Shown here: in pieces, positions 1 through 64,000 of the stretch
Layout of the letters: each line of letters begins with the position of its first letter
Numbering within the stretch: position 1 is the stretch's first letter
NCBI GenBank assembly: GCA_040754315.1
Contig: JBFMCS010000041.1
Location: forward strand, 1 to 64,000
Origin: Bacillota bacterium
Lineage (GTDB): Bacteria > Bacillota > Sulfobacillia > DUSP01 > JBFMCS01
Length of the DNA: 64,000 nt
Reading direction: 5' to 3'
Notes under the pieces: generated by a model
Told to the model about the DNA's origin: nothing
What the model saw: only the letters and a program-made list of their open reading frames with translations
Database searches by the model: none
Position numbers and translations under genes: made by a program

Positions 1-30
1 TCCTGAGCCAGGATCAAACTCTCCATCAAT
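1..30 (-). rRNA. rrs: 16S rRNA, 5' end only
   Basis: Read on the minus strand, the first bases give the universal 16S 5' sequence AGAGTTTGATCCTGGCTCAG. The gene therefore starts near position 30 and continues beyond the left edge. Only the first ~30 nt are present. The exact mature 5' end cannot be set from this window. Confidence 0.95.
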
Positions 31-165
31 TCCTGCACCCCGCTCCCGCAGGGTGCCTACTTACTCTCTTAAAGCCCTCGCCTTTCTCAGGGAACCCTCA
101 TACGCTGTTCAGTTTTCAAGGTTCAGTCCCTGGCTACTTCAGGTTCCAGGGTCCACCGGGTTCTA

Positions 166-194
166 ATCGTACCACCGCAAAAACCCTTTGTCAA
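166..194 (-). promoter_or_regulatory. rRNA operon promoter
   Basis: On the minus strand TTGACA (189-194) is followed after exactly 17 nt by TACGAT (166-171). This points at the 16S gene, leaving a leader of about 130 nt, which is normal for an rrn operon. The -35 is a perfect consensus; the -10 matches four of six. Confidence 0.75.
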
Positions 195-203
195 GAAGTC
201 GAC

Positions 204-263
204 TTGCATCAACCAAAAGGTACTCGAAATGAGGTCATTGCATCAAGACAAAAAGTACTCGAA
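204..263. repeat. short imperfect direct repeat, two copies
   Basis: Two copies of a ~25-bp unit starting TTGCATCAA and ending GTACTCGAA lie at 204-228 and 238-263. They sit just upstream of the rRNA promoter and before transposase debris, so they may be an insertion or deletion scar. Confidence 0.6.
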
Positions 264-288
264 GAAGGGAGGTGCCATGGATGGTTCG

Positions 289-324
289 AACTCTAGATGA
301 CCATAAAACTCTAGATGACCATAA
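289..324. repeat. perfect 18-bp tandem duplication
   Basis: The 18-mer AACTCTAGATGACCATAA occurs twice head to tail (289-306, 307-324) with no mismatch. It lies at the start of the decayed transposase region. A recent slippage event or an IS footprint are both possible. Confidence 0.85.
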
Positions 325-399
325 CATGAGAGGAGAAGAAACCATGGCGCTCACTTCTTGGTACTGGCGTAGGAGGGCCCGCAGGATCGTACAATGATG

Positions 400-800
400 C
401 TCTCTGGAGAAGGTGGAGCAAGAGCAAGCCAGGAGGGAGCAGGAGGCCAAGAAGAAAGGAAAGATCTACGAGCGTCGGAAAGACACGGAGAAGACAAAAG
501 CCGGGTCCTAAGGCACAGAGGAACTTCACCGATCCGGAGTCACGGATCATGAAGAACTCCGACAAGGCGTTCATTCAGGGGTACAATGCCCAGGCGACGG
601 TGGATGCGGAGACTCATATCATAGTGGCTGCTGACCTCAGCAATCAGGCAAGCGACTGCCCACACTTCAAGGAGCAGATCAACAGGTCATAGAGAATACC
701 GGCAGGAAGCCCAAGGAGACTTCGGCCGATGCAGGATACTATAGCAGTGACTTTGGGCTATACGGTTACAAAGGCATAGCCGAACTCCCCCTGTTCTCTG
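400..800 (+). pseudogene. IS1182-like transposase remnant
   Basis: Conceptual translation on the plus strand gives NFTDPESRIMKNSD followed by GYNAQATVDAETHIIVAADL (about 509-630). This is the hallmark central segment of IS1182-type (DUF772/DDE) transposases. A basic, Glu/Lys-rich stretch typical of the linker precedes it from ~400. The frame is broken by stops (for example near 690) and continues in another frame (SADAGYYSS, ~720). The N-terminus and the C-terminal DDE half are missing, so this is a dead fragment. It lies between the rRNA promoter and a truncated transporter. Confidence 0.8.
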
Positions 801-814
801 GGGCTGGTCTCAGG

Positions 815-1024
815 CTAGCAGCCTGTGTGGGAATGATGGATTTGTTCATTGAGGCTCCACATAAGGTCTAGCCCTATCCAGCTGAACCCCTCGGGGTCAA
901 CCTCCGTGCGGCCTCCCATCTCAACCCTGGCGCACTCCCAAGCTGGAATGATCCAAGTGCACAAGGCCGCTACAATGATGATGCCCAGCAAGATCGTAGA
1001 GGTGTGAGGGGTCTTGAAACGCAT
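815..1024 (-). pseudogene. truncated YfcC-like transporter (N-terminus only)
   Basis: From an ATG at 1024 the minus strand encodes MRFKTPHTSTILLGIIIVAA then LCTWIIPAWEC and a hydrophilic GGRTEVDPEGFSWI stretch. That is the typical start of YfcC/DcuC-type basic amino acid or C4-dicarboxylate carriers, whose full length is about 450-500 aa. Here the frame ends after ~69 codons. A GGGAG-type ribosome binding site precedes the ATG. Loss of the rest probably reflects the adjacent transposase debris. The family call rests on this short N-terminus only. Confidence 0.6.
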
Positions 1025-1353
1025 GGTCTGGTCGCTCCCTTCTCCCAATCTGGTGTCACCTGAAGAACAGAAGCCGAATGATGGCTGCCCGCAACACCCT
1101 GCCTTACCTTCATCTACCGGGCACTGTCTTTCCTCATAGACCACCTCCCTGGACCAAGAACAGGCCCAGCGTATTCTCCCATCGAGGATGAGAGCGCTAG
1201 ACCTGTCTGTTAACGTGGGCGAGTTTCCTCCGCCCACCACGGGCGGTGAAATCCTGCTTTGGCACGGGAGCCACAGGCTAAATCGCACGGCCTGGACAGC
1301 GGGGGGACCGAAAGGGCCAAGCGTCGCCTCCTTGGCCCTCCCACCCGTCCATG
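1025..1353. other. intergenic stretch, no gene seen
   Basis: Between the truncated transporter and hemL I see no supportable gene. A 6-bp GC-rich inverted repeat (CCGCCC/GGGCGG, about 1229-1245) lies downstream of hemL on its strand but lacks a T-tract, so it is at best a weak operon end. Confidence 0.5.
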
Positions 1354-2658
1354 CTATGGTATTCCCAGGTCCCCCCGGCGGATTTCCCCCAGACACTCAG
1401 TCACTGCCTGCACCGTTCTTTCGATACAATTATGGTCATGGGCCAAGGAGAGAAACATCGCCTCATAGGGGGATGGCGGCAGCCATACACCCCGGTCCAG
1501 CATACCCCAGAAGAACCGGCGATATCTCCTGGCGTCGCTTGCCATGGCGTCCCCCATGTTCCTCACCTCCCCCTCGGTAAAGAACGGTGTGAGCATCGAT
1601 CCAACTCTATTCACCCTGAGAGGCAGGCCCATCCTCTCCGCTGCCTTCTCCAATCCTTCCTCCAAGGCCCTGCTATTCTCCTCTAACCGCTGGTACACGC
1701 CGGGTAATTGGAGTCGCATGAGGGTCACAAGACCCGCGGTCATGGCCAGGGGGTTTCCGGATAGGGTGCCTGCCTGGTACACAAGACCGGATGGAGCCAC
1801 GTGCTGCATGATGTCGGCCCTGCCCCCGTAGGCGCCCACGGGAAGGCCCCCGCCAACGATCTTCCCAAGGCACGTGAGGTCGGGCACTACACCATAGAGC
1901 GCTTGGGCCCCACCGTAGGCCACCCTGAACCCCGTTATCACTTCATCGAAGATCAGGAGCGACCCATGCCAAGTTGTCACTGACCGGAGTACCTCCAGGA
2001 AGCCCTTCACGGGGGGAATCACCCCCATGTTCCCCGCCACCGGCTCCACGACTACGGCGGCTATCTCCTCTCCAAACCGGGCGAACACCTGGTTTACCGC
2101 GTCTATGTCGTTATAGGGGGCGATTAGGGTATCTGAGGCGACGGACCCAGGCACTCCAGGCGAATCGGGCAGGCCCAGAGTGGCCACCCCGGAGCCCGCT
2201 TTGACCAGGAAGGAGTCAGCGTGTCCATGGTAACAGCCCTCGAACTTCAACACCTTGTTCCTGCCGGTGTACCCCCGGGCCAGTCTCAAGGCGCTCATGT
2301 TGGCCTCAGTGCCTGAGTTAACCATTCTAACCTGCTGTACTGAGGGGAGAGCCTCTGCAATGGTCCGAGCCATGAGCACCTCCAGCTCTGTAGGCGCGCC
2401 GAAGCTGGTACCCCTGCCCACGGCGCCCTTCAAGGACTCCACCACCTCCGGGCAGGCATGGCCGAGAATGAGTGGACCCCAGGATAGTACGTAGTCAATG
2501 TACTCATTGCCATCGGCATCATACACGAACGAACCCAGCGCCCGTTCCAGGAACACCGGATTCCCCCCCATGGACTTGAAGGCCCGGACGGGGCTGTTCA
2601 CACCCCCAGGCATCCACCGCGTGGCCTCCCGGTACAGCTCTTCAGAACACCTTCTCAA
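1354..2658 (-). CDS. hemL: glutamate-1-semialdehyde 2,1-aminomutase
   Basis: HemL converts glutamate-1-semialdehyde to 5-aminolevulinate with PLP, the second step of the C5 tetrapyrrole route. The 434-aa protein has the usual family length. It shows [10 protein letters not shown] near the N-terminus, the [14 protein letters not shown] region, FDEVITGFR, and the PLP-lysine motif [14 protein letters not shown]. The start is TTG (2656-2658), seven bases after GGAGGGG. It is the last gene of the cobalamin/heme operon, five bases after hemB. Placing it in a B12-riboswitch operon suggests dedicated precursor supply for cobalamin. Function is very secure. Confidence 0.97.
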
Positions 2659-2662
2659 CCGC

Positions 2663-3637
2663 CTACCCCTCCTTCAGCCACCCGGCTGCATCCTTGGCAT
2701 GGTACGTTATGACCATGTCTGCGCCCGCCCTCTTCATGGACGTCAGGATCTCCATGACTACCCTGCGCTCATCCAACCAGCCGTTGGCCGCCGCCGCCTT
2801 TACCATGGAGTACTCTCCGCTCACATTGTAGGTGGCTACCGGCCGATCGGAGGCAGCCTTCACCTTGGCCATGATATCAAGGTAGGGCAGGGCAGGCTTC
2901 ACCATGACGATATCGGCGCCCTCATGAATGTCCATAAATGCCTCTTTCACGGCCTCCCGAGCGTTGGCCGGGTCCATCTGGTAGGTTAGACGATCCCCAA
3001 AAGAGGGATCTGAAGCAGCAACCTCCCGGAACGGACCGTAGAAGGCCGAGGCGTACTTGGCCGAATAGGCCATGATCCCCACATCCACGAACCCCTCCGC
3101 GTCGAGGCGCTTCCGGATGGCTCCAACCCTTCCGTCCATCATGTCCGACGGGGCTACCAGGTCTGCCCCTGCCTTAGCATGGCTCAGCGCCGTTTCCGCC
3201 AGTACCTCCAGGGATTCATCATTCAGCACCCTGGACCCCCGGACCAACCCGCAGTGACCGCTGGAGCTATATTGGCAGAGACAGACATCGGTGATCACCA
3301 AGAACGAAGGGAATGCCTTCTTGAGCACGGAGACCGCCTCCTGAACAACTCCCCCGGGCTGGAAGGCCATGCTGCCTGCCTCGTCCTTCCGGTCTGGCAC
3401 TCCGAACAGGATAACCGCCCCAACACCGCGATTGGCCGCCTCGAGCACCTCATTACCAAGGAGGTCAACAGAAAGGCGGGCCACCCCCGGCATAGAAGGA
3501 ATTTCCTGGCGGACACCCTTCCCCGCGGTAACGAACAACGGATAGATGAGATCCTCCACGTGCAGCTTGGTTTCCCTAACCAGATTCCTCAAGGCAGGGC
3601 TGGCTCTCAGTCGCCGTCCCCTGGTTACTGGATACAA
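2663..3637 (-). CDS. hemB: delta-aminolevulinic acid dehydratase (porphobilinogen synthase)
   Basis: HemB condenses two 5-aminolevulinates to porphobilinogen in the cytoplasm. The 324-aa length is typical. The cysteine-rich zinc site [14 protein letters not shown] is intact, as are the two active-site lysine regions ([17 protein letters not shown] and [11 protein letters not shown]). The start is a TTG at 3637 with GGGAGGAAA a few bases upstream, and it overlaps the end of cobA/hemD by 13 bp, indicating translational coupling. The cysteine triad argues for a zinc-dependent enzyme rather than the Mg-only type. Confidence 0.97.
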
Positions 3638-5118
3638 GCGCCTTTCCTCCCTTTTACGTCTTGGATGATTGCCTCCACCAAACCCTCAGCGCTATGAACA
3701 AGAGACACCGCATCAACCCTTATCCCCAGGCGGCCCGCGGCCTCAGCGGTAACCGGCCCGATGCAGGCAACACGGGCCTTCACCGGCAGACCCGTCCCTC
3801 CGTGAAGGGACTCTACCAAGCCTTCCGCCGTGGAAGGGCTGGTGAGGGCGATGTAGTCCGCAAGATTGCCGGAAAGGACCCTCCCTAGCCTCTGGGCCCC
3901 ATCCGACCTGGACCGTGTCACGTAGGCAGTAACTGTCACGGGCTCATATCCCAACCCCTGGAGACCCGCTGGCAGTGTGTCATCGGCCCGGTCGCTCCTG
4001 GGCATCAACACCCTTCCCGATCCCTCGGGGAACTCGGCAAGTATGCCCTGGGAGCTGAACTTGGATGGTGTGAAATCTGCCCTGAGCCCATGTGTCTCCA
4101 ATCTCCGGGATGTCTCCGGGCCGATCGCCAGGATCCGGGTACCGGCGAAGGCCCTGGCGTCGAGCTCCAGCCGGGCTAGCCGCCGCATCACGCGTTCCAC
4201 TCCGTTAGAGCTGGTGAAGATCACCCATTCGAAGAGACTCAGGTCACTAAGGGCCTGGTCCAGTCCTCGGTAACTCGGCGGCTCCAGCACCTCGATGGTA
4301 GGAACGACCAGCGCGTGTCCCCCCCTGTCCCTGATGGCCTGCACCATAGCCCGGGACCACCTTCTCTCCCTGGTTACCACCACCCGCACGCCGAAGAGAG
4401 GCAGGCGCTCGTACCAGGAGAGGTGGGCCCTCAGCCCGACCACCCCACCTACTACCAGCACCGAGGGGGGTTCGAAGCCCTCCTCCCCGGCCCTCTCCCG
4501 TATCTCCCCCAGGGTGCTCACCAAAACCCTCTGAGCGGGGGTGGTGCCCTGGTGGATCAGGGCTGCAGGTGTGGATAGATCAAGTCCTCCCTCTATCAGA
4601 TCCTGGGTCACACTGGCCAGGTTCTTCACGCCCATCAACACTACCCGGGTTTGCCCCGGCGGCTGCCCCTTGACCTTGCGGTGCCCAGTGGATACAGAAA
4701 ACGCTGAGGCGTACTCCCGGTGGGTCACAGGGACCCCGGCGTAGGCCGGCACCGCAACGGCCGAGGTGACCCCTGGTACCACATGGAAGGCTATGCCCCG
4801 GGCAGCCAGGACCTCCGCCTCTTCACCCCCCCTTCCGAGGACGAAGGGGTCGCCCCCCTTCAGCCTCACCACGCGAAGTCCCTTGAGCGCCTTCTCCACC
4901 AGGAGGCTGGCAATCCCCTCCTGTCCCAGGCCGTGTCTTCCCGGCCACTTGCCCACGTCAATGAGTTCCGCTCCTTCCGGGGCCTCTTCCAACAGGTCTT
5001 CCGAGACAAGGCGGTCGTAAATCACCACATCGGCCTCTCTGAGATACCTGAGTCCCTTCTCAGTGATCAGCCCTGGATCACCAGGTCCTGCGCCCACCAG
5101 GTAGACAACACCGCTCAT
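3625..5118 (-). CDS. cobA-hemD: uroporphyrinogen-III C-methyltransferase / uroporphyrinogen-III synthase fusion
   Basis: This is a bifunctional protein of ~497 aa. Residues ~1-245 form the SAM-dependent methylase that makes precorrin-2, with the VGAGPGDPGLIT, RLKGGDPFVLGRGGEE and PGVTSA motifs. Residues ~250-495 form HemD, which cyclises hydroxymethylbilane to uroporphyrinogen III, with FTSSNGVERV and TSPSTAEGL regions. The fusion is common in clostridia. I chose the ATG at 5118 because the methylase normally starts just before its first glycine motif and GGGGGTG lies upstream. It overlaps hemC by 4 bp. Coupling the two activities channels uroporphyrinogen III toward cobalamin/siroheme instead of heme. 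Confidence 0.96.
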   Translation of the reverse strand: MSGVVYLVGAGPGDPGLITEKGLRYLREADVVIYDRLVSEDLLEEAPEGAELIDVGKWPGRHGLGQEGIASLLVEKALKGLRVVRLKGGDPFVLGRGGEEAEVLAARGIAFHVVPGVTSAVAVPAYAGVPVTHREYASAFSVSTGHRKVKGQPPGQTRVVLMGVKNLASVTQDLIEGGLDLSTPAALIHQGTTPAQRVLVSTLGEIRERAGEEGFEPPSVLVVGGVVGLRAHLSWYERLPLFGVRVVVTRERRWSRAMVQAIRDRGGHALVVPTIEVLEPPSYRGLDQALSDLSLFEWVIFTSSNGVERVMRRLARLELDARAFAGTRILAIGPETSRRLETHGLRADFTPSKFSSQGILAEFPEGSGRVLMPRSDRADDTLPAGLQGLGYEPVTVTAYVTRSRSDGAQRLGRVLSGNLADYIALTSPSTAEGLVESLHGGTGLPVKARVACIGPVTAEAAGRLGIRVDAVSLVHSAEGLVEAIIQDVKGRKGACIQ

Positions 5119-6041
5119 GACACCCCCGCCTCTCTCACACACCTGAGTATCTCACCGGCACCCTTCTTGAGAAGAGCATCCGCCAAGCGCTTGCCGGTGT
5201 CTTCAGGCTCCCCGCTACTCTCCCGGCAGTCATCCCTGAGAACCATGGAGCCATCGAGGCTGGCCACCATCCCGCTGAGCTGGAGTTCGCCCCCCTTGAC
5301 CCTGGCCAGGGCTCCGATGGGCACCTGGCATCCGCCCTCCAGGGCTGCCAGGAAGGAGCGCTCCGCATTCACCTCTCTGGACGTGTCGGGGTGATTCAGC
5401 GCCTCTACCACCTGCCGGGCCTCCTGGTCGTCCGCCCGCACCTGCAGGGCCACCGCTCCCTGTCCTGGAGCGGGCAGGAATGCCTCCGGCTCCAGGATCT
5501 GGCCTGCCAGACCTCCCAGCCCCAACCTTACAAGGCCCGCCCGTGCCAGGATCAGGGCATCGTACGAGCCTTGCCACATCTTCCTTATACGAGTCTCCAC
5601 ATTCCCCCTCAGGGGAGAAACCCGGAGGTCTGGCCTGAGGTGAAGGATCTGCGCGGTCCGCCTCAGGCTAGATATCCCCACCACCTGCCCTGCCCCCAGT
5701 TGTGCCAGCCCGCCGCCCTGGGTCACCACCATATCCCTGGGATCAAGCCGTTTAGTTACCGCCGCTATCATGAGACCCTCGGGAAGGCGAGTTGGCATGT
5801 CCTTAAGGCTATGGACGGCGATGTCGATGCGTCCTTCAAGAAGCGCCTCCTCAATGTCGGCCACGAAGAACCCCAGGGTGCCGTGACCTACCAGCGGCAC
5901 ATCAGGTGACCGGTCTCCCTCGGTCCGTATGACTACTCTCTCCAACTCAAGATCGAAGAGCTGCCTGAGCGCCCCGACCACTTCGGCCGCCTGGACCAGG
6001 GCCAGCCTGCTACCCCTGGTCCCTATCCTCAACGTCCTCAA
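5115..6041 (-). CDS. hemC: hydroxymethylbilane synthase (porphobilinogen deaminase)
   Basis: HemC joins four porphobilinogens into hydroxymethylbilane. It has LRIGTRGSRLALVQA at the N-terminus, the HSLKDMPT catalytic region, SSLRRTAQ, and the EGGCQVPIGA loop whose cysteine carries the dipyrromethane cofactor. The frame is open to 6074, but the family starts a few residues before RIGTRGS. I place the start at the TTG at 6041 (~308 aa) after GGGGGGTG; GTG at 6050 is an alternative. It overlaps the upstream precorrin-2 dehydrogenase gene by about 30 bp. Confidence 0.95.
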   Translation of the reverse strand: MRTLRIGTRGSRLALVQAAEVVGALRQLFDLELERVVIRTEGDRSPDVPLVGHGTLGFFVADIEEALLEGRIDIAVHSLKDMPTRLPEGLMIAAVTKRLDPRDMVVTQGGGLAQLGAGQVVGISSLRRTAQILHLRPDLRVSPLRGNVETRIRKMWQGSYDALILARAGLVRLGLGGLAGQILEPEAFLPAPGQGAVALQVRADDQEARQVVEALNHPDTSREVNAERSFLAALEGGCQVPIGALARVKGGELQLSGMVASLDGSMVLRDDCRESSGEPEDTGKRLADALLKKGAGEILRCVREAGVS

Positions 6042-6690
6042 AGGCAACACCCCCCAGAAAACCGGTGTGAACAATGGTCCTCACCAGGTCGGGCAGACCG
6101 TCTAGCCTCCTGGCCAAGGCGGTCTCCACGGAATCCGCCATTTCCCTGGCCAACCCCGGGTCGGCCAGCATGTCCAAGACCTGGCGACGCAACCCCGGGT
6201 CTATTTCCTTGAGCTGTGGCCTCAGCCATCGCAGGGCGATGCAGAGCCGTTCCATGGAGGCCGGGATGGAGTCGGCCAGTTCCCGGACGAGCCTCGCTGC
6301 CAGGAGGGGGCTGCGTCCTCCCGTGCTCAATGAGAGGGTGAAGGGTCCCTTGCGGGCGGAGGCAGGCAGGATGAACGTCGATCCACCTAGGTCGTCCGCG
6401 ACGTTAACCAGAACCCCCATTCCCCGGGCATCCCTTCTTACCGCCTCGTTTACCTCCCGGGTAGCTGCCGCTATTGCCAGGAACGCCCCCTTCAGGTGGG
6501 CCCTGCTATAGCACTCAGAGACCACCACCGCTCCTTCCACCCCGGACCCGGCTAGTCCCCCAGGGCATACCAGTGTGACGGAGGCCCCGCATTGCAGGAG
6601 ACTTCTTGCCTTCCTCAAGGCCACGGGCCCACCGCCCACCACGAGACACTCCCTTCCCTCCACATCCAGGGCCAGCGGGTAGAGCCTCAC
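6010..6690 (-). CDS. precorrin-2 dehydrogenase (Met8/CysG N-terminal type)
   Basis: The 226-aa protein has the NAD-binding start VEGRECLVVGGGPVALRKA, the FILPASARKGPFTLSLSTGG segment and a C-terminal helical dimerisation region, as in Met8p, YlnF and the CysG N-terminal domain. The family oxidises precorrin-2 to sirohydrochlorin and may also act as ferrochelatase. With cbiX in the same operon, its likely job is to feed sirohydrochlorin to cobalt insertion. The GTG start overlaps the hemA stop by 4 bp. Whether it also makes siroheme cannot be told from sequence. Confidence 0.92.
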   Translation of the reverse strand: MRLYPLALDVEGRECLVVGGGPVALRKARSLLQCGASVTLVCPGGLAGSGVEGAVVVSECYSRAHLKGAFLAIAAATREVNEAVRRDARGMGVLVNVADDLGGSTFILPASARKGPFTLSLSTGGRSPLLAARLVRELADSIPASMERLCIALRWLRPQLKEIDPGLRRQVLDMLADPGLAREMADSVETALARRLDGLPDLVRTIVHTGFLGGVAFEDVEDRDQG

Positions 6691-7934
6691 TGTTCCTCAC
6701 CTGCCCCAAAGGCCTCTGCTATGAGGCGAAGCCCCTCAAGGTCCCCACTGGCGGCCAGTTCCCTCATACGCACCAGGGGCTCGTGGAGCACCTGATCCAG
6801 AATGCGGTGGGAAAAGGCCGCCACATGCCTGGACTGGGCAGGGGTAAACCCACCGGCCTTCCGGTGAAGCCTATCCAGTTCCTGAAGCCTTAGGCGCTCG
6901 ATCCTCTCCAGTAGGTGGGATATGGCCGGGGCCGCCATTCTCCGGTGACTCAGCCAAGCCAGGAAAGCCTCGGCCTCAGCTATCACTATGGCCTCCGCCC
7001 TCAGATACTCCTCATCAAGACTGCCCTCAGGCAGGGCCAAGCCGTCCACGTTGACCAGGTGCAGCCACTTAAGGTCCTCTATGCCCGGCTCCACGTCCCT
7101 GGGTACGGCTATGTCGACAACCGGGAGAGGTCGGTAGCCCCGGCGGGCACCAGCCCCTTCCAGGTGATGCCTTCTTATAACGGGGTGGGGTGCCCCCGTT
7201 GAACTTATGACTCCGTCCGAGAGCGCAAGCCAGTGGACCAGCCTGTCAAACCCGGCGGCCTCTCCCCCGAAGGCCCGTGCTACCTCCGAGGCTCTTCCTT
7301 GATCCCTGCTGATGACGGCCAGGGTGCCTATCCCCCTCTCTCGCAGGTGACGCGCGGCCAGCTGGCCCATGAGTCCTCCCCCTACCACCAGCACGGTGCG
7401 GTCCTGCAGCGTGCCTAGGCACATCCCCAGCACATCCACGGCCCGGTTGCTAAGGGATGCGCCCCTCCCCACTTCCGTCTCCCGGTGCACCCTCTTGCCT
7501 GCGGCTATGGCCGCCCGGAATAGGGCGTGGCCCAAGGCCTTTATCGCACCCCTGGTAGCGGACGCCTCGTAGGCGTCTCTGACTTGACCCAGCACCTGGC
7601 TTTCCCCCAAGACCATGGACTCAAGTCCAGATGACACCCGGAAAAGGTGGATGACGGTCTCGGTGCCGGAGCGGAGGTAGATGTGACTTTCTGCATCCTC
7701 CCAGGGTATCTCACGTGCTGATACCAGTCCCCTCACGGCTTGCAGGACGTGCTCTTGCTGCTGGGCCACTGCGTAAACCTCAGTCCGGTTGCAGGTGGAC
7801 AGGAGGACTGCTTCATCCGCAAAGTCCAGTAGGTGAGCCAGTCCCTCGTCAAAGAGGCGCCCGGTGAAAGCCAGGCTCTCCCTGATCTCCAGGGGTGCCG
7901 TCTTGTGGCTTAGACCGCAGACGAACAGTTCCAC
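6687..7934 (-). CDS. hemA: glutamyl-tRNA reductase
   Basis: HemA reduces glutamyl-tRNA(Glu) to glutamate-1-semialdehyde, the committed step of C5 tetrapyrrole synthesis. The 415-aa sequence has CGLSHKTAPLEIRE, the nucleophilic cysteine motif LLSTCNRTEVYAV, the GESQVLGQV region, and the NADPH-binding VVGGGLMGQLAARHL. The C-terminal dimerisation helices are present. The GTG start at 7934 lies directly after the cbiC stop. Its place in a B12-riboswitch operon means tetrapyrrole entry is probably repressed by cobalamin here. Confidence 0.97.
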   Translation of the reverse strand: MELFVCGLSHKTAPLEIRESLAFTGRLFDEGLAHLLDFADEAVLLSTCNRTEVYAVAQQQEHVLQAVRGLVSAREIPWEDAESHIYLRSGTETVIHLFRVSSGLESMVLGESQVLGQVRDAYEASATRGAIKALGHALFRAAIAAGKRVHRETEVGRGASLSNRAVDVLGMCLGTLQDRTVLVVGGGLMGQLAARHLRERGIGTLAVISRDQGRASEVARAFGGEAAGFDRLVHWLALSDGVISSTGAPHPVIRRHHLEGAGARRGYRPLPVVDIAVPRDVEPGIEDLKWLHLVNVDGLALPEGSLDEEYLRAEAIVIAEAEAFLAWLSHRRMAAPAISHLLERIERLRLQELDRLHRKAGGFTPAQSRHVAAFSHRILDQVLHEPLVRMRELAASGDLEGLRLIAEAFGAGEEQ

Positions 7935-7935
7935 G

Positions 7936-8538
7936 CTACTCCCCCCTCCGGGCCGCCCGGATCAATGCGTTCACCGCAGCAGCTGCCATGGGGCTTCCTC
8001 CCCTGGTGCCAAGGAGGGTGATATAGGGGATACCCGAGGCCACCAGTTCATCCTTGGATTCAGCGGCTCCCACGAACCCCACGGGCATGCCCACCACCAG
8101 CATAGGAGAGGCCGAGCCCTCTAGGCTTAGTCTAAGCACCTCAAGAAGGGCCGTAGGTGCGTTGCCCACCACCACTATCCCCTGGTTCCACAGGTGCTGG
8201 AGCTGGCGCATCCCCATGGATGCCCGGGTAGCGGCGGTCTTCTCAGCCTCCTCTCCAACCCCGGGTTGCTCCACGGCCACGGCTAACGGACCCCAGTAGC
8301 CCCTGATACCGCAGGCCACCATGGCCACATCGGTAACGATGGGCCTAGAGGATCGCAGGGCTGCGATCGCCCTCTCCACAGCCTCCGGGTGGAAACGGAG
8401 GCACCGGGCGATCCCGGGGTCGCCGGAGGCGTGTACCACCCTGACCACCACGTCCCCCTCCGGTGCGGAAAGGGGGTATCCGCTGAGGAGGTCCCAAATT
8501 ATCCTCATGCTCTCAGCCTCTATCTCACAACCCCTCAC
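7936..8538 (-). CDS. cbiC: precorrin-8X methylmutase (cobalt-precorrin-8 methylmutase)
   Basis: CbiC/CobH moves the C11 methyl to C12 to give (cob)yrinate. The 200-aa protein has RVVHASGDPGIA with the catalytic histidine, IVTDVAMVACGIRG, and VGMPVGFVGAAESK, all typical. The family is about 200-220 aa. It overlaps the end of cbiX by 14 bp. It completes the corrin ring in the anaerobic route encoded here. Confidence 0.96.
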   Translation of the reverse strand: MRGCEIEAESMRIIWDLLSGYPLSAPEGDVVVRVVHASGDPGIARCLRFHPEAVERAIAALRSSRPIVTDVAMVACGIRGYWGPLAVAVEQPGVGEEAEKTAATRASMGMRQLQHLWNQGIVVVGNAPTALLEVLRLSLEGSASPMLVVGMPVGFVGAAESKDELVASGIPYITLLGTRGGSPMAAAAVNALIRAARRGE

Positions 8539-8914
8539 CCTGGATCACCTCCCTGGCCCGCTCCACAATCACCTTGGCCAGTCCCCGGTCGGCGCCTATG
8601 GGCCTGGCTACCAGGCAACGGCAGCCGAGACTCGCCTCCACCTCCTGGACCATGGCGGGTATGTCCTCGGTCACGTGAACGCCCCCCGCCAGGAAGAGCG
8701 GCAGGATGACCAGGGTTGACTGCCCCTGCCTTACCGCCTCATGGCATGCCTCCTCCATGCCTTTCCTGCCAGAGTCACGGTTCAGAAAGGCCACAGCGGT
8801 CGGCAGGTCCAGGAGATCTCCGACCATCCGGCCCAGTTCCTCTATAGCATCATTGGCCTCGGGCTTAGTCGCCCTCGACCCGTGGCCCAGAACCACCACA
8901 GCCAGATCCCTCAC
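8525..8914 (-). CDS. cbiX: sirohydrochlorin cobaltochelatase, short CbiX type
   Basis: CbiX inserts cobalt into sirohydrochlorin, the committed step of anaerobic cobalamin synthesis. The 129-aa length matches the small homodimeric CbiX(S) form. It shows VVLGHGSRATKPEAN with the first metal-ligand histidine and FLAGGVHVTEDIP with the second. The start (GTG at 8914) overlaps cbiJ by about 50 bp. The choice of chelatase, with no cobN, supports the early-cobalt pathway. Confidence 0.92.
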   Translation of the reverse strand: MRDLAVVVLGHGSRATKPEANDAIEELGRMVGDLLDLPTAVAFLNRDSGRKGMEEACHEAVRQGQSTLVILPLFLAGGVHVTEDIPAMVQEVEASLGCRCLVARPIGADRGLAKVIVERAREVIQGEGL

Positions 8915-9683
8915 CCTTCATCTCCTCCTCTATCATTCTCAGGGCCTCCGCCACCCCCTCTGCCGGCGGCCCTTTGGGGGCGGGCCTCTTAACCACAATC
9001 ACGTCCAAGCCCAAGGCCACTGCAGCCTCCACCTTCTCGGGGGTGCCACCCTCCCGGCCGCTCTCCTTGGTGACCACCACATCCACGGAGAACTGCCGGA
9101 AAAGGGCCTCGTTGAGTGTCCTCGACACGGGACCCTGCAGAGCCACCAGGTCCGCAGGACCTAATCCCTCCTCGAAACAGGCCGCCAGCACACCCGGGTC
9201 CGGCAGGACACGGGCAATGAGCCGGACCCCCCTTAAGCGGGCCTCTTCGGCAAAGATCCGCAATCGCTTTGACCCGATGGCCAGGAACACGCAGCCATGC
9301 GCTGCCAGCTGGCAGGCGAGACGGGCCGCTTCTAGGTAGTCCGGGCAGCAATGAACCCTGGGGTGCTTTGGCACGGGCCACGGCGGCCTCTCAAGCCGCA
9401 CATAGGGGACCCCCGACGCGGTAGCCGCACGGAGAGCATTTACAGAGGCCATCGCCGCATAGGGGTGGGTAGCGTCCAGCAATACGTGCACCCCGAAGGT
9501 CTCCATGACCACCCTCATCCTAGCCTCATCCATGGCCTCCTGCAGCACGGCGGCGGCACCCCAGGTTCTTAGCAGGCTGGCGCCGTGGGCCGTCACCGCC
9601 GTGGCGATCACCGGGTAACCGTGCCTTGCCAGCTCCCGGACAGCCTCCCGCGCCTCGGTCGTGCCTCCCAATACCATGATCAA
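8865..9683 (-). CDS. cbiJ: cobalt-precorrin-6A reductase
   Basis: CbiJ/CobK reduces the macrocycle of (cobalt-)precorrin-6A with a nicotinamide cofactor. The 272-aa protein begins MIMVLGGTTEAREAVRELAR, the family's dinucleotide signature, then has HPYAAMASVNA and the C-terminal VVTKESGREGGTPEKVEAA segment, which is diagnostic. It overlaps cbiH by 4 bp and cbiX by 50 bp. Confidence 0.95.
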   Translation of the reverse strand: MIMVLGGTTEAREAVRELARHGYPVIATAVTAHGASLLRTWGAAAVLQEAMDEARMRVVMETFGVHVLLDATHPYAAMASVNALRAATASGVPYVRLERPPWPVPKHPRVHCCPDYLEAARLACQLAAHGCVFLAIGSKRLRIFAEEARLRGVRLIARVLPDPGVLAACFEEGLGPADLVALQGPVSRTLNEALFRQFSVDVVVTKESGREGGTPEKVEAAVALGLDVIVVKRPAPKGPPAEGVAEALRMIEEEMKGEGSGCGGSGPRVEGD

Positions 9684-10399
9684 GGGGCGTACCCCCTTGG
9701 CGTCACCATAAAGTCCCCCCGGATGAAGGTGTAGGAGTTACCCACTATGACCGTGGAGCTCATGTCAGCCAGTTCCGGATCGAAGCCCCCAAGGTCGGCC
9801 AGGGTCACCGTCTGACCCGGTCTCCCGGCGTTCTTCACCAACCCCACCGGGGTTGTGGGAGACCGGTGGCTCTTGAGGATGTCCAGCGCACGCCTGAGGT
9901 GGTCCCTCCGGCCGTGACTCCTGGGATTGTAGAGCACAGCCACCATGTCGCCCGTCGCCACCGCCCTGAGCCGTCTCTCGATGATATCCCACGGGACCAG
10001 GATGTCGCTGAGACTCACAATAGCGAAGTCGGCGGAAAGGGGCGCCCCCAGGGCCGCTGCGGCCGCCACCGCCGCCGTCACCCCTGGCACTACTTCAACC
10101 TGAATGCCCTCGTAGCCAGGAAGGGCCTCCAGCACCGGCCCGGCCATCCCGTACACACCGGGATCCCCTCCGCTTGCCACGACCACGCTGCGCCCGGCCC
10201 CCGCTAGGACCAGGGCGTCCCGGGCCCTGGCCATCTCCTCTCCCATAGCGTAGGGGAGCACTTCCGCATGGCCTGTCATCCCTTTGATTAACCCGAGGTA
10301 GGTACCATAGCCCAGGACTACGTCGGCTTCCTCCAGGGCCTGCCGGGCCCTGGCTGTCATGTGGCCGGGGTCTCCGGGCCCTGTGCCGACCACCAGCAC
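9680..10399 (-). CDS. cbiH: cobalt-precorrin-3 C17-methyltransferase
   Basis: CbiH/CobJ methylates C17 and drives ring contraction. The SAM methylase motifs VVGTGPGDPGHMTARA, VASGGDPGVYGMA and EVVPGVTAAVAAAA are clear, and LYNPRSHGRRDHL is typical of this branch. The frame is open to an ATG at 10495, but that would overlap cbiG by 138 bp and add a low-complexity Gly/Ser stretch. I prefer the GTG at 10399 (~239 aa), which starts right at the first motif; the longer start is possible. Confidence 0.93.
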   Translation of the reverse strand: MLVVGTGPGDPGHMTARARQALEEADVVLGYGTYLGLIKGMTGHAEVLPYAMGEEMARARDALVLAGAGRSVVVASGGDPGVYGMAGPVLEALPGYEGIQVEVVPGVTAAVAAAAALGAPLSADFAIVSLSDILVPWDIIERRLRAVATGDMVAVLYNPRSHGRRDHLRRALDILKSHRSPTTPVGLVKNAGRPGQTVTLADLGGFDPELADMSSTVIVGNSYTFIRGDFMVTPRGYAP

Positions 10400-11457
10400 C
10401 CTTCCCTGGCTACAGCCACGGTTACCCTGTTTATCCTCTGTTTTTCCACCAAGAGCACTGGTTCCAGCGCCGCTGCCATTGCCGCTGGTTGGCATACGCC
10501 TCCCACCCCCATTCTCGCCTCCACGAAGGTTGACGGCCGGTAGGACCCGTCGAAGGCCCTTAGCCGTTCCTGATTAATCAGTAACAGGGGTACCCCCAGG
10601 CGGGAAGCGGCCTCAATGAGCCCAGCCTCTCCGGCCTTAGCGTCGATGGTAGCAAGGGCCTTCACCCTGGCCATCGCCAGCCTGGCCCCAGCCAAGACGG
10701 TGGCCACAGCCTCCAGGATCTCCCCCTGGTTCACGCCCCTTCTGCATCCGATGCCCACCACGAGATCCCTGGGCCTCAGGTACACGTCTGCCCGGGTCTC
10801 CGGGTCCCCCGACACCGCCACCAGCAGGCCCGTGGCGGGCTTGCATTCCTCCGGCTCCGCCCCTAGGGCCGGGAGAGCCTGAGCCAGTGGCTCCGAGGAC
10901 CTCAGGAACCGCGGGTCGGCCCGAAAGGTCACACGGTCACCACTGATGAGCCGGGACATGACCTTTGTGAAGCCCCTGGGAGGCTCCCAGGTCATGCCGA
11001 TCTGGGCAGCCAGCACGTCGAGGGCTGGTAATCCCGCCAGGTCCGAAGCGGTGGTGATGACTGGCTGGCCACCGGTGATCCCAGCCACCTCCCTGGCCAG
11101 GGAATTGGCCCCTCCCAGGTGACCTGAGAGCAGGCTCACCACGAAGGTACCCCTCTCATCCACTACGACCACCGCCGGGTCCTTCGTCTTGTCCCGCACC
11201 AGAGGCCCGAAGACCCTCATGGCTATCCCTGCCGCCCCCACGAAGATGATCTCGTGGTGCTCGCGGAACACCCTTGGGGCCACCGCTGATATCTGCCCGT
11301 CAAAGGGGATTGCCTCATTGGGGCTGGTCCCCCTAACACCGAAACGACATGGAACATAGTGGGTCACCACCCTGGATGCGCTGGCTAGCCGCAGTCCCAG
11401 CGTCAAGGCGAGGTCTGTCCCTCTCCGGGTGACCGGGAGAAGCGCCATCCTCTTCAC
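10357..11457 (-). CDS. cbiG: cobalt-precorrin-5A hydrolase
   Basis: CbiG opens the delta-lactone of cobalt-precorrin-5A and releases acetaldehyde. The 366-aa protein has the N-terminal domain with FVGAAGIAMRVFGPLV and VVVVDERGTFVVSLLSGHLG, and the C-terminal domain with VVGIGCRRGVNQGEI, the family signature. It overlaps cbiF by 4 bp. Presence of cbiG with cbiD is the hallmark of the oxygen-independent route. Confidence 0.95.
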   Translation of the reverse strand: MKRMALLPVTRRGTDLALTLGLRLASASRVVTHYVPCRFGVRGTSPNEAIPFDGQISAVAPRVFREHHEIIFVGAAGIAMRVFGPLVRDKTKDPAVVVVDERGTFVVSLLSGHLGGANSLAREVAGITGGQPVITTASDLAGLPALDVLAAQIGMTWEPPRGFTKVMSRLISGDRVTFRADPRFLRSSEPLAQALPALGAEPEECKPATGLLVAVSGDPETRADVYLRPRDLVVGIGCRRGVNQGEILEAVATVLAGARLAMARVKALATIDAKAGEAGLIEAASRLGVPLLLINQERLRAFDGSYRPSTFVEARMGVGGVCQPAAMAAALEPVLLVEKQRINRVTVAVAREGCWWSAQGPETPAT

Positions 11458-12242
11458 GGCATCGCGCCCCCCGGTCTGTGAGAGTGGGAGAAACGCCCGT
11501 GATAGAGCCTGGACCTCTGCCCACCGGCCTCCAGAAAACGACCCACGAGGATCAGGGCTGTGCGGGTTATCCCAGCTTCGGTGATCATGGCCGTGAGTTC
11601 GGAGAGGCGTCCCGTGATGACCCTTTCTTCCGGCCAGGATGCCTTCTCCACCACCGCAACTGGAGTGTCCGGGCTATAACCCCTGCCCAGATCCCTCTCA
11701 ACCTCCGCCGCCATGGCAGCGCTCAAGAAGAGGCACAGGCTGGATCCGTGGGCTGCCAGTCCCCCCAGGGATTCCTGGTCAGGTACCGGTGTCTTCCCTG
11801 CCACCCGGGTCAATATGAGGGTCTGGGAAACCCCGGGAACCGTGAACTCCCGCTTCAGTGTCGCCGCGGCGGCCTGGAAGGAACTGACCCCCGGCACCAC
11901 CTGGCATGGGACCCCCCGGGCCTCCAGGCGCTCTATCTGCTCGGCTATGGCCCCGTAAAGGCTGGACTCCCCTGTGTGGAGCCTTACCGCCAGGTGTCCC
12001 TGGCGGTGGGTCTCCTCCAGGACCGTGAGGATCTCTCCCAGGGTCATACCGGAGGAGTCCCGGAGGGAGGCGCTCGGGGGCACACCATCCAAGAGGGTGG
12101 GATTCACAAGAGAACCCGCATACACCACCACCTGGGCCGACCTCAGGAGCCTTGCGGCCTTCAGTGTAAGGAGCTCGGGATCGCCCGGCCCGGCGCCAAC
12201 GAAGTAGACGGGGTGTACGGGGGGGCCTGGTGACATCTTCAC
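11454..12242 (-). CDS. cbiF: cobalt-precorrin-4 C11-methyltransferase
   Basis: CbiF/CobM adds the C11 methyl. In ~262 aa it shows YFVGAGPGDPELLTLKAARL, VVYAGSLVNP (a CbiF signature), RLHTGESSLYGAIAEQ and VPGVSSFQAAAA. The GTG start at 12242 overlaps the cbiL stop by 4 bp (GTGA), the coupling pattern used throughout this operon. Confidence 0.96.
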   Translation of the reverse strand: MKMSPGPPVHPVYFVGAGPGDPELLTLKAARLLRSAQVVVYAGSLVNPTLLDGVPPSASLRDSSGMTLGEILTVLEETHRQGHLAVRLHTGESSLYGAIAEQIERLEARGVPCQVVPGVSSFQAAAATLKREFTVPGVSQTLILTRVAGKTPVPDQESLGGLAAHGSSLCLFLSAAMAAEVERDLGRGYSPDTPVAVVEKASWPEERVITGRLSELTAMITEAGITRTALILVGRFLEAGGQRSRLYHGRFSHSHRPGGAMP

Positions 12243-12958
12243 GAACAGGCCCCTCCTTTCTCGTGCTTAATTAGAATGGTGGATAGATAGGCGTCATGGA
12301 CCTGAGGGGCATTGTTTTGCCCTTCCAGGCCAAGATGAGTCCCCTGGAACAACTGGGCTCCGGGGTAGTGAGCCCGGAGGAAATCCTTCACCCGAGGTCC
12401 CCGGTCTCCAACTTTCAGCAAGGCCAGGGAATCGCAGATGCCCAGAAGAACGGCAAGAGCCTCCTCCTTCTGGGGACAGGGGGATATCAACAGCCTCTCC
12501 CTCCCCCTGGCCAGGGGCCACGGGACAATGGCGGCCGCGGCGAGGAAGGCAGGAACACCTGGCACCACCTCCACCGGAACCAAGGGCTCCAGGGACCGGA
12601 CCTCCTCAACGAGATAGCCGAAGGTGCTATAGAGACTGGGATCCCCCAGGGTGACGTAGGCCAGGTTCTCCCCCATCTCCAGGTGCTCCAGCAAGCACCG
12701 GGCTGCCTGCTGGTGGGCCCGCCTGAGGAGGCCTTGATCCGGGGTCATGGGAAGGACAAGGCTCATGGCGTGAAGACGCTTCCTGAGCCCGGCCTCGGCA
12801 ATGGCCAGCGCTCTGCTGCTCTTGCCTGGTGAAGGCACAGGGGCCACCACCAAGTCTGCTGTGTCCAATGCCTTCAAGGCCCGCAGGGTAAGGAGATTGG
12901 GGTCTCCGGGGCCAACACCTACCCCCGTGAGTGTCCCGAGGTTATCGAGACCGCTCAT
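12239..12958 (-). CDS. cbiL: cobalt-precorrin-2 C20-methyltransferase
   Basis: CbiL/CobI methylates C20 of cobalt-factor II/precorrin-2. The 239-aa protein has GVGVGPGDPNLLTLRALKAL, TLGDPSLYSTFGYL (typical of CbiL) and VVPGVPAFLAAAA. The ATG start overlaps cbiT by 4 bp. It is the first ring methylation after cobalt insertion by CbiX. Confidence 0.96.
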   Translation of the reverse strand: MSGLDNLGTLTGVGVGPGDPNLLTLRALKALDTADLVVAPVPSPGKSSRALAIAEAGLRKRLHAMSLVLPMTPDQGLLRRAHQQAARCLLEHLEMGENLAYVTLGDPSLYSTFGYLVEEVRSLEPLVPVEVVPGVPAFLAAAAIVPWPLARGRERLLISPCPQKEEALAVLLGICDSLALLKVGDRGPRVKDFLRAHYPGAQLFQGTHLGLEGQNNAPQVHDAYLSTILIKHEKGGACS

Positions 12959-13554
12959 GTCTCACCCCCCCTTTCCGCACTGATGATAGTGACAGGGTTC
13001 AAGCCCCGCCACAGCTTAACCGGTCCCACCGGCTCGGACCGGGCAATCGTCACCATGGTGGCCTGGATGTTCCGGTAGCCACTTTCCTCAAAGACCTCCA
13101 AAAAGCGGCCTACCCCGTCGGCCGTGACTGTGACGGCAACCACCCTGAATGGGGTGTTTATGAGGGAGCACAGTGCCGCCAGGATTTCTCGCTGCCGGCC
13201 TCCCGTCCCGCTCAGGATTACCCGGTCGGCCGGGGGCAGCTCCCGCAGGCATCCTGGCGCCTCATCGTGAATAAGGGTGGCGTTCTCAACGCCAAAGCGA
13301 ATAAGGTTCTCGCGGGTCAGATCCGTGGCGGAAGGGTCCCTCTCCACGGCGAACACCCTCCCCTCCGGGGCCAGGAGGGCCGCCTCCACACTGACGGAAC
13401 CGGTCCCGGAACCCACGTCCCAAATGCAGTGGTGCCGGGACAGCCTCGCCTGGGAGAGCACGAGGCAGCGCACCTCGGCCTTGGTCATGGGAACAGTGCC
13501 TTTGGCGAAGAGCTCATCGGGGATCCCCGGTACAGTGAAGGGCCACAGTCTCAC
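12955..13554 (-). CDS. cbiT: cobalt-precorrin-6B C15-methyltransferase (decarboxylating)
   Basis: CbiT methylates C15 and decarboxylates the C12 acetate. It has GIPDELF, VPMTKAEVR and the SAM site IWDVGSGTGSVSVEAALL. The frame extends to 13584, but a GTG at 13554 gives a 4-bp GTGA overlap with the cbiE stop and matches the usual family start just before GIPDE, so I use it (~199 aa). In many organisms CbiE and CbiT are fused as CobL; here they are separate and adjacent. Confidence 0.94.
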   Translation of the reverse strand: MRLWPFTVPGIPDELFAKGTVPMTKAEVRCLVLSQARLSRHHCIWDVGSGTGSVSVEAALLAPEGRVFAVERDPSATDLTRENLIRFGVENATLIHDEAPGCLRELPPADRVILSGTGGRQREILAALCSLINTPFRVVAVTVTADGVGRFLEVFEESGYRNIQATMVTIARSEPVGPVKLWRGLNPVTIISAERGGET

Positions 13555-14189
13555 GGGATCACCACCACTACAGCGGGCTCCCATGGCTGGGCAACGGAAC
13601 TCAGTTCCCTCACGGTCCCCTCCATCACCCGCTCCTCTGGGTAGCCCAGGTTCTCCCCCACCAGGAAGCGGTGGGATGAAAAGCCTCTCTTTAGGAGCGC
13701 CCTCGCCAAGACCTGGGGTCCAAGGCCCTGCCCGGTGAGAACAGCCACCGGATGGCGTGCCTCCAGGGCATCTTCCACGGCATCAAGATACTCTCCTAGC
13801 CGGTGCTCCCGGCCGTGCAGGCTCAGCAGGAGGGCACTGTGCCAGGGAAGGCAAGCCCTGGCGAAGGCCATCTGGAACGCACTTATGCCAGGAAACACCT
13901 GCAGGGACCCGGGCCCGAAGTATTCCCTCAGGCGTCCCAGGATCCCGTAGAGCCCTGGGTCGCCCGAGGCCAGAACCGCCACCCGGCGAGCCCTCTCCAT
14001 ATCCCGGAAGGCCCTGTCCAGGTCACGGTCCAGCAGAACGGCGGGCTTGTTTCCGGCATACTCCTCAAGGTGCCTCCTGCCTCCCACCAAGAGATCTGCG
14101 GAGCGAATGGCCTCCTCGGCGGCAGGTGCTAGCCATTCCCTTGGCCCCGGTCCTATGCCTACTACAGCTATGCGGTGTCTAGGTTCCAA
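13551..14189 (-). CDS. cbiE: cobalt-precorrin-7 C5-methyltransferase
   Basis: CbiE methylates C5. In 212 aa it shows VVGIGPGPREWLAPAAEEAI, LLVGGRRHLEEY, LASGDPGLYGILGRL and the C-terminal FLVGENLGYPEERV. It overlaps the end of the cbiO/cbiD fusion gene by 22 bp and precedes cbiT. The assignment is clear. Confidence 0.95.
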   Translation of the reverse strand: MEPRHRIAVVGIGPGPREWLAPAAEEAIRSADLLVGGRRHLEEYAGNKPAVLLDRDLDRAFRDMERARRVAVLASGDPGLYGILGRLREYFGPGSLQVFPGISAFQMAFARACLPWHSALLLSLHGREHRLGEYLDAVEDALEARHPVAVLTGQGLGPQVLARALLKRGFSSHRFLVGENLGYPEERVMEGTVRELSSVAQPWEPAVVVVIP

Positions 14190-16087
14190 TCGTGCTCTCT
14201 CCCCATATCGCGAGCCCCTTGATCGAGCCCCAGTATAGAGCCATTTCCATCCGTCAGCACTGTGCCCGTTTCCACCTCTCCCCCGGTGTAATCAGAAGCC
14301 CGCCTTGAGGCCTCCCTGGCAATCCTGAGGAAGACCTCCCCGAGCCCAGCCTCATCTATGATCCCGATGGCCTCCTCCGTGGTAGCGCAACCCATGAGGG
14401 TCTCCAAGACGGAATGGCGCGCCCCGGCAAGGGCCGCATGGGCCACCAGGGTTTCCCTGCGGGCATCAGCAACCCGGCTGTGGGTGTCGAAGATCCCGGC
14501 AGCCATCTTCCCTATCTTGCCAATGTGGCCAAAGAGGAGGGCTCTCTTGATCCCGGTCTCCCTGCATCTTATCAGGGCGTCCCCCAAGAAGTTGCCGCAC
14601 TCGCATACCCGCTCCCTCTCAATTCCGTATCTTCCCGCATGCTTCAGGCCGAGATTCCCAGGGGTGAGCACCACAGTGCAGTGACCTGACGCTGCCAGCG
14701 CATCCACCTGAAGGGCAACGGAATCCCTCATCGCCTCCCTTGACATGGGGCGCACCAACCCGGTGGTGCCAAGTATGGAGATGCCCCCCACTATGCCAAG
14801 TTTGGCATTTAGGGTGGACCTGGCGGCCCTCTCGCCTCCAGGCACCTCCAGGATAATCTCCACCGCCCTGTCCTGCGGGAGCACCTGGAGGACCTCCTGG
14901 ATGATGAGATCCCTGGGAACGGGATTAATGGCTGGCTCCCCCACGGGCACCTTGAGCCCCGGCCGGGTAGCCACCCCTACTCCATTTCCCGCCTGCAGGC
15001 GAACCCGAGGGTATCCCGCCGGTGCCCAGCGGGCGGTTGCCACGATGGGCAGGCCTGATGTGACATCAGGATCATCTCCCCCGTCCTTCCTTACGGAGCA
15101 ACTGGCCTCCTGGCCATTTCTGGAGCTGGCCAGAATGTTCAGGGTCAGGAGTCGCCCGAAGGGGGTCTTGATCTGGACCTGTTCGGTTGAGATCCCAGTC
15201 AAGCCAAGCACAGCAGCCTTGGCAGCAGCCGCGGCACATACTCCTGTAGTGCATCCCAGACGCATGCCCTGTCTTCCCAATAACCCCTCCTTCAGTTCCC
15301 CGAGGCTCCGGGGAAGCGCTCCCGGGAGCAGGAGGCCCTTGGCTGCCAGTTCCCGGGCTATGGCCAGGAGGAGCGGTTGCCTCAACGCCCCTGCCAAATC
15401 CTCAAAGACCTCCCTGGGTCTTCCTGATGTCATGGTGGCGCCGTCTTCGAGAACGAATAACCTGTCCGACATGGTGTAGGCCAGATCTACGTCATGGGTG
15501 GCTAGAACGATCCCCAGGCCCCGCTCCCGGAACTCTGCCAGCAGCGCCATTACCTTCTCCTGGGAGGGAGGGTCAAGGAAGCTGGTGGGCTCGTCCATCA
15601 CGATCACTCTGGGTCTCATGGCTATGACCCCGGCTATGGCTGCCAGGCGTTTCTGCCCGAAACTAAGAAGATGGGCGGGCCTTTCCCTGAGGTTCTCGAT
15701 CCCGGTCGCCTGAAGGGCCTCCTCCACCCTTTCCCTGGCCTGCCCCGGGGACAACCTGAGGTTCAAGGGACCGAAGGAGACGTCCTGGGCCACTGTGCCG
15801 CAGAAGAGCTGGGCCTCCGGGTTCTGGAACACCAGGCCAACAGCGCTTCTTAGCCCCCTGAGGGATTCCCGGGAGTACGTCACCTCACGCCCCAGGTAAC
15901 GGAAGAGCCCCGCTTGAGGCCGCAAGAGGCCGTTGAGACACTGGAACAGGGTGGACTTGCCAGCCCCGTTAGGCCCAAGTACCGTAGTGATTTCGCCAGA
16001 TCTGACTTCCAGGTAAGCCTTCTTCAGGGCTTTCGTTCCGTCCGGGTACGTATACTCCAGCGCCTCGGCGTCCAGCAGGCTCTCCAT
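14168..16087 (-). CDS. cbiO-cbiD: fused cobalt ECF transporter ATPase (CbiO) and cobalt-precorrin-5B C1-methyltransferase (CbiD)
   Basis: One continuous ~639-aa frame carries two enzymes. Residues ~1-270 are an ABC ATPase with Walker A LGPNGAGKST, signature LLSFGQKRLAA, Walker B VIVMDEPTSFLD and switch ATHDVDLA, energising cobalt import with CbiM/N/Q. Residues ~290-639 are CbiD, beginning near GMRLGCTTGVCAAAAAKAA and containing RAARSTLNAKLGI, GTTGLVRPMS and LLFGHIGKIGKMAAGIFDTHS. The two halves are normally separate proteins. I chose the ATG at 16087 (MESLLDAEALEYTY); the frame is open further but overlaps cbiQ. A linker of ~25 residues joins the domains. Confidence 0.93.
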   Translation of the reverse strand: MESLLDAEALEYTYPDGTKALKKAYLEVRSGEITTVLGPNGAGKSTLFQCLNGLLRPQAGLFRYLGREVTYSRESLRGLRSAVGLVFQNPEAQLFCGTVAQDVSFGPLNLRLSPGQARERVEEALQATGIENLRERPAHLLSFGQKRLAAIAGVIAMRPRVIVMDEPTSFLDPPSQEKVMALLAEFRERGLGIVLATHDVDLAYTMSDRLFVLEDGATMTSGRPREVFEDLAGALRQPLLLAIARELAAKGLLLPGALPRSLGELKEGLLGRQGMRLGCTTGVCAAAAAKAAVLGLTGISTEQVQIKTPFGRLLTLNILASSRNGQEASCSVRKDGGDDPDVTSGLPIVATARWAPAGYPRVRLQAGNGVGVATRPGLKVPVGEPAINPVPRDLIIQEVLQVLPQDRAVEIILEVPGGERAARSTLNAKLGIVGGISILGTTGLVRPMSREAMRDSVALQVDALAASGHCTVVLTPGNLGLKHAGRYGIERERVCECGNFLGDALIRCRETGIKRALLFGHIGKIGKMAAGIFDTHSRVADARRETLVAHAALAGARHSVLETLMGCATTEEAIGIIDEAGLGEVFLRIAREASRRASDYTGGEVETGTVLTDGNGSILGLDQGARDMGREHDWNLDTA

Positions 16088-16088
16088 G

Positions 16089-16841
16089 TCACTTACCTCC
16101 CATGAGTGTAAGCAGGACCAGAACTGTGATGAAACCGGCTCCCCGGCACACCTCTGGGGTACTGAGGGAGTATTCCTCTTCCAGCACACTGATGGTTCCA
16201 GTGTAGTTCCGGGACTCCATGCTGTCGCTGAGTTGTCCTGATAGGAAAAGGCACCTAGCGAAGAGACTTGAAGTGAGGTAGGCCAGGGAGTGAAGGCTGG
16301 AAACGGCACCCTGGTAGCCCAGGCGGGAGACCTGAGCTTTTCTGATGGATTGTGAGGCCTTGAGGAAAAGGTGAATATACCGGTGACCTAGGGCGAAAAG
16401 TTCTACTGCGGTCCCGGGGACCCGTAACCGACGGAGGAGCCAAGCCAGGTCTGTAATGGGAGTGGTCAGGGCCAGGAAGTAAAGGGCCGACACGGCTGCC
16501 AGTGCCCTGGAGGCTACCACCATGGAGACCTCCAGGGCATCCGGCCTGAAGGCCAGGGTCTTGCCGAGGGAAGAGAGCCCTTCCGGCGCACCCAGGGTGA
16601 GACTCAACACCAATACCCCTGGCGCTATGGAGAGTATGGGTATTGCCATGTACCCAAGAAGGATCAGTGGCCGGACACCACCCCACCAGACGGTTATCCC
16701 CAGGAAGAGTGTGAGAATGCAAAGAAGGGTGAGGAAGGAGCCCGACACCAGCGAGCAGACGAGGCCGGCCAAGGCAACGCAGGCCTTCAAGCCAGGGTGC
16801 GTCCTTCTCATGGGACTGAGATAGGGCCAGGTATCGAACAT
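16089..16841 (-). CDS. cbiQ: cobalt ECF transporter transmembrane subunit CbiQ
   Basis: A 250-aa integral membrane protein with about five hydrophobic segments (for example FLTLLCILTLFLGITVWW and ILSIAPGVLVLSLTLG). Its cytoplasmic region contains LRVPGTAVELFALGHRYI and a C-terminal DSMESRNY segment that fits the ATPase-coupling helices of ECF T components. It sits between cbiN and the cbiO part of the fusion, one base before the latter. It couples ATP hydrolysis to CbiM/N-mediated cobalt entry. Confidence 0.92.
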   Translation of the reverse strand: MFDTWPYLSPMRRTHPGLKACVALAGLVCSLVSGSFLTLLCILTLFLGITVWWGGVRPLILLGYMAIPILSIAPGVLVLSLTLGAPEGLSSLGKTLAFRPDALEVSMVVASRALAAVSALYFLALTTPITDLAWLLRRLRVPGTAVELFALGHRYIHLFLKASQSIRKAQVSRLGYQGAVSSLHSLAYLTSSLFARCLFLSGQLSDSMESRNYTGTISVLEEEYSLSTPEVCRGAGFITVLVLLTLMGGK

Positions 16842-16842
16842 G

Positions 16843-17151
16843 TCAGGACTCCTGTTTTCTCAGATTGGCCAGTGCCTTCCGGTGGCCGATGAAGTATGCT
16901 ATGAAGCCCACTCCGGCGCTGGCTTGGAGTGAGAAGATGAGACTCTCTACCTCCCCGCTGGGTGGTTCCCAGATGGGTTTCGCCAGGGGCTTGTAGTCTG
17001 GATGAAGTTCCTGAGCCAACCCTGCCGCCCGGCGGTCTGCGCCTTCGAAGGCGGCCTCGCCCCCGCTAATCCAGGAGGGCAAGCCTAGGGAAAGGACGGT
17101 CAGCGCCACGACTCCCAACAGGAGCAACCCGTTTCTCACAAGAAGACTCAT
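16843..17151 (-). CDS. cbiN: cobalt transport protein CbiN
   Basis: A 102-aa protein with two transmembrane helices, one near the N-terminus (LLLLGVVALTVLSLGL) and one near the C-terminus (SAGVGFIAYFIGHR), flanking an extracytoplasmic loop with FEGADRRA and a downstream ESLIFSLQA. This is the architecture of CbiN, the accessory subunit needed for Co2+ capture by CbiM. It overlaps cbiM by 4 bp. Confidence 0.93.
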   Translation of the reverse strand: MSLLVRNGLLLLGVVALTVLSLGLPSWISGGEAAFEGADRRAAGLAQELHPDYKPLAKPIWEPPSGEVESLIFSLQASAGVGFIAYFIGHRKALANLRKQES

Positions 17152-17825
17152 ACCTGTTTCCCTCCTCCCACAATGAGACCCAGGGTTCTCATCTCCGAGG
17201 TACTGTAAGCTAACAGAAGGTTCACCATCATGACGGTAAGAAGTCCCTCGGTCACAGCCAGGGGCACTTGGGTGACCGCGAAGATGCCGGCGAACTTCAC
17301 CAGGGACAAGATGATCCCGCCCGTGGGGTCAGGGTAGGCCAGAGCCAGCTGAAGGGAGGTAGTGAGGTAGGTGGCGATGTTCCCTGACACCGCCGCCGCA
17401 AACACACTCGGCCCGATCCCGAGACCTCCCTTGCGTGCAAGGCGAAAAACCATATAGGTGATGAGAGGGCCCACGACGCCCATGGAAAAAGTGTTCGCTC
17501 CTAGCGTGGTGATGCCGCCGTGTGCCAGCAGAAGCGCCTGGAAGAGCAGTACGACTGAACTGGTTAGGGCCATTACTAATGGTCCGAAAAGGATCGTGCC
17601 AAGCCCGACTCCGGTAGGGTGGGAGCAGCTGCCCGTCACTGAGGGTAGTTTCAGGGCAGAGAGGGCGAAGGTGAAGGCTATCGCCACCCCGAGGAGAGCC
17701 TTGAGTCTCGGCTTCTGCGCCAGACTTCTCTCAACAGAGCGAACCCCCGCCATTACAAACGGCGCTGCCACCGCGCTCCAGGCTATGGCATCCCGGGCAG
17801 GTAGGAACCCTTCCATGATGTGCAC
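17148..17825 (-). CDS. cbiM: cobalt ECF transporter substrate-binding membrane protein CbiM
   Basis: CbiM is the S component that binds Co2+ through its N-terminal residues. The sequence begins HIMEGFLPARDAIAWSAVAA and has SCSHPTGVGLG and TTLGANTFSMGVVGP, with about six membrane segments. An ATG at 17831 lies only 2 nt after AGGAGG. The GTG at 17825 has an 8-nt spacing and gives the canonical metal-binding MHIMEGFLP start, so I choose it. First structural gene downstream of the B12 riboswitch. Confidence 0.95.
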   Translation of the reverse strand: MHIMEGFLPARDAIAWSAVAAPFVMAGVRSVERSLAQKPRLKALLGVAIAFTFALSALKLPSVTGSCSHPTGVGLGTILFGPLVMALTSSVVLLFQALLLAHGGITTLGANTFSMGVVGPLITYMVFRLARKGGLGIGPSVFAAAVSGNIATYLTTSLQLALAYPDPTGGIILSLVKFAGIFAVTQVPLAVTEGLLTVMMVNLLLAYSTSEMRTLGLIVGGGKQV

Positions 17826-17940
17826 GTTCATACCCTCCTTTAACGTCTTGCTGCACGCATACAAGGTGGGGAGGTGGGGTCGACCAGTCTCCCCTTCATC
17901 GCTGATCCAGAGTCAATACGCGCAAGGCCAAATGACAGTT

Positions 17941-17973
17941 AGGCCTTCCACCCCTATCAGTTGTGGAAGGCCT
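17941..17973 (-). terminator. hairpin between B12 riboswitch and cbiM
   Basis: A perfect 11-bp inverted repeat (AGGCCTTCCAC / GTGGAAGGCCT) with an 11-nt loop lies between the aptamer and cbiM. Only a weak T-rich stretch (CTGTCATTT) follows on the minus strand. It could be the expression platform's terminator or an RNA processing site. Confidence 0.5.
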
Positions 17974-18019
17974 CATGTATCAGCCTGTGTACACCGCTCT
18001 TTCCATCGAAGGGGTGACG

Positions 18020-18225
18020 TACACTCCCACACAGGCAGGTCTCCTGGCTTGCGGCTCATCGAGCTACCCGCTCCTTCCCATCCTCTCCAGAGGACAGTGG
18101 ATTGCGTGCGGGTTCTCTCACCGTTACAGTGGCGGGACCGCTCGGGATTCTCACCCGATTCCCTTTTCACCTCATAATGAGGCTCCTATGCGGCCAGTAT
18201 TCGGTTTTTGACGGGGAGTACTGCT
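18020..18225 (-). promoter_or_regulatory. cobalamin riboswitch
   Basis: On the minus strand the region holds the B12-box core CCCGCCACTGTAA (around 18124-18137), the upstream AGGGAATCGGGTGAGAATCC segment and the 3' CAGGAGACCTGCC strand. These are the conserved blocks of the adenosylcobalamin riboswitch. It lies about 200 nt upstream of cbiM and should repress the whole cbi/hem operon when cobalamin is sufficient. Confidence 0.95.
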
Positions 18226-18240
18226 ACTCCCGTTGGCATC

Positions 18241-18269
18241 ATTATACTAGGGCAGGGGGGCTGGCACAA
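18241..18269 (-). promoter_or_regulatory. promoter of the cbi/hem operon
   Basis: A perfect -10 TATAAT (18241-18246, minus strand) with a weak -35 TTGTGC 17 nt upstream (18264-18269). Transcription would begin a few bases before the riboswitch aptamer, which fits. Confidence 0.6.
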
Positions 18270-18439
18270 GCCCCAGTTATGACCAGGGTCGTGTCAAAGC
18301 GCGGTTGGGTTAGTGGGAATATAGCAATCAGGGAAGGCTGATTGTGACCGAGAGTATGCGTCACCAAGACATACTTGCCAGACGATCCTGGGCTGCATTT
18401 AGCGTTGGCGTACGGCGGCATTTGAGGTTGCTCGAATGA

Positions 18440-18860
18440 ACCCACCGGGCCAAGCTAGCGGAAGACTCATCTGGCCGTGGGCCTCGGATCAAGGCCATTG
18501 AAAACGGTTGCGGTGTCTACTTCACCCGTGCCAACGACCTCCTTGAAGACCTGCACCAGGCTTAAGCCTACCATCACCTCGAGCGCCGTATGCGGGTCTA
18601 TCTTACCCCCAAAGTGTTCGGCCTTTGGCCTTGTGACCGGCAAGCCGCCTGCCTTGTTCTCTTTGGTATCCGCCCGTTACGAACGCGGTAGCATCATCCT
18701 CACTTCCAACAAGGGCTTCGCGAAATTCGGGGGATGTCTTAGGTGATCCGGTGATCGCCGCCGCCATACTGGATAGGCTACGTCACCATAGTCACGTCAT
18801 CAACATACGTGGAGAGCTACCGTCTCCGTGAGAAGAAACGTGCAGGCTTCTTCTCCTCCT
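18440..18860 (+). pseudogene. IS21-family IstB helper ATPase remnant
   Basis: In shifting plus-strand frames the region encodes KTHLAVGLG, IKAIENGCGVYFTRANDLLE, RRMRVYLTPKVFG, ALFSLVSARYERGSIILTSN and DPVIAAAILDRL...HHSHVINIRGE. This is the ordered backbone of IstB from Walker A to the C-terminus. Several frameshifts and a deletion around the Walker B region make it nonfunctional. No IstA is present. The following bases (to ~18950) resemble IS21 terminal sequence, and the IS3 element lies immediately beyond. Confidence 0.85.
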
Positions 18861-18965
18861 CTTCCAGACCGGGAGGTGGCTACCCAAATCCAACGTGATT
18901 GACTCTACCTCAGGGGGGTGGGTCAATTCCCAATCGGTGCCAAGAAGAGAAAAGAGAAGTGGGGG

Positions 18966-20584
18966 TGCGGACATTTTCTTGGACTTTTCAGGCGTAGCCT
19001 AAGCTCTGCCTGTATTCCATTGGGCTCCTTCCGCCCAGCGATATCTTGATGCGCTTCTCATTGTACCAGTGCAGGTAGCTATCGAGTCTGTCAATGAACT
19101 CCTCGATGCTCACTCCAGCCCACGATCTCCCGTAGAAGAGTTCATTCTTCAGCCGTCCGAAGAAGCCTTCGCACGCGGCGTTATCGGGGGAACAACCTTT
19201 CTTAGACATTGAGCGGGTGAGCCCAGCCGCTTTCATCCTGTCAATCCAGCCTGGCCAGCGATAGTGGCTGCCGCGGTCGCTATGGATCAGAGGACGGTCA
19301 TTCTCCGCCAGCGTCGATATCGCGTTATCCAGCATGGAGTTCACCATCCCCGCGTCAGGACTAGTCCCGATACTCCAGCTAACCGCCATGCCGTCAAAGC
19401 AGTCAATTATAGGGGACAGGTAAACCTTGCCGGCAGGCAGAGGAAACTCCGTGAGATCGGTGAGCCACTTCGAATTGGGGGCCTGAGCGTGAAAGTCCCG
19501 CTCAATGATGTTGGGCACTGCGGGACTGCTCTCGCCCTTGTAAGCGCTATACCTGCGCTTCCTACGACCGACCACGACGAGGTTTTCGTCACGCATGAGG
19601 CGGCGCACTACCTTTTCGGACACGGTCTTACCATCTCCGATGAGAACGGCGTGAATCCGCCGGTAACCATATCGTCCGTCCGCCAGAGCGAATGCGGTGC
19701 GCTCGCGGAGCTCGGAATACTTATCCGGTATGGATAGGGCAGCGTAATGGTAGAAGTAGCTGCTCTTGGGCATAGAGAGACACCCCAGCAGGTCATTCAG
19801 AGGGTATCTCTCCCTCAGGGCGCCGATCGCTGCCGCCTTCTCCCGATTCGTCAGTTTCTTCGGATCGGCGCCCTGGTCTTTTTTTAGGATTTCTGCCGTC
19901 ACTTCCAAGACGTCTCGTTCGAGTTGGAGTCGGTAGACCTGCTCTTCCAATGCCTCTAACTGTCCCTTGAGCGACTCCACCTTGGCCAACAATGCGTCCC
20001 TGTCGTCCCTGGTTTTGTGTTTTCCCCGTTTTGGCCTGCTCACTGGGCGCTCCTTCCCGAGCAGATCGTACTTCCATTGATACAGGGCCGTGCGACTGAC
20101 GCCATACTGCCCAGCAACTTCTCGGGCTGGGCCGTCTTTGGAACACAAGTCCAGAACGGCTGCTTGTTTCTGCTCACGCGAGAATTCTACCTTGGGCTGA
20201 AGTGACCTTTTGGAGCGCAGTCCGCGCCTGTCCGGCACCGCCTCATCTAGCCATTGCCTGAGCGTTTCCCGGTTCGGGTAGCCCAAGGCCTGGATGCTCC
20301 GGCGTAAACTCCGGCCGTGTTCCAGGTAGTAATCTACCGCTGCCTGTTTCTGCTCGTTCGAGTACTTCGGTGGGCGACCGCGATATCCGTCATGAAGCGC
20401 GCCGGTGGCATTGTACTCCCTGACCCAATGTTTCAGCGTGTTCTTCGTAGGATAACCCAATTCCCGGCGAACCGCGGCCGAGTGGCCGCCATACTTGAGG
20501 TAGAGACTGACCGCCCTCATCCGGTCTTCCAGTGTGTACACGGACATCCTCCTGTCTCATTTTGAGTCCAGGTTTTTGTCCGCA
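18966..20584 (-). mobile_element. IS3-family insertion sequence, apparently complete
   Basis: The element is bounded by imperfect inverted ends that both start TGCGGACA and share TGGACT further in (18966 onward and 20584 backward), with TG...CA termini as usual for IS3. It contains one transposase frame. I see no target duplication: the flanks GGG and TCT differ, so the insertion may be old or one flank rearranged. It sits beside an IS21 remnant and a decayed integrase-type transposase. Confidence 0.85.
18988..20547 (-). CDS. IS3-family transposase, single-frame
   Basis: A 519-aa protein. The N-terminal half holds repeated helix-turn-helix units (two KxTLKHW / RETLRQW-like modules and a third in the 130-170 region, ALYQWKYD), then a leucine-rich coiled coil (~residues 190-230). 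The C-terminal half is an rve/DDE integrase core with WLTDLTEF, LIHSDRGSHY and DNAACEGFFGRLKNE, giving an intact D-D-E triad. Most IS3 elements need a frameshift between orfA and orfB; here it is one frame, as in several clostridial elements. Possibly still active. Confidence 0.92.
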   Translation of the reverse strand: MSVYTLEDRMRAVSLYLKYGGHSAAVRRELGYPTKNTLKHWVREYNATGALHDGYRGRPPKYSNEQKQAAVDYYLEHGRSLRRSIQALGYPNRETLRQWLDEAVPDRRGLRSKRSLQPKVEFSREQKQAAVLDLCSKDGPAREVAGQYGVSRTALYQWKYDLLGKERPVSRPKRGKHKTRDDRDALLAKVESLKGQLEALEEQVYRLQLERDVLEVTAEILKKDQGADPKKLTNREKAAAIGALRERYPLNDLLGCLSMPKSSYFYHYAALSIPDKYSELRERTAFALADGRYGYRRIHAVLIGDGKTVSEKVVRRLMRDENLVVVGRRKRRYSAYKGESSPAVPNIIERDFHAQAPNSKWLTDLTEFPLPAGKVYLSPIIDCFDGMAVSWSIGTSPDAGMVNSMLDNAISTLAENDRPLIHSDRGSHYRWPGWIDRMKAAGLTRSMSKKGCSPDNAACEGFFGRLKNELFYGRSWAGVSIEEFIDRLDSYLHWYNEKRIKISLGGRSPMEYRQSLGYA

Positions 20585-20719
20585 TCTCCAGTTTGGGTCA
20601 AATGTAAGTCGCCTTTGACACCCTCTATATAGGGATTTGGTATCGATACCTATAACTCATGGTTACACTAACTGGAAATTACTCCAGTGACTCTACTCTT
20701 CTACTCCCCGCCTCACTCT

Positions 20720-21305
20720 CTACCAGCGGCAATCTCCTGAGTCTTTCAGGTCGAACTACTTAGAAAAGATACATGAACGGTACCGCAAGACCCAGAGTCA
20801 ATCAGCCAAAACTGCCATCATCGACGAAGTAGTGAGTGTGTTTGACCATCACAGAAAATGCGCTATTCGAGCACTTAACGGGATGCTCCTGGCAAGAAGC
20901 CTCCCGTTAAGTCCACAGGCAGGTTAAGTATCTTGAGTCTCTCCCTGGCATCCAGTTAGTCTGGGAAGCTTTGGACTATCCATGTGCCGAAAGACTCCAT
21001 CCGGTTTCTTTCGGAAACCGCTGAGATACTGGCATCTCATGGTCAGATCCACCTTACAACAAGTGTTTGCCGGCAACTTGCCCAGATTAGTTGTTCCACT
21101 CTGGCAAGGCGTACATCGAGGTGGGATTGCCCGAAATTCCATCATACCCTTCACAAGAGATCCAAGTCGTCTCCAATGTCCCAACTACCACTGGGGCGCT
21201 ATGATTGGGACGAAACACGCCCCGGCGCTCTAGAAGTAGATCTTGTGGAACACGACGGCGGCCCCTTTAATATAGAGAACGCCCTAAACTCTGGCGTAAC
21301 AGGGG
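20720..21305 (+). pseudogene. integrase-type transposase remnant (N-terminal half)
   Basis: Plus-strand fragments read NYLEKIHERYRKTQSQSAKT...DHHRKCAIRALNG, then VWEALDYPCAERLHPV, and finally RYDWDETRPGALEVDLVEHD. These are three ordered blocks of a family of rve-core transposases whose DWDETRPG block opens the catalytic domain. Stops and frame changes separate the blocks, and the sequence ends before the rest of the DDE core. Nonfunctional. Confidence 0.75.
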
Positions 21306-21315
21306 TTTCCGCCGA

Positions 21316-22815
21316 TTAGGAACTCACGGTCCTACTGGAATTACAGTACTTTGGCCTCATTAAGGGAAACAGGATTACGTCTCTTATTGAGGGACTGTCC
21401 GTGAAAAGCATCACTATACGGTCAATGCCCATGCCCAGACCGCCTGTGGGCGCCATACCATACTCCAAGGCCATCACGTAGTCCTCATCCATGGGATGAG
21501 CTTCGTCATCCCCCTTAGCCCTCTCCGCAACCTGATCGATGAACCGTTGTCTCTGATCGTCCGGATCATTCAGCTCGGTGAAGGCGTTGGCAATCTCCCT
21601 CCCGGCCACGAAACCCTCAAACCTGTAAGTAAGGCTGGGATCCTCGGTCTTCCTCTTGGCCAGTGGCGAAACCTCCACAGGGTAGTCTATGAGGAACGCC
21701 GGTTGGATGAGTCTTGGCTCGACGTAGGTCTCCAAGAGTTTGTCCATAACTGTGCCACGGGTGGGCGGCTTCTCCATCTTTAGGCCCAACCTGTCCGCAA
21801 CCGCTTTGGCCTCGGAGTCTGTGTTGACATCCCCCAGGTCCACCCCGGAGTGATTCCTGATCGCCTCCAACAAGGGAATGCGAGGCCACGGTGGCGCAAG
21901 CTCGATCTCTTGCCCCTGGTATTGGATCTTAGTGATACCCAGCGCCTCCCGGGCAGCCTGAGATACAATCTCCTCTGTTATTACCATCATGTCTTCGTAG
22001 TCGGCATTTGCCTGGTATAGCTCCAGGCTTGTGAACTCGGGGTTGTGCTTTGTCGACATACCCTCATTCCGGAATATGCGACCGATCTCATATACCTTTT
22101 CAAAGCCCCCCACGATGCAGCGTTTCAGGTGGAGTTCTGTGGCTATGCGCAGCTGGAGGTCCAGATTAAGGGTGTTGTGGTGGGTTAGAAACGGGCGGGC
22201 CGCCGCACCCCCAGCCACTCCCTGCAGAATGGGTGTCTCCACCTCATAGAAGCCCCGCTCATCAAGCCACCGCCTGATGGCCCTTATTACCTTGCTGCGG
22301 ATCACGAAGGTCTCGGGCACCTTAGGAGTGACGATGAGGTCCACGTACCGCTGCCTGTAGCGAATGTCCACGTCCTTCAACCCGTGCCACTTGTCCGGCA
22401 AGGGCCTTAGGGCTTTGGTCAAGAGGCGGAAGTCATGGACTTCAACGGTGATCTCGCCCCGCCTGGTGCGAAAGACGGTCCCCGTGACCCCTATGATGTC
22501 GCCAACATCAAGCAGGCTGAAGAGTTCATAGTCATCCCCCAGGACGTCCAGGCGCGCGTAGACCTGGATCTGCCCGCTCATGTCCTGGATGTGAGCAAAT
22601 GTTGCCTTGCCGTGGACTCGGACGGTCATGAGACGACCGGAAATGCTTACCGTTTTGCCCTGGAGAGATTCAAAATCCCCAAGCACGTCCGTGGCTCTGT
22701 GTGTGAACGCGAACTTGGGGCCGTAGGGATCGACATTCCGGGAGCGAAGCAACTGCAGTTTCTCTCTGCGAGCCGTGACAGCCTTGCTGAATTCTACATC
22801 GTGCTCGTGGTCCAC
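21316..22815 (-). CDS. lysS: lysyl-tRNA synthetase, class II
   Basis: LysS charges tRNA(Lys). The 499-aa protein has an N-terminal OB-fold anticodon-binding domain (VSISGRLMTVRVHGKATFAH) and the class II catalytic domain with motif 2 (YEIGRIFRNEGMSTKHNPEF) and motif 3 (GGLGMGIDRIVMLF). Length and motifs are standard. It starts 16 nt after greA, an arrangement common in Bacillota. The C-terminal tail reads up to the debris of a transposase, but the normal end is preserved. Confidence 0.97.
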   Translation of the reverse strand: MDHEHDVEFSKAVTARREKLQLLRSRNVDPYGPKFAFTHRATDVLGDFESLQGKTVSISGRLMTVRVHGKATFAHIQDMSGQIQVYARLDVLGDDYELFSLLDVGDIIGVTGTVFRTRRGEITVEVHDFRLLTKALRPLPDKWHGLKDVDIRYRQRYVDLIVTPKVPETFVIRSKVIRAIRRWLDERGFYEVETPILQGVAGGAAARPFLTHHNTLNLDLQLRIATELHLKRCIVGGFEKVYEIGRIFRNEGMSTKHNPEFTSLELYQANADYEDMMVITEEIVSQAAREALGITKIQYQGQEIELAPPWPRIPLLEAIRNHSGVDLGDVNTDSEAKAVADRLGLKMEKPPTRGTVMDKLLETYVEPRLIQPAFLIDYPVEVSPLAKRKTEDPSLTYRFEGFVAGREIANAFTELNDPDDQRQRFIDQVAERAKGDDEAHPMDEDYVMALEYGMAPTGGLGMGIDRIVMLFTDSPSIRDVILFPLMRPKYCNSSRTVSS

Positions 22816-22831
22816 AAGTGCACCTCCAGCC

Positions 22832-23317
22832 TCAGCCCTCTCTCGGGTTGATAGAGACTATCTCATACTTCAGAATGCCCACTGGCACCTTGACCTCAAC
22901 TATGTCACCAACTCGGCTGTTGAGGAGTGCCTTGCCCACAGGGGACTCGTTGGAGATCCTGTTCTTGCCTGGATCGGCCTCGGTAGACCCAACCAGGACG
23001 TACTCTACCTCTTCGCCCGACTCTGGGTTCCTGAGGCGCACCCGTGAACCGATGCAGACCTGGGTCACGTCATAGTCGCATTCTTCAACCAGCCGTGCGT
23101 TCCGGAGGATCTTCTCAAGAGTAAGGATCCTGCCTTCCACGAAGGCCTGCTCGTTCTTTGCGTCCTCATATTCGGAGTTCTCGTTGATGTCTCCGAACTG
23201 CCTGGCAAACTTAATCCTCTCGGCAATCTCCCTGCGCCTCACGGTTTTTAGGTATCCCAGTTCCTCCTCCAGCTTCTGAAGCCCCGCATGGGTGAGGATG
23301 ACTTCTTTCTCTACCAT
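22832..23317 (-). CDS. greA: transcription elongation factor GreA
   Basis: GreA rescues backtracked RNA polymerase by stimulating transcript cleavage. The 161-aa protein shows the N-terminal coiled coil ([20 protein letters not shown]) with the acidic tip [15 protein letters not shown], and the C-terminal FKBP-like domain ([31 protein letters not shown]). First gene of a greA-lysS operon. Confidence 0.97.
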
Positions 23318-23435
23318 TCACTGCTCCGCTCCCTTACCAGTGTTTTGGTGAATGTCCAAAGCCAATAAATGACCTAAAGCCAATATATGTGAGGCAGGAT
23401 TCGCCTATTCAAAGCGCCAGTGCATACGGCAAACC

Positions 23436-23465
23436 AAAAAGTGCCAGGCTTGTGCACCTTGACAC
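23436..23465 (-). terminator. intrinsic terminator-like hairpin in the greA leader
   Basis: On the minus strand GTGTCAAGG and CCTGGCAC pair (8 bp with one bulge and one G-U) around an 8-nt loop and are followed directly by TTTTT. It lies about 140 nt downstream of the promoter's start point and 120 nt upstream of greA. It could end a small RNA or attenuate greA-lysS. Confidence 0.6.
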
Positions 23466-23614
23466 TTCATCAGCCCTGGAAAAGATCTACGTCCCTAAGT
23501 CCTATAGTATTAACAAGTATAGCACTATCCGGCGAAATGCCTGGCAGTGCTTGAGCTGTCACTTCATTGGACCGGATACCTATTAGTACCAGTTCCCAGA
23601 TTTTCGCAACACAT

Positions 23615-23643
23615 ATTATACTGGCAGGCACAAGCTCTGTCAA
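23615..23643 (-). promoter_or_regulatory. consensus promoter upstream of greA
   Basis: TTGACA (23638-23643) and TATAAT (23615-23620) on the minus strand, separated by 17 nt: a perfect sigma-A consensus. Start point near 23608, giving a ~290-nt leader before greA with no recognisable gene. Confidence 0.9.
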
Positions 23644-23732
23644 GGAATCGTCCGATTTTCCGATTTTTGTGTGGTCTCCGCAGGCTCACCTGAGGCCGAT
23701 CTGCCACTTCCCCGGCAAAGCCCGTGAGGTCT

Positions 23733-25391
23733 TTAGACATCCACATCAATGGTCTCAAATATCCGGTCTATCCTCTCTCTTTCCAGGAGCACCCGGCCAC
23801 TGTGGGGGTCAACCGCCTGGATAGCACCGTTCACAGCCCTGGTGACTATGGCTCCCGCGGCATGGGGGTTACCCTTAAGGTTGGGGGCATCCAGAAGGCC
23901 GACCTTCACGGCCCGGGCCAGGATCAGTGGATCACACAAGGCATCCTCTACCCCGTGCCCTCCCAGCGTCCTGACGGCATCCATGAGAACGCTGACCTCT
24001 GCTACCAGTTCCTTCTTCCTGCGGTCTATCACAGGGTCCAGGGTGATGTTGGGTAGGCCTCCGAGACTCCTGACAATGACCTGCCGCGCCAGAGTACAGC
24101 TCTCAATTACCTCGTCAGCCGTGGCAGCGTGGTCTGCCTCGCAGTAGGCCACCACGTGCACGATGTCAGGCTTCAGGAACATCTGGAGGTAGATGGAGGA
24201 ACCCAGTTGCCCCCGGGCCTGTGCGATATCCACCGGGAAGCTGAGGAGCCCAGAGCGGGTTTGCTTGTAGACGCGGAAGTCTTTGTCAGCAAGTGATCCA
24301 ACTAGATCCATCTTAGCAAGCATCTTCGCCAGGTCCATCCGATCGCTCATCTGGGGCGGTGTATGGAGCATGTAGGCGCCGATGAAATCCTTAACTCCCA
24401 TCTTCTTCGCTATATACGCTGCAATGTATGCAGTGGCCACCGCTACGGTGTCATGGCACCCCCGGAGCTCCCAGTGGTGTGATTCGTTGGCCTCCACCGG
24501 GATATTACGATGCCCGTGCCACCTCATCAGCTGCATGTGTTCCCGTATGGATTCCTCCACCGACATGGGACCCCGTTCGTCCAGGGCATTAAACCAGAAT
24601 ACCGATGTGGCACACCATGTGTTGCTGATGGTTCTTTCAAGCATTTCGGCATAACGGATCAATTCATCTGTGCCCGAGTAGGACCTCATTAACGGGTAGT
24701 TGCCTGCCCTGGAGGCCTCGTATAGCCTTACTAGGTCCTTCTCGGTACGCACAGGAACCCCACCCGCACCCTTCCGCGTTGGGTCACAGCGCTCGGGATG
24801 AAAGAAGTTTTCCTGGGCATCCTGGTCCGGTCCCAGGGAGATCACATCCAGCACCTTAGCCCGGGCAATCTTTTGTATGCCCTCCACTGTAGGTTCTATA
24901 TCTTGGGCCGGAACACCGAAGTGGTGCCTTATCAAAGGAAAGGGAGCCTTTTGCCTCAAGCGCTCCACCATTGTGTGGGCGTAGCTGGCTTCATCCTTAG
25001 CCACCATGGGCCTGCCCTTCAAGAAACCCATTATGTCCTCAACAGGCTCCTCGCCAGTGAAGACAGCGTCAAAGAACCCCAGCGCTTTGGCCTTTTCCGC
25101 CACAGGCTTGGTGCCGCCGAAACAGAACTTCCTGCCACGGGACAAACCTGCCTCTTCCAGCGCATGCCGGAACCCCGTCAAGAGCTTCTCAGCCACCTCC
25201 GGAGTAAGCCGGTAGCTTACCGCTACTACATCCGGGTTGGTCTCTCGGATGGCTCCGATGAAATCCCTTACCGGAGTGGCAGGCCCTAGGAATTCTGTAT
25301 GGTGCCCTGCCTCTTCAGCCAGCCGGAGGAAGTTTAGCACTCCAGCCACATGCACGCACTCCCCCAGCGCGCCTGCGAGGATCCTGGTCAT
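23733..25391 (-). CDS. cobalamin-binding-domain mutase-like protein, paralogue 1
   Basis: 552 aa, function unproven. Residues ~1-130 resemble a B12-binding Rossmann fold: ECVHVAGVLNFLRLAEEAG at the place of the cobalt-ligand motif, VVAVSYRLTPE, and CFGGTKPVAEKAKALGFFDA. The classical DxHxxG appears as CVHVAG. The remaining ~420 residues form a large domain with VLDVISLGPDQDAQENFF, GAGGVPVRTEKDL, SYSGTDELIRY, VEANESHHWELRG and DLAKMLAKMDLVGSL; I do not recognise a characterised enzyme. It is the last gene of an operon with a GlmL/MutL-type protein and an opine-dehydrogenase-like protein (14-nt gap). A full paralogue lies at 40179-41855. I infer a B12-dependent mutase or B12 carrier. Confidence 0.75.
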   Translation of the reverse strand: MTRILAGALGECVHVAGVLNFLRLAEEAGHHTEFLGPATPVRDFIGAIRETNPDVVAVSYRLTPEVAEKLLTGFRHALEEAGLSRGRKFCFGGTKPVAEKAKALGFFDAVFTGEEPVEDIMGFLKGRPMVAKDEASYAHTMVERLRQKAPFPLIRHHFGVPAQDIEPTVEGIQKIARAKVLDVISLGPDQDAQENFFHPERCDPTRKGAGGVPVRTEKDLVRLYEASRAGNYPLMRSYSGTDELIRYAEMLERTISNTWCATSVFWFNALDERGPMSVEESIREHMQLMRWHGHRNIPVEANESHHWELRGCHDTVAVATAYIAAYIAKKMGVKDFIGAYMLHTPPQMSDRMDLAKMLAKMDLVGSLADKDFRVYKQTRSGLLSFPVDIAQARGQLGSSIYLQMFLKPDIVHVVAYCEADHAATADEVIESCTLARQVIVRSLGGLPNITLDPVIDRRKKELVAEVSVLMDAVRTLGGHGVEDALCDPLILARAVKVGLLDAPNLKGNPHAAGAIVTRAVNGAIQAVDPHSGRVLLERERIDRIFETIDVDV

Positions 25392-25405
25392 GTAATTCCC
25401 CCCAG

Positions 25406-26500
25406 TTACGGGGCGCTTTGCCCCTCCTCCACGAATTCTACCACATGGTCCACTCCCATATCAGCCAATCCCAGGTTGTTGGCGGTCCTGCCAGACTCCC
25501 ACATGTCCTGGCCGAGTAGGAATCCGGCAAGGTCTGCCACACACCTCGAGGCGGGTGTGGGTACCCCCGCTAGCTCGCCCAGGCTCACCATGGGCACCAG
25601 TCCCGTGGGAACATCCTCCCACAGGTACCGAATATCGAGGCTGTCAGGAGCGTCAATCCGCTTATATACCTCGTTAGCGTTCATCATTCGGTAGAGGCTG
25701 TCCTTCTGGACACCGTAGGCGTCAATCAGCCATTCGCTGGCTGATTCCACCTGGACCCCAAGGCGCTTGGCGACAGCCAGTCGTTCAGTATCGATAGCCT
25801 CGATAAGGCGTCCCACGGCTGGAGTCACCCCGTCAGAATAGAACTTGAAGGCCTCCTTGGCATCCAACCTTGCTGCATTGAGGCAGGTGATGGCTGGGTG
25901 GAAGACCGCCCCTATGTTCATCAGGCTGGTCTCCAGAACGTTCTTAGCCGGAATGAACTGGGGGAAGGCCTGGTTCAGTATCTCCAGGACCTCCGGGGTA
26001 TGCCTTGCGGGCAGAGCTGCCACCGGCACTATCTTCTTTACACCCTTAATGGATACGGTGCCCGGGGAAGTCACCCTGCACGCATATAGCAGGGACTGGG
26101 CCTCCGCTACCAGCACCCGCGCCCTGCATTGCTCCCTACGTAGGACAGCGGCAAACTCTAGGGCTCCACCTGTGCGCCCCGGATGCAGCACTATCACCTG
26201 CCCGTCCACCAGGTGAGGGGCGAGACGAGTAGCTAGAAAGGCATGGGCTGTGGCAGGAACCACTACCATGATTAGCACAGCACCCTCTATAGCCTCGGCG
26301 GGATCGAGAGTAGCCAGGGACACCGGCCCGAAGCCTTCGATTGCATCAGTGACCTGGATCCCGCCGTGCCTTCGTACCGCCTCCAACCTTGGGAGAGACC
26401 GGTTCAGCATCTTCACCTCATACCCCATGATGCCAAGATGAGCAGCGAAGGCAGCTCCTCCGTTTCCAGCGCCCACCACCGTAACAGGGAGTTGTGCCAT
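25406..26500 (-). CDS. opine/octopine dehydrogenase-family oxidoreductase
   Basis: 364 aa. The N-terminal NAD(P)-binding Rossmann domain begins VTVVGAGNGGAAFAAHLGIM. The C-terminal helical domain has NIGAVFHPAITCLNAARLD and FYSDGVTPAVGRLIEAID, characteristic of the NAD/NADP octopine/nopaline dehydrogenase family, which reduce imines between an amino acid and a keto acid or act on related substrates. It sits between the MutL-like gene and the B12-binding protein, suggesting it processes the substrate or product of the putative mutase. The true substrate cannot be read from sequence. Confidence 0.85.
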   Translation of the reverse strand: MAQLPVTVVGAGNGGAAFAAHLGIMGYEVKMLNRSLPRLEAVRRHGGIQVTDAIEGFGPVSLATLDPAEAIEGAVLIMVVVPATAHAFLATRLAPHLVDGQVIVLHPGRTGGALEFAAVLRREQCRARVLVAEAQSLLYACRVTSPGTVSIKGVKKIVPVAALPARHTPEVLEILNQAFPQFIPAKNVLETSLMNIGAVFHPAITCLNAARLDAKEAFKFYSDGVTPAVGRLIEAIDTERLAVAKRLGVQVESASEWLIDAYGVQKDSLYRMMNANEVYKRIDAPDSLDIRYLWEDVPTGLVPMVSLGELAGVPTPASRCVADLAGFLLGQDMWESGRTANNLGLADMGVDHVVEFVEEGQSAP

Positions 26501-26547
26501 TCCTCTCCCTCCCTCAGAGCATCAGTAGGATCAATGCTGGTAAGCCA

Positions 26548-27933
26548 TCATACCTCCACCAGATATCTCCGGAGAATCCTTAAGGCCCTGTCGCTATCCA
26601 CCTCGTCCAGCAATCCTACAGCCCACAACACGTATGAGCGGTCAACGAAGAGGCGTGGGGTCTTCGGGCGCAGGGCCAGGGGATCACTGTCATGGTAGAG
26701 GGCTTCTTCCAGTATGACCCTGGGCTCCTCCGAGTGGGCGAAGATGCCCCCCGTTCCAAGAACCTTGTTGACATGGGTCAGGTCCTTGCCCTTCTGCAGG
26801 TAGAACACCCCTGCGGGCGTGGATATTTCCTTGAGCCTTCCCACATGCCTGAACACCGCTTGTTTGACCGCAGCCTTGCCTAATCCAGTATCTACCGCCC
26901 GCTCTTCACCAGTTGTGGGGACAAAACCAACGTTATCGTGGAGCCTTCTGACCCAGGCCCCTATGTCGCACTTACCGCCCACCATCTCAGTGAGGGCCTT
27001 CGGACCAACCGTATGGAGCAAAGACTCCGCACTAACCCTGAGACCCAGATCTCCTTCAACGGTGCGCTTGGCGTAGGGTTCAGGCAAGCCCCGGAAGATG
27101 GCGCGCTCCCGGGAAGGGCGCCCGTCAGCTATGGAATGCACATCGGTCGTGGCACCTCCTACATCCACCACCATTACCTCTCCCGCCCCGGGTTCGTCGT
27201 AGGTACCGTCCGCCAGTCTTTTCGCGCCGTGTAGCACTGCTGCAGGGGTCGGCATGATGGTACCGTCAGCCCACATCTTGGCTTTGTCCAGGCCCTTCGC
27301 TTCGACAATCCGCTCCATGTAGAGCCGCCTGATTGCCTGCCGGGCTGGAATCGTGTCTATCTTGCCCAGGGCAGGCATGACATTGGAGGCAACCCTCACT
27401 TCCCTTCCCGAGCGCTTAAGCACGTCAGCCACCTGCTGGGCCACAACCTTGTTACCTGCCACCACCACCGGCGTCTTGGACTCACACTCTGATAGCGCCC
27501 TGGCGTTGTGGAGTATTACCTCTTCATCTCCTCCATCAGTGCCTCCAGCCAGCAGGATGAGATCGTGGGCACTCTCATCAATCTCCTTGGCTTCAGCAGA
27601 GGAGAGCTTGTAGGCAAACACCTTGCACACCCGTGCTCCAGCACCTAGCGCTGCCTGGCTGGCCGCCTCAGCCGTGAGTTCCCTCACAAGCCCCACTGCG
27701 ATAACCCGCAACCCCCCGGCGGCACTGGAACACGCCAGCCTAGTATCAAAGTCGCTTTCTCGCAGTCCCGTTTCCCGGGTCAGGCGCTCCATGGCGCGCC
27801 TGAGTCCCAGCATTATGTCTTCTTCCACCGTCGTGACGGACTTGCTTTGCCCCAGGACGATTTCGTCGTCAAGATCCACCGCTACCAATTTGGTATAAGT
27901 GCTGCCGAAATCGACGAGAAGGATCCTTGCCAT
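26548..27933 (-). CDS. GlmL/MutL-type ASKHA protein (B12 mutase-associated)
   Basis: 461 aa with an actin/Hsp70/sugar-kinase ATPase fold: N-terminal phosphate loop ILLVDFGSTYTKLVAVDL, LILLAGGTDGGDEEV, VVVAGNKVVAQQV, and the second phosphate loop MVVDVGGATTDVHSIADG. This is the MutL/GlmL family, encoded beside glutamate mutase and ornithine or lysine aminomutases, where it is thought to act as chaperone or reactivase. Its presence is the best argument that the neighbouring B12-binding protein is an adenosylcobalamin enzyme. A TATAAT with a 17-nt spacer upstream suggests an additional internal promoter. Confidence 0.88.
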   Translation of the reverse strand: MARILLVDFGSTYTKLVAVDLDDEIVLGQSKSVTTVEEDIMLGLRRAMERLTRETGLRESDFDTRLACSSAAGGLRVIAVGLVRELTAEAASQAALGAGARVCKVFAYKLSSAEAKEIDESAHDLILLAGGTDGGDEEVILHNARALSECESKTPVVVAGNKVVAQQVADVLKRSGREVRVASNVMPALGKIDTIPARQAIRRLYMERIVEAKGLDKAKMWADGTIMPTPAAVLHGAKRLADGTYDEPGAGEVMVVDVGGATTDVHSIADGRPSRERAIFRGLPEPYAKRTVEGDLGLRVSAESLLHTVGPKALTEMVGGKCDIGAWVRRLHDNVGFVPTTGEERAVDTGLGKAAVKQAVFRHVGRLKEISTPAGVFYLQKGKDLTHVNKVLGTGGIFAHSEEPRVILEEALYHDSDPLALRPKTPRLFVDRSYVLWAVGLLDEVDSDRALRILRRYLVEV

Positions 27934-28012
27934 GGACCTCCTCCTTCCTCAAACGGGCTTCCCTGGCTCCCAGGAGGGCCGAAAAGGCCTCCGACATGGG
28001 GAGGCCAAGAAG

Positions 28013-28041
28013 ATTATAACACAAGTTGCCAGGCAAAGCAA
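28013..28041 (-). promoter_or_regulatory. possible internal promoter before the MutL-like gene
   Basis: In the 166-nt gap between two genes of the cluster the minus strand has TTGCTT (28036-28041), 17 nt, then a perfect TATAAT (28013-28018). It would allow the MutL/opine/B12-binding genes to be expressed independently of the upstream regulator. Confidence 0.5.
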
Positions 28042-28099
28042 AAGAGCTTTGGGGGCTACTAGGGGCTCGCCAATGGGTAAAACGGGCACTCAACGGTTC

Positions 28100-29194
28100 T
28101 CAGGCACTCGCATGGCCTCTAATCATCTTGCGCCTTGCCGCTCTATCCCTTATTCTCCGGAGTTCCGTTTCGTCCAGGGCGCGGTCGAAGCTCCTCAACC
28201 CAGCCAGACGGAACCCGTGTTTCCTAGCGAGAGCACTAATCTCCTCAATCTGCCTTACCGTAAGGTCCTTCCCCAGGGTGAAGTTCTCGTGCCTTCCCTC
28301 CAGGGCAAGTAGCATGGTCTCGGCCATGCAGGCCATCGCATGCCCCGGGGGGAAACCGAAATTGAACCCGAAGTCCACTTGGCCTGGGACCTCCACAACG
28401 CCGCCCTCAATCACAAGGACATCGTCCCTGGCGGTTGCCACCCGTACGGACACATCCCGGGGCCTTGCCACGTCGCACACGACGGCCCCCGGTTTGAGAT
28501 GCTCCGGGTGGATGATGCTGTCGACGGCACTGGAGACAGCCAGGATTATGTCGGCCTTGGGCAATTCCCTGTTGATGTCCGTTGATAGACGGGGGGTCAG
28601 TCCGGTGCTGGATACTAGCTGGCGGGCCAGGTGATCCAGCCTGCCGAGGTCCTTGCCTATGAGGGTCATCTTGCGGGCCTGCCGGGCCAGTATGTGAGAG
28701 CAAGCCTTGCCAATTGAGCCGGTGGCTCCCACCACGGCAATCTCCGCATGATCCCAGTCAATCCCCATGAATTCCGCAGCCTTCCTGGCTCCCTCCAGGG
28801 CAGTGGCCACAGTATAGCTGTTGCCTGTTGTCACGGAAACCCCCAGGTTCTTGGATATCGTAACACCAGCGTCGCCTACCACGGAGGTGAAGGCCCCCAG
28901 GCCTAGCACGTCCACGCCCAGTCTTTCTCCCACTCGCGCCACATTGATGATCTTGTTAATCACCAGGTCCGCTGGAAGGCTCACCATCTGTCGGGAGGTG
29001 AGAGTCAGGCCCAGGAACCAGCCCTCCGTTTCGGCATGGGGTGAACGGATCCCGGTAATATGCGAGACCAGCAGTGGCTTCATCCTGAGGCCAACGGCCT
29101 CGATCACCCAGCCCGGGAGGTACCTGGCGACCGGATACTTCCTTACCATGTCTTTTGTGTTCAGGGGGTGGATTATGAAAGCGAACCTACCCAC
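28100..29194 (-). CDS. Rossmann-fold oxidoreductase resembling acyl-ACP reductase
   Basis: 364 aa. The layout follows the cyanobacterial long-chain acyl-ACP reductase (AAR)/glutamyl-tRNA-reductase-like family: an N-terminal segment with FAFIIHPLNTKD and GWFLGLTLTSRQM, then LGLGAFTSVVGDAG, TTGNSYTVATALEGARKA, the nucleotide-binding VVGATGSIGKACSHILAR, and late ADIILAVSSAVDSIIHPE and VIEGGVVEVPGQVDF segments. Members bind NADPH; the substrate here is unlikely to be a fatty acyl-ACP and is unknown. It is encoded 44 nt after the quinate-dehydrogenase-like gene in the same cluster. Confidence 0.7.
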   Translation of the reverse strand: MGRFAFIIHPLNTKDMVRKYPVARYLPGWVIEAVGLRMKPLLVSHITGIRSPHAETEGWFLGLTLTSRQMVSLPADLVINKIINVARVGERLGVDVLGLGAFTSVVGDAGVTISKNLGVSVTTGNSYTVATALEGARKAAEFMGIDWDHAEIAVVGATGSIGKACSHILARQARKMTLIGKDLGRLDHLARQLVSSTGLTPRLSTDINRELPKADIILAVSSAVDSIIHPEHLKPGAVVCDVARPRDVSVRVATARDDVLVIEGGVVEVPGQVDFGFNFGFPPGHAMACMAETMLLALEGRHENFTLGKDLTVRQIEEISALARKHGFRLAGLRSFDRALDETELRRIRDRAARRKMIRGHASA

Positions 29195-29238
29195 GGACTA
29201 CACCTCCGAACTTATCCCTTCCCACGGCCACCGGACTT

Positions 29239-30144
29239 TCAAAGGTGGACTACCCTGGGTTCGAAATTCAAGCGATCCAGCAAGGTATTGTAGTCTTCGA
29301 CCGTCATGTCTTCAGGTCCCTTTCCCGCAATCGATATCAGCAGTGCCTCCATGACGTTTGTCCCGAATGACCTGCCTTCCATTTCAGGGGTTGTTGTGAC
29401 AAGGATCTTGATGCCCGCGTCTCTTAGGAGCTCGAGGTCAGCAGGGGTAACAGTATTGGTTATCATGCTCTTGCCCGGGAGGTCATCTGGCATGTATCGC
29501 TTGATGAAGTGGAAGTCCCCACAGATTACCTCGGCTTCATGGAAGTAACGCACGTGCTTGGGGGAACGCTTCTCCTGCTTCTCCCCGGTGGGGTAAAGCC
29601 ACTCAAAGGGGAGTTTTACCACTACTGGGGCCAAGACACGGGCCACCCAGTACATCTGGCGCAGGGTGGTCATGGGAAGCGGCAGGTTGAGAACGTAAAT
29701 CAGGTCGGCGAACACCGTCCGGGCTCCCTCCTTAACCAAGGCCTCGGCCATACCTGAGCGGTCCACCGAGCTGGTAACGAGAACCCTTGTGCCCTTCAGG
29801 GGAAAGACGTTCCTGGCCACATGATGGATTACCCTGCGTTCCAGGGTGTTCTTGAGACCACTGCCATCCACAATCGGGGATTTTTTGGCCGCCCGTTTCA
29901 AGGGAAGGGCTCCCCTAATGGTGTAGACTCGATCTCCAGCCCTGATATAGAGGTCGATACCGCCCATGCCGAAGGCATCTACCTGGCCATCCAGTTCTTG
30001 TATTAGGCGCACTGCCTTCTTGACGTCCCCGTCTGTGCCGATCCTCTCGATCTGGAACCTCTCACCCAGGACGTCGACTTGCACCAGGTGGTCCCGCTTG
30101 GATGAACCTAGGCTTACGCTTACTATCCTCTTCAGGTGAACCAC
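29239..30144 (-). CDS. conserved protein of the quinate 5-dehydrogenase-like family
   Basis: 301 aa, no characterised function that I can confirm. It has RIVSVSLGSSKRDHLVQVDV at the N-terminus, VDAFGMGGIDLYIRAGDRVY, a TRVLVTSSVDRSGMAEALVK segment that may bind nucleotide, and KSMITNTVTPADLELLRDAG. Similar proteins in clostridia are, as I recall, labelled quinate 5-dehydrogenase without firm support. It follows the HTH regulator by 31 nt and precedes the AAR-like gene, so it probably belongs to the same pathway. Confidence 0.6.
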   Translation of the reverse strand: MVHLKRIVSVSLGSSKRDHLVQVDVLGERFQIERIGTDGDVKKAVRLIQELDGQVDAFGMGGIDLYIRAGDRVYTIRGALPLKRAAKKSPIVDGSGLKNTLERRVIHHVARNVFPLKGTRVLVTSSVDRSGMAEALVKEGARTVFADLIYVLNLPLPMTTLRQMYWVARVLAPVVVKLPFEWLYPTGEKQEKRSPKHVRYFHEAEVICGDFHFIKRYMPDDLPGKSMITNTVTPADLELLRDAGIKILVTTTPEMEGRSFGTNVMEALLISIAGKGPEDMTVEDYNTLLDRLNFEPRVVHL

Positions 30145-30175
30145 TCCTCGCCTTCTCGTTGAGACGATAGCATTC

Positions 30176-30703
30176 CTAGGCCTTGATCTCCCGGATAAGG
30201 TCCCTTAGGCGTTCCGGATCCACGTACACGTCCTCGGATAGAGGTGACTTGCCAATTTCCCATGGTATGACGTCCTTGTCAATGAGGGCTTGGATGAACC
30301 GCACTCTCTCGTCTGAGCCTATGACCACCGTCGTGTCATATGCCCTTACCTGCCCGATAAGCCTGACTATGTCGTTTACCAGCTGGGCGCCGCTCCTGTC
30401 CTGCACGTAGGCCCATCGCTCCCGGTTGTCCATCACCACGGAGAGTTCCACACCCTCCTTGGCCGCCACCGCCACTATCTCGTCCTTGTTGGCCACCGGC
30501 ATGGCTATCAGGGCCAGCGAACCTCCCCGCCTGACCTCCCCCATTGACTCAAGCCTGGAGATGAAACTGCGGTCCACACCCAGCCTGTCCGCCACCTCTT
30601 GCTGCGAGAAACCCTGACCTCTAAGGGCCAGTATTTCCTTGACACGGTCCCTGATCCGAGACGGGTCTATGAGCTTGTCCCCTATGCGAAAAAAGCGACC
30701 CAT
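30176..30703 (-). CDS. XRE-type HTH transcriptional regulator
   Basis: ~175 aa from the ATG at 30703 (GRFFRIGDKLIDPSRI...). Residues ~15-50 form a helix-turn-helix: GFSQQEVADRLGVDRSFISR. The rest is an unrecognised sensor-like domain containing VVMDNRERWAYVQDRSGAQL and VVIGSDERVRFIQALIDKD. It heads the putative B12-mutase operon and has a 20-bp palindrome over its own transcription start, so autoregulation and control of the cluster are likely. Confidence 0.82.
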   Translation of the reverse strand: MGRFFRIGDKLIDPSRIRDRVKEILALRGQGFSQQEVADRLGVDRSFISRLESMGEVRRGGSLALIAMPVANKDEIVAVAAKEGVELSVVMDNRERWAYVQDRSGAQLVNDIVRLIGQVRAYDTTVVIGSDERVRFIQALIDKDVIPWEIGKSPLSEDVYVDPERLRDLIREIKA

Positions 30704-30718
30704 TGCCCCAGTCCCCCG

Positions 30719-30738
30719 TGTGCTCAAAATTGTGCACA
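30719..30738. promoter_or_regulatory. near-perfect 20-bp palindrome, likely operator
   Basis: TGTGCTCAAAATTGTGCACA matches its reverse complement at 16 of 20 positions (TGTGCnCAA / TTGnGCACA). It starts ~7 nt downstream of the -10 box and covers the predicted start point of the HTH-regulator operon. This is an ideal repressor position. Confidence 0.7.
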
Positions 30739-30743
30739 GGATC

Positions 30744-30772
30744 ATTCTAGCACCTGACGCAGCTGATCGCAA
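30744..30772 (-). promoter_or_regulatory. promoter of the regulator/B12-mutase-like operon
   Basis: TTGCGA (30767-30772), 17-nt spacer, TAGAAT (30744-30749) on the minus strand. The leader before the regulator ATG is ~35 nt and contains the palindrome. Confidence 0.75.
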
Positions 30773-30776
30773 CACT

Positions 30777-31490
30777 CTAAGGTTCCTTGTCGAGGATTTG
30801 TGTCACGGTGACTGGATCCAGCCCGCGCTCTTTCATATCCGCTAGGATGCCCGGCAGTGCCAGCTTGGTGGGTTCGGTGGGGTGCATGAGTAAGAGGGAA
30901 CCACTTGAGGCCTTGGAAGCCCGCTTGCGCACTACAGAAGGTGGTGGCCTTCTCCAGTCCACCGTATCAACCGTCCACAGTATGGTCCTGTAGCCCAAGT
31001 CCTCGGTAGCCTGGAGGCTTTCCTCCGTGTACTCCCCGTAGGGCGGGGCGTAGATCCTGGCGGGCTCACAGGCAAGCACATCCCTGAGAAGAGCCTCATT
31101 GTCTATGATGAGCCTCTCAATGCCCTTGCGGTCCAGCTCGGCTGGGTGCGCGTGAGAGTACCCGTGGTTTCCCACTTCATGGCCGGCTTCGGCTATACGC
31201 CGCAGCAGGTCGGGATGCTTCTTGGCCCAGGTTCCTGTCACAAAGAAGGTGGCTCTGGCCCGCCCGTCCTCTAAGACCTGAAGGATGTCCGGGATGTACT
31301 CTTCACCCCAGTCCACATTGAACATGAGGGCAACCCTGGGCAGCGCTGGGTTACCCATTAGGACCGGCCCCGCACCCGAAGACGCGGGGACAGCCACAGG
31401 AGTGGATACGCCAAGGAAAAAAGCCATGAGGAAGACGCAGGCCAGCGCGGGCGTCGCCCTTACGGTAAACACCTTCCAAGTCACCTTCAC
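30777..31490 (-). CDS. polysaccharide deacetylase, exported
   Basis: 237 aa. An N-terminal hydrophobic segment (PALACVFLMAFFLGVSTPVA) acts as signal or anchor. The NodB domain follows with ALMFNVDWGEEY (catalytic Asp), ATFFVTGTW, the metal-binding GHEVGNHGYSHAH, APPYGEY and the C-terminal LLLMHPTEP histidine motif. The family removes N-acetyl groups from cell-wall or spore polysaccharides. The first motif reads NVDW where many members have F-D-D, which may affect metal binding. Regulation is not evident. Confidence 0.9.
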   Translation of the reverse strand: MKVTWKVFTVRATPALACVFLMAFFLGVSTPVAVPASSGAGPVLMGNPALPRVALMFNVDWGEEYIPDILQVLEDGRARATFFVTGTWAKKHPDLLRRIAEAGHEVGNHGYSHAHPAELDRKGIERLIIDNEALLRDVLACEPARIYAPPYGEYTEESLQATEDLGYRTILWTVDTVDWRRPPPSVVRKRASKASSGSLLLMHPTEPTKLALPGILADMKERGLDPVTVTQILDKEP

Positions 31491-31537
31491 CGGGTATTCA
31501 CCTCCCGGTAAAGGTTATGCCATCCATGGAAGTGCCA

Positions 31538-32506
31538 TTACTCCAGGGGGCTGGCGGGAAAACGTCTCAGCACTTCTGCCATTTTGTTGGGATAATGTCC
31601 TGTATCGTCATGAAGCATACCACGCTTGAGGCCCTGCAGCACCCTAAGGCCCCAGGACGTGGAGATATCCAGGGCATCCGAGATTTGTGACAGTGTCTTC
31701 TTCCTGGCTTCATCCAGGGAACGGAAGAAACCCTCACCCTCCTTCAGTCCCCGGATTACTTCCTTCTCCAAATAGAAGTGGGCGAGATTGGTCAGCGGGT
31801 TCCCGCAAGCGCCTGAAGAGGTCATCCCGAACACCTCCGGGTATCCCAAACGGAAACCCGCTTCCACTGATTGCTTTAGCTCGCCAGTCTCCGCTTGGAG
31901 GCACTCCACAATGGTCCTTGGGCTACACAACCCGTACTGGCTAAGGGAACGAATGATGGCGTGCTCGACGCTGTGGGCTTGCTCGGGCTCAATCAGGCCT
32001 CCCACGTTGCCCTGAAGGCCTAGACGCTCACCTGTCTCCAGGTTCGTGCCATAGATTGTGATCCGGATATCCTTGGAGTCCCGGGTCTCCGTCTGCCCCC
32101 CCAGTGCCTGCCAGCCCGCTCCCTCAATCACAGGGTAGCCACGCCCCCGGAGTTCCTTGAAATCAAGCGGTTTGATCCTCCCGCCAACGAGTCTCCCCTC
32201 GTAAACCGAGAGGATTGCTGCCCTAGCCCTTGACTTGCCCGTGACCTCGCAAAAGGTTACAGCCCTGGCAGTCCCACATACCGATACGGGCACCTCCTGT
32301 GACCACACCCGGACCACCTCCGCCACAACACCAATGGGGTAGAACCCCCCGCGGTCTGGGGAGTAGGGGCACAGGAACAGGGGATGCCCCTTGGGCAATC
32401 CCTGGAGTACCGCTGCCATCTCTGGGTCCAGGAAGGCCCCCTTCATGTTGCCCCCATCTGGCCTGGGGAATATTCCGTTGGTTACGGGGATCAAGATAAG
32501 GTCCAT
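31538..32506 (-). CDS. conserved protein with a Lon N-terminal-like domain
   Basis: 322 aa. Residues ~1-110 resemble the PUA-like substrate-binding domain of Lon (LILIPVTNGIFP, HPLFLCPYSPDRGGFYPIGVVAEVV, VSVCGTARAV). The C-terminal ~200 residues are unfamiliar, with SVEHAIIRSLSQYGLCSPRT, SSGACGNPLTNLAHFYLE and a helical tail. No protease active site is present. Start ATG follows GGAGGTAACCTA and overlaps the dusB stop, so the two are co-translated. Role unknown; possibly a stand-alone substrate-recognition or RNA-binding protein. Confidence 0.7.
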   Translation of the reverse strand: MDLILIPVTNGIFPRPDGGNMKGAFLDPEMAAVLQGLPKGHPLFLCPYSPDRGGFYPIGVVAEVVRVWSQEVPVSVCGTARAVTFCEVTGKSRARAAILSVYEGRLVGGRIKPLDFKELRGRGYPVIEGAGWQALGGQTETRDSKDIRITIYGTNLETGERLGLQGNVGGLIEPEQAHSVEHAIIRSLSQYGLCSPRTIVECLQAETGELKQSVEAGFRLGYPEVFGMTSSGACGNPLTNLAHFYLEKEVIRGLKEGEGFFRSLDEARKKTLSQISDALDISTSWGLRVLQGLKRGMLHDDTGHYPNKMAEVLRRFPASPLE

Positions 32507-33465
32507 TAGGTTACCTCCAGCCGTTCCAATAATATGCTCTTCATAGTCTCGATGTCAGGGGCCCAGTGGATCTCGGCCCTGGTCTTGGCAGCGCCTGGGA
32601 GCCCCCTGGTGTACCATGCGGCGTGCTTCCGCATCTCCAGAAGGGCAATGTGATCTCCCTTCAGGTGCCGAATCTCCTCCGCGTGTTCCAGTGCCATCCC
32701 GACTCTCTCCCTTGGGGATGGCCAGGTGATCTCCCGTCCATCCAGTGCCTCACAAACCTGCCGGAGGATCCAGGGATTGCCCAGCGCCGCCCTGCCCACC
32801 ATGACGCCGTCGCACCCTGTCGCCTCCACCATGGCGAGAGCATCCTGAGGGCTCCTAAGATCGCCGTTGCCGATAAGGGGGACGGAAATCCTCTCCCTGA
32901 CCCTTCGGATTACGCTCCAATCGGCCTTTCCCCCGTATAGCGCTTCCCTGGTCCTGGCATGAACTACTATGGCCGCCGCCCCGGCATCTGCAAGAAGAGC
33001 TGCCATTTCTGGGGCGTTGATGCTGGTCTCGTCCCAGCCTGACCGGATCTTCGCGGTTACCGGGACACTGACGGCCCCGGTTACAGCCGCCACGATTTCT
33101 TGGGCTAGGTCCAAGTGCTTCATCATGGCAGCCCCCTCCCCCTTCTTGACCACTTTGGGAACGGGGCAGCCCATATTGATGTCTACCACATCAGCTCCCA
33201 TCTCCACAACTACCCGGGCGGCGCTTGCCATGATCCCCGGGTTCGAGCCTATCAGCTGGGCAGCCTGTGGGGAGGCAATGGGCCCCACCAGTGCGTTCCT
33301 GACACTCCGGGCGTTTCCCTCCGTGAGCGCCCTCGCGTTGATCATCTCAGTGAATAGGAGCCCTTGAGTGAACCTCCGGCATATTCTCCTGTAGGCCAGG
33401 TCCGTGACACCAGCCATCGGGGCCAGTGCCACTGGCTCCGCAATGTAAAGATCGCCGATCCTCAC
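32506..33465 (-). CDS. dusB: tRNA-dihydrouridine synthase
   Basis: FMN enzyme reducing uridine to dihydrouridine in tRNA. The 319-aa protein has ALAPMAGVTDLAYRRICRRF, the catalytic-cysteine segment DINMGCPVPKVVKKGEGAAM, KIRSGWD, VHARTREALYGG, IGNGDLRSPQDA and MVGRAALGNPW. All of the expected DusB motifs are intact. It is divergent from the UPF0173 gene across a 100-bp gap. Confidence 0.95.
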   Translation of the reverse strand: MRIGDLYIAEPVALAPMAGVTDLAYRRICRRFTQGLLFTEMINARALTEGNARSVRNALVGPIASPQAAQLIGSNPGIMASAARVVVEMGADVVDINMGCPVPKVVKKGEGAAMMKHLDLAQEIVAAVTGAVSVPVTAKIRSGWDETSINAPEMAALLADAGAAAIVVHARTREALYGGKADWSVIRRVRERISVPLIGNGDLRSPQDALAMVEATGCDGVMVGRAALGNPWILRQVCEALDGREITWPSPRERVGMALEHAEEIRHLKGDHIALLEMRKHAAWYTRGLPGAAKTRAEIHWAPDIETMKSILLERLEVT

Positions 33466-33506
33466 CGCACCAACCTCCGCCGAGCACCCCGGAAGTGCCC
33501 AGTGAT

Positions 33507-33535
33507 TTGCCTATCCCCCCAATATTTGCTATCAT
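33507..33535 (+). promoter_or_regulatory. promoter of the UPF0173 gene
   Basis: TTGCCT (33507-33512), 17 nt, TATCAT (33530-33535), just upstream of an AGGGGGGA ribosome binding site. The same box pair recurs before coaX. Confidence 0.6.
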
Positions 33536-33565
33536 TTCCCCTAGAAGTAGATAGGGGGGATACCC

Positions 33566-34231
33566 GTGAACATCAGGTACCTCGGCCACGCCTGCTTCAC
33601 CTTGGAGGACCGGGGCAAGACACTCATCTTTGACCCTTACTTGGACGAGAACCCATCCTCGCCAGTGAAGTCGAGAGATGTGAAGGCCGATTATGTGCTG
33701 GTAAGCCACGCTCACTTCGATCACATGGGAGAAGCGGCCGCAATCGCCAAGGCCTCGGGCGGCTTGGCCATTACCACCGCGGAGGTTGCAGGTGAGCTCC
33801 AGAAACAGGGAGCCGACACCCACGCGCTTCACATCGGCGGCAAGCACGCTTTTGATTTCGGCTATGTCAGGGCTACCCCGGCCTTCCATGGATCAGGCGT
33901 TCCCGGCGGCCACGCGTGTGGATTCATCGTTAATTTCTATGGTAAACGTGTTTATTTCCCGGGTGATACGGGTCTGTTCGGAGACATGAGGCTCCTGGGA
34001 GAACTGGAACCCTTAGATATGGCGCTGCTCCCTATCGGTGACAACTTCACCATGGGCATCGACGATGCGGTGGTGGCTGTCAAGTTGCTTCGTCCTAAGG
34101 TCGCCATACCCATGCACTACAATACCTGGCCTCTAATAGAGGCCGATCCCAACCTGTTCAAAGACAAGGTAGAAGCCGAGACTGGGACGAAAGTGGTGAT
34201 ACTAAGACCCGGGGAGTCAATAAACCTCTAG
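33566..34231 (+). CDS. UPF0173 metal-dependent hydrolase
   Basis: 221 aa metallo-beta-lactamase fold protein beginning NIRYLGHACFTLEDRGKTLI and carrying the VLVSHAHFDHMGEAA zinc motif, VYFPGDTGLFGDM and IPMHYNTWPLI. It belongs to the UPF0173/YtkL group whose substrate is not settled. The start is GTG at 33566, seven bases after AGGGGGGA. Monocistronic, ending in a hairpin shared with the convergent gene. Confidence 0.92.
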   Translation: MNIRYLGHACFTLEDRGKTLIFDPYLDENPSSPVKSRDVKADYVLVSHAHFDHMGEAAAIAKASGGLAITTAEVAGELQKQGADTHALHIGGKHAFDFGYVRATPAFHGSGVPGGHACGFIVNFYGKRVYFPGDTGLFGDMRLLGELEPLDMALLPIGDNFTMGIDDAVVAVKLLRPKVAIPMHYNTWPLIEADPNLFKDKVEAETGTKVVILRPGESINL

Positions 34232-34244
34232 CAGTCCAGGCACG

Positions 34245-34284
34245 GTCCAGGGCACAACGATACCAAGACCGTTGCGCCCTGGAC
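34245..34284. terminator. bidirectional hairpin between convergent genes
   Basis: GTCCAGGGC (34245-34253) pairs with GCCCTGGAC (34276-34284), with a further AACG/CGTT pair inside. It sits between the ends of the UPF0173 gene (+) and the bifunctional-nuclease gene (-). T-tracts are short, so efficiency is uncertain. Confidence 0.6.
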
Positions 34285-34294
34285 TACTCTTCCC

Positions 34295-34714
34295 TCAATG
34301 TACTGTTGGGTCCTGGTTAGCCGCGAGACCCGCATCGTTCATAACCTGTTCCGATACGAATATCGGAGCATTGGCGCGAAGCGCAAGGGCAATGGCATCG
34401 CTCGGTCTTGAATCGATCTCCATGGTGTCCCCTTGAGACTTCAGGACGACCTGCCCAAAGAAGGTGCTGTCTTTCAGATCGTGGATTATTACCATGCACA
34501 CCTCGGCCTTCAATGTGTCCAACATGCTCTTTATGAGGTCATGGGTTAGAGGTCTGGCTGGCCTGATGCCTTCCATTTCCATAGCGATGGAAGTTGCCTC
34601 CAGCATTCCGATCCAGATGGGCAACACTCGTTTCCCGTCGATGTCCTTCAGGATAACGACTCCCTGCTCCCCTCCTACCTCCATGGCAACCCTGTCAACT
34701 CTCAGCTGAAGCAT
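34295..34714 (-). CDS. bifunctional nuclease (BFN/DUF151) family protein
   Basis: 139 aa, LQLRVDRVAMEVGGEQGVVI at the start, LPIWIGMLEATSIAMEMEGI, RPLTHDLIKSML and EIDSRPSDAIALALRANAPI; these are the conserved blocks of the DUF151 domain. Plant homologues have nuclease activity; bacterial roles are unclear. Small cytoplasmic protein, length typical. Alone in its transcription unit. Confidence 0.92.
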   Translation of the reverse strand: MLQLRVDRVAMEVGGEQGVVILKDIDGKRVLPIWIGMLEATSIAMEMEGIRPARPLTHDLIKSMLDTLKAEVCMVIIHDLKDSTFFGQVVLKSQGDTMEIDSRPSDAIALALRANAPIFVSEQVMNDAGLAANQDPTVH

Positions 34715-34747
34715 ACAATCACCCCCCGGGGGGATCCCACAATTGTA

Positions 34748-34951
34748 TTATACCACAACCGGTGGCGGCGTCTTTGTCCAGGTGAAGGCCGATAGGGGTA
34801 AAGAGATGTATCCACCCAGCGATGACAGCACAAGTTCTAAGGATTGGCATCCTTACCTCATGTATTGCTTCCGTTCTTCATAGAAATTTTCGACATCATA
34901 TAAAAGTCGGGTTATACCACAACCGGCGGCGTCTTTGTCCAGGTGAAGGCC
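34748..34951. repeat. 40-43 bp direct repeat, two copies
   Basis: A unit beginning TTATACCACAACCGG and ending TTTGTCCAGGTGAAGGCC occurs at 34748-34790 and 34912-34951. The copies differ by a 3-bp TGG insertion in the middle. The ~120 nt between them and the rest of 34715-35047 hold no gene. The first copy lies directly upstream of the bifunctional-nuclease gene, the second upstream of the MFS gene, so both may serve as regulatory or insertion-footprint sequences. Confidence 0.85.
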
Positions 34952-35047
34952 AACCCTTGTCCACGAGGAGGATCCCCGTGTGGGGGGCGGAATAATAACT
35001 TGGGGCTCAGCGGACTCCATTTGGGCCCGAAATAATTATGTCTGCGG

Positions 35048-36262
35048 GTGATACACCTCTTGAACAGCCTGTTTGTGAGTGTGGTCAGCCTGGCACACTT
35101 CTCGATTGAGGTGGCCGATGGAGGTATCCCCCTTGTCCTTCCCCTGATCAAGGAGAGGCTCGGCATATCCCATACCCTCATAGCCACCATCATGATGGTC
35201 AGGATCATCGGCTCCTCAGTGTTCCAGCCGGTATTTGGCGTCCTGGTGGATCTGAAGCCCCAGAGTTGGCTCCTGCCCACCAGCGTCCTCCTGACCTCAG
35301 CCGGGGTGGCCGCCCTGGGCTACTCACCCCTCTACATTGCCGTCCTGGCCGCTGTGTTTTTCGGAGGCCTTGGTGCCGCTGCCTTTCACCCGGCTGCCTC
35401 CAAAGCAGTATACCTCAACAGTGGCATCAAGAAGGCCTCTGGATTGGCCCTGTTCATGGTCTGTGGGAACGTTGGATACGCCCTGGGCCCCATCGTCATG
35501 TCCCTTCTTCTTATCCAAGGGCTTCAGGGAACAATCTACATCATGATTCCAGGAATAGCGGCTACCGTGGTCTTACTCCAGTCCATGAAACGTCCGGCCG
35601 TTATGGGCCCGGAGGCCCCAGGGACTGGTAGGGATCTTCGCCTCTGGGTCTCCGAAGGGCTGTCCAAACCTGTAGTCCTGCTGACGTCATTCTCCGTCAT
35701 GCGTTCCCTGGTACACCTTGGTTTTATAACCTACATCCCCTTTTACTATCCCTATGAGATGACCAGCTGGGCGCTGGCGCTTTACCTGGTGGCGGGGGCG
35801 CTAGGAACCCTAGTGGGTGGGACCCTCGCCGACCGCCATGGGCCGAAGAGAGTCACCATACTCTCCTCTTTGCTGGCGGCACCCATGAGCATTGCCTTCG
35901 CGGCTACCTCGGGGGTGTGGTCCTTCATCTTCCTGGCGCTGTCCGGCATGACCCTGGTGGCCACCGCCTCCGTGACCATCCTGCTCTGCCAGGACCTCAT
36001 GCCCAAGAGCATTGGCTTGGCTTCAGGACTCATGATGGGCTTCGTTTACGGAGTAGCGGGCATTGCCTTGGTACCCTTCGGCTACCTCGCGGATCTCATC
36101 AGCGTGCATGCCACGCTCTGGAGTCTTTCCCTGACCACCATTCCTACCCTGATCCTGGCTTACCTGGCGGTATCTACAGGGGCTCCAGGGGAACCCACAG
36201 GGTCGACAGTTAAAGATAAGCCGCTGATCACTGCTTCTCCTGGAGTAAGGACGGAGAGATGA
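35048..36262 (+). CDS. MFS transporter, fosmidomycin-resistance (Fsr) type
   Basis: 404 aa, about twelve hydrophobic segments, with SLAHFSIEVADGGIPLVLPL at the N-terminus, GGLGAAAFHPAASKAVY (the Fsr-family signature) and GTLVGGTLADRHGPKRVT between the two halves. Likely a proton-driven exporter of small drugs or metabolites. The first start, GTG at 35048, has no good ribosome binding site, so translation may begin a few codons later. birA follows after three bases. Confidence 0.87.
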   Translation: MIHLLNSLFVSVVSLAHFSIEVADGGIPLVLPLIKERLGISHTLIATIMMVRIIGSSVFQPVFGVLVDLKPQSWLLPTSVLLTSAGVAALGYSPLYIAVLAAVFFGGLGAAAFHPAASKAVYLNSGIKKASGLALFMVCGNVGYALGPIVMSLLLIQGLQGTIYIMIPGIAATVVLLQSMKRPAVMGPEAPGTGRDLRLWVSEGLSKPVVLLTSFSVMRSLVHLGFITYIPFYYPYEMTSWALALYLVAGALGTLVGGTLADRHGPKRVTILSSLLAAPMSIAFAATSGVWSFIFLALSGMTLVATASVTILLCQDLMPKSIGLASGLMMGFVYGVAGIALVPFGYLADLISVHATLWSLSLTTIPTLILAYLAVSTGAPGEPTGSTVKDKPLITASPGVRTER

Positions 36263-36265
36263 CCC

Positions 36266-37045
36266 ATGGAGAGATTGGACACCACTGCCATCGCTTCGAG
36301 GCAAGGCAAGGCCCTGGGGACCCGTGTAATCTACCGGAGGGTGTTAACCTCCACCATGGACCTGGCACGGCACTTGGCCGAACAGGGTGAACCCGAGGGT
36401 ACTGTGGTGGTAGCAGATGAACAAACCCAGGGGAGGGGAAGGCGAGGGCGTTCCTGGTGGTGCCCGGCAGAAGCGGGACTCTTGTTTTCTGTCATCCTGC
36501 GCCCGGAACTGGAACCCTCGGGATTCCCATGGCTTACAGTGGCCATGGCGCTTGCCCTAGCCGCCGCCGGGCAAGTCCTAGGGGTGAACTCCAAGACCAA
36601 GTGGCCCAATGATGTGGTCTGCCCCAACGGCAAGCTGGCAGGAGTGATAGGTGAAGCCTCAGGGTCCCCTGCCTGGGTAGTCCTGGGGGCAGGTATCAAC
36701 GTGAACAGACCTGGCTTATTGCACAAGGGTTTCCCTGAAACCATCGCCTTCCTGTCCGACCACCTGGGACGGCCCGTTGACCGGGCCACACTACTGGGCT
36801 TGACCTTGGACGGCCTGGAGGAGAGATGTCTCGCCCTGCGTGGTGGCCCCGGAACCCTGATGCAGGAATGGATACTCAAGAGCGCAAGTTATGGTCAAAG
36901 GGTCCAGGTTGGCACAGGGGATGCTGCGTGGGAAGGCATCGATGAGGGGCTTGACCGCCATGGGGCGCTGCTTCTCAGAACCGAGCACGGATCCCTGTTA
37001 AGGTTCCCCTGGGGCGAGGTGTCTCTAATAAGGATCCTGCCTTGA
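36266..37045 (+). CDS. birA: biotin-[acetyl-CoA carboxylase] ligase
   Basis: Attaches biotin to carboxylase carrier domains. The 259-aa sequence has LTSTMDLARHLAE, the biotinyl-AMP loop TQGRGRRGRSWWCPAEAG, the KTKWPNDVVCPNGKLAGVI block and VVLGAGINVNRPG. There is no N-terminal winged-helix domain, so it is the non-regulatory (group I) form. It directly follows the MFS gene, likely co-transcribed. Confidence 0.95.
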   Translation: MERLDTTAIASRQGKALGTRVIYRRVLTSTMDLARHLAEQGEPEGTVVVADEQTQGRGRRGRSWWCPAEAGLLFSVILRPELEPSGFPWLTVAMALALAAAGQVLGVNSKTKWPNDVVCPNGKLAGVIGEASGSPAWVVLGAGINVNRPGLLHKGFPETIAFLSDHLGRPVDRATLLGLTLDGLEERCLALRGGPGTLMQEWILKSASYGQRVQVGTGDAAWEGIDEGLDRHGALLLRTEHGSLLRFPWGEVSLIRILP

Positions 37046-37182
37046 GACCACTTACGCATTCCATGAGAACATCCAGCCCCGGAAGGCAAGTTGCCAGGGC
37101 GTGGAGTCTAAGTAGTGGGCGGTAGGGAGACCCTGAGACAGCCGGGAATACCAGGTTAACCATCAAGGTTCCCATCTTCATC

Positions 37183-37212
37183 TTGCCTGCTAATGCAATC
37201 TAGCGGTATCAT
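37183..37212 (+). promoter_or_regulatory. promoter of coaX
   Basis: TTGCCT (37183-37188), 18 nt, TATCAT (37207-37212), then GGAAAGGAGAAGG before the GTG start of coaX. Confidence 0.6.
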
Positions 37213-37241
37213 GGATCTACGGTGGAAAGGAGAAGGCGAAG

Positions 37242-38012
37242 GTGCTTATTGCTCTGGACATCGGCAACACGGAAATAGTGGCAGGCGTATACGAGGGATC
37301 CGCCCTTAGGAACCACTGGAGGGTCTCAACAGAACGCCGGAAGACCGCCGATGAATACGGTATCCTCTTTCTCTCTCTAATGGATCATGGGGGCCTTGAC
37401 CCAGACCTCCTAGACTCAGCCATAATCGCCTCGGTGGTGCCCCCCCTCACCCAGACACTGGAGGATACGTGCTCGCGGTACCTAAGGGTACAGCCTATCG
37501 TGGTTGGCCCGGGCGTCAAGACAGGTGTCTCAGTGAAGTACGAGAACCCCAAGGAGGTCGGGGCCGACCGCATAGTTAATGCGGTTGCTGCATATGACCG
37601 CTACGGGGCACCAGCAATCGTGGTGGACTTTGGAACCGCCACGACCTATGATGCCATATCCCGGGACGGAGAGTATCTCGGGGGTGCTATCGCTCCCGGC
37701 ATAGGTATCTCCCTGGAGGCCTTGTTCCAGAGGGCTGCCAAGCTCCCCCGGATAGAGCTGGTAAAACCCCCTTCCGTGGTGGGACGCAACACCGTATCCA
37801 GCATGCAGTCGGGGATCGTGTTTGGCTTCGCAGGTCAAGTTGATGAGATAGTCAGGAGGATGCGGGAGGAGATTGGCGGTGATGCCTTCGTAGTTGCCAC
37901 GGGCGGCCTAGCAGAGCTCATCGCCCCTGAAACCAGGACAATACAGAAGGTGGACCGGCTCCTTACCCTGTGGGGGCTCCGTGTCATACACCAGAGAAAC
38001 CGGCCAGACTGA
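37242..38012 (+). CDS. coaX: type III pantothenate kinase
   Basis: First step of CoA synthesis. The 256-aa ASKHA-fold protein shows [62 protein letters not shown] and [19 protein letters not shown] start after a strong AAGGAG site. It heads a possible operon with the DUF3786, ccdA and TlpA-like genes. Confidence 0.96.
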
Positions 38013-38022
38013 GGAGGCGGGC

Positions 38023-38625
38023 ATGGGCTACGAAGAGACATACCGTGCGGCATTGGAGAGGTTTGCGATGAAGAGGCCGGAAGCCATGGCCAGGGCTAAA
38101 GGCGGGCTCTACAACCCGGGGAACGGCACACTCTCCCTTCCCTATCTCGGGGCAGTGCAGCACGTTCACCATCCTAGCGGGGACATGACAACAGAAAGGC
38201 ACCCCCCTGGTGGCGCTCTCTCGCCAGAGGAGCGAGTACTCCTCATACAGTACCTTTCCTGGACAGGCCGGGACACGTCGCCTGCCAGCGAGTGGCTGGC
38301 CTTCAACCAGCTGGAGGGTGGAGAATCCCACTGGGCCCTCGTCCAGCACGAGGCCGCTGACCCCCTGGGGGAAAGGTTCGGCCATAACATTCCCGGGCTT
38401 TATGATGCCTTGAAACCCTTCAAGGCCAGGGAAATGGGCCTGGGGGACGCATCCTTCATTATTGAGGCCTACCCCAAGGTGTACCTGGGAGTTGTGCTGT
38501 GGCGTGGAGATGAGGAGTTCCCCCCGAGAGCGTCCCTTCTCATTGACGAAGCCGCCCCAGCCCACTTGACAATGGCCTCACTGTTCATGTTGGGGCTCGA
38601 GGTATCGCGGAGACTCCGGACTTAG
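38023..38625 (+). CDS. DUF3786 protein
   Basis: ~200 aa from the ATG at 38023, preceded by GAGGAGGCGGGC. GYEETYRAALERFAMKRPEA opens the protein and SFIIEAYPKVYLGVVLWRGD followed by EEFPPRASLLIDEAAPAHL closes it, the DUF3786 layout. Function unknown. A second member of the family (end only) lies at the right edge of the window. The frame is open a little upstream (37981), overlapping coaX, but the chosen start has the better ribosome site. Confidence 0.85.
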   Translation: MGYEETYRAALERFAMKRPEAMARAKGGLYNPGNGTLSLPYLGAVQHVHHPSGDMTTERHPPGGALSPEERVLLIQYLSWTGRDTSPASEWLAFNQLEGGESHWALVQHEAADPLGERFGHNIPGLYDALKPFKAREMGLGDASFIIEAYPKVYLGVVLWRGDEEFPPRASLLIDEAAPAHLTMASLFMLGLEVSRRLRT

Positions 38626-38634
38626 GAGGCGGCC

Positions 38635-39279
38635 ATGCAATCACCCCCTTTCTACTTGGCTTTCATTGCTGGGATGGGCTCCATCGTATCCCCGTGTGTA
38701 CTGCCGCTTATCCCTGCCTACCTGGTGTCGGTGGCATCTCAAGGGGGGGGACGCACCAGGCTGGCAGTAAATACCATGGGGTTCATCTTTGGATTCAGCC
38801 TGGTGTTTATCCTCATGGGTCTATCAGCGACGGCTGTGGGTGGCCTCTTGGCTCGGCACATTGAGGTATTGCGCAAGGTGGGAGCACTCATCGTCATCTT
38901 GCTGGGTCTCCACCTGGCCGGACTCTACCGGCTGGCCTTTCTCGAGAGGACTGCCCAGGCAAGAACCCTCCCAGTGCTGGGCCGGTGGCAGCCGTTGCTG
39001 CTGGGCATCGTGTTCGCCTTTGGCTGGACACCCTGTGTGGGGCCTATCCTGGCCTCCATCCTGATAGTGGCGAGTTCCTCAGGGGATCCCGTCACGGGGG
39101 GGCTCCTGCTAGCCTCCTATTCCGCAGGGTTCTCCCTGCCCTTTGTACTGGCAGCTGTGTTTACCGACCGGGTGACAAGGGGTTTGAAGTCGTTGGGTCC
39201 CTATCTCCCTGCGATCTCCCGGGTATCTGGGCTGGGATTGGTTTTTCTGGGCATCCTCCTGTACATGGATAGACTCTAA
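38635..39279 (+). CDS. ccdA: cytochrome c biogenesis protein CcdA-type thiol transporter
   Basis: 214 aa with six predicted membrane helices. The two cysteine motifs GSIVSPCVLPLIPAYLVS and FGWTPCVGPILASIL are the reductant-transferring pair of CcdA, which passes electrons from cytoplasmic thioredoxin to extracytoplasmic thiol proteins. The TlpA-like lipoprotein encoded immediately downstream is the likely acceptor. Confidence 0.93.
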   Translation: MQSPPFYLAFIAGMGSIVSPCVLPLIPAYLVSVASQGGGRTRLAVNTMGFIFGFSLVFILMGLSATAVGGLLARHIEVLRKVGALIVILLGLHLAGLYRLAFLERTAQARTLPVLGRWQPLLLGIVFAFGWTPCVGPILASILIVASSSGDPVTGGLLLASYSAGFSLPFVLAAVFTDRVTRGLKSLGPYLPAISRVSGLGLVFLGILLYMDRL

Positions 39280-39294
39280 TCGGGGGGTCACTCT

Positions 39295-39798
39295 GTGAAG
39301 AGCATCAGGATCTTGGTTGTGCTTGTCGTAGTACTGCTGGTGGCAACCAGTTGCCGCGGGAGGCAGGATAGCGAAGCACCACTCCCTTCAGGCGATGAGT
39401 CAGCACCGGATTTTACCCTGCCTGACCTCAAGGGCACTGAGACTAGCCTCTCCCAGTTCAGGGGCAAGGTAGTCTTCATCAACTTCTGGGCGACATGGTG
39501 CGGTTATTGCAGGGACGAGATGCCGGACCTTGACGCATTTCAGAAGGAATACGATGGCGACGTGGTGGTCTTAGCCATCGCCCTGGACGACCCCTCAACC
39601 GTGGAGGCATTTGTGCAGGAGGGTGGCTTTTCCTTTCGTGTGCTTCTTGACCCTCAGAAGGCTACCGGGAAGGCGTACGGGGTGAGATATCTTCCCACCA
39701 CAGTAGTTGTGGATGCGTCCGGGCGCATCGTTGAAGAGGTCGTCGGAATGATGACCAGGGAGTCCATGGAGGCCATGCTGGAGAGAGCCCTAGACTAA
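39295..39798 (+). CDS. TlpA/ResA-like thioredoxin lipoprotein
   Basis: 167 aa. Signal peptide with lipobox LLVATSC (Cys ~20), then a thioredoxin fold: APDFTLPDLKGTETSLSQF, VVFINFWATWCGYCRDEMP with the CGYC redox site, and YLPTTVVVDASGRIV with the cis-proline. It should reduce disulfides outside the membrane, for example in apocytochrome c, using electrons from CcdA. GTG start at 39295. Confidence 0.93.
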   Translation: MKSIRILVVLVVVLLVATSCRGRQDSEAPLPSGDESAPDFTLPDLKGTETSLSQFRGKVVFINFWATWCGYCRDEMPDLDAFQKEYDGDVVVLAIALDDPSTVEAFVQEGGFSFRVLLDPQKATGKAYGVRYLPTTVVVDASGRIVEEVVGMMTRESMEAMLERALD

Positions 39799-39900
39799 GG
39801 GCAAGCCAGGGACAGCCAGGAGTGAATGTTACTGGATGGGTTATGTAGTATTGGTATGTTAACAATATTCTATCCCTTAAAATACCTTTGGGTCTTTCCC

Positions 39901-39929
39901 TTTACAGGGGGGCCTGGCTCTGGTAGAAT
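39901..39929 (+). promoter_or_regulatory. promoter upstream of the c-di-AMP riboswitch
   Basis: TTTACA (39901-39906), 17 nt, TAGAAT (39924-39929). A second TAGAAT follows at 39943-39948 within a repeated GGTAGAATA motif. The start point would be ~30 nt before the aptamer. Confidence 0.7.
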
Positions 39930-39959
39930 AGGGATACAGTGGTAGAATAGCATACGGCC

Positions 39960-40095
39960 AAACGGTCTGAACGCTGAAACCCCCTGCGGGGGGTGCGGGG
40001 GACCCAGTCAACAGGGGCGAATCCCTTGCAAGAGGGTAGGGCCACACTCTTTCGGTCCGAGTCCGTCAGCTAACCTCGTAAGCGTGGAAGGAGGA
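39960..40095 (+). promoter_or_regulatory. c-di-AMP riboswitch (ydaO/yuaA type)
   Basis: The sequence contains the conserved blocks GGGGGACCCA, GGGGCGAATCC, AGGGTAGGG and GTCCGTCAGCTAACCTCGTA, with ACGCT (39971-39975) and AGCGT (40081-40085) closing the first helix. This matches the ydaO leader closely. It precedes a cobalamin-binding-domain gene, not the cell-wall or potassium-transport genes usually found behind this class. Confidence 0.92.
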
Positions 40096-40114
40096 GACCC
40101 CGGGTTCTGAACCT

Positions 40115-40144
40115 AACCCAGGGGTGTCCCTGGGTTTCGGTTTT
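40115..40144 (+). terminator. riboswitch-controlled terminator
   Basis: AACCCAGGG (40115-40123) pairs with CCCTGGGTT (40128-40136), followed by TCGGTTTT. An alternative hairpin can form between ACCCCGGGTT (40097-40106) and AACCCAGGGGT, using the same 5' arm, so terminator and antiterminator are mutually exclusive. Confidence 0.8.
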
Positions 40145-40178
40145 CCTCTCACCGTTGGCCGGAAAGGAGAGGATGGCC

Positions 40179-41855
40179 ATGAAGAAGAGGATCGTTGGAG
40201 CCGCGATAGGTGACTGCGTTCATGTGGCTGGGGTCATCAACTTCCTAAGATTAGCGGAGGATTCCGGCTACGAAACGGTGTTTCTCGGGCCGGCCGTGCC
40301 TGTGGACACCTTTCTCAAGGTGGTGGAACAGGAATCACCCTACATGGCGGCGGTGGGATACCGCCTATCCCCCGAGACCGCGAAGCCACTCCTGGAGAGA
40401 CTCTCCAAGGGTGTCCGGGAGCGAAAGTGGACTAGGTTGCCTTTGCTCACCATGGGAGGCACTCCCCCCGTTGCCAGGGTGGCGGAGAGTCTAGGCATCT
40501 TTGACAGGGTATTCTCCGGGCTCGAGGACATAGACGAGGTTCTCGGCTTTCTCAAGGGGCATAGTGGCCGCAGGGAGAACTCCAAGCGCCCCCCCAGTAC
40601 CCTGGTGGAACGTATAGAATTCAAGCGACCCTACCCGGTCATCCGTCACCACTTCGGCCTTCCAGACCTGGACGTGACTGTCCGGGGCGTCAAGACCCTT
40701 GCATCCTCGGGCGTCCTGGATGTAATATCCTTGGGTCCTGACCAGAACGCCCAGGAGAGCTTCTTCAGGCCCTGGGAGATGGATCCCTCACAGGATGGGG
40801 CCGGGGGTGTTCCCCTGCGGACACCCGAGGACCTCCGCAGGCTGTACGGGGCCGCCCAGTGCGGCAACTACCCACTTCTCCGGTGCTACAGCGGAACCCG
40901 GGACGTATTCAAAATGGCCGACCTGCTCCTGGCCACCATTGATAACGCTTGGAGTGCCATCCCCGTGTTCTGGTACAATGTCCTTGACGGCAGGGGCCCA
41001 CGGAACTTGGAGGAGTCAATACGGGATTCCCAGCGTCTAATGGCCTGGCACGCCGCCAGGGGCGTGCCGGTGGAGGTCAACGATGCCCACCAGTGGAGCC
41101 TCAGGGATGCCCACGATGTGGTGGCGGTGGTGGCCGCATTCCTCGGAGCCTACAACGCTAAGCGGGCGGGAGTGACCACCTACGTCGCCCAGTACATGTT
41201 CAACAACCCTCCAGCCACATCGCCCATGATGGATCTGGCCAAGATGATGGCGAAGATAGAGATGATTGAGTCTCTTCACGATGAGAGTTTCCAGAGCTTC
41301 AGGGAGGTCCGGGCCGGTCTGGCCAGCTTCCCAGCAGACATGGACATGGCCAAGGGGCAGCTCGCTGCCTCCACCTACCTGGGCATGACACTGAACCCTG
41401 ACATCGTGCATGTCGTGGCCCATACCGAAGGAGACCACGCAGCCACACCCCATGACATCATTGAGGCCTGCAAGATAGTGCGTGGGGTAATCAGGAACTG
41501 CATGGCCGGTCTGCCTTCAATGATCCAGGACCCGGTGGTACTCACGAGAAAGCAGCAACTCCTGGAGGAGGCCGGGGTACTCCTGGAGGCCATCCGGGGG
41601 CTTGCACCTCAGGGTACAGCGGACCCCTGGGCAGACCCGGTCACCCTTGGCCTGGCCGTCCGCGGCGGGCTGATGGACGCGCCCCACCTGAAGGGAAATC
41701 CCGTTGCCCGGGGTGAGGTGCGTACCCGAATGGTGAACGGCACGTGCTGCGCCGTGCATCCAGACACCCAGAAACCCTTGAGTGAGAGGGAAAGGATTGA
41801 TCTAGCCAGGAGAGCAGCCATGGTAAAGGGCATCCCTCAGGTTGCAGCAGGCTAG
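40179..41855 (+). CDS. cobalamin-binding-domain mutase-like protein, paralogue 2
   Basis: ~558 aa, close paralogue of the protein at 23733-25391 over its full length. N-terminal B12-like domain: AIGDCVHVAGVINFLRLAED, AAVGYRLSPETAK, TMGGTPPVARVAESLGIFD. Shared blocks in the large domain: GVLDVISLGPDQNAQESFF, GAGGVPLRTPEDLRRLY, RCYSGTRDVFKMADLL, VEVNDAHQWSLRDAHDV, MMDLAKMMAKIEMIESL. I choose the ATG at 40179 (nine bases after AAGGAG) over ATG 40173 and an upstream TTG. It stands alone behind a c-di-AMP riboswitch and terminator, unlike paralogue 1. Biochemical function unproven. Confidence 0.8.
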   Translation: MKKRIVGAAIGDCVHVAGVINFLRLAEDSGYETVFLGPAVPVDTFLKVVEQESPYMAAVGYRLSPETAKPLLERLSKGVRERKWTRLPLLTMGGTPPVARVAESLGIFDRVFSGLEDIDEVLGFLKGHSGRRENSKRPPSTLVERIEFKRPYPVIRHHFGLPDLDVTVRGVKTLASSGVLDVISLGPDQNAQESFFRPWEMDPSQDGAGGVPLRTPEDLRRLYGAAQCGNYPLLRCYSGTRDVFKMADLLLATIDNAWSAIPVFWYNVLDGRGPRNLEESIRDSQRLMAWHAARGVPVEVNDAHQWSLRDAHDVVAVVAAFLGAYNAKRAGVTTYVAQYMFNNPPATSPMMDLAKMMAKIEMIESLHDESFQSFREVRAGLASFPADMDMAKGQLAASTYLGMTLNPDIVHVVAHTEGDHAATPHDIIEACKIVRGVIRNCMAGLPSMIQDPVVLTRKQQLLEEAGVLLEAIRGLAPQGTADPWADPVTLGLAVRGGLMDAPHLKGNPVARGEVRTRMVNGTCCAVHPDTQKPLSERERIDLARRAAMVKGIPQVAAG

Positions 41856-41863
41856 GGGAGAAG

Positions 41864-41892
41864 CAAGGCCGCGTCATCAGGATGCGGCCTTG
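41864..41892. terminator. hairpin between convergent genes
   Basis: CAAGGCCGC (41864-41872) and GCGGCCTTG (41884-41892) form a perfect 9-bp stem with an 11-nt loop, exactly between the ends of paralogue 2 (+) and the YhaN-like gene (-). T-tracts are weak on both sides. Confidence 0.65.
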
Positions 41893-44577
41893 TCATTGGT
41901 TATGGAGGAGGTCTATAGCCCGGGCTCCTCCCCTTTCTAGCCGCTTCACCAGCCAATCGTGGCAGGTGAACAAGAAGACTTGACGGCTGGAGGAGACCTC
42001 TTGGATGATGCCTATGCCCTCCTCGAGGCGGCTCCCGTCACCCCAGTTGACCAGTACCTCATCCAGGAAGATGGGGAGCGTCTCAGACTGGTCGTCCAGG
42101 TGATCCGCCAGGGAAAGCCTTAGAGCAAGGTATATCTGGTCAAGGGTTCCCCTGCTGATGGGGGGAGCGACCGGGACGGGGAACCCCCGGGCGGTGTGCA
42201 GTGTCAGGCAGGGTCTTCCCCCTTCCTCGTCCATGGTGAGGGCTTCATAACGGCCGTCCGTAATGCGTTTGAGGTGTGCGCTGGCACGCCTCAGGACGTC
42301 TGGCTGGTGTTCTTCCCGGAAGCGCCTTTCCGCCTCCACCAGGACGGCCCTCATGATAACCAGCCGGTCCCTCCGTTCCAGGCTCTCCTCCAACTCCATC
42401 TTAAGGCTATCTACCTGGCTGTCGATGTCATCCACCGTGGGCCCCTGGGCGTACGCGAGGGCTGCCTGGATCCTTGCCGCCTCCTCCTTCAGGCTTACCT
42501 CCCTCTCCAGGGTCTCGGCCAGCTCCTGGCGGTTCCGCACCACTTCCTCGTCACTGAAAAGCCAGGTTTCGCCCTTAGTCTCGAGTTCTGCTATTTCCTC
42601 CTTGATAGTGTCAAGGTCAGGCTTACTGGATAGGTCCTCCTCCATCCTCCGGGCCTGCCTTGCAGCGTCACGCTGGCGTCCGACCTCCCTGATGGCAGCC
42701 TCCGATCCCCCGCCATGAACCTGGGCCAGTAGGGACCTGATGTCATCCAAGGCTTTCTTAATGGCTTCAGATTCCCGTTCCACATCATCCTTTTCCTTCT
42801 TGAAGGTCTCAATGGCCTGCAATGAGGCTTCTCGCCTCCTGGCCTTCTCCCGGGCCTTGGCCAGGAGCATGCAGATCTCCTCCAGGGCTTCCTCGGTCCC
42901 TTTGAACTGAATGCCAATCTCCCTCGCCAGTTCCTTGACCTGTTGCTCTCCCTGGGAGAGCCTGCCGGAGATCATGTCCATCCGGGCATCCAGAGCCTCT
43001 TGGCGAACTGCCTGCTCCCTGGCCTCCATTAGGTCCTGGAACAGCATCGTATCTGGGGCTTCCAGCCTGCCCTGGGCGATTGGAGCTGGGCCCAGCAGGC
43101 AAACAACCCTCCGCCGGTACTCATCCCTGGTTGATGCCGCTTCATCCCGGCGGGACCGTGCCACATCCAGACCCCTTGACAGCCTGCGATTCTCTTCGCG
43201 GGCCTGGTTCCACCTGGCCAAGATGGCAAGACACAGCCCCCCGAGGATGGCCCCGGAGGCGGTAAGCCACCGCATTCCCATTAGGAGGCCGGATCCAGCC
43301 AGTCCCAGCGCAAGGATAACCCCCAGCAGCGCGAGGACGGGAACCGGCCGGTGACCGGCTGCTACCTGGACTTCAAGGTCTCCCAACCGTTCCTCCTCAG
43401 ACCTCAGCCTCGAATGGGTTTCTTCGAATCCCCTAATGGCAGCGAGGATCTCCGCACGGGGAAGCGTTCTCAGGAAGGAAAGGTTGGAGGTACCGGTAAG
43501 AAGCCCAGTCGCTACCTCCTCCATGCGAGCCCTGACCCCGGCAGCCTCTATGCGGGCATCCTCCAAGTGCACCCGGTCGTTAGCCCAAGCCTCCAACCGG
43601 TTCCGGGCCTCCTGTATCCTTGCCTCCAGATGCAGGACTCCCTCTAGGAGCGAGTCTAGGCTGGATACGGACTCCTGGTGTTCCTTCATCGCTCCTTCAA
43701 TGGCATCCGACCGGGTAAGCAGTTCCTCCAACCGCTCCTCCCGGCTGGCGATGAACTCCCGGGGACTCTCGGGAATGGCCTCCAGCTGGGTGACGTCCCC
43801 GGCTTCCCTGCTCAGATCCTCTACCTTGCGAAGCGCCTGGTAGACGGGCATGAAGCGCTCCGCCTTCATGAGAAACGCTTTCAGGAACACTATCCTTTCA
43901 GATAGGTCTTTCTTCGACCGCTCGATCTCCGAGAGCCGTTGGGTGTTGTCCCTAAGTACGGTATCGCGTTCCTGAGCCTTCCTGCGTTCCTCCTTCAGGT
44001 CCCTGATGGATGCCTGGATGGTCTGGGCCTTCGTCCCCTTGTGCCTAGTGGGCCTCCAGAGGGTGTTGGCCTCCTTCTCCAGGGAGGCCAGCACCTCTTC
44101 AAAGGGCATGAGGAACTCGGGTGCAAGACCCGGAACCAGGCCCCCTTGGACCTCCCTCCACACCCTGTCTTTGAAGAACTCAAGGTCTCGTGCACCAATG
44201 GCGTAGACCTCCAAGAATGCTTCCCGACTCAGGCGCCCGAGAAAGGGCAGTGGACCGTTTCCCAGGTCCCGATGGGTCTCACCTGCCTGGTACCAACCCT
44301 TGGCACTTGAGGTCAAGCGCCGGGACACTGTGGCGGGCTGGCCGCTGTCCATCTCCATGCTGGCTGACACCGACAGCATGTCACCATCCCAGGGAGAGTA
44401 CGGGTGGGATGACTGGCTTGCCGGGGCAAATCCGAACAGGAGTGTACAGAGGACATGGAACAGGGTGGACTTCCCGGACTCATTGGGGCCGTGAACTACC
44501 ACAAGACGGCCAAGCCCGTCTGCCTGCAAATCGGATAGGCGGCCAAAGCGCTCAATCCCAAGGGCCTTAACCAACAC
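41893..44577 (-). CDS. YhaN/SbcC-like AAA ATPase
   Basis: 894 aa. N-terminal Walker A VVHGPNESGKSTLFHVL, long coiled coils (~190-340, ~450-760) interrupted by two membrane-like helices (VLALLGVILALGLAGSGLLM, WLTASGAILGGLCLAILA), and the C-terminal ABC signature/Walker B region ISRGTLDQIYLALRLSLADH and LPIFLDEVLVNWGD. This is the YhaN group, SMC-like partners of a SbcD-type nuclease in DNA repair. GTG start; overlaps the nuclease gene by 11 bp, so the two are co-translated. Confidence 0.88.
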   Translation of the reverse strand: MLVKALGIERFGRLSDLQADGLGRLVVVHGPNESGKSTLFHVLCTLLFGFAPASQSSHPYSPWDGDMLSVSASMEMDSGQPATVSRRLTSSAKGWYQAGETHRDLGNGPLPFLGRLSREAFLEVYAIGARDLEFFKDRVWREVQGGLVPGLAPEFLMPFEEVLASLEKEANTLWRPTRHKGTKAQTIQASIRDLKEERRKAQERDTVLRDNTQRLSEIERSKKDLSERIVFLKAFLMKAERFMPVYQALRKVEDLSREAGDVTQLEAIPESPREFIASREERLEELLTRSDAIEGAMKEHQESVSSLDSLLEGVLHLEARIQEARNRLEAWANDRVHLEDARIEAAGVRARMEEVATGLLTGTSNLSFLRTLPRAEILAAIRGFEETHSRLRSEEERLGDLEVQVAAGHRPVPVLALLGVILALGLAGSGLLMGMRWLTASGAILGGLCLAILARWNQAREENRRLSRGLDVARSRRDEAASTRDEYRRRVVCLLGPAPIAQGRLEAPDTMLFQDLMEAREQAVRQEALDARMDMISGRLSQGEQQVKELAREIGIQFKGTEEALEEICMLLAKAREKARRREASLQAIETFKKEKDDVERESEAIKKALDDIRSLLAQVHGGGSEAAIREVGRQRDAARQARRMEEDLSSKPDLDTIKEEIAELETKGETWLFSDEEVVRNRQELAETLEREVSLKEEAARIQAALAYAQGPTVDDIDSQVDSLKMELEESLERRDRLVIMRAVLVEAERRFREEHQPDVLRRASAHLKRITDGRYEALTMDEEGGRPCLTLHTARGFPVPVAPPISRGTLDQIYLALRLSLADHLDDQSETLPIFLDEVLVNWGDGSRLEEGIGIIQEVSSSRQVFLFTCHDWLVKRLERGGARAIDLLHNQ

Positions 44578-45808
44578 GGGGCTTCACCATCCTGAACACC
44601 AGTTCAACCTCTGCTCCATTCATAATGCGCAGGAGATAAGCCTTCCTGGCTTCGTCATCACCAAATCCAGCCAAGCCCTGTGATTCCCCCGCCAGGGGCC
44701 TGTCTGCCAGACCAGGGGAGAGGCCTTCCCTCCTGACCTCCTCTAGGATCTCCAGGGCGGTGGCCAGGATGTGAGGGCCCTGCTTGAAGTCCTCAACCCT
44801 GGCTGGGGGAAGGAGATCCCTAGTACGCACCTCCACGCTGAGGGCCCCGGTAGCATGCTCCAGTTGGTCCTCCAGTGACAGCCTTTCCTCCTCAGACATG
44901 AGTTCCTGGTACAGGGGGCAAGGGCCCGCCAGTTCCACCCTGAGAAGGAACTCCGGAGCAGTCCTGCCTGGGAGGGACTGGACGATCCGGGGGATTAGCG
45001 TGGACTGGCTCTCCACGTCGACCAAGGAAAGGGGCCTTGCAGTGAGCCACTCCACAGGAGCCAGGGGCCTGAACTCTGCGTGGGCCCCCTGGGGGTCCAC
45101 CGTGACCAGAAGGGCTCCCTTGGGGCCATCTTCCCGCGCGTTGCGACCTTGCAGGTTGCCGGGGTAGTGCACCGAAGGATAATCGCATACGACCTCCCGC
45201 CGGTGGATGTGCCCTAGCGCCCAGTATGCATACCCCTTCCCGGTGAGGTCCTGGATGGTGCAGGGTGCATACCGCTCGTGACCTTCCCGGGCTCCCGCGA
45301 CGAAGGTGTGAAGTAGTCCTATGTAGGGAAGGCTGCCCTTGGACCCTGGGAATCCCTGGGCTAGGTTCCGGTCTTCCCGCTCAGTCTCGTGCCCGGCGCC
45401 AACAACACAGGCAGCCTTAGCGCCAGCCGCACCGGTAAGCGGGACTTCCTGGGGGGTACTGCTGGCCAAGAGATGGACATTGGGAGGCCACGGAATGCGC
45501 TGCGCCCTGTAGTGAGCAAGGCCCGGGTCGTGGTTCCCTGTTGCGTAGACGAAGCATACTCCTTGACTGTCCAACCGTCTTACCTGCTCCAGGAGGAATC
45601 TCTCGGTCTCCAAGGTGAGGCGGTGGTTGTCGAAGAGGTCACCGGCCACAAGCAAGGCTAGGGCACCCTCCTGGAGACAGAGGTCTACCGCCGCCCGGAA
45701 TGCCTCCCTGGTAGCCCATCTCAACCTTTGCCTTATATGAGCATTCTGGCTGTGTAAAGTGGTATCGAGGTGCACATCGGCAACGTGCACCAGCTTGATA
45801 GCTGCCAT
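44567..45808 (-). CDS. SbcD/YhaO-like DNA repair exonuclease
   Basis: ~413 aa metallophosphoesterase with all catalytic motifs: LVHVADVHLDTTL, LLVAGDLFDNHRLT, VYATGNHDPGLAHY and YWALGHIHRREV. The C-terminal ~180 residues form the usual capping domain. The ATG at 45808 has AAGGGGG upstream and begins right before the first motif; the frame is open 18 codons further. It should act with the YhaN-like ATPase as a Mre11/Rad50-like complex on DNA ends. Confidence 0.9.
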   Translation of the reverse strand: MAAIKLVHVADVHLDTTLHSQNAHIRQRLRWATREAFRAAVDLCLQEGALALLVAGDLFDNHRLTLETERFLLEQVRRLDSQGVCFVYATGNHDPGLAHYRAQRIPWPPNVHLLASSTPQEVPLTGAAGAKAACVVGAGHETEREDRNLAQGFPGSKGSLPYIGLLHTFVAGAREGHERYAPCTIQDLTGKGYAYWALGHIHRREVVCDYPSVHYPGNLQGRNAREDGPKGALLVTVDPQGAHAEFRPLAPVEWLTARPLSLVDVESQSTLIPRIVQSLPGRTAPEFLLRVELAGPCPLYQELMSEEERLSLEDQLEHATGALSVEVRTRDLLPPARVEDFKQGPHILATALEILEEVRREGLSPGLADRPLAGESQGLAGFGDDEARKAYLLRIMNGAEVELVFRMVKPRVG

Positions 45809-45904
45809 TGTGAACCCCCTTCGGGACAGGCCTCTATAGGTGTTCTTCCACAGGACTTGCATTTCCTCCCAGCCTGACCTCGGAAAGGGGGTCTGCCCTA
45901 GAAA

Positions 45905-45946
45905 GGGAAGGGCCCCGGTCCCCTAGGGGGCGACGGGGTCCTTCCC
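45905..45946 (-). terminator. terminator after serA-trpB2
   Basis: GGGAAGG and CCTTCCC arms (45905-45911 / 45940-45946) extend inward to CCCC/GGGG, giving a long GC-rich stem that on the minus strand is followed by TTTCTAG. It lies ~110 nt after trpB2. Confidence 0.6.
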
Positions 45947-46054
45947 AAAGGCCCTCTCCTCGGTAGGCTAGATGTCACCTTGTCCTGGCGGGCGTCCAGG
46001 TTCCACCTTCTACCATGTATATCGTGGAAAGGGCCAGCCAGTTTTAGGGTGAGC

Positions 46055-47413
46055 TCATGCGCCGACCTGGGGCAGCTCTTCCAGGGCCTTCCGCACGAGG
46101 TCATCTGGGTACTGGTAGTCCTCCAGGGAATTGGAGAAGTAGGTATCGTATGCGGCCATGTCGAAGTGCCCGTGACCGCTCAGGTTGAACAGGATCACCT
46201 TGGACTTCCCTTCCTCCTTGGCCTTCAGGGCCTCGGCAGCGGCAGCCTTTACCGCATGGGCCGTCTCAGGGGCGGGAATGATGCCCTCGCTCTGGGCAAA
46301 GGTGACCGCGGCCTTGAACACCTCTGACTGTGGATAGGCCTCGGCCCTTATCAGCCCGTCCTCAAGGAGCTGGCTGACAACCGGGGAAGCGCCGTGGTAG
46401 CGAAGACCCCCAGCATGGATGCCTGAAGGGATGAAGCTATGGCCCAGCGTGTACATGCGTAGGAGTGGCGCGAGGCCGGCGGTGTCCCCAAAGTCATAGG
46501 CGAGTGTCCCCCTGGTGAGCGTCGGGCACGCGGACGGCTCTGCCGCAACCACGTCTACCTGCCGGCCGGCGATCTTGTCCCTGACAAAGGGAAGGCTGAT
46601 ACCCCCCAAGTTGCTGCCCCCGCCATGGCACCCAATGACTACGTCAGGGTAGTCCCCGGCCAGAGCCATTTGCTTCTGGGCTTCCAGCCCTATCACTGTC
46701 TGGTGGAGTAGTACATAGTTGAGCACGCTCCCCAGGGAGTACTTGGTGTCTGGACGGGAGGCAGCGTCCTCCACGGCCTCACTGATGGCCAAGCCCAGGC
46801 TTCCTGGGGAATTTGGGTCCTTCTCCAGGGCATTTCTTCCGGACTGGGTCTCTGTGCTGGGGCTGGGAACCACTGTGGCCCCCCAGGTCTGTATCATTGA
46901 GCGGCGATAGGGCTTCTGCTGGTAACTAACCTTGACCATGTACACCTTGCATTCAATTCCGAACAACTTACAGGCGAGTGACAGGGCACTGCCCCACTGC
47001 CCGGCCCCGGTTTCCGTGGTGATTCGCTTCGTTCCTGCCTTCTTGTTATAGTAGGCCTGGACCACAGCAGTATTTGGCTTGTGGCTGCCAGCGGGGCTCA
47101 CACCCTCGTTCTTGTAGTAGATCCTCGCAGGCGTCCCCAGGGCTTCTTCGAAGCGTCGAGCCCTGTGTAGGGGGGTCGGCCTCCAAAGGGAAAGAACCTC
47201 CAGGACACCGGCGGGAATGGGAATTTCCCTGTCTCCCGAGACCTCTTGAAGAATGAGGTCCATAGGAAATAGTGGCTCCAGGTCTTCCGGCCCCAATGGC
47301 TTTCCTGTGCCGGGATGCAGCGCTGGCTGGGGCTTGTGAGGCATGTCTGCCAGGATGTTGTACCAAGCCCTAGGGAGTTCCCTTTCATCCAGCAGTATCT
47401 TGCAGTTCTCCAT
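46055..47413 (-). CDS. trpB: tryptophan synthase beta chain, TrpB2 type
   Basis: ~452 aa. The PLP lysine motif [34 protein letters not shown], the phosphate-binding [16 protein letters not shown] and [19 protein letters not shown] are TrpB2 hallmarks, and the N-terminal extension distinguishes it from TrpB1. It condenses indole (or indoleglycerol phosphate-derived indole) with serine. The ATG at 47413 follows AAAGGAG by 8 nt; a further upstream start is possible. No trpA is nearby. It is co-transcribed with a serA-like gene behind a T-box with an apparent Trp specifier. Confidence 0.92.
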
Positions 47414-47427
47414 ACTCGACACTCCTT

Positions 47428-48426
47428 TCACTGGACTGGGTTTGCTGAGGCGAGAGGGCTGCAGGCACCTAGGTCATGGCTTCCTTGGCAGAGACACGCC
47501 TCGGGGTTAAGGCATTCTCCCTTGAGAACCCTCTGGGTAGCCATCGCCACAGCTATTGAACACCGGCGCCGGGCCTCACGGGTGGCAGCACCTAGATGGG
47601 GTGTAGCCAGCACGTTGGGTAGACTGAGCAGTGGGCTTGGGCCGGGTGGTTCACTTTGGAATACGTCAAGGCCAGCGCCTCCCAGGTGGCCGCAGACCAG
47701 GGCATCGTAGAGCGCGTCTTCATTCACTATTCCACCCCGGGCGCAGTTCACCAGGAGCGCCCCGCGTTTCATGGTGCGAAGCTCGCGTAGGCCGATCATC
47801 CCTCGGGTTTCGCTGGTCAGGGGTGTGTGGAGAGTAATCACGTCCGAGCACCCCAGCAGTTCACCGAGTTCCACCGGGCGTGCTCCTGCATCCAGGCAAG
47901 TTTCCTCGGGAACATAGGGGTCATGGGCCAGGACTGTCATGCCGAAGGCCAGCGCCCGGGTACAGACCTCCCGGCCGATCCTCCCCAGTCCCACAATGCC
48001 GAGCGTCTTCCCGGAGAGCTCAAATCCGTTGTGGGCTGGGGAACGCCACTTCCCGTGCCGCACAGCAAGGCTAGCCTCCCCAATGTGGCGAGCAAGGGAA
48101 AGGAGGAGCGCTAGGCAGAGCTCGGCCACAGCCACAGCATTAGCCCCGGGAACGTTTACTACCGAAATGCCTCTTCTTACCGCTTCAGCAACATCGATGT
48201 TGTCCAATCCCACCCCAGCCCTAGCCACAACTCGCAGATTTCGACCAGCGTCAAGCACCTTCCCTGTCACCCTGGTGGTGCCTCTCACGATGAGCCCGTG
48301 AACACTACTCACCTGGTCCAGAAGTTCTTCTTGGCTGAGTCCCTCTACCAGCCGGACCTCACAGTCCTTCTTCAGTATGTCTACCCCTTGCGGGTCCAGG
48401 CCGTCTGTGACCAGCACCTTGTACAT
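47428..48426 (-). CDS. serA: D-3-phosphoglycerate dehydrogenase-like 2-hydroxyacid dehydrogenase
   Basis: 332 aa, the short form without the C-terminal ACT/ASB domains. [16 protein letters not shown], the NAD site [13 protein letters not shown], catalytic [13 protein letters not shown] (Arg), the [15 protein letters not shown] region (Glu) and [11 protein letters not shown] (His) are intact. The first step of serine synthesis is the likeliest reaction, supplying serine for TrpB2 encoded 14 nt downstream; another 2-hydroxyacid dehydrogenase activity is possible. Confidence 0.85.
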
Positions 48427-48467
48427 GCCTGCACCTCCTCACTTATCGGCTCAGTCTACAAATGAGC

Positions 48468-48500
48468 AAAGGCCCTTCGTCCCTTGGGACGAAAGGCCTT
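48468..48500 (-). terminator. T-box terminator hairpin
   Basis: AAGGCC-TTTCGTCCC and GGGACGAA-GGGCCTT form a long stem just downstream of the T-box sequence on the minus strand, followed by TTTGCTCATTT. It lies 42 nt upstream of the serA-like start. Confidence 0.8.
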
Positions 48501-48755
48501 ACCTTCCGCGGTACCACCCGGGTTAGGCCTCTAGGGGCCTCCCTCAATCATTAGGATACGGGACTAGCGGTCCGATATCCCCTCCCCCTTAACGGCGGGA
48601 GTCCCGGCGAAGCCTACTGGGGAGGGCCCGTTCGGTTCGCGGCTCAGGAGCCCATTCATTCGGCCCGGCGGGACCGGCCTTTCACTATCGCCGGCTCGCT
48701 ATGCCCCCTGCGGCTGAACTACTCTTCTCCCTCAAAGCCCGTTGCTATCCTTTGA
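48468..48755 (-). promoter_or_regulatory. T-box riboswitch, probable tRNA(Trp) type
   Basis: Minus-strand reading shows the K-turn region GGGAGAAGAGTAG, the AGCGAGCCGGCGATAGTGAA stem I apical block, the specifier region GAATGGGCTCCTGAG, and the T-box GGGTGGTACCGCGG. After the conserved GAA the codon aligns as TGG (Trp), followed by the usual purine and CTCCTGAG. The T-box tetranucleotide is TGGT. It controls serA-like and trpB2. Confidence 0.9.
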
Positions 48756-48760
48756 CCGAA

Positions 48761-48789
48761 AGTATAACACCGGGGGAAGTAGAGGTCAA
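48761..48789 (-). promoter_or_regulatory. promoter of the T-box operon
   Basis: TTGACC (48784-48789), 17 nt, TATACT (48761-48766) on the minus strand, with the start point immediately before the T-box leader. Confidence 0.8.
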
Positions 48790-49270
48790 TACCCCGGCTT
48801 GCATCAGTGTAGTCGGCCTGTGATATTGTCACCCCATAATCAGCCTGAGAAGATGTCATTATGAGAGCAACATTCTGAGTTCAAAGGGGCTCAAGAGGGA
48901 GCAACTGGGCATCTCCCCGCTCGTCTTTCCCTTCAACGTGCTCCCCGATGGGCCAACACCCCGTACTAAGGGCTTGCCTCTTGTGTCCAGAAGAGGCCTG
49001 GGAATCCCCGTGGCTTCCCTAATCCACCCCCTCTTGATACCACAAGACCCCGAGCAGGCACCCACCTTCTCTTCCCCGCATGAAGACCAGGGCCATATTC
49101 CCCTGCAAATCCTTAGGCACTCGACCCGCCAGCAAGGCTGGATGCCCTTAGCCGTGCCTGGTCCAGAGCCTCCCGCCGGGTACCTGGAGCCGGTGCTCCA
49201 CCTTCTTTCAAAAGCCAGTTTGAGCCAGATTTCCAAGTCACGCCGGACCAGGTCCGTCTAGGATTGGAGG
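48790..49270. other. long gap without a recognised gene
   Basis: About 480 bp between the T-box promoter and the DUF2283/HTH gene. Frames on both strands are open (48859-49236 minus; 48938-49261 plus) but show no known motif and the composition looks noncoding. The left end has TGATATTGTCACCCCATAAT and GATGTCATTATGAGAG, which loosely resemble the GACAATGTTATTATC sequence at 49276 on the right; this may be the shell of a lost insertion element. Confidence 0.4.
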
Positions 49271-49273
49271 GGG

Positions 49274-49311
49274 TTGACAATGTTATTATCATATCATAGA
49301 CTTATGATAAT
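49274..49311 (+). promoter_or_regulatory. promoter with overlapping palindromic operator
   Basis: TTGACA (49274-49279), 17 nt, TAGACT (49297-49302). A perfect 9-bp inverted repeat, ATTATCATA (49285-49293) and TATGATAAT (49303-49311), brackets the -10 box with a 9-nt spacer. The product of the downstream gene has a DNA-binding domain, so autorepression is plausible. Confidence 0.7.
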
Positions 49312-49335
49312 GTCATTATCTCGAGGTGGACCAGG

Positions 49336-49962
49336 GTGAGGCTAAAGGTAAGGGTAGAGGTGGATGTTCCCCACAACGAGATGTATGTGAGGCTAGTGGA
49401 GCTGCCTCCCGAAGCCCTGACCTACAGCGTGCAGGTGGCCAACTCACTGAACCTGGATGTCGACGAGATGGGGCGGGTTGTGGGGATCGAGATAACTGAC
49501 ATGGAGAAGGCGCTGGGTGTCAGGGTGGCAGGGGTGGAGGTGTATGGGCCCCTGGTGGGGGTGAAGGAGGCCGCGGCGCTACTAGGGGTGAGCAGACCCA
49601 ACTTCATAAGGGACTACGTGTCCAGGGACGACTTTCCAATAGCCGTTGGGGATCTGGCCAGCGGAAGGGTATGGTGGCTCATGGAGGTAGTGAACTACGC
49701 CAGGAGGAAGGGTTTCAAGAAGAAGGAGACCGTAGCCTATATGCTCATGGTGTACCTAGAGGCTAATGAGATGACCGTGGGGGCCCTGGGTGAGGAACTG
49801 GGCCTAGACTACAGGAGAGTGCTTGGCGTCCTGCAGGACCAGGTAAACCTGGACGAGGCGACGCCGGCGGTTCTGGCAAAGAAGCATGGGATGGACAATG
49901 AGAAGGCCCAAGCGCTCCTGGCGCGCCTCAAGGCCCTGAGGGCTATAAGTGAGGTTCAGTGA
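49336..49962 (+). CDS. DUF2283-like / helix-turn-helix protein
   Basis: 208 aa. Residues ~1-60 resemble DUF2283 (VDVPHNEMYVRLVELPPEA, LNLDVDEMGRVVGIEITDME). Residues ~72-115 form a MerR/AlpA-type DNA-binding module (VGVKEAAALLGVSRPNFIRD ... DLASGRVWWLMEVVNYARRK). The remaining residues are helical with a second possible HTH (MTVGALGEELGLDYRRVLGV). GTG start 7 nt after GAGGTGG. Likely a transcriptional regulator of itself; target genes unknown. The combination of domains is unusual to me. Confidence 0.7.
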   Translation: MRLKVRVEVDVPHNEMYVRLVELPPEALTYSVQVANSLNLDVDEMGRVVGIEITDMEKALGVRVAGVEVYGPLVGVKEAAALLGVSRPNFIRDYVSRDDFPIAVGDLASGRVWWLMEVVNYARRKGFKKKETVAYMLMVYLEANEMTVGALGEELGLDYRRVLGVLQDQVNLDEATPAVLAKKHGMDNEKAQALLARLKALRAISEVQ

Positions 49963-50279
49963 AGGGTGACGGGGTTGGTGGGTGCGAGCGGGGAAGGACG
50001 AGGCAGCGCGCTGGGCGTCCCAGGAGGGAAGGAAGGGCTGGGGCGGATCAAAGGGCGGTGGGGTAACACCAGCGCGACCAAGGGGGAGAGGAATAGGGAT
50101 AAAAGAGCGTTGAAGGTTCCATCAATCTGCGATGACTTGGCCCGAATAGGGGAAGAGTCAAGAGAGGAAGGGCTAACAAGCGACCAGCGGACAGAGGGAG
50201 CGAAGGGGAGGGGAATCCCTGTGGTAGTGGATGATGGTAAAAGGCAGGAGAGGGGATCAGGGTTAAAGAGGAACCACCC
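49963..50279. other. G-rich intergenic region, no gene seen
   Basis: The plus strand is strongly purine-rich with repeated GGGG and GGAAGG runs. Open frames exist but show no recognisable protein; I see no terminator with a T-tract. Confidence 0.4.
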
Positions 50280-50648
50280 TCATGCCCGCTTGACCACAAT
50301 GGGGTCTCCCGGCCTCGCCTGGGCCAGTTCCCCGAGACCCTTCATAACCCTGCCCACGAGATTCACCGGACTCGCGGCTACAGGATCCGAGCCCTGGCTT
50401 GCCGGTGTAGGACCGAAGAACACACAGAGTGCATTGCCATCCGGCCAGAAGGCTATATCTCCAGCCTCCAGGTGAGTCCTGGCACCGGGCTCCCTGTCTC
50501 GGCGCACAGGGATACGGAAGTAGACCTCATCCCCCCACAGGCTAGCGTGGCTCGTGAGGGGAAGCGCATCGCAGATGGCCCTGGAGGTGCCAGAGGAGTT
50601 GAATAGGCACTGTAACCTGGTGTTTCCCACTTCGATCACGATGTCCAT
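50280..50648 (-). CDS. cyclophilin-like fold protein
   Basis: 122 aa with the layout of the small bacterial cyclophilin-like family (TM1367 type): IVIEVGNTRLQCLFNSSGTS at the start, ALPLTSHASLWGDEVYFRIP, the GDIAFWPDGNALCVFFGPTP core and VNLVGRVMKGL near the end. No isomerase active site can be assigned, and function is unknown. It lies 39 nt after the YjbQ-like gene on the same strand. Confidence 0.85.
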   Translation of the reverse strand: MDIVIEVGNTRLQCLFNSSGTSRAICDALPLTSHASLWGDEVYFRIPVRRDREPGARTHLEAGDIAFWPDGNALCVFFGPTPASQGSDPVAASPVNLVGRVMKGLGELAQARPGDPIVVKRA

Positions 50649-50687
50649 TCAAACTCCCCCTTTCCGTTCCTCCCTCCCCGTGGCAAT

Positions 50688-51083
50688 CTAGGGAAGCCGC
50701 CATACGGTAATTCGCGCCCTTCGCACCCTTGGCCCGTCGAATTCGCAAAACAGCACGCCCTGCCAGGACCCCATTGCCGGGCGACCGTCTTCTACTGGTA
50801 TCCATACGGAGGAACCTACCAAGCTGGCCTTGACATGGGCGTCTGAGTTCCCCTCCCTGTGCTGGTATCCACCGGCTGGCACCATGCTGGCGAAGGCCTT
50901 CGCCATGTCCCTGGCTACATCGGGATCAGCCACCTCGTTCAGGGTGATCCCTGCTGTTGTGTGTGGCACGAACACATGGCAAAAGCCCCGGACAATCCCG
51001 GATTCTACCACTGCCTGAGTCACTTGGTCAGTGATGTCCAGGATTTCCACCCGGGAACGGCCTTGAACCTGGATTTCCGCCAT
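50688..51083 (-). CDS. YjbQ/UPF0047 family protein
   Basis: 131 aa from the ATG at 51083 after GGGGGG. It contains HVFVPHTTAGITLNEVADPD and HREGNSDAHVKASLVGSS plus QGVLFCEFDGPR, the conserved blocks of UPF0047. Some members have thiamin-phosphate synthase activity in complementation tests, but the physiological role is unsettled. The frame continues far upstream, overlapping the transporter gene; that part is not coding-like. Confidence 0.9.
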   Translation of the reverse strand: MAEIQVQGRSRVEILDITDQVTQAVVESGIVRGFCHVFVPHTTAGITLNEVADPDVARDMAKAFASMVPAGGYQHREGNSDAHVKASLVGSSVWIPVEDGRPAMGSWQGVLFCEFDGPRVRRARITVWRLP

Positions 51084-51136
51084 GGCAACGCCCCCCATAC
51101 ACGCTTGACTTCTAGAACTCAGGGGGGATTCCTCTC

Positions 51137-52474
51137 CTATCCTAACAGGCCTACCACTAGGATAATGGCTATGGCGGCAGGAACGGCATAGCGCACGAGA
51201 AATGCCCAGGTAGCAACACCTTTGAATGTGGGAGCTCCAAGGCTCATCTCCCTGGCCGCCCTCTTTACGCCCCATACCCAACCCACAAAGAGTGCCAGGA
51301 GTAACCCTCCTACGGGTAATAGCACATTTGATGCAAAGAAGTCCATTAGGCCTAGGAACTCGGCCCCGGTACGGGCATACCCCGCTATGGTGCCGGTTCC
51401 AATGGCTGACGGCACGCCCAGGAGAAACGCGGTTGCGCCCGTTATCAAGGTAGCCGTGGTACGGGACCACCTGCGCTCGTCGATGAATATGGCGGTTATC
51501 ACCTCCATCAGGGACACGGACGAGGTCAGCGCAGCAAAGAGCAGGAGAAGGAAGAATGCGGTGCCAAAGAGCGATCCCAGGGGCAGGCTGTTCAAGATGG
51601 CGGGTATCGTGACAAAGACGAGCCCTGGACCGGTCTCCGGGGGAAACCCAAAGGCAAAGACAGCAGGAATGACAACCAGGCCCGCGAGGAGTGCAACGGC
51701 GACGTCAGCGAAGGCTACATATGCTGCGCTTTCTGGGATGTTCTCCCTTCCTGTGAGGTAGCTCCCGTAGGTTACCAGAGCGCCCATCCCCAGGCTGAAA
51801 CTGAAGAAGGCCTGGCCAGTGGCAATTAGAACGCCCTGCAGGCTAAGACCGGAGAGGTCAGGCCTGAGGAACCAGTACACACCCTCCATGGCCCCCTCCA
51901 GACTCAGGGATCGCACCAGCAGGATCAGGAGTATGACAAAGATGGAAGGCATCATTATCTTGCTGTACCGTTCTATACCCTTGCCTACCCCTGTCTTCAC
52001 AACGAGGGCGGTAAGGGCCATGAAGACAAAATGGAGCAAGACAGGGCCCAAGGGATTCCCGGTGAAGGTGGCAAAGACCTGGGCCAGCTGGGGTGCTGCC
52101 AGGCCCTGGAGGTCTCCGGACAGAGTAAGGTACAGGAAGTAGAGCCCCCACCCGGCTATCACTGAGTAGTAGGAGAGTATGATGAAGGCTGCCAGTCCCC
52201 CGATAGCCCCCACCAGGAACCAGGATGACCGCGGTTTCAGCACCTTGAAGGCACCCACCACGTTGCGCTGGGCTGCCCGGCCCATGACCATTTCGGACAT
52301 CATCGCAGGAAGCCCGATGAACAGCACAACCACAAGATAGACGGCTACGAAGGCCCCCCCTCCGTTCTGGGCCACCACTGTGGGAAACCTCCAGATATTG
52401 CCAAGCCCCACGGCGGAGCCAGCGCTGGCCAGCACAAATCCCAATGAGGAACCCCAGTGCTCCCGGGCAGACAC
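51137..52474 (-). CDS. neurotransmitter:sodium symporter (NSS) family transporter
   Basis: 445 aa with about eleven to twelve membrane helices. The N-terminal signature LASAGSAVGLGNIWRFPTVV with QNGGGAFVAVYL is the sodium- and substrate-binding region of LeuT-type transporters. FFSFSLGMGALVTYGSYL and LFAALTSSVSLMEVI are the helix 6 and helix 8 regions. Likely sodium-coupled amino acid uptake; specificity not readable. Confidence 0.93.
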   Translation of the reverse strand: MSAREHWGSSLGFVLASAGSAVGLGNIWRFPTVVAQNGGGAFVAVYLVVVLFIGLPAMMSEMVMGRAAQRNVVGAFKVLKPRSSWFLVGAIGGLAAFIILSYYSVIAGWGLYFLYLTLSGDLQGLAAPQLAQVFATFTGNPLGPVLLHFVFMALTALVVKTGVGKGIERYSKIMMPSIFVILLILLVRSLSLEGAMEGVYWFLRPDLSGLSLQGVLIATGQAFFSFSLGMGALVTYGSYLTGRENIPESAAYVAFADVAVALLAGLVVIPAVFAFGFPPETGPGLVFVTIPAILNSLPLGSLFGTAFFLLLLFAALTSSVSLMEVITAIFIDERRWSRTTATLITGATAFLLGVPSAIGTGTIAGYARTGAEFLGLMDFFASNVLLPVGGLLLALFVGWVWGVKRAAREMSLGAPTFKGVATWAFLVRYAVPAAIAIILVVGLLG

Positions 52475-52579
52475 TTACATCACCCCCGTTCACGGACTAT
52501 TGTATGGTTCCCGGGCCCCTATCATCCCTCGCAGGTACCCGTGGCCATGAGCTCGAACCATACCCACACCGGGGGAGGA

Positions 52580-53374
52580 ATGATTCCTGTGAAACACATG
52601 TGTTATGCCTGGCGGGACCTAGCAATACCGGTGGGGTCCCGCGGGTACCTGGCGGCGCTGTGTACCGGGGACTGCCGCGGACCCACGGTCGTGGTGTGTC
52701 ATGGGTTTTCCGGAACGAAGGAGGGCAGGGGCTTGGCCATTCCAATGGCGGAAGCCCTCTGGGACAGGGGATATTCCTGTGTGCTGTTTGACTTTACGGG
52801 GTGCGGTGGGAGCCCCGGGCCTTCAGAGGACATAACCCTCTCGGGGCAGGTGGAGGACCTCAGGGCCGTTGTGGACTTCGTTATTTTGGAGGGTGCCTCC
52901 CCGGTGGTAGTCGTGGGGCGAAGCCTCGGCGCGGCTACAGCGCTGTGTGAGGCGGCATTAGACCCCCGTGTAGCAGGGGTATGCGCATGGGCATGCCCAG
53001 TAGACCTCCAAGAGGTGTTCCGGCTCCCCCTAGCAGTGCAGGAGACCCTGGAGCCAGGGGCTAGCCTCTTCATACCCACACCCGGAGGCGGGTTTCGTGT
53101 GAAACACGACTTCTTCCTGGACCTGCAGAGGCATGATATTCTCCGGTGCGGGGCAGCCCTAGCGCCCCGGCCTCTCCTGGTAATCCAGGCGGGGCATGAT
53201 GAGGTCGTACCCTCAACACATGGTGAATCGCTCTTCGCCGCCGCCGGCCGGCCAAAGGAGCTGTGGGCGATAGGCGGAGCTGATCACCGCTTCTCCCACA
53301 GGCACCAGGAGGTGTGGGAAGTCTTGTTCTCCTGGTTAGCCCGGCACTTCAGCCCTGGCTCAGGACGGGATTAG
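52580..53374 (+). CDS. alpha/beta hydrolase
   Basis: ~264 aa. TVVVCHGFSGTKEGRGLAIP carries the oxyanion region, VVVGRSLGAATALCEAAL the nucleophilic serine elbow, QAGHDEVVPSTHGE the acid and GGADHRFSH the histidine, giving a complete Ser-Asp-His triad as in serine esterases/acyl-aminopeptidase-like enzymes. Start at ATG 52580 beside GGGGGAGGA; GTG at 52589 has better spacing. Substrate unknown. It converges on the FAH-family gene with a 26-bp overlap. Confidence 0.88.
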   Translation: MIPVKHMCYAWRDLAIPVGSRGYLAALCTGDCRGPTVVVCHGFSGTKEGRGLAIPMAEALWDRGYSCVLFDFTGCGGSPGPSEDITLSGQVEDLRAVVDFVILEGASPVVVVGRSLGAATALCEAALDPRVAGVCAWACPVDLQEVFRLPLAVQETLEPGASLFIPTPGGGFRVKHDFFLDLQRHDILRCGAALAPRPLLVIQAGHDEVVPSTHGESLFAAAGRPKELWAIGGADHRFSHRHQEVWEVLFSWLARHFSPGSGRD

Positions 53375-54197
53375 TAAGGCAGCCCAAACCCTGCACTTCA
53401 ACGCAAACGACATCGCCCGGGTGGATGGGTGCTATGCCCTGGGGGGTTCCCGTTGCTATTACGTCCCCCGGCTCCAGCGTCATTACAAGACTTGCCGCCG
53501 CTATTATGGCAGGGATATCGAAGGCCATCATGGCCGTGTTGGACTCCTGGCGCACCTCACCGTTCACAGTGAGGCGTATGGAGAGACAATGAGGATCTGC
53601 TACTTCACTGGCGGTAACAAGGTAGGGTCCCAAGGGGCCAAAGGTGTCATAGCTCTTTGACCTGAACCAAGGATGCTTCCCCCCAGTGTCCCGGGATTGC
53701 AGATCCCGGGCGGTTACGTCATTGAAGCAGGCATAACCGGCTACATGTTCCAGGGCAGTACCCCGGCTAACACCCTTGGCCCTCTTGCCAATAACCACGG
53801 CGAGTTCAGCCTCGGGGTCAACCCTGCCGATACCTGGGGGTATAATGATGGGTTGCTGGTGACCTATGAGGGTTGTGGAAGCCTTTGAGAAGTAGATGGG
53901 CTCCACGGGCAGGCTTGAGCCAGTCTCCTCTGCGTGGAGCAGGTAGTTCCGGGCCATGCATACTAGCTTGCCCGGCCTTGAAATGGGAGGCAGGAATTGG
54001 AGCTCGCCGGTGAGAACCGGCGCACCATCCAAGGCGGCCCCAATCTTGCTGAGCTCTGGGCTCGTTGCCACGGCAACTGGGTTACTGGGCAGATCCATCC
54101 GCAGGGTGTTCGCCAGGGCCTCCAGGTCAACATAGCCCCCGCCTGTATGAGCCGCCATCACGGTTCTGCCCTCATGCAATAGCATCGCGATCTTCAA
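53349..54197 (-). CDS. fumarylacetoacetate hydrolase-family protein
   Basis: 282 aa. The C-terminal FAH domain has KLVCMARNYLLHAEE, DPEAELAVVIGKRAKGVSRG with metal-binding acids, GYACFNDVTARDLQ, and PGDVIATGTPQGIAPIHPGD. The N-terminal ~75 residues are the usual accessory domain. Members hydrolyse or decarboxylate 2-oxo acids such as in aromatic catabolism or oxaloacetate repair. TTG start after AAGGAGG. Confidence 0.92.
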   Translation of the reverse strand: MKIAMLLHEGRTVMAAHTGGGYVDLEALANTLRMDLPSNPVAVATSPELSKIGAALDGAPVLTGELQFLPPISRPGKLVCMARNYLLHAEETGSSLPVEPIYFSKASTTLIGHQQPIIIPPGIGRVDPEAELAVVIGKRAKGVSRGTALEHVAGYACFNDVTARDLQSRDTGGKHPWFRSKSYDTFGPLGPYLVTASEVADPHCLSIRLTVNGEVRQESNTAMMAFDIPAIIAAASLVMTLEPGDVIATGTPQGIAPIHPGDVVCVEVQGLGCLTNPVLSQG

Positions 54198-54273
54198 TTT
54201 GGGTCCTCCTTACGCTTCTGCGTTAACCGTGCGGCTACCACCGGCAGGACACCGGGTTCTAAAGCAGGCGTCT

Positions 54274-54591
54274 CTACCCTCTTATCATGGTCAGCATCAT
54301 CTTGAACTTGGAGGTTGCCCTGAGAGCGTGGGGCACGTTCGCGGGCATGATAACCAGGTCTCCCGCTCCTACCGTCATCTTCTCGCCGCCAATGGTGACT
54401 TCGGCTTGGCCGTCCACGACATGGACCACGGCGTCAAATGGCGCCGAGTGTTCGCTCAGGGCTTGCCCCTGGTCGAAAGCGAAGAGCGTGAGAGAGCCCG
54501 CCTTGTTGTTGACCAATGCCCTGCTCACAATGGAATCGCTGGCATAGCCGGCAAGATCGCTAACCTTCATGACCTGGCCTTTCCCACTCAT
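54274..54591 (-). CDS. cupin-domain protein
   Basis: 105 aa single cupin: LSEHSAPFDAVVHVVDGQAE (motif 1), then VGAGDLVIMPANVPHALRA (motif 2). Residues normally binding metal are partly preserved (His, Glu replaced in places). Function not assignable; often a sensor or small isomerase. Transcribed from its own consensus-like promoter. Confidence 0.88.
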   Translation of the reverse strand: MSGKGQVMKVSDLAGYASDSIVSRALVNNKAGSLTLFAFDQGQALSEHSAPFDAVVHVVDGQAEVTIGGEKMTVGAGDLVIMPANVPHALRATSKFKMMLTMIRG

Positions 54592-54630
54592 TTCGTCTCC
54601 CCCTTAAACCGATCTGGTACCACTGGGCAG

Positions 54631-54660
54631 ATTATAGTATCCCGCGCTACTTCATGTCAA
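54631..54660 (-). promoter_or_regulatory. promoter of the cupin gene
   Basis: TTGACA (54655-54660), 18 nt, TATAAT (54631-54636) on the minus strand. The -35 box begins inside the T-tract of the sigI-rsgI terminator. Confidence 0.8.
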
Positions 54661-54686
54661 AAAGCCCTGCCCGCCGGGCAAGGCTT
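54659..54686 (-). terminator. terminator of sigI-rsgI
   Basis: Minus strand AGCC-TTGCCCG / GGGCA-GGGCT hairpin followed immediately by TTTTT, 22 nt after the rsgI stop. Confidence 0.85.
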
Positions 54687-54707
54687 GGTTTCGGAAAAAC
54701 CGTACCG

Positions 54708-55592
54708 TCACTCGTCGTCGCCCCCGCCACCACCCCTCACACCTTGCTTGCCCGGGGGGGTAAACGGGGGGCCCGGCTTCTTGTCCTCCGGGCGCCCTGG
54801 CCCATGCTCCGTCTCTCCATCATCCTTCCCCGGTCTCACGGGGACCTGGGATGGCCTTTTCCCAAACACCTCCCCCGGGTGCGCATGGATCTGCTTCAGG
54901 ATCCTGCTCACGGGTCCCTGGAGGTCTGATGGCTCCAGGTGGATACCCTCTGCTTCCGCTGCCTTCAGCAGGAGGAGTCTATTAGGAGACAGCCCCAGGG
55001 CTTGGGCATCCTCCCATGTCTCCATGGAAACCTGGGAAGCTCCGATCTTTCCTTCGATGCCATTCGCAGACAGGGTATCACTGACTGATCTCTCCATTTC
55101 CTCCTCCAGCGCACCGGACTGCCCTCCCGGGAACGCCCATGATACCAGAAGGACATTTTCACCCTCATCCCCTGGCCGGAGGTACTCTAAGTCCACGGCC
55201 TCCTCAATTAGCCCGTCCATGGCTTGGCCAAGCCCCATCCCCCTGGACAGGGGTCTCGTGAGAAGAGCCCCCTCTTCATCTAGGCCTTGCCACCAGACGA
55301 GGGAGAAAGCCTTGTCAAAACCCATCTCTACGCTGGGATTGATGTCTAGCGCTACGTAGGCGTGGATGGGAGCGGGGAAGAACCCGTGCCAGCCCATGAG
55401 GATGGCCACGACCAGAACGGCGGCCACGGCCGCCCAGGCCCATGAGAAGCGAGGGGCTCCAGAGGATAGCAAGACTTCCTCGCCAACTTGCGCCTGGTAT
55501 CGCACGGATACACGCCTTATCTCTCCATTGGGAGTGAGAACAACCACGGTCCCGTTGTCACGCTGGATCACTATACCGCTCTCTTCTCTCAC
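54708..55592 (-). CDS. rsgI: anti-sigma factor, RsgI type
   Basis: ~294 aa from a GTG at 55592 that overlaps the sigI stop. The N-terminal RsgI domain reads GIVIQRDNGTVVVLTPNGEI and binds SigI. A single membrane helix follows (WAAVAAVLVVAILMGWHGFF), then an extracytoplasmic domain with HAYVALDINPSVEMGFD, the conserved periplasmic-type block. The C-terminal tail is rich in Pro, Gly, Lys and Asp, with no recognisable carbohydrate-binding module as found in cellulosome-producing clostridia. Confidence 0.92.
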   Translation of the reverse strand: MREESGIVIQRDNGTVVVLTPNGEIRRVSVRYQAQVGEEVLLSSGAPRFSWAWAAVAAVLVVAILMGWHGFFPAPIHAYVALDINPSVEMGFDKAFSLVWWQGLDEEGALLTRPLSRGMGLGQAMDGLIEEAVDLEYLRPGDEGENVLLVSWAFPGGQSGALEEEMERSVSDTLSANGIEGKIGASQVSMETWEDAQALGLSPNRLLLLKAAEAEGIHLEPSDLQGPVSRILKQIHAHPGEVFGKRPSQVPVRPGKDDGETEHGPGRPEDKKPGPPFTPPGKQGVRGGGGGDDE

Positions 55593-56389
55593 ATCCCCGG
55601 ACCCCCCTCCAGGTTGAGGTATTCTCTGATGCGGGGATACTGATCTGTGGCAGCAATCACTGCCAAGGCAATGACGTAGTTGCGACCCCGGTCCAGCACC
55701 CTGCGACTGACGCCGGCTACCCGGCACAGATCCTTCTTGGGCAGCCTGCCCTTGGATTCCAGGGCCTCCATGAGTCCAGGGTCCTGGCTTAGGCGGAGTG
55801 CCGCTCTGCGCAGGCGCTCCCTGGTATCCCTGTGTGAAGGAGAGGACCGTACCAGGTCGTTGAAGCTTATACCGTAGGTCTTCAGGCGCTCTCCCAGTAT
55901 GGCGATCTCCTCAGCCCGCTCGTCGGCTTCCTGCTGGAGCCAGTGCCTTTGCCATGCAGCCCTTACCTCCGGTGAACTGGTGCCTGGTTCACCCTCCTGG
56001 CCGTCCAGTAAAGGCCTCTCGGCCTCAAACCGTCGCTGGCTGCGGAAGTAGTCTATGAGTCTCCGCCGGATTACCTCCTGGGCAAAGGGAAAGAAACTCT
56101 GTTCCGGCCCATTGAAGGCATCTATGGACTCGTTGAAGGCTACCATCCCTACGCTTAGCTCGTCACTGTGACAGTCTATTCGCTTTCGACAGTACCGGGC
56201 GACAACCGAGCTGATGAATGGAACGGCCACTTGTATCAGGCGGTCCCTGGCTTCAGGTATGCCCTCCCTTGCACCTGCCAGGAGAAACAGGGCCTCGGAC
56301 CGGTCGAACACGGGCAGCCACCTTCCTGTGAACGTACTTCGCAAGTCTCTTGGAGGTTTTGGTGGTCGTGCCGCTGAATCCTCCCGCAC
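55589..56389 (-). CDS. sigI: RNA polymerase sigma factor SigI
   Basis: 266 aa. The N-terminal region 2-like part includes ISSVVARYCRKRIDCHSDEL SVGMVAFNESIDAF, and the RRLIDYFRSQRRFE segment; the C-terminal DNA-binding part has GRLPKKDLCRVAGVSRRVLD. This is the SigI layout, controlling heat or polysaccharide responses in Bacillota. Directly coupled with its RsgI partner by a 4-bp overlap. Confidence 0.93.
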   Translation of the reverse strand: MREDSAARPPKPPRDLRSTFTGRWLPVFDRSEALFLLAGAREGIPEARDRLIQVAVPFISSVVARYCRKRIDCHSDELSVGMVAFNESIDAFNGPEQSFFPFAQEVIRRRLIDYFRSQRRFEAERPLLDGQEGEPGTSSPEVRAAWQRHWLQQEADERAEEIAILGERLKTYGISFNDLVRSSPSHRDTRERLRRAALRLSQDPGLMEALESKGRLPKKDLCRVAGVSRRVLDRGRNYVIALAVIAATDQYPRIREYLNLEGGPGM

Positions 56390-56441
56390 CCTGAGGGAAG
56401 GGACCGGTCAGTAGTGCCTTGCCCCGAAAGGCACAGAGAAA

Positions 56442-56466
56442 GGGCCCGCTCCTAGGAGCTTGGCCC
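56442..56466 (-). terminator. hairpin after the IscU/zinc-ribbon genes
   Basis: GGGCC-GCTCC and GGAGC-GGCCC arms around a TA loop, followed on the minus strand by CTTTCTC. The central GCTCCTAGGAGC is a perfect palindrome. T-tract short. Confidence 0.5.
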
Positions 56467-56616
56467 TGGCGCTACAGAGATCCCGGTCTACTTGGCCGCT
56501 TCACATACCCAGTCACCAGCCCGACCTTGCCCCGCTCCTCCGGTACCTCGATCTCAATTCCCAAGCAGGTGGATCCAAGACGCCTGCGGTTCAGGCCACT
56601 CCCTCCCAGGAGGGCT

Positions 56617-56805
56617 TCAGGCAGGATCGGGATGGCAGGCAGTACACTTCCCGGTGTCCTTGTTGACCGGGCCCTTGCACGTTGGGCACACGCGAACCTC
56701 CACGCGGCACTTCTTGACATCTATGTCTTTAGGAAGACTGTCGCACACTGGTTGACTGTCACAGAAGGGACAAGCACAATGGCCGTCCACCTTTTCACCC
56801 ATCAT
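56617..56805 (-). CDS. small zinc-ribbon-like protein
   Basis: 62 aa from the ATG at 56805, preceded by GGAGGTG. Cysteines are arranged as HCACPFCDSQPVC, KKCRVEVRVCPTC and KCTACHPD, enough for two metal sites. The start lies inside the 3' end of the IscU-like gene (11-bp overlap), so it is translationally coupled. I do not know the family. A role in metal or Fe-S handling is an inference from the neighbour. Confidence 0.65.
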   Translation of the reverse strand: MMGEKVDGHCACPFCDSQPVCDSLPKDIDVKKCRVEVRVCPTCKGPVNKDTGKCTACHPDPA

Positions 56806-57190
56806 CCTCACCACCTCCACCGGGCCTAGCCTTGGCCATATAGTCCTTTATAGCCTCTCGAAGCGCATCCGCACCTAGGTTGGAGCAGTGCATCTTGTTG
56901 GGGGGCAAGCCGCCCAGCTCTTTTGCCACATCCGCGTTGGTAATGGTAAGGGCTTCCTCCAAGGTCTTTCCTATAGCCATCTCCGTTATCATGCTGGAAA
57001 CGGCTATGGCCGCCCCGCAGCCGAAGGTCTGAAACTTGACATCTGAGAGGCGCCCATCCTTCACCTTGATAAAGAATCTCATGACATCTCCGCACACAGG
57101 GTTTCCAACTTGACCAACGCCACCGGGGTCCTCCATCTCTCCCACATTGCGGGGAGCACGGAAGTGTTCCATTACCTTCTCATTGTACAT
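56795..57190 (-). CDS. iscU: IscU/NifU-type Fe-S cluster scaffold
   Basis: ~131 aa. MYNEKVMEHFRAPRNVGEME is the classic start. The three cluster cysteines are in GNPVCGDVMRFF, TFGCGAAIAVSSM and KMHCSNLGADALR. The tail is Gly/Asp-rich. I use the ATG at 57190 over 57196 for better spacing and the family start. No iscS is adjacent. Confidence 0.92.
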   Translation of the reverse strand: MYNEKVMEHFRAPRNVGEMEDPGGVGQVGNPVCGDVMRFFIKVKDGRLSDVKFQTFGCGAAIAVSSMITEMAIGKTLEEALTITNADVAKELGGLPPNKMHCSNLGADALREAIKDYMAKARPGGGGEDDG

Positions 57191-57196
57191 TGCCAT

Positions 57197-57688
57197 CCTT
57201 CCCCTTCTACTTCCCCTTTAGTACCATTTCTCAGACTACCACGAAGTCTTCCCAAGAAGCGGGCCTACCCCACTTCCCTTTGCTCACATGGTCTTTGATC
57301 TCTCCTTTACTGATTCTCCAGGAAGGTCGCTTCATCCTTCTGTCGAACATGGAAACACACCAAGGGTCTAGGTGGTCTTCAAGCCCCTTCTCAGCGATTT
57401 CCGCAGGCCTTGGGATGGTACCCAGCAGCTCTACGTGAAGGCGTTGGTGAACCTGGACCTTTTCACCATCCTCCAATGCTTGTCCGAATCTGGACCTGCT
57501 TCTCCTTGGGATTATCGCATTTGGGCAAACCTACGGTGGGGCACCATCCCACAACAGCTGCATGCACTGCACTTCCCAGTGCATGGGACCCCTCCTCTTA
57601 ACGTGCCGTGGGTGACAAGACCAAAGGCCGGGGCGGAACTTTCTCATTGACAATGTTTTTCAATGAGTGGAAAGCCGTCCCCTCCGGT
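57197..57688. other. long gap without a recognised gene
   Basis: About 490 bp. An 81-codon minus-strand frame (57231-57476) and several plus-strand frames are open, but none has motifs, a good ribosome site or coding-like composition. A 7-bp hairpin CTCATTG/CAATGAG lies at ~57643-57667. Decayed mobile DNA is possible. Confidence 0.4.
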
Positions 57689-57714
57689 AAAAAAGGCGCC
57701 AAACTGGGGGCGCC
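57689..57714 (-). terminator. intrinsic terminator of the beta-propeller gene
   Basis: Minus strand GGCGCC (57709-57714), 8-nt loop, GGCGCC (57695-57700), then TTTTTT (57689-57694). Lies 12 nt past the stop. Confidence 0.85.
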
Positions 57715-57725
57715 ATGGAACGCTC

Positions 57726-58715
57726 TTAGCCTCCCAGGGAGTAGCGCCGTATCACATAGGCATCCTGCCCGTAATGGGCGATGTAGAGGTTCCCCTTGGC
57801 GTCCACCGCCGCATGCCAGGGAGTATCCGGCAGATCGACGATTTCCTCCCCCGTCACGCGGCCGGAGACATCGTACCTTATCACCTTCAGGCCGGGTGGG
57901 GTGGCCCCCGCCACGTATAGCCTGTGCCGCCCGTCTATGCCCAGGAGGGAGGGTTCAGCGCAGCCGGGATCAATGCTCCACCCGCTTCCCACCGGGGACG
58001 TAATGCTGTAACCTTCCCCACTGGTGCCTCTCTCCAGGACGAACAAGTGCCCCTGGGCGCCCGCCAAGTCCACGACTATCCTGGGCCCCGCGTCTTGGGA
58101 TAACCCGGAGATCTCCCCTTGCGGGTTCATGGTGAATCCACCCAGCACGTCTACCAGGTTCCCAGAAGGGTCATAGAGGGCTACCCTCCTGAAGTAGCCC
58201 TCCCCGTGCAGCCAAGAGTCCGCAACAGCGATGCGGTCATCGGAAAGGAAAGAGATGCGCTGCACCGCCCAGATGGCGCCAGCGTTGCCAGGGTCCGGCT
58301 TGAGGCAGAAGCTCCCCTTCAAGTTTGCTGAGGTATCGTAGCGGAGCACATAACCATCGTCCGTTACCACGTAGAGGTCACCAGCGGGGGAAATCGCCAG
58401 GCGTTCCGGCCTGAGTGGCCGTCCCTGGAGTTCTGTGTGTATTTCCGTCAATTCCTCCGGGGCAAACCGGACAACGCGGGACCGTACGGTGTCGGCCACA
58501 AATATCTCGCCCTGCTGGCCTGGGACGAATCCCATTGGTCCCGCTCCAACCTCAGGCACGAACCCCAGTACTCCCTGGTGGGTTCCGGGGTCAAACCATG
58601 GTACGGAGCCTACTACCTCTGGCTCGCCATAACTGAAGGGCGGTTCCTTGCCAGCCAGGACCAGTACGGCGGCGGCGATGACAAGGCCAAGGGCAACCAA
58701 ACGCCAACGGGTCAT
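57726..58715 (-). CDS. secreted beta-propeller (NHL-like) protein
   Basis: 329 aa. The N-terminal hydrophobic segment (WRLVALGLVIAAAVLVLAG) is a signal peptide or anchor. Repeated blade-like units follow: GEIFVADTVRSRVVRFAPEE, GDLYVVTDDGYVLRYDTSA, DRIAVADSWLHG, GHLFVLERGTS, HRLYVAGATPPGLKVIRYD and GNLYIAHYGQDAYVIRRYS. Such propellers bind ligands or partners outside the cell; no specific role can be assigned. Encoded just after ymfH on the same strand. Confidence 0.78.
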   Translation of the reverse strand: MTRWRLVALGLVIAAAVLVLAGKEPPFSYGEPEVVGSVPWFDPGTHQGVLGFVPEVGAGPMGFVPGQQGEIFVADTVRSRVVRFAPEELTEIHTELQGRPLRPERLAISPAGDLYVVTDDGYVLRYDTSANLKGSFCLKPDPGNAGAIWAVQRISFLSDDRIAVADSWLHGEGYFRRVALYDPSGNLVDVLGGFTMNPQGEISGLSQDAGPRIVVDLAGAQGHLFVLERGTSGEGYSITSPVGSGWSIDPGCAEPSLLGIDGRHRLYVAGATPPGLKVIRYDVSGRVTGEEIVDLPDTPWHAAVDAKGNLYIAHYGQDAYVIRRYSLGG

Positions 58716-58774
58716 GGTACCATCCCCCCGTCTACTCTATGGTTGCCCGGGGCGTCTTATGAGGGGAATCCATG

Positions 58775-60091
58775 TCACTCTGCGGGAAGCACCACGGAGA
58801 CAGACCTCCGTCTTGGGTCAAGGAACTCGGAAAAACGCCTGGAGACCTCTTCGAAGGTGAGTGACTGCAGGGTAGACGCAAAATCCCAGAGCCCCACCCC
58901 GTGAAGGTAGTGGTGATTGAAGACTTGAGCCAGCGCCTCAGGCTGGTCGATGACCCCCAGGAACTGGCCCTCGGTCTTCTTCCGGATGCGCTGGAAGTCC
59001 TCTTCAGACAGCCCTGAATGGCCCAGGGTCCCAAAACCCTGGATGAGGCGCTCCTCAAGCCGGCGGGGGTCTGGCGTTTGGCCCCCGATTATGGTCACCC
59101 CATAGTCCGCCTCTCCCATGTGGCCTGCGGAGAACTTGTCGTCAATGAGCCCCTCCTCATACAGGGACGTGTAGAGGTCTGAGCCCCTGCCCAGGAGGAT
59201 GTCTAGGAGAATACCCGTGAGCAACTCCTTCCTCAGCACCTCGGGCCCCCGAAGCCCGGGTTCCACATCCTTGATGCCGATATTAAGGATGGGCTGGGAC
59301 ACAAGCATCTTGTGACTCACCCGGGGCTTCAGCACTTCGTGAGGCTCCTCGGGGAAACGCCTCCGAGGCTGGGTACGGGGCGCAAGGTCCCATACGTCGT
59401 TGGAAGAGAGCACATCCTCCACCAAGTTCATGGTCTCCTGGGGGTCCAGGTCCCCCGTGGCGAAAACCACCATGTTCCCGGGGTGATAGAAGGTGGAGTG
59501 GCAGAGTTCCAGCTGCTCTTTGGTAATGGCCCGCACGGACTGGACCGTGCCCCCTATGTCAAGCCTCACAGGGTGATTGTGGAACAGGGCCTGCATCAGG
59601 TTGGCCTGGACCTTGAAGCGTGGGATATCCTCATACATCCTCAGTTCCTGTTCTATGATACCCTTCTCCCTCTCAACCTTGTCCCCGGTGAGACTAAGGC
59701 GCCCTACGAAGGTGAGCAGGAATTCCAGGCACTTTTTGAAGTCCTGGGTTGTTGTGAACAGGTAGGTGGTGTTGGTGTAGGTAGTGAAGGCATTCGCGGA
59801 CGCCCCCAGCGCCGCGAAGGTCTCGAAGGCGTTCCCTGACTCTTCCTCAAATACCTCGTGCTCGAGGAAGTGGGCTATGCCTGCGGGAACCTCCACCACC
59901 TCCTCTGACCCAGGCAAGGTGAAGGAGGAGTCTACTGAGCCATACCTGGTCATGAAGGTGGCGTGTTTCTTCAAGAACCCCGGCCGCGGGAGGACGCTGA
60001 TGTCCAGCCCACATGCCAGCCTACGGGTGAATAGTGTCTCTTGGAGCCTGGGTTCGTAGAGGGTCTTTTCTGCTAGGCGTCTGGAACTCAC
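58775..60091 (-). CDS. ymfH: M16-family peptidase, YmfH type
   Basis: 438 aa. The inverted zinc motif HFLEH is in GIAHFLEHEVFEEESGNAFE, with the distal Glu in KGIIEQELRMYED. The C-terminal half is the usual inactive repeat. It pairs with the YmfF-type gene upstream (4-bp overlap), forming the heterodimer common in Bacillota; the processed substrate is not certain. Confidence 0.93.
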   Translation of the reverse strand: MSSRRLAEKTLYEPRLQETLFTRRLACGLDISVLPRPGFLKKHATFMTRYGSVDSSFTLPGSEEVVEVPAGIAHFLEHEVFEEESGNAFETFAALGASANAFTTYTNTTYLFTTTQDFKKCLEFLLTFVGRLSLTGDKVEREKGIIEQELRMYEDIPRFKVQANLMQALFHNHPVRLDIGGTVQSVRAITKEQLELCHSTFYHPGNMVVFATGDLDPQETMNLVEDVLSSNDVWDLAPRTQPRRRFPEEPHEVLKPRVSHKMLVSQPILNIGIKDVEPGLRGPEVLRKELLTGILLDILLGRGSDLYTSLYEEGLIDDKFSAGHMGEADYGVTIIGGQTPDPRRLEERLIQGFGTLGHSGLSEEDFQRIRKKTEGQFLGVIDQPEALAQVFNHHYLHGVGLWDFASTLQSLTFEEVSRRFSEFLDPRRRSVSVVLPAE

Positions 60092-61392
60092 TGCCGCACC
60101 TCCTGGGCATCGTCCTTGGTCAACAGGTATGTTGTATCCAGCCGGAGCCCCTGTGCAGCCTCGACCACATCGTCCCGGGTAATCCCCTCTAGTTGCCTCA
60201 CTATATCTTCCAGACTCTCGTCTACCCCGTTGATGTTGCCTTCCAGCTGGCGGAGTATGGTGCCGGTGGGGGAATCCTCAGCAGCCTTGATCCGGCCCAC
60301 CATTCCCCTGAGGGTGTAATCCATTTCCTCCTGAGACAGCACGCCCCTCTTCATGTGTTCCACTTGCTCGTTCATGATGGCCAGGGCTCTTGTGTAGTCT
60401 TCGAAGTCGATCCCGCAGGAGAGGGTCATCAGGCCCTTGGTGGCCTCTAGCTTGGAAAAGGCGTAGTAAGCCAGCCCCGCCTTCTCCCGGACATTCATGA
60501 AGAGCTTGGAGTGGGGGAATCCGCCCAAGATGCCGTCACAGAAGGCCAGAGCCCAGAAGCCCGGGTCTCTTCGGCTCCTGCCCGTGCGGTAGCCCAAGGC
60601 CAGCTTCGCCTGGTTGATGTCGTGCTTCTCCACTACCTGCCGGGCGCTGTTTACCTCGTGGATGAGTACTGTAGGCTTTATCTCCCTGGACCCCTGCCTG
60701 GGGAAGTCGAAAAGATGTCGAGCCATCTTGGCAGCGTCCTCTGGGGATATGTCACCCACGAGGTAGATGTCCATGGGGTAACTAGAGACGGTCTGCCGGA
60801 AGTGCTCGGTAAGACCCGCAACATCCAGAGCCTCAAGGTCCTGGGGCTTCCCGTACCTGGAAACCCCATACCTTTCATCGCGGCACATCTCCTCAATGCA
60901 CCGGATCACAGCATACTGCACCTTGTCATTGATAAGGCTCATCTGGAGTCTCCTGAGATTCTCCCTTTCTTGCTGGAAGTAGTCCTGGCGGAATAGGCCG
61001 TTCTCCAGGGCCGGTCTCCGCACCATTTCGGATAGGAGTTCCAAGCCCCTGTCCAGCAACGACTCAGGGCGATCTGAGAGGTACCGGGAACCTGGTACGT
61101 CCAGGTGTATGAAGATGACGTGACACTCTCCTACCTTCATCACACCAGTATCAATCTCAGCCCCGTAGAGTCCCTCAAGGCTCCGGGATATCTCCTGAGC
61201 GGTGGGGCTGCTCTCGGTTCCACGTCGCAGGACCATGGGGAGCAAAGCGGTCAGCGCAGCCTTCTCCCGGGTGAGTTCCTGGTGTATGAAGAGGCGTACG
61301 CTAACCGTCTTGAAACGGCGTGTACTGAGAGTGTGGACCCTTATCCTGTTGGGAAGTGTGACCGTTTCGAAGTTATTGCCAGGCATCAGCAT
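60088..61392 (-). CDS. ymfF: M16-family peptidase-like protein, YmfF type
   Basis: 434 aa, M16 fold but the zinc motif is absent: the corresponding region reads LTALLPMVLRRGTESSPTAQ. It has RSLEGLYGAEIDTGVMKVGE and FPHSKLFMNVREKAGLAYYA, typical of the non-catalytic partner. Together with YmfH it forms a catalytic/regulatory pair. Confidence 0.92.
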   Translation of the reverse strand: MLMPGNNFETVTLPNRIRVHTLSTRRFKTVSVRLFIHQELTREKAALTALLPMVLRRGTESSPTAQEISRSLEGLYGAEIDTGVMKVGECHVIFIHLDVPGSRYLSDRPESLLDRGLELLSEMVRRPALENGLFRQDYFQQERENLRRLQMSLINDKVQYAVIRCIEEMCRDERYGVSRYGKPQDLEALDVAGLTEHFRQTVSSYPMDIYLVGDISPEDAAKMARHLFDFPRQGSREIKPTVLIHEVNSARQVVEKHDINQAKLALGYRTGRSRRDPGFWALAFCDGILGGFPHSKLFMNVREKAGLAYYAFSKLEATKGLMTLSCGIDFEDYTRALAIMNEQVEHMKRGVLSQEEMDYTLRGMVGRIKAAEDSPTGTILRQLEGNINGVDESLEDIVRQLEGITRDDVVEAAQGLRLDTTYLLTKDDAQEVRQ

Positions 61393-61412
61393 CCCCCTCG
61401 TGGCACCCGTTT

Positions 61413-61431
61413 GTCACACGGGTAGTGTGAC
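61413..61431. promoter_or_regulatory. 7-bp palindrome in the divergent ymfF/hisH region
   Basis: GTCACAC (61413-61419), 5 nt, GTGTGAC (61425-61431), a perfect inverted repeat ~20 nt upstream of the ymfF start. It may be an operator. Confidence 0.4.
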
Positions 61432-61506
61432 CAAATATGCTTTTGGGAAGCATTCAGCCTATCAGGAATTCGCTCCCAACACCAGGGTTCCTCCAATCCC
61501 CAGCCG

Positions 61507-61536
61507 TTGACATGTCCAGAGGCCTGCATGTAGAAT
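61507..61536 (+). promoter_or_regulatory. promoter of hisH-hisF
   Basis: TTGACA (61507-61512), 18 nt, TAGAAT (61531-61536). The palindrome TGTGCTTAGCACA (61542-61554) covers the predicted start point. Confidence 0.75.
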
Positions 61537-61580
61537 GTGGGTGTGCTTAGCACATTAAAGCGCTAAAGCGGGGGAGCCTG

Positions 61581-62207
61581 TTGATCGCCATAGTAGACTA
61601 CGGTGCTGGGAATCTCAGGAGCGTCTACAGGGCCTTTAGGAACCTTGGGCGCGAAGCGGTGCTTACGGGCCAGCCTGGTGATATTATGGGCGCCAGCGGC
61701 GTAGTCCTCCCTGGGGTGGGCGCCTTTGGGCGGGCCCTGGAGAGGCTAAGGGAGATTGGCATGGATGAGGCACTGCGGCGCTGCGCGCTGGAGGGGAGGC
61801 CACTGCTGGGTATCTGCCTGGGAATGCAGCTGTTCTTTGAATCCAGTGAGGAACGCTTCGCCCCTGCCGGCCCATTCCCCGCAGGCTTGGGCCTGTTCCC
61901 AGGAAGGGTGAGGCGCTTTCCCGTTGGGATGAAGGTTCCCCAGATAGGATGGAACCAGGTGAATCCCGTCCCGGGTGCAAGACTCTTTCACGGCGTACCC
62001 CCGGGAGAGCACATGTACTTTGTCCACTCCTACTACGTACAGCCGGACGATGCCTCTCTGGTGACCGCCTGGTCCGAGTATGGGATGGGGTTTGCCAGCG
62101 CTGTTGGGAGAGGGCCCATTCAGGGGGTCCAGTTCCACCCGGAGAAGAGCGGCGGGGCTGGACTGAGGGTGCTGGACAATTTCGCCGCGATGTGTGAGGG
62201 GGCATGA
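61581..62207 (+). CDS. hisH: imidazole glycerol phosphate synthase, glutaminase subunit
   Basis: 208 aa class I glutamine amidotransferase that supplies ammonia to His[19 protein letters not shown] opens it; the nucleophilic cysteine lies in [17 protein letters not shown], and the His/Glu pair in [13 protein letters not shown]. Start TTG at 61581 after GGGGGAG. Together with hisF it forms a two-gene unit apart from other his genes. Confidence 0.96.
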
Positions 62208-62211
62208 GGGA

Positions 62212-62973
62212 GTGCTGGCCAAGAGGGTGATGCCGTGCCTGGACGTGACAGGCGGGCGGGTGATGAAGGGCACCAGGTTCCTTGATCTCCGGGATGCGGG
62301 GGATCCGGTGGAACTAGCCTCCCGCTATGGCCGGGAGAACGCTGACGAGCTGGTATTCCTGGACATCACGGCCTCCAGCGACAAGAGGTCCATCATGATG
62401 GACCTGGCCGCGAGGGTGGCTGACGAGGTATTCATACCCTTCACAGTCGGCGGGGGCATACGCACCATTGAAGACATGCGGGCCATCCTGAGGGCTGGCG
62501 CTGATAAGGTGTCACTGAACACCAGGGCGGTACAGGAGCCCGCCATCATCTCCCAGGGCGCAGAGCTCTTCGGTAGCCAGTGCGTTGTCCTGGCTGTGGA
62601 TGCCAAGCAGGTTGGGCCAGGGCCAAGGTGGGAGGTGTACATCCACGGGGGCCGGACGCCAACTGGCATGGATGTGCTGGAATGGGTGTGCCAAGGAGAG
62701 AGGCTAGGGGCTGGAGAAATCCTCCTGACCAGCATGGACACGGATGGCACCAAGGCCGGGTATGATCTGGATCTGTGCCGGGCGGTATCGGAGGCCGTGA
62801 GGGTGCCGGTGATCGCCTCTGGGGGGGGAGGTAGCCTGGAGCACATTCACGATGTGCTCACCAGGGGCAAGGCCGATGCTGTGCTGGCCGCATCCATATT
62901 CCACTACGGCGAGATATCCATAGGTGAGGTAAAGACATATCTCAAGGAGAAGGGCGTCCCGGTCAGGCTGTGA
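62212..62973 (+). CDS. hisF: imidazole glycerol phosphate synthase, cyclase subunit
   Basis: ~253 aa TIM barrel producing IGP and [24 protein letters not shown] has the first catalytic Asp; [11 protein letters not shown] the second; [14 protein letters not shown] and [15 protein letters not shown] bind phosphate. The GTG at 62212 gives the usual MLAKR start with GAGGGGG nine bases before; an upstream GTG (62194) would overlap hisH. Confidence 0.96.
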
Positions 62974-62976
62974 GCG

Positions 62977-63651
62977 TCACTGGGGCCCTGGAGGATCCAG
63001 TTTTGATTGCCGCGGGCGGAGGGTCAGGAAACCGTAGCCGCTCAGGAGGCTCCTGCCAGCCTCTTCCACAGGGACTGGGCGCTGGAAGATGGGCCCACCT
63101 GTCACGATGGTGTGATACTCCCCCAGCTCCCCGCAGGGCGAAACCCCCAGGCTCACCATTTCCTCCACAGTGCCCTGGTCAATGGGACGTCCCAGCCACT
63201 CGACCCCCAGGTACTTGGTGTTTACCACGGATATTACCGCCTTGAACCCAAGGCCTATGAACCTGGCAATGAGGTCCTCCTGCCTCTTGCCCCAGATGGG
63301 GTGCATGCACTTCAGGTTAGCCTCGGCGGCAATCCTCCGGCACCAATCCCTGTGGCCCTCGATGTCAATGTCCCCGAAGATACAGCCCTCAACGCCTGGG
63401 GCCACGCTGTGGAGGGCCTTCCTGTACTCATCCTCGTAGTCCTCCCAACCGGCCATACCGGTCACCAGTTCAGCGCCTATTGCTTCGGCCTGGAGGTTCA
63501 AGATGTCCAGGGAAGCGTTGTTGGACTTGGAGTACCCCTGTGGAGAGATCATGGCAAGAAGGTGGGAGACTTTAAGTCCCATGGAGCGGGCCTCGTAGAG
63601 TGCTAGTGCGCTATCCTTTCCTCCACTCCAAGACACGATGTAGCGGCTCAG
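62977..63651 (-). CDS. Dph6-like ATP pyrophosphatase (diphthine-ammonia ligase family)
   Basis: ~224 aa. The PP-loop SWSGGKDSALALYEARSMGL, GDIDIEGHRDWCRRIAAEA and SPCGELGEYHTIVTGGPIF match the Dph6/MJ0570 family. In bacteria, which lack diphthamide, its function is unknown. The ORF from a GTG (63636) has no ribosome site. A CTG at 63651 follows GAGGTGA by 6 nt, gives LSRYIVSWSGG as in relatives, and an in-frame TGA lies just upstream; so initiation at CTG is likely. Convergent with hisF. Confidence 0.85.
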   Translation of the reverse strand: MSRYIVSWSGGKDSALALYEARSMGLKVSHLLAMISPQGYSKSNNASLDILNLQAEAIGAELVTGMAGWEDYEDEYRKALHSVAPGVEGCIFGDIDIEGHRDWCRRIAAEANLKCMHPIWGKRQEDLIARFIGLGFKAVISVVNTKYLGVEWLGRPIDQGTVEEMVSLGVSPCGELGEYHTIVTGGPIFQRPVPVEEAGRSLLSGYGFLTLRPRQSKLDPPGPQ

Positions 63652-63797
63652 GGAAAGTCACCTCGCTGGGCCCCCGGGTAGGAGTCCCCTTATTCAGCAT
63701 CATATCCAGCGCTGGTCAGCAAGGCCAGGAGAGATTCTCGCTATTCCTTGCGGGCTTCGTCCCACAAGAGGGTACACTGGGAAAAAGGCGTCTTCCT

Positions 63798-64000
63798 TCA
63801 CGACCGTAGCGGCCGTGCCTCCCGGACAAGGTATGATACAGCCTCCTGTGCCGTAACCACCACATCCTCTATGGGCAGGTGTCCAAGGACAGTGGAATCC
63901 AGCAGCACCGAGCCGGAGGCGGCGAACTCCTCGTCCGCCTTCCAGACTACCATGGTCAGGGGTACCCTGGGGAATGCGCTCACAACGGCTCCTTTATCCC
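63798..64000 (-). CDS. second DUF3786 protein, C-terminal part only
   Basis: The frame runs off the right edge. Visible residues FPRVPLTMVVWKADEEF, then SVLLDSTVLGHLPIEDVVV, correspond to the C-terminal half of the DUF3786 protein at 38023-38625 (AYPKVYLGVVLWRGDEEF there). Start and N-terminal half lie outside. Function unknown. Confidence 0.75.
   Translation of the reverse strand, partial: DKGAVVSAFPRVPLTMVVWKADEEFAASGSVLLDSTVLGHLPIEDVVVTAQEAVSYLVREARPLRS

Follow-up and report, generated by a model that had tools for sequence, protein, structure and literature searches.

A putative adenosylcobalamin mutase encoded beside an acidic-type opine dehydrogenase, with frequent c-di-AMP riboswitch linkage in related bacteria

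What reaction might a MutL-type protein, an opine dehydrogenase (ODH) and a 552-aa protein with a B12-binding domain serve together, and do the three genes that precede them belong to the same unit? The question is raised by the window, the whole stretch of 64,000 nt that we analysed (GCA_040754315.1, contig JBFMCS010000041.1; genome label G000). Six of its genes, all on the minus strand, are flanked by a polysaccharide deacetylase gene (30777-31490) and greA (22832-23317). In order of transcription, and with the gap that divides them, they are:

30176-30775, minus strand: HTH regulator (HTH_3, E 6.8e-6)
29239-30144, minus strand: 301-aa protein with no family match, judged to lie outside the module
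28100-29194, minus strand: AAR/PigE-like Rossmann protein, judged to lie outside the module
27934-28099, minus strand: gap of 166 bp before mutL, with TATAAT at 28018-28013 and a weak -35, read from the sequence
26548-27933, minus strand: MutL/GlmL-type ASKHA protein, putative mutase reactivase or chaperone (PF13941)
25406-26500, minus strand: opine (octopine-type) dehydrogenase (PF02317)
23733-25391, minus strand: 552-aa putative adenosylcobalamin (AdoCbl) mutase (Pfam, AlphaFold2, Foldseek)

The six genes lie where a preliminary description of this DNA had placed them, and profile matches bear out the AAR-like protein that it named. Its quinate-dehydrogenase-like assignment of the 301-aa protein found no significant match in Pfam, NCBIfam or the PDB.

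The 552-aa protein had been proposed as the mutase of this locus, with a B12-binding-like domain at its N-terminus. Pfam places such a domain at residues 3-119 (PF02310, E 1.3e-10, 41.5 bits against a cut-off of 32.1), and fused C-terminal to it is a GlmE-like barrel spanning residues ~150-540. Over the barrel, Met_asp_mut_E (PF06368) gives a sub-threshold match at 313-529 (E 3.3e-5, 23 bits against 26.6), the glutamate mutase model TIGR01503 scores 10.8 against a cut-off of 390.1, and a plain phmmer search of the PDB returned weak B12-domain matches only. In the curated family libraries searched, no model lays claim to this family. An AlphaFold2 model built from 39 aligned sequences has a mean pLDDT of 91 and a pTM of 0.89; its top solved fold in Foldseek is GlmE (1cb7_B, E 1.9e-15), followed by ornithine 4,5-aminomutase, lysine 5,6-aminomutase and the methylmalonyl/isobutyryl-CoA mutases. 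An hhalign comparison of the barrel profile with ten GlmE proteins likewise aligns the barrel from end to end (E 9e-9). With its nearest folds all AdoCbl mutases and MutL linked to it, the protein keeps its assignment as a putative mutase. Sequence profiles and the predicted structure indicate that it is a single-chain member of the AdoCbl fold class that includes glutamate mutase, the aminomutases and methylmalonyl-CoA mutase, and it presumably depends on cobalamin.

In the hhalign profile alignment, GlmE R66, R100 and R149 (positions matched in L134), which we take to be the residues that hold glutamate, align with H157, Q193 and Y238, invariant in the mutase family. GlmE E330, presumably a contact of the adenosyl ribose, aligns with the invariant E418. 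Full GlmE (PF06368) has no match in this genome and occurs in only 10 of the 58 genomes that carry the mutase, so that the absence of GlmE, one part of the earlier claim that known mutase subunits are missing, holds. Because the genome is without GlmE and the family does not conserve the arginines that bind glutamate, the 552-aa protein is probably not a glutamate mutase.

MutL would keep the mutase cofactor active. The window's MutL matches PF13941 with an E of 3.9e-164 (547 bits against a cut-off of 27) and exceeds the NCBIfam GlmL cut-off (NF040745; 593 against 475 bits), in agreement with its earlier naming as a GlmL/MutL-type ASKHA protein. Of the 58 mutase genomes, 47 have a strong MutL; of the 241 others, 69 do (odds ratio 10.7, p 3e-13, related genomes not being independent). 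The anticipated co-occurrence is thus found, although 11 of the 58 are without a strong MutL; ten of these 11 carry an adenosyltransferase, and in the other, G278, neither of the two adenosyltransferase families tested was found. Adjacent MutL and mutase genes occur in the clade of this window and also in two branches that split off early, and in L035 and L036 the two are fused in frames of 1233 and 1214 aa with ODH upstream. The second MutL of this genome adjoins an OraE-like aminomutase gene; since the genome also has no GlmE, the MutL of the operon is left for this mutase.

The window ODH, earlier called opine-dehydrogenase-like, matches Octopine_DH (PF02317) with an E of 1.6e-46 (158.5 bits against a cut-off of 30) and aligns over nearly its full length with PDB 1BG6, N-(1-D-carboxylethyl)-L-norvaline dehydrogenase (ArODH; E 5.4e-78). 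It carries R109, G197, the catalytic pair H201 and D296, and R34 (NADPH type); R109, G197, H201 and R34 recur in the mutase-linked relatives. In the parts of Telek et al. 2024 (PMC10787698) covered here, hot-spring enzymes close to 40% identical to ArODH (mODHs) prefer L-Asp/L-Glu and pyruvate, an Arg and a Gly at ArODH positions 111 and 198 respectively govern this preference, and the A111R/N198G pair switches ArODH to L-Asp. R109 and G197 of the window ODH are the equivalents of that pair. By these specificity residues, the partner ODH is predicted to belong to the acidic-amino-acid class.

The partnership extends well beyond this window. In 56 of 58 genomes an ODH gene is no more than 1.5 kb from the mutase; ODH also adjoins the mutase in the remote relatives L034-L037 and is fused to it in a single 920-aa frame in L096. 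Arg109 is present in 80/80 mutase-linked ODHs, and Gly197 in each of the 79 where this position is resolved; among ODHs unlinked to the mutase, the Arg/Gly pair occurs in only 5 of 20 (L150, L153, L154, L165, L158), and the L150 genome carries a mutase elsewhere. In mutase-free genomes, an ODH of the R/G type is flanked by an rpiR-type regulator on one side and a sodium/glutamate-symporter-like protein on the other, and the latter again points to acidic amino acids. The substrate of the mutase itself we infer from the ODH only. The earlier suggestion that the dehydrogenases of the locus handle the mutase's metabolite stands in part: it fits the ODH, which would handle a linked metabolite, and is unsupported for a pathway that takes in the 301-aa, AAR-like and HTH proteins.

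Riboswitches that sense c-di-AMP control osmotic-shock and cell-wall genes, according to the portions of the literature covered here. Across the 58 mutase genomes, 29 of the 76 RF00379 riboswitches lie upstream of the module, that is, on the same strand and at most 5 kb from the mutase, where ~0.08 are expected by chance. They are found in 28 of the 58 genomes, mostly just before ODH, and the aptamers are canonical, scoring up to 110 bits. In ten genomes, this one included, the module-linked riboswitch is the sole c-di-AMP riboswitch found. Where ODH and mutase lie apart (G274) it precedes ODH; in L053, the contig of G024, which holds the closest MutL-type relative from outside this phylum sample, the order is riboswitch, ODH, ATP-grasp, a 161-aa protein, MutL and mutase. 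On these aptamer matches, the module is predicted to be often controlled by c-di-AMP riboswitches among related bacteria.

This genome is counted among the 28 through a second mutase, which has neither ODH nor MutL adjoining it:

39962-40098, plus strand: c-di-AMP riboswitch aptamer (ydaO/yuaA; RF00379, 93.9 bits, gathering 38)
40115-40136, plus strand: intrinsic-terminator-like hairpin between aptamer and gene, with a 9-bp stem and a T-rich tail
40173-41855, plus strand: second copy of the mutase, sharing 50% identity with the 552-aa protein

The aptamer, the only c-di-AMP riboswitch that Rfam finds in this genome, ends 74 nt ahead of the codon at which the second mutase probably begins, one picked by eye after AAGGAG. 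The B12-binding match of this copy (28.3 bits) is under the 32.1 cut-off. Neither the copy nor the link to c-di-AMP appears in the preliminary description.

Osmotic control is not universal, because the MutL-ODH-mutase operon of the window (23733-27933) has no riboswitch recognised by Rfam and the sampled Chloroflexota and Halanaerobiales mutase loci have no c-di-AMP riboswitch. The 166-bp gap before mutL is a possible start of the MutL-ODH-mutase transcript, judging from its TATAAT; a consensus promoter scan did not call that element, and Rfam gave no match in the gap. A structured leader at this place was considered and rejected, its folding being no better than that of shuffled sequences.

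The mutase is present in 58 of 299 genomes of the same phylum, and a pattern scan of named genomes found at least 534 relatives. Among the matches listed are Bacillota, Chloroflexota, Bipolaricaulota, Poribacteria, Sumerlaeota and one Bathyarchaeota bin; single contigs of metagenome-assembled genomes (MAGs) among these carriers may be misbinned. Carriers in culture include Fervidicola ferrireducens and Bellilinea caldifistulae. An asparagine-synthase gene lies near the mutase in 17 of 99 loci and between mutase and ODH in four (L061, L068, L063, L113). Five of the seven copies tested pass the ordinary AsnB cut-off; those of L063 and L128, which begin MSGIAG and are without the glutaminase Cys, are under it. 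A step resembling beta-lactam synthetase was considered from this neighbour and, with five of seven being ordinary AsnB, treated as optional.

Together, the near-constant acidic-type ODH neighbour and the frequent c-di-AMP control suggest an unrecognised pathway to a protective solute. We propose that an AdoCbl mutase works in sequence with an acidic ODH, most likely in osmolyte synthesis, and give this reading a probability of roughly 0.55; the reaction and the order of steps we infer. That MutL, ODH and mutase form one pathway module we hold to be slightly favoured. In the proposed scheme, ODH would couple an acidic L-amino acid of the Asp/Glu type and pyruvate, with NAD(P)H, to an N-(1-carboxyethyl) opine. 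By radical chemistry, the mutase would rearrange either this opine or the acidic amino acid with which ODH is fed, and the product would build up as a compatible solute, anionic or amidated. At the loci that bear riboswitches, high c-di-AMP, signalling no osmotic need, would stop transcription.

The strongest competitor, which we nevertheless regard as unlikely, is an amino-acid fermentation module in which the mutase isomerises an acidic amino acid in free form (e.g. glutamate to 3-methylaspartate or a related isomer) and ODH couples the product with pyruvate or runs in reverse, catabolically. Many of the carriers are MAGs from lineages known for anaerobic fermenters; GlmE is the nearest fold, and the R/G-type ODH keeps company with a glutamate-symporter-like protein in mutase-free genomes. 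Yet the three GlmE arginines are replaced by the invariant H157/Q193/Y238, and c-di-AMP control in 28 genomes would be unusual for the fermentation of amino acids.

A more specific form of osmolyte synthesis, which we consider rather doubtful, would have the mutase act directly on the opine. Radical rearrangement would yield an N-(2-carboxyethyl) amino acid, no longer oxidisable by ODH and so trapped as an anionic osmolyte under c-di-AMP control. The N-(1-carboxyethyl) group is a CH3-CH(COO-)-X unit, of the kind with which 3-methylaspartate and methylmalonyl-CoA present B12 mutases. If the rearrangement occurs, both the AdoCbl reaction and the class of compatible solute would be new.

Could the protein bind a cobamide and yet be no mutase, serving instead as a methyl carrier of the corrinoid kind or as a sensor based on B12, its GlmE-like barrel retained for binding? 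Its N-domain gives weak NCBIfam matches that include methyltransferase corrinoid proteins, and the Asp of the cobalt-ligand motif DxHxxG is replaced by Cys: 89 of 94 proteins have C-x-H-x-x-G and four the canonical D-x-H-x-x-G (L061, L068, the archaeal L109 and the remote L034), with H14 and G17 invariant in the mutase alignment. Against this, the best whole-chain structural matches are mutases whereas corrinoid methyl carriers match the N-terminal domain only, the recurring neighbours include no conspicuous methyltransferase, MutL is linked and even fused to the mutase, and GlmE E330 is matched by the invariant E418. We judge this to be a long shot.

The preliminary description had taken all six genes as one regulated unit. 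In L175, L178 and L180, the HTH, 301-aa and AAR-like genes directly precede greA-lysS with no mutase between; in this window, MutL-ODH-mutase sits between the AAR-like gene and greA. Among the 299 phylum genomes, the 301-aa family occurs in 224 and the AAR-like family in 187, against 58 for the mutase, and in 13 other genomes compared that have both families on one contig, AAR/301-aa and mutase lie 22 kb to 2 Mb apart. The six-gene unit is unsupported because the first three genes precede greA-lysS mutase-free and their families occur in many more genomes than the mutase does; we judge them to be a separate, commoner locus and not parts of the module. A single operon whose AAR-like and 301-aa proteins process the mutase product would explain the contiguity and shared strand of the six genes in this genome, but the mutase-free arrangement, the wide separation and the strongly different frequencies make it very improbable.

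The substrate candidates for the proposed mutase-ODH pathway are narrow enough for direct testing. Known AdoCbl mutase reactions are few. If right, the pathway adds a reaction to B12 chemistry, ties vitamin B12 to osmotic signalling and offers a role in physiology for the acidic opine dehydrogenases, a recent find. Among the papers covered, none joins glutamate mutase or adenosylcobalamin with octopine/opine dehydrogenase, or a c-di-AMP riboswitch with any of these. In the passages covered on c-di-AMP riboswitches, the B12 mutase/ODH module is not named as a target; the primary ydaO listings (Nelson 2013, Block 2010) may already name it.

How does the module compare with known systems? It shares with glutamate mutase GlmES (EC 5.4.99.1) the nearest fold (1cb7_B), a profile match over the whole barrel, a MutL above the GlmL cut-off and the E330/E418 pair. 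It differs in that the 552-aa protein is one chain with its B12 domain N-terminal, whereas GlmES consists of separate S and E subunits; furthermore, the protein stays under the Pfam and NCBIfam cut-offs, R66/R100/R149 are not conserved and ODH is a near-constant neighbour. The OraE/KamDE aminomutases are the second-best fold class. OraE uses PLP. In Pfam, the 552-aa protein has no OAM_dimer, Lys-AminoMut_A or PLP-specific domain, unlike OraE/KamDE in the first two, and its B12 domain is N-terminal whereas that of OraE is C-terminal (residues 604-752 matched). OraE does join B12 domain and barrel in one polypeptide, and ornithine operons carry a MutL relative. The mODHs lie at a similar distance from ArODH/1BG6 and have Arg 111, Gly 198 and usually Arg 35; the parts of that report covered here (PMC10787698) do not give their genomic context, and their identity with mutase-linked ODHs is presumed. 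Finally, in the parts covered of PMC9337991, the osmolyte-precursor genes ablA and eam are under Na+ riboswitches, and one ablA is also under a tandem c-di-AMP riboswitch. The mutase-ODH module may be a B12-based parallel to these riboswitch-controlled osmolyte genes.

The source organism probably makes its own cobamide: a cobalamin riboswitch lies close to a heme/cobalamin biosynthesis-like cluster, which was read from ORF starts.

18017-18204, minus strand: cobalamin riboswitch (122 bits)
1354-14189, minus strand: heme/cobalamin biosynthesis-like gene cluster

The window holds a second copy of the putative mutase, behind a riboswitch of another class, and three further features, of which the T-box leader precedes a gene at 47428-48426.

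39962-41855, plus strand: c-di-AMP riboswitch and terminator-like hairpin, then the second mutase copy
28100-30144, minus strand: conserved pair of a 301-aa protein without known family and an AAR/PigE-like protein
48482-48744, minus strand: T-box leader (97 bits)
18988-20547, minus strand: transposase-like ORF of 519 aa, identified by eye

Genes around the conserved pair frequently follow the order HTH-301aa-AAR-greA-lysS, and among the 299 phylum genomes the 301-aa family occurs in 224 and the AAR/PigE-like family in 187.

Among the loci where an asparagine-synthase-like gene adjoins the mutase and opine dehydrogenase (ODH) genes are these two.

L063, 4476-5843: asparagine-synthase-like gene
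L128, 12857-14215: asparagine-synthase-like gene

Both proteins begin with MSGIAG, lack the glutaminase Cys and do not reach the AsnB cut-off. L063 additionally encodes a D-glutamate-cyclase-like protein. In distant phyla (L111, L071, L108, L039/L053), same-strand Ddl-like ATP-grasp ligases lie close to the mutase module; those tested score under the Ddl cut-offs.

Mutase-free genomes (L167, L168, L171, L173) combine an rpiR-type regulator, an acidic-type ODH and a glutamate-symporter-like gene, loci that possibly serve uptake of an opine or acidic amino acid.

Other MutL genes occur as well. Most mutase-carrying Chloroflexota (G299-G318) encode, at another place in the genome, a divergent MutL whose reading frame spans ~590 aa, and the window's own genome has a second MutL beside an OraE-like aminomutase of 780 aa with Lys-AminoMut_A, OAM_dimer and B12-binding domains.

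L033 (G000:C52), 8505-12228, minus strand: second MutL and OraE-like aminomutase
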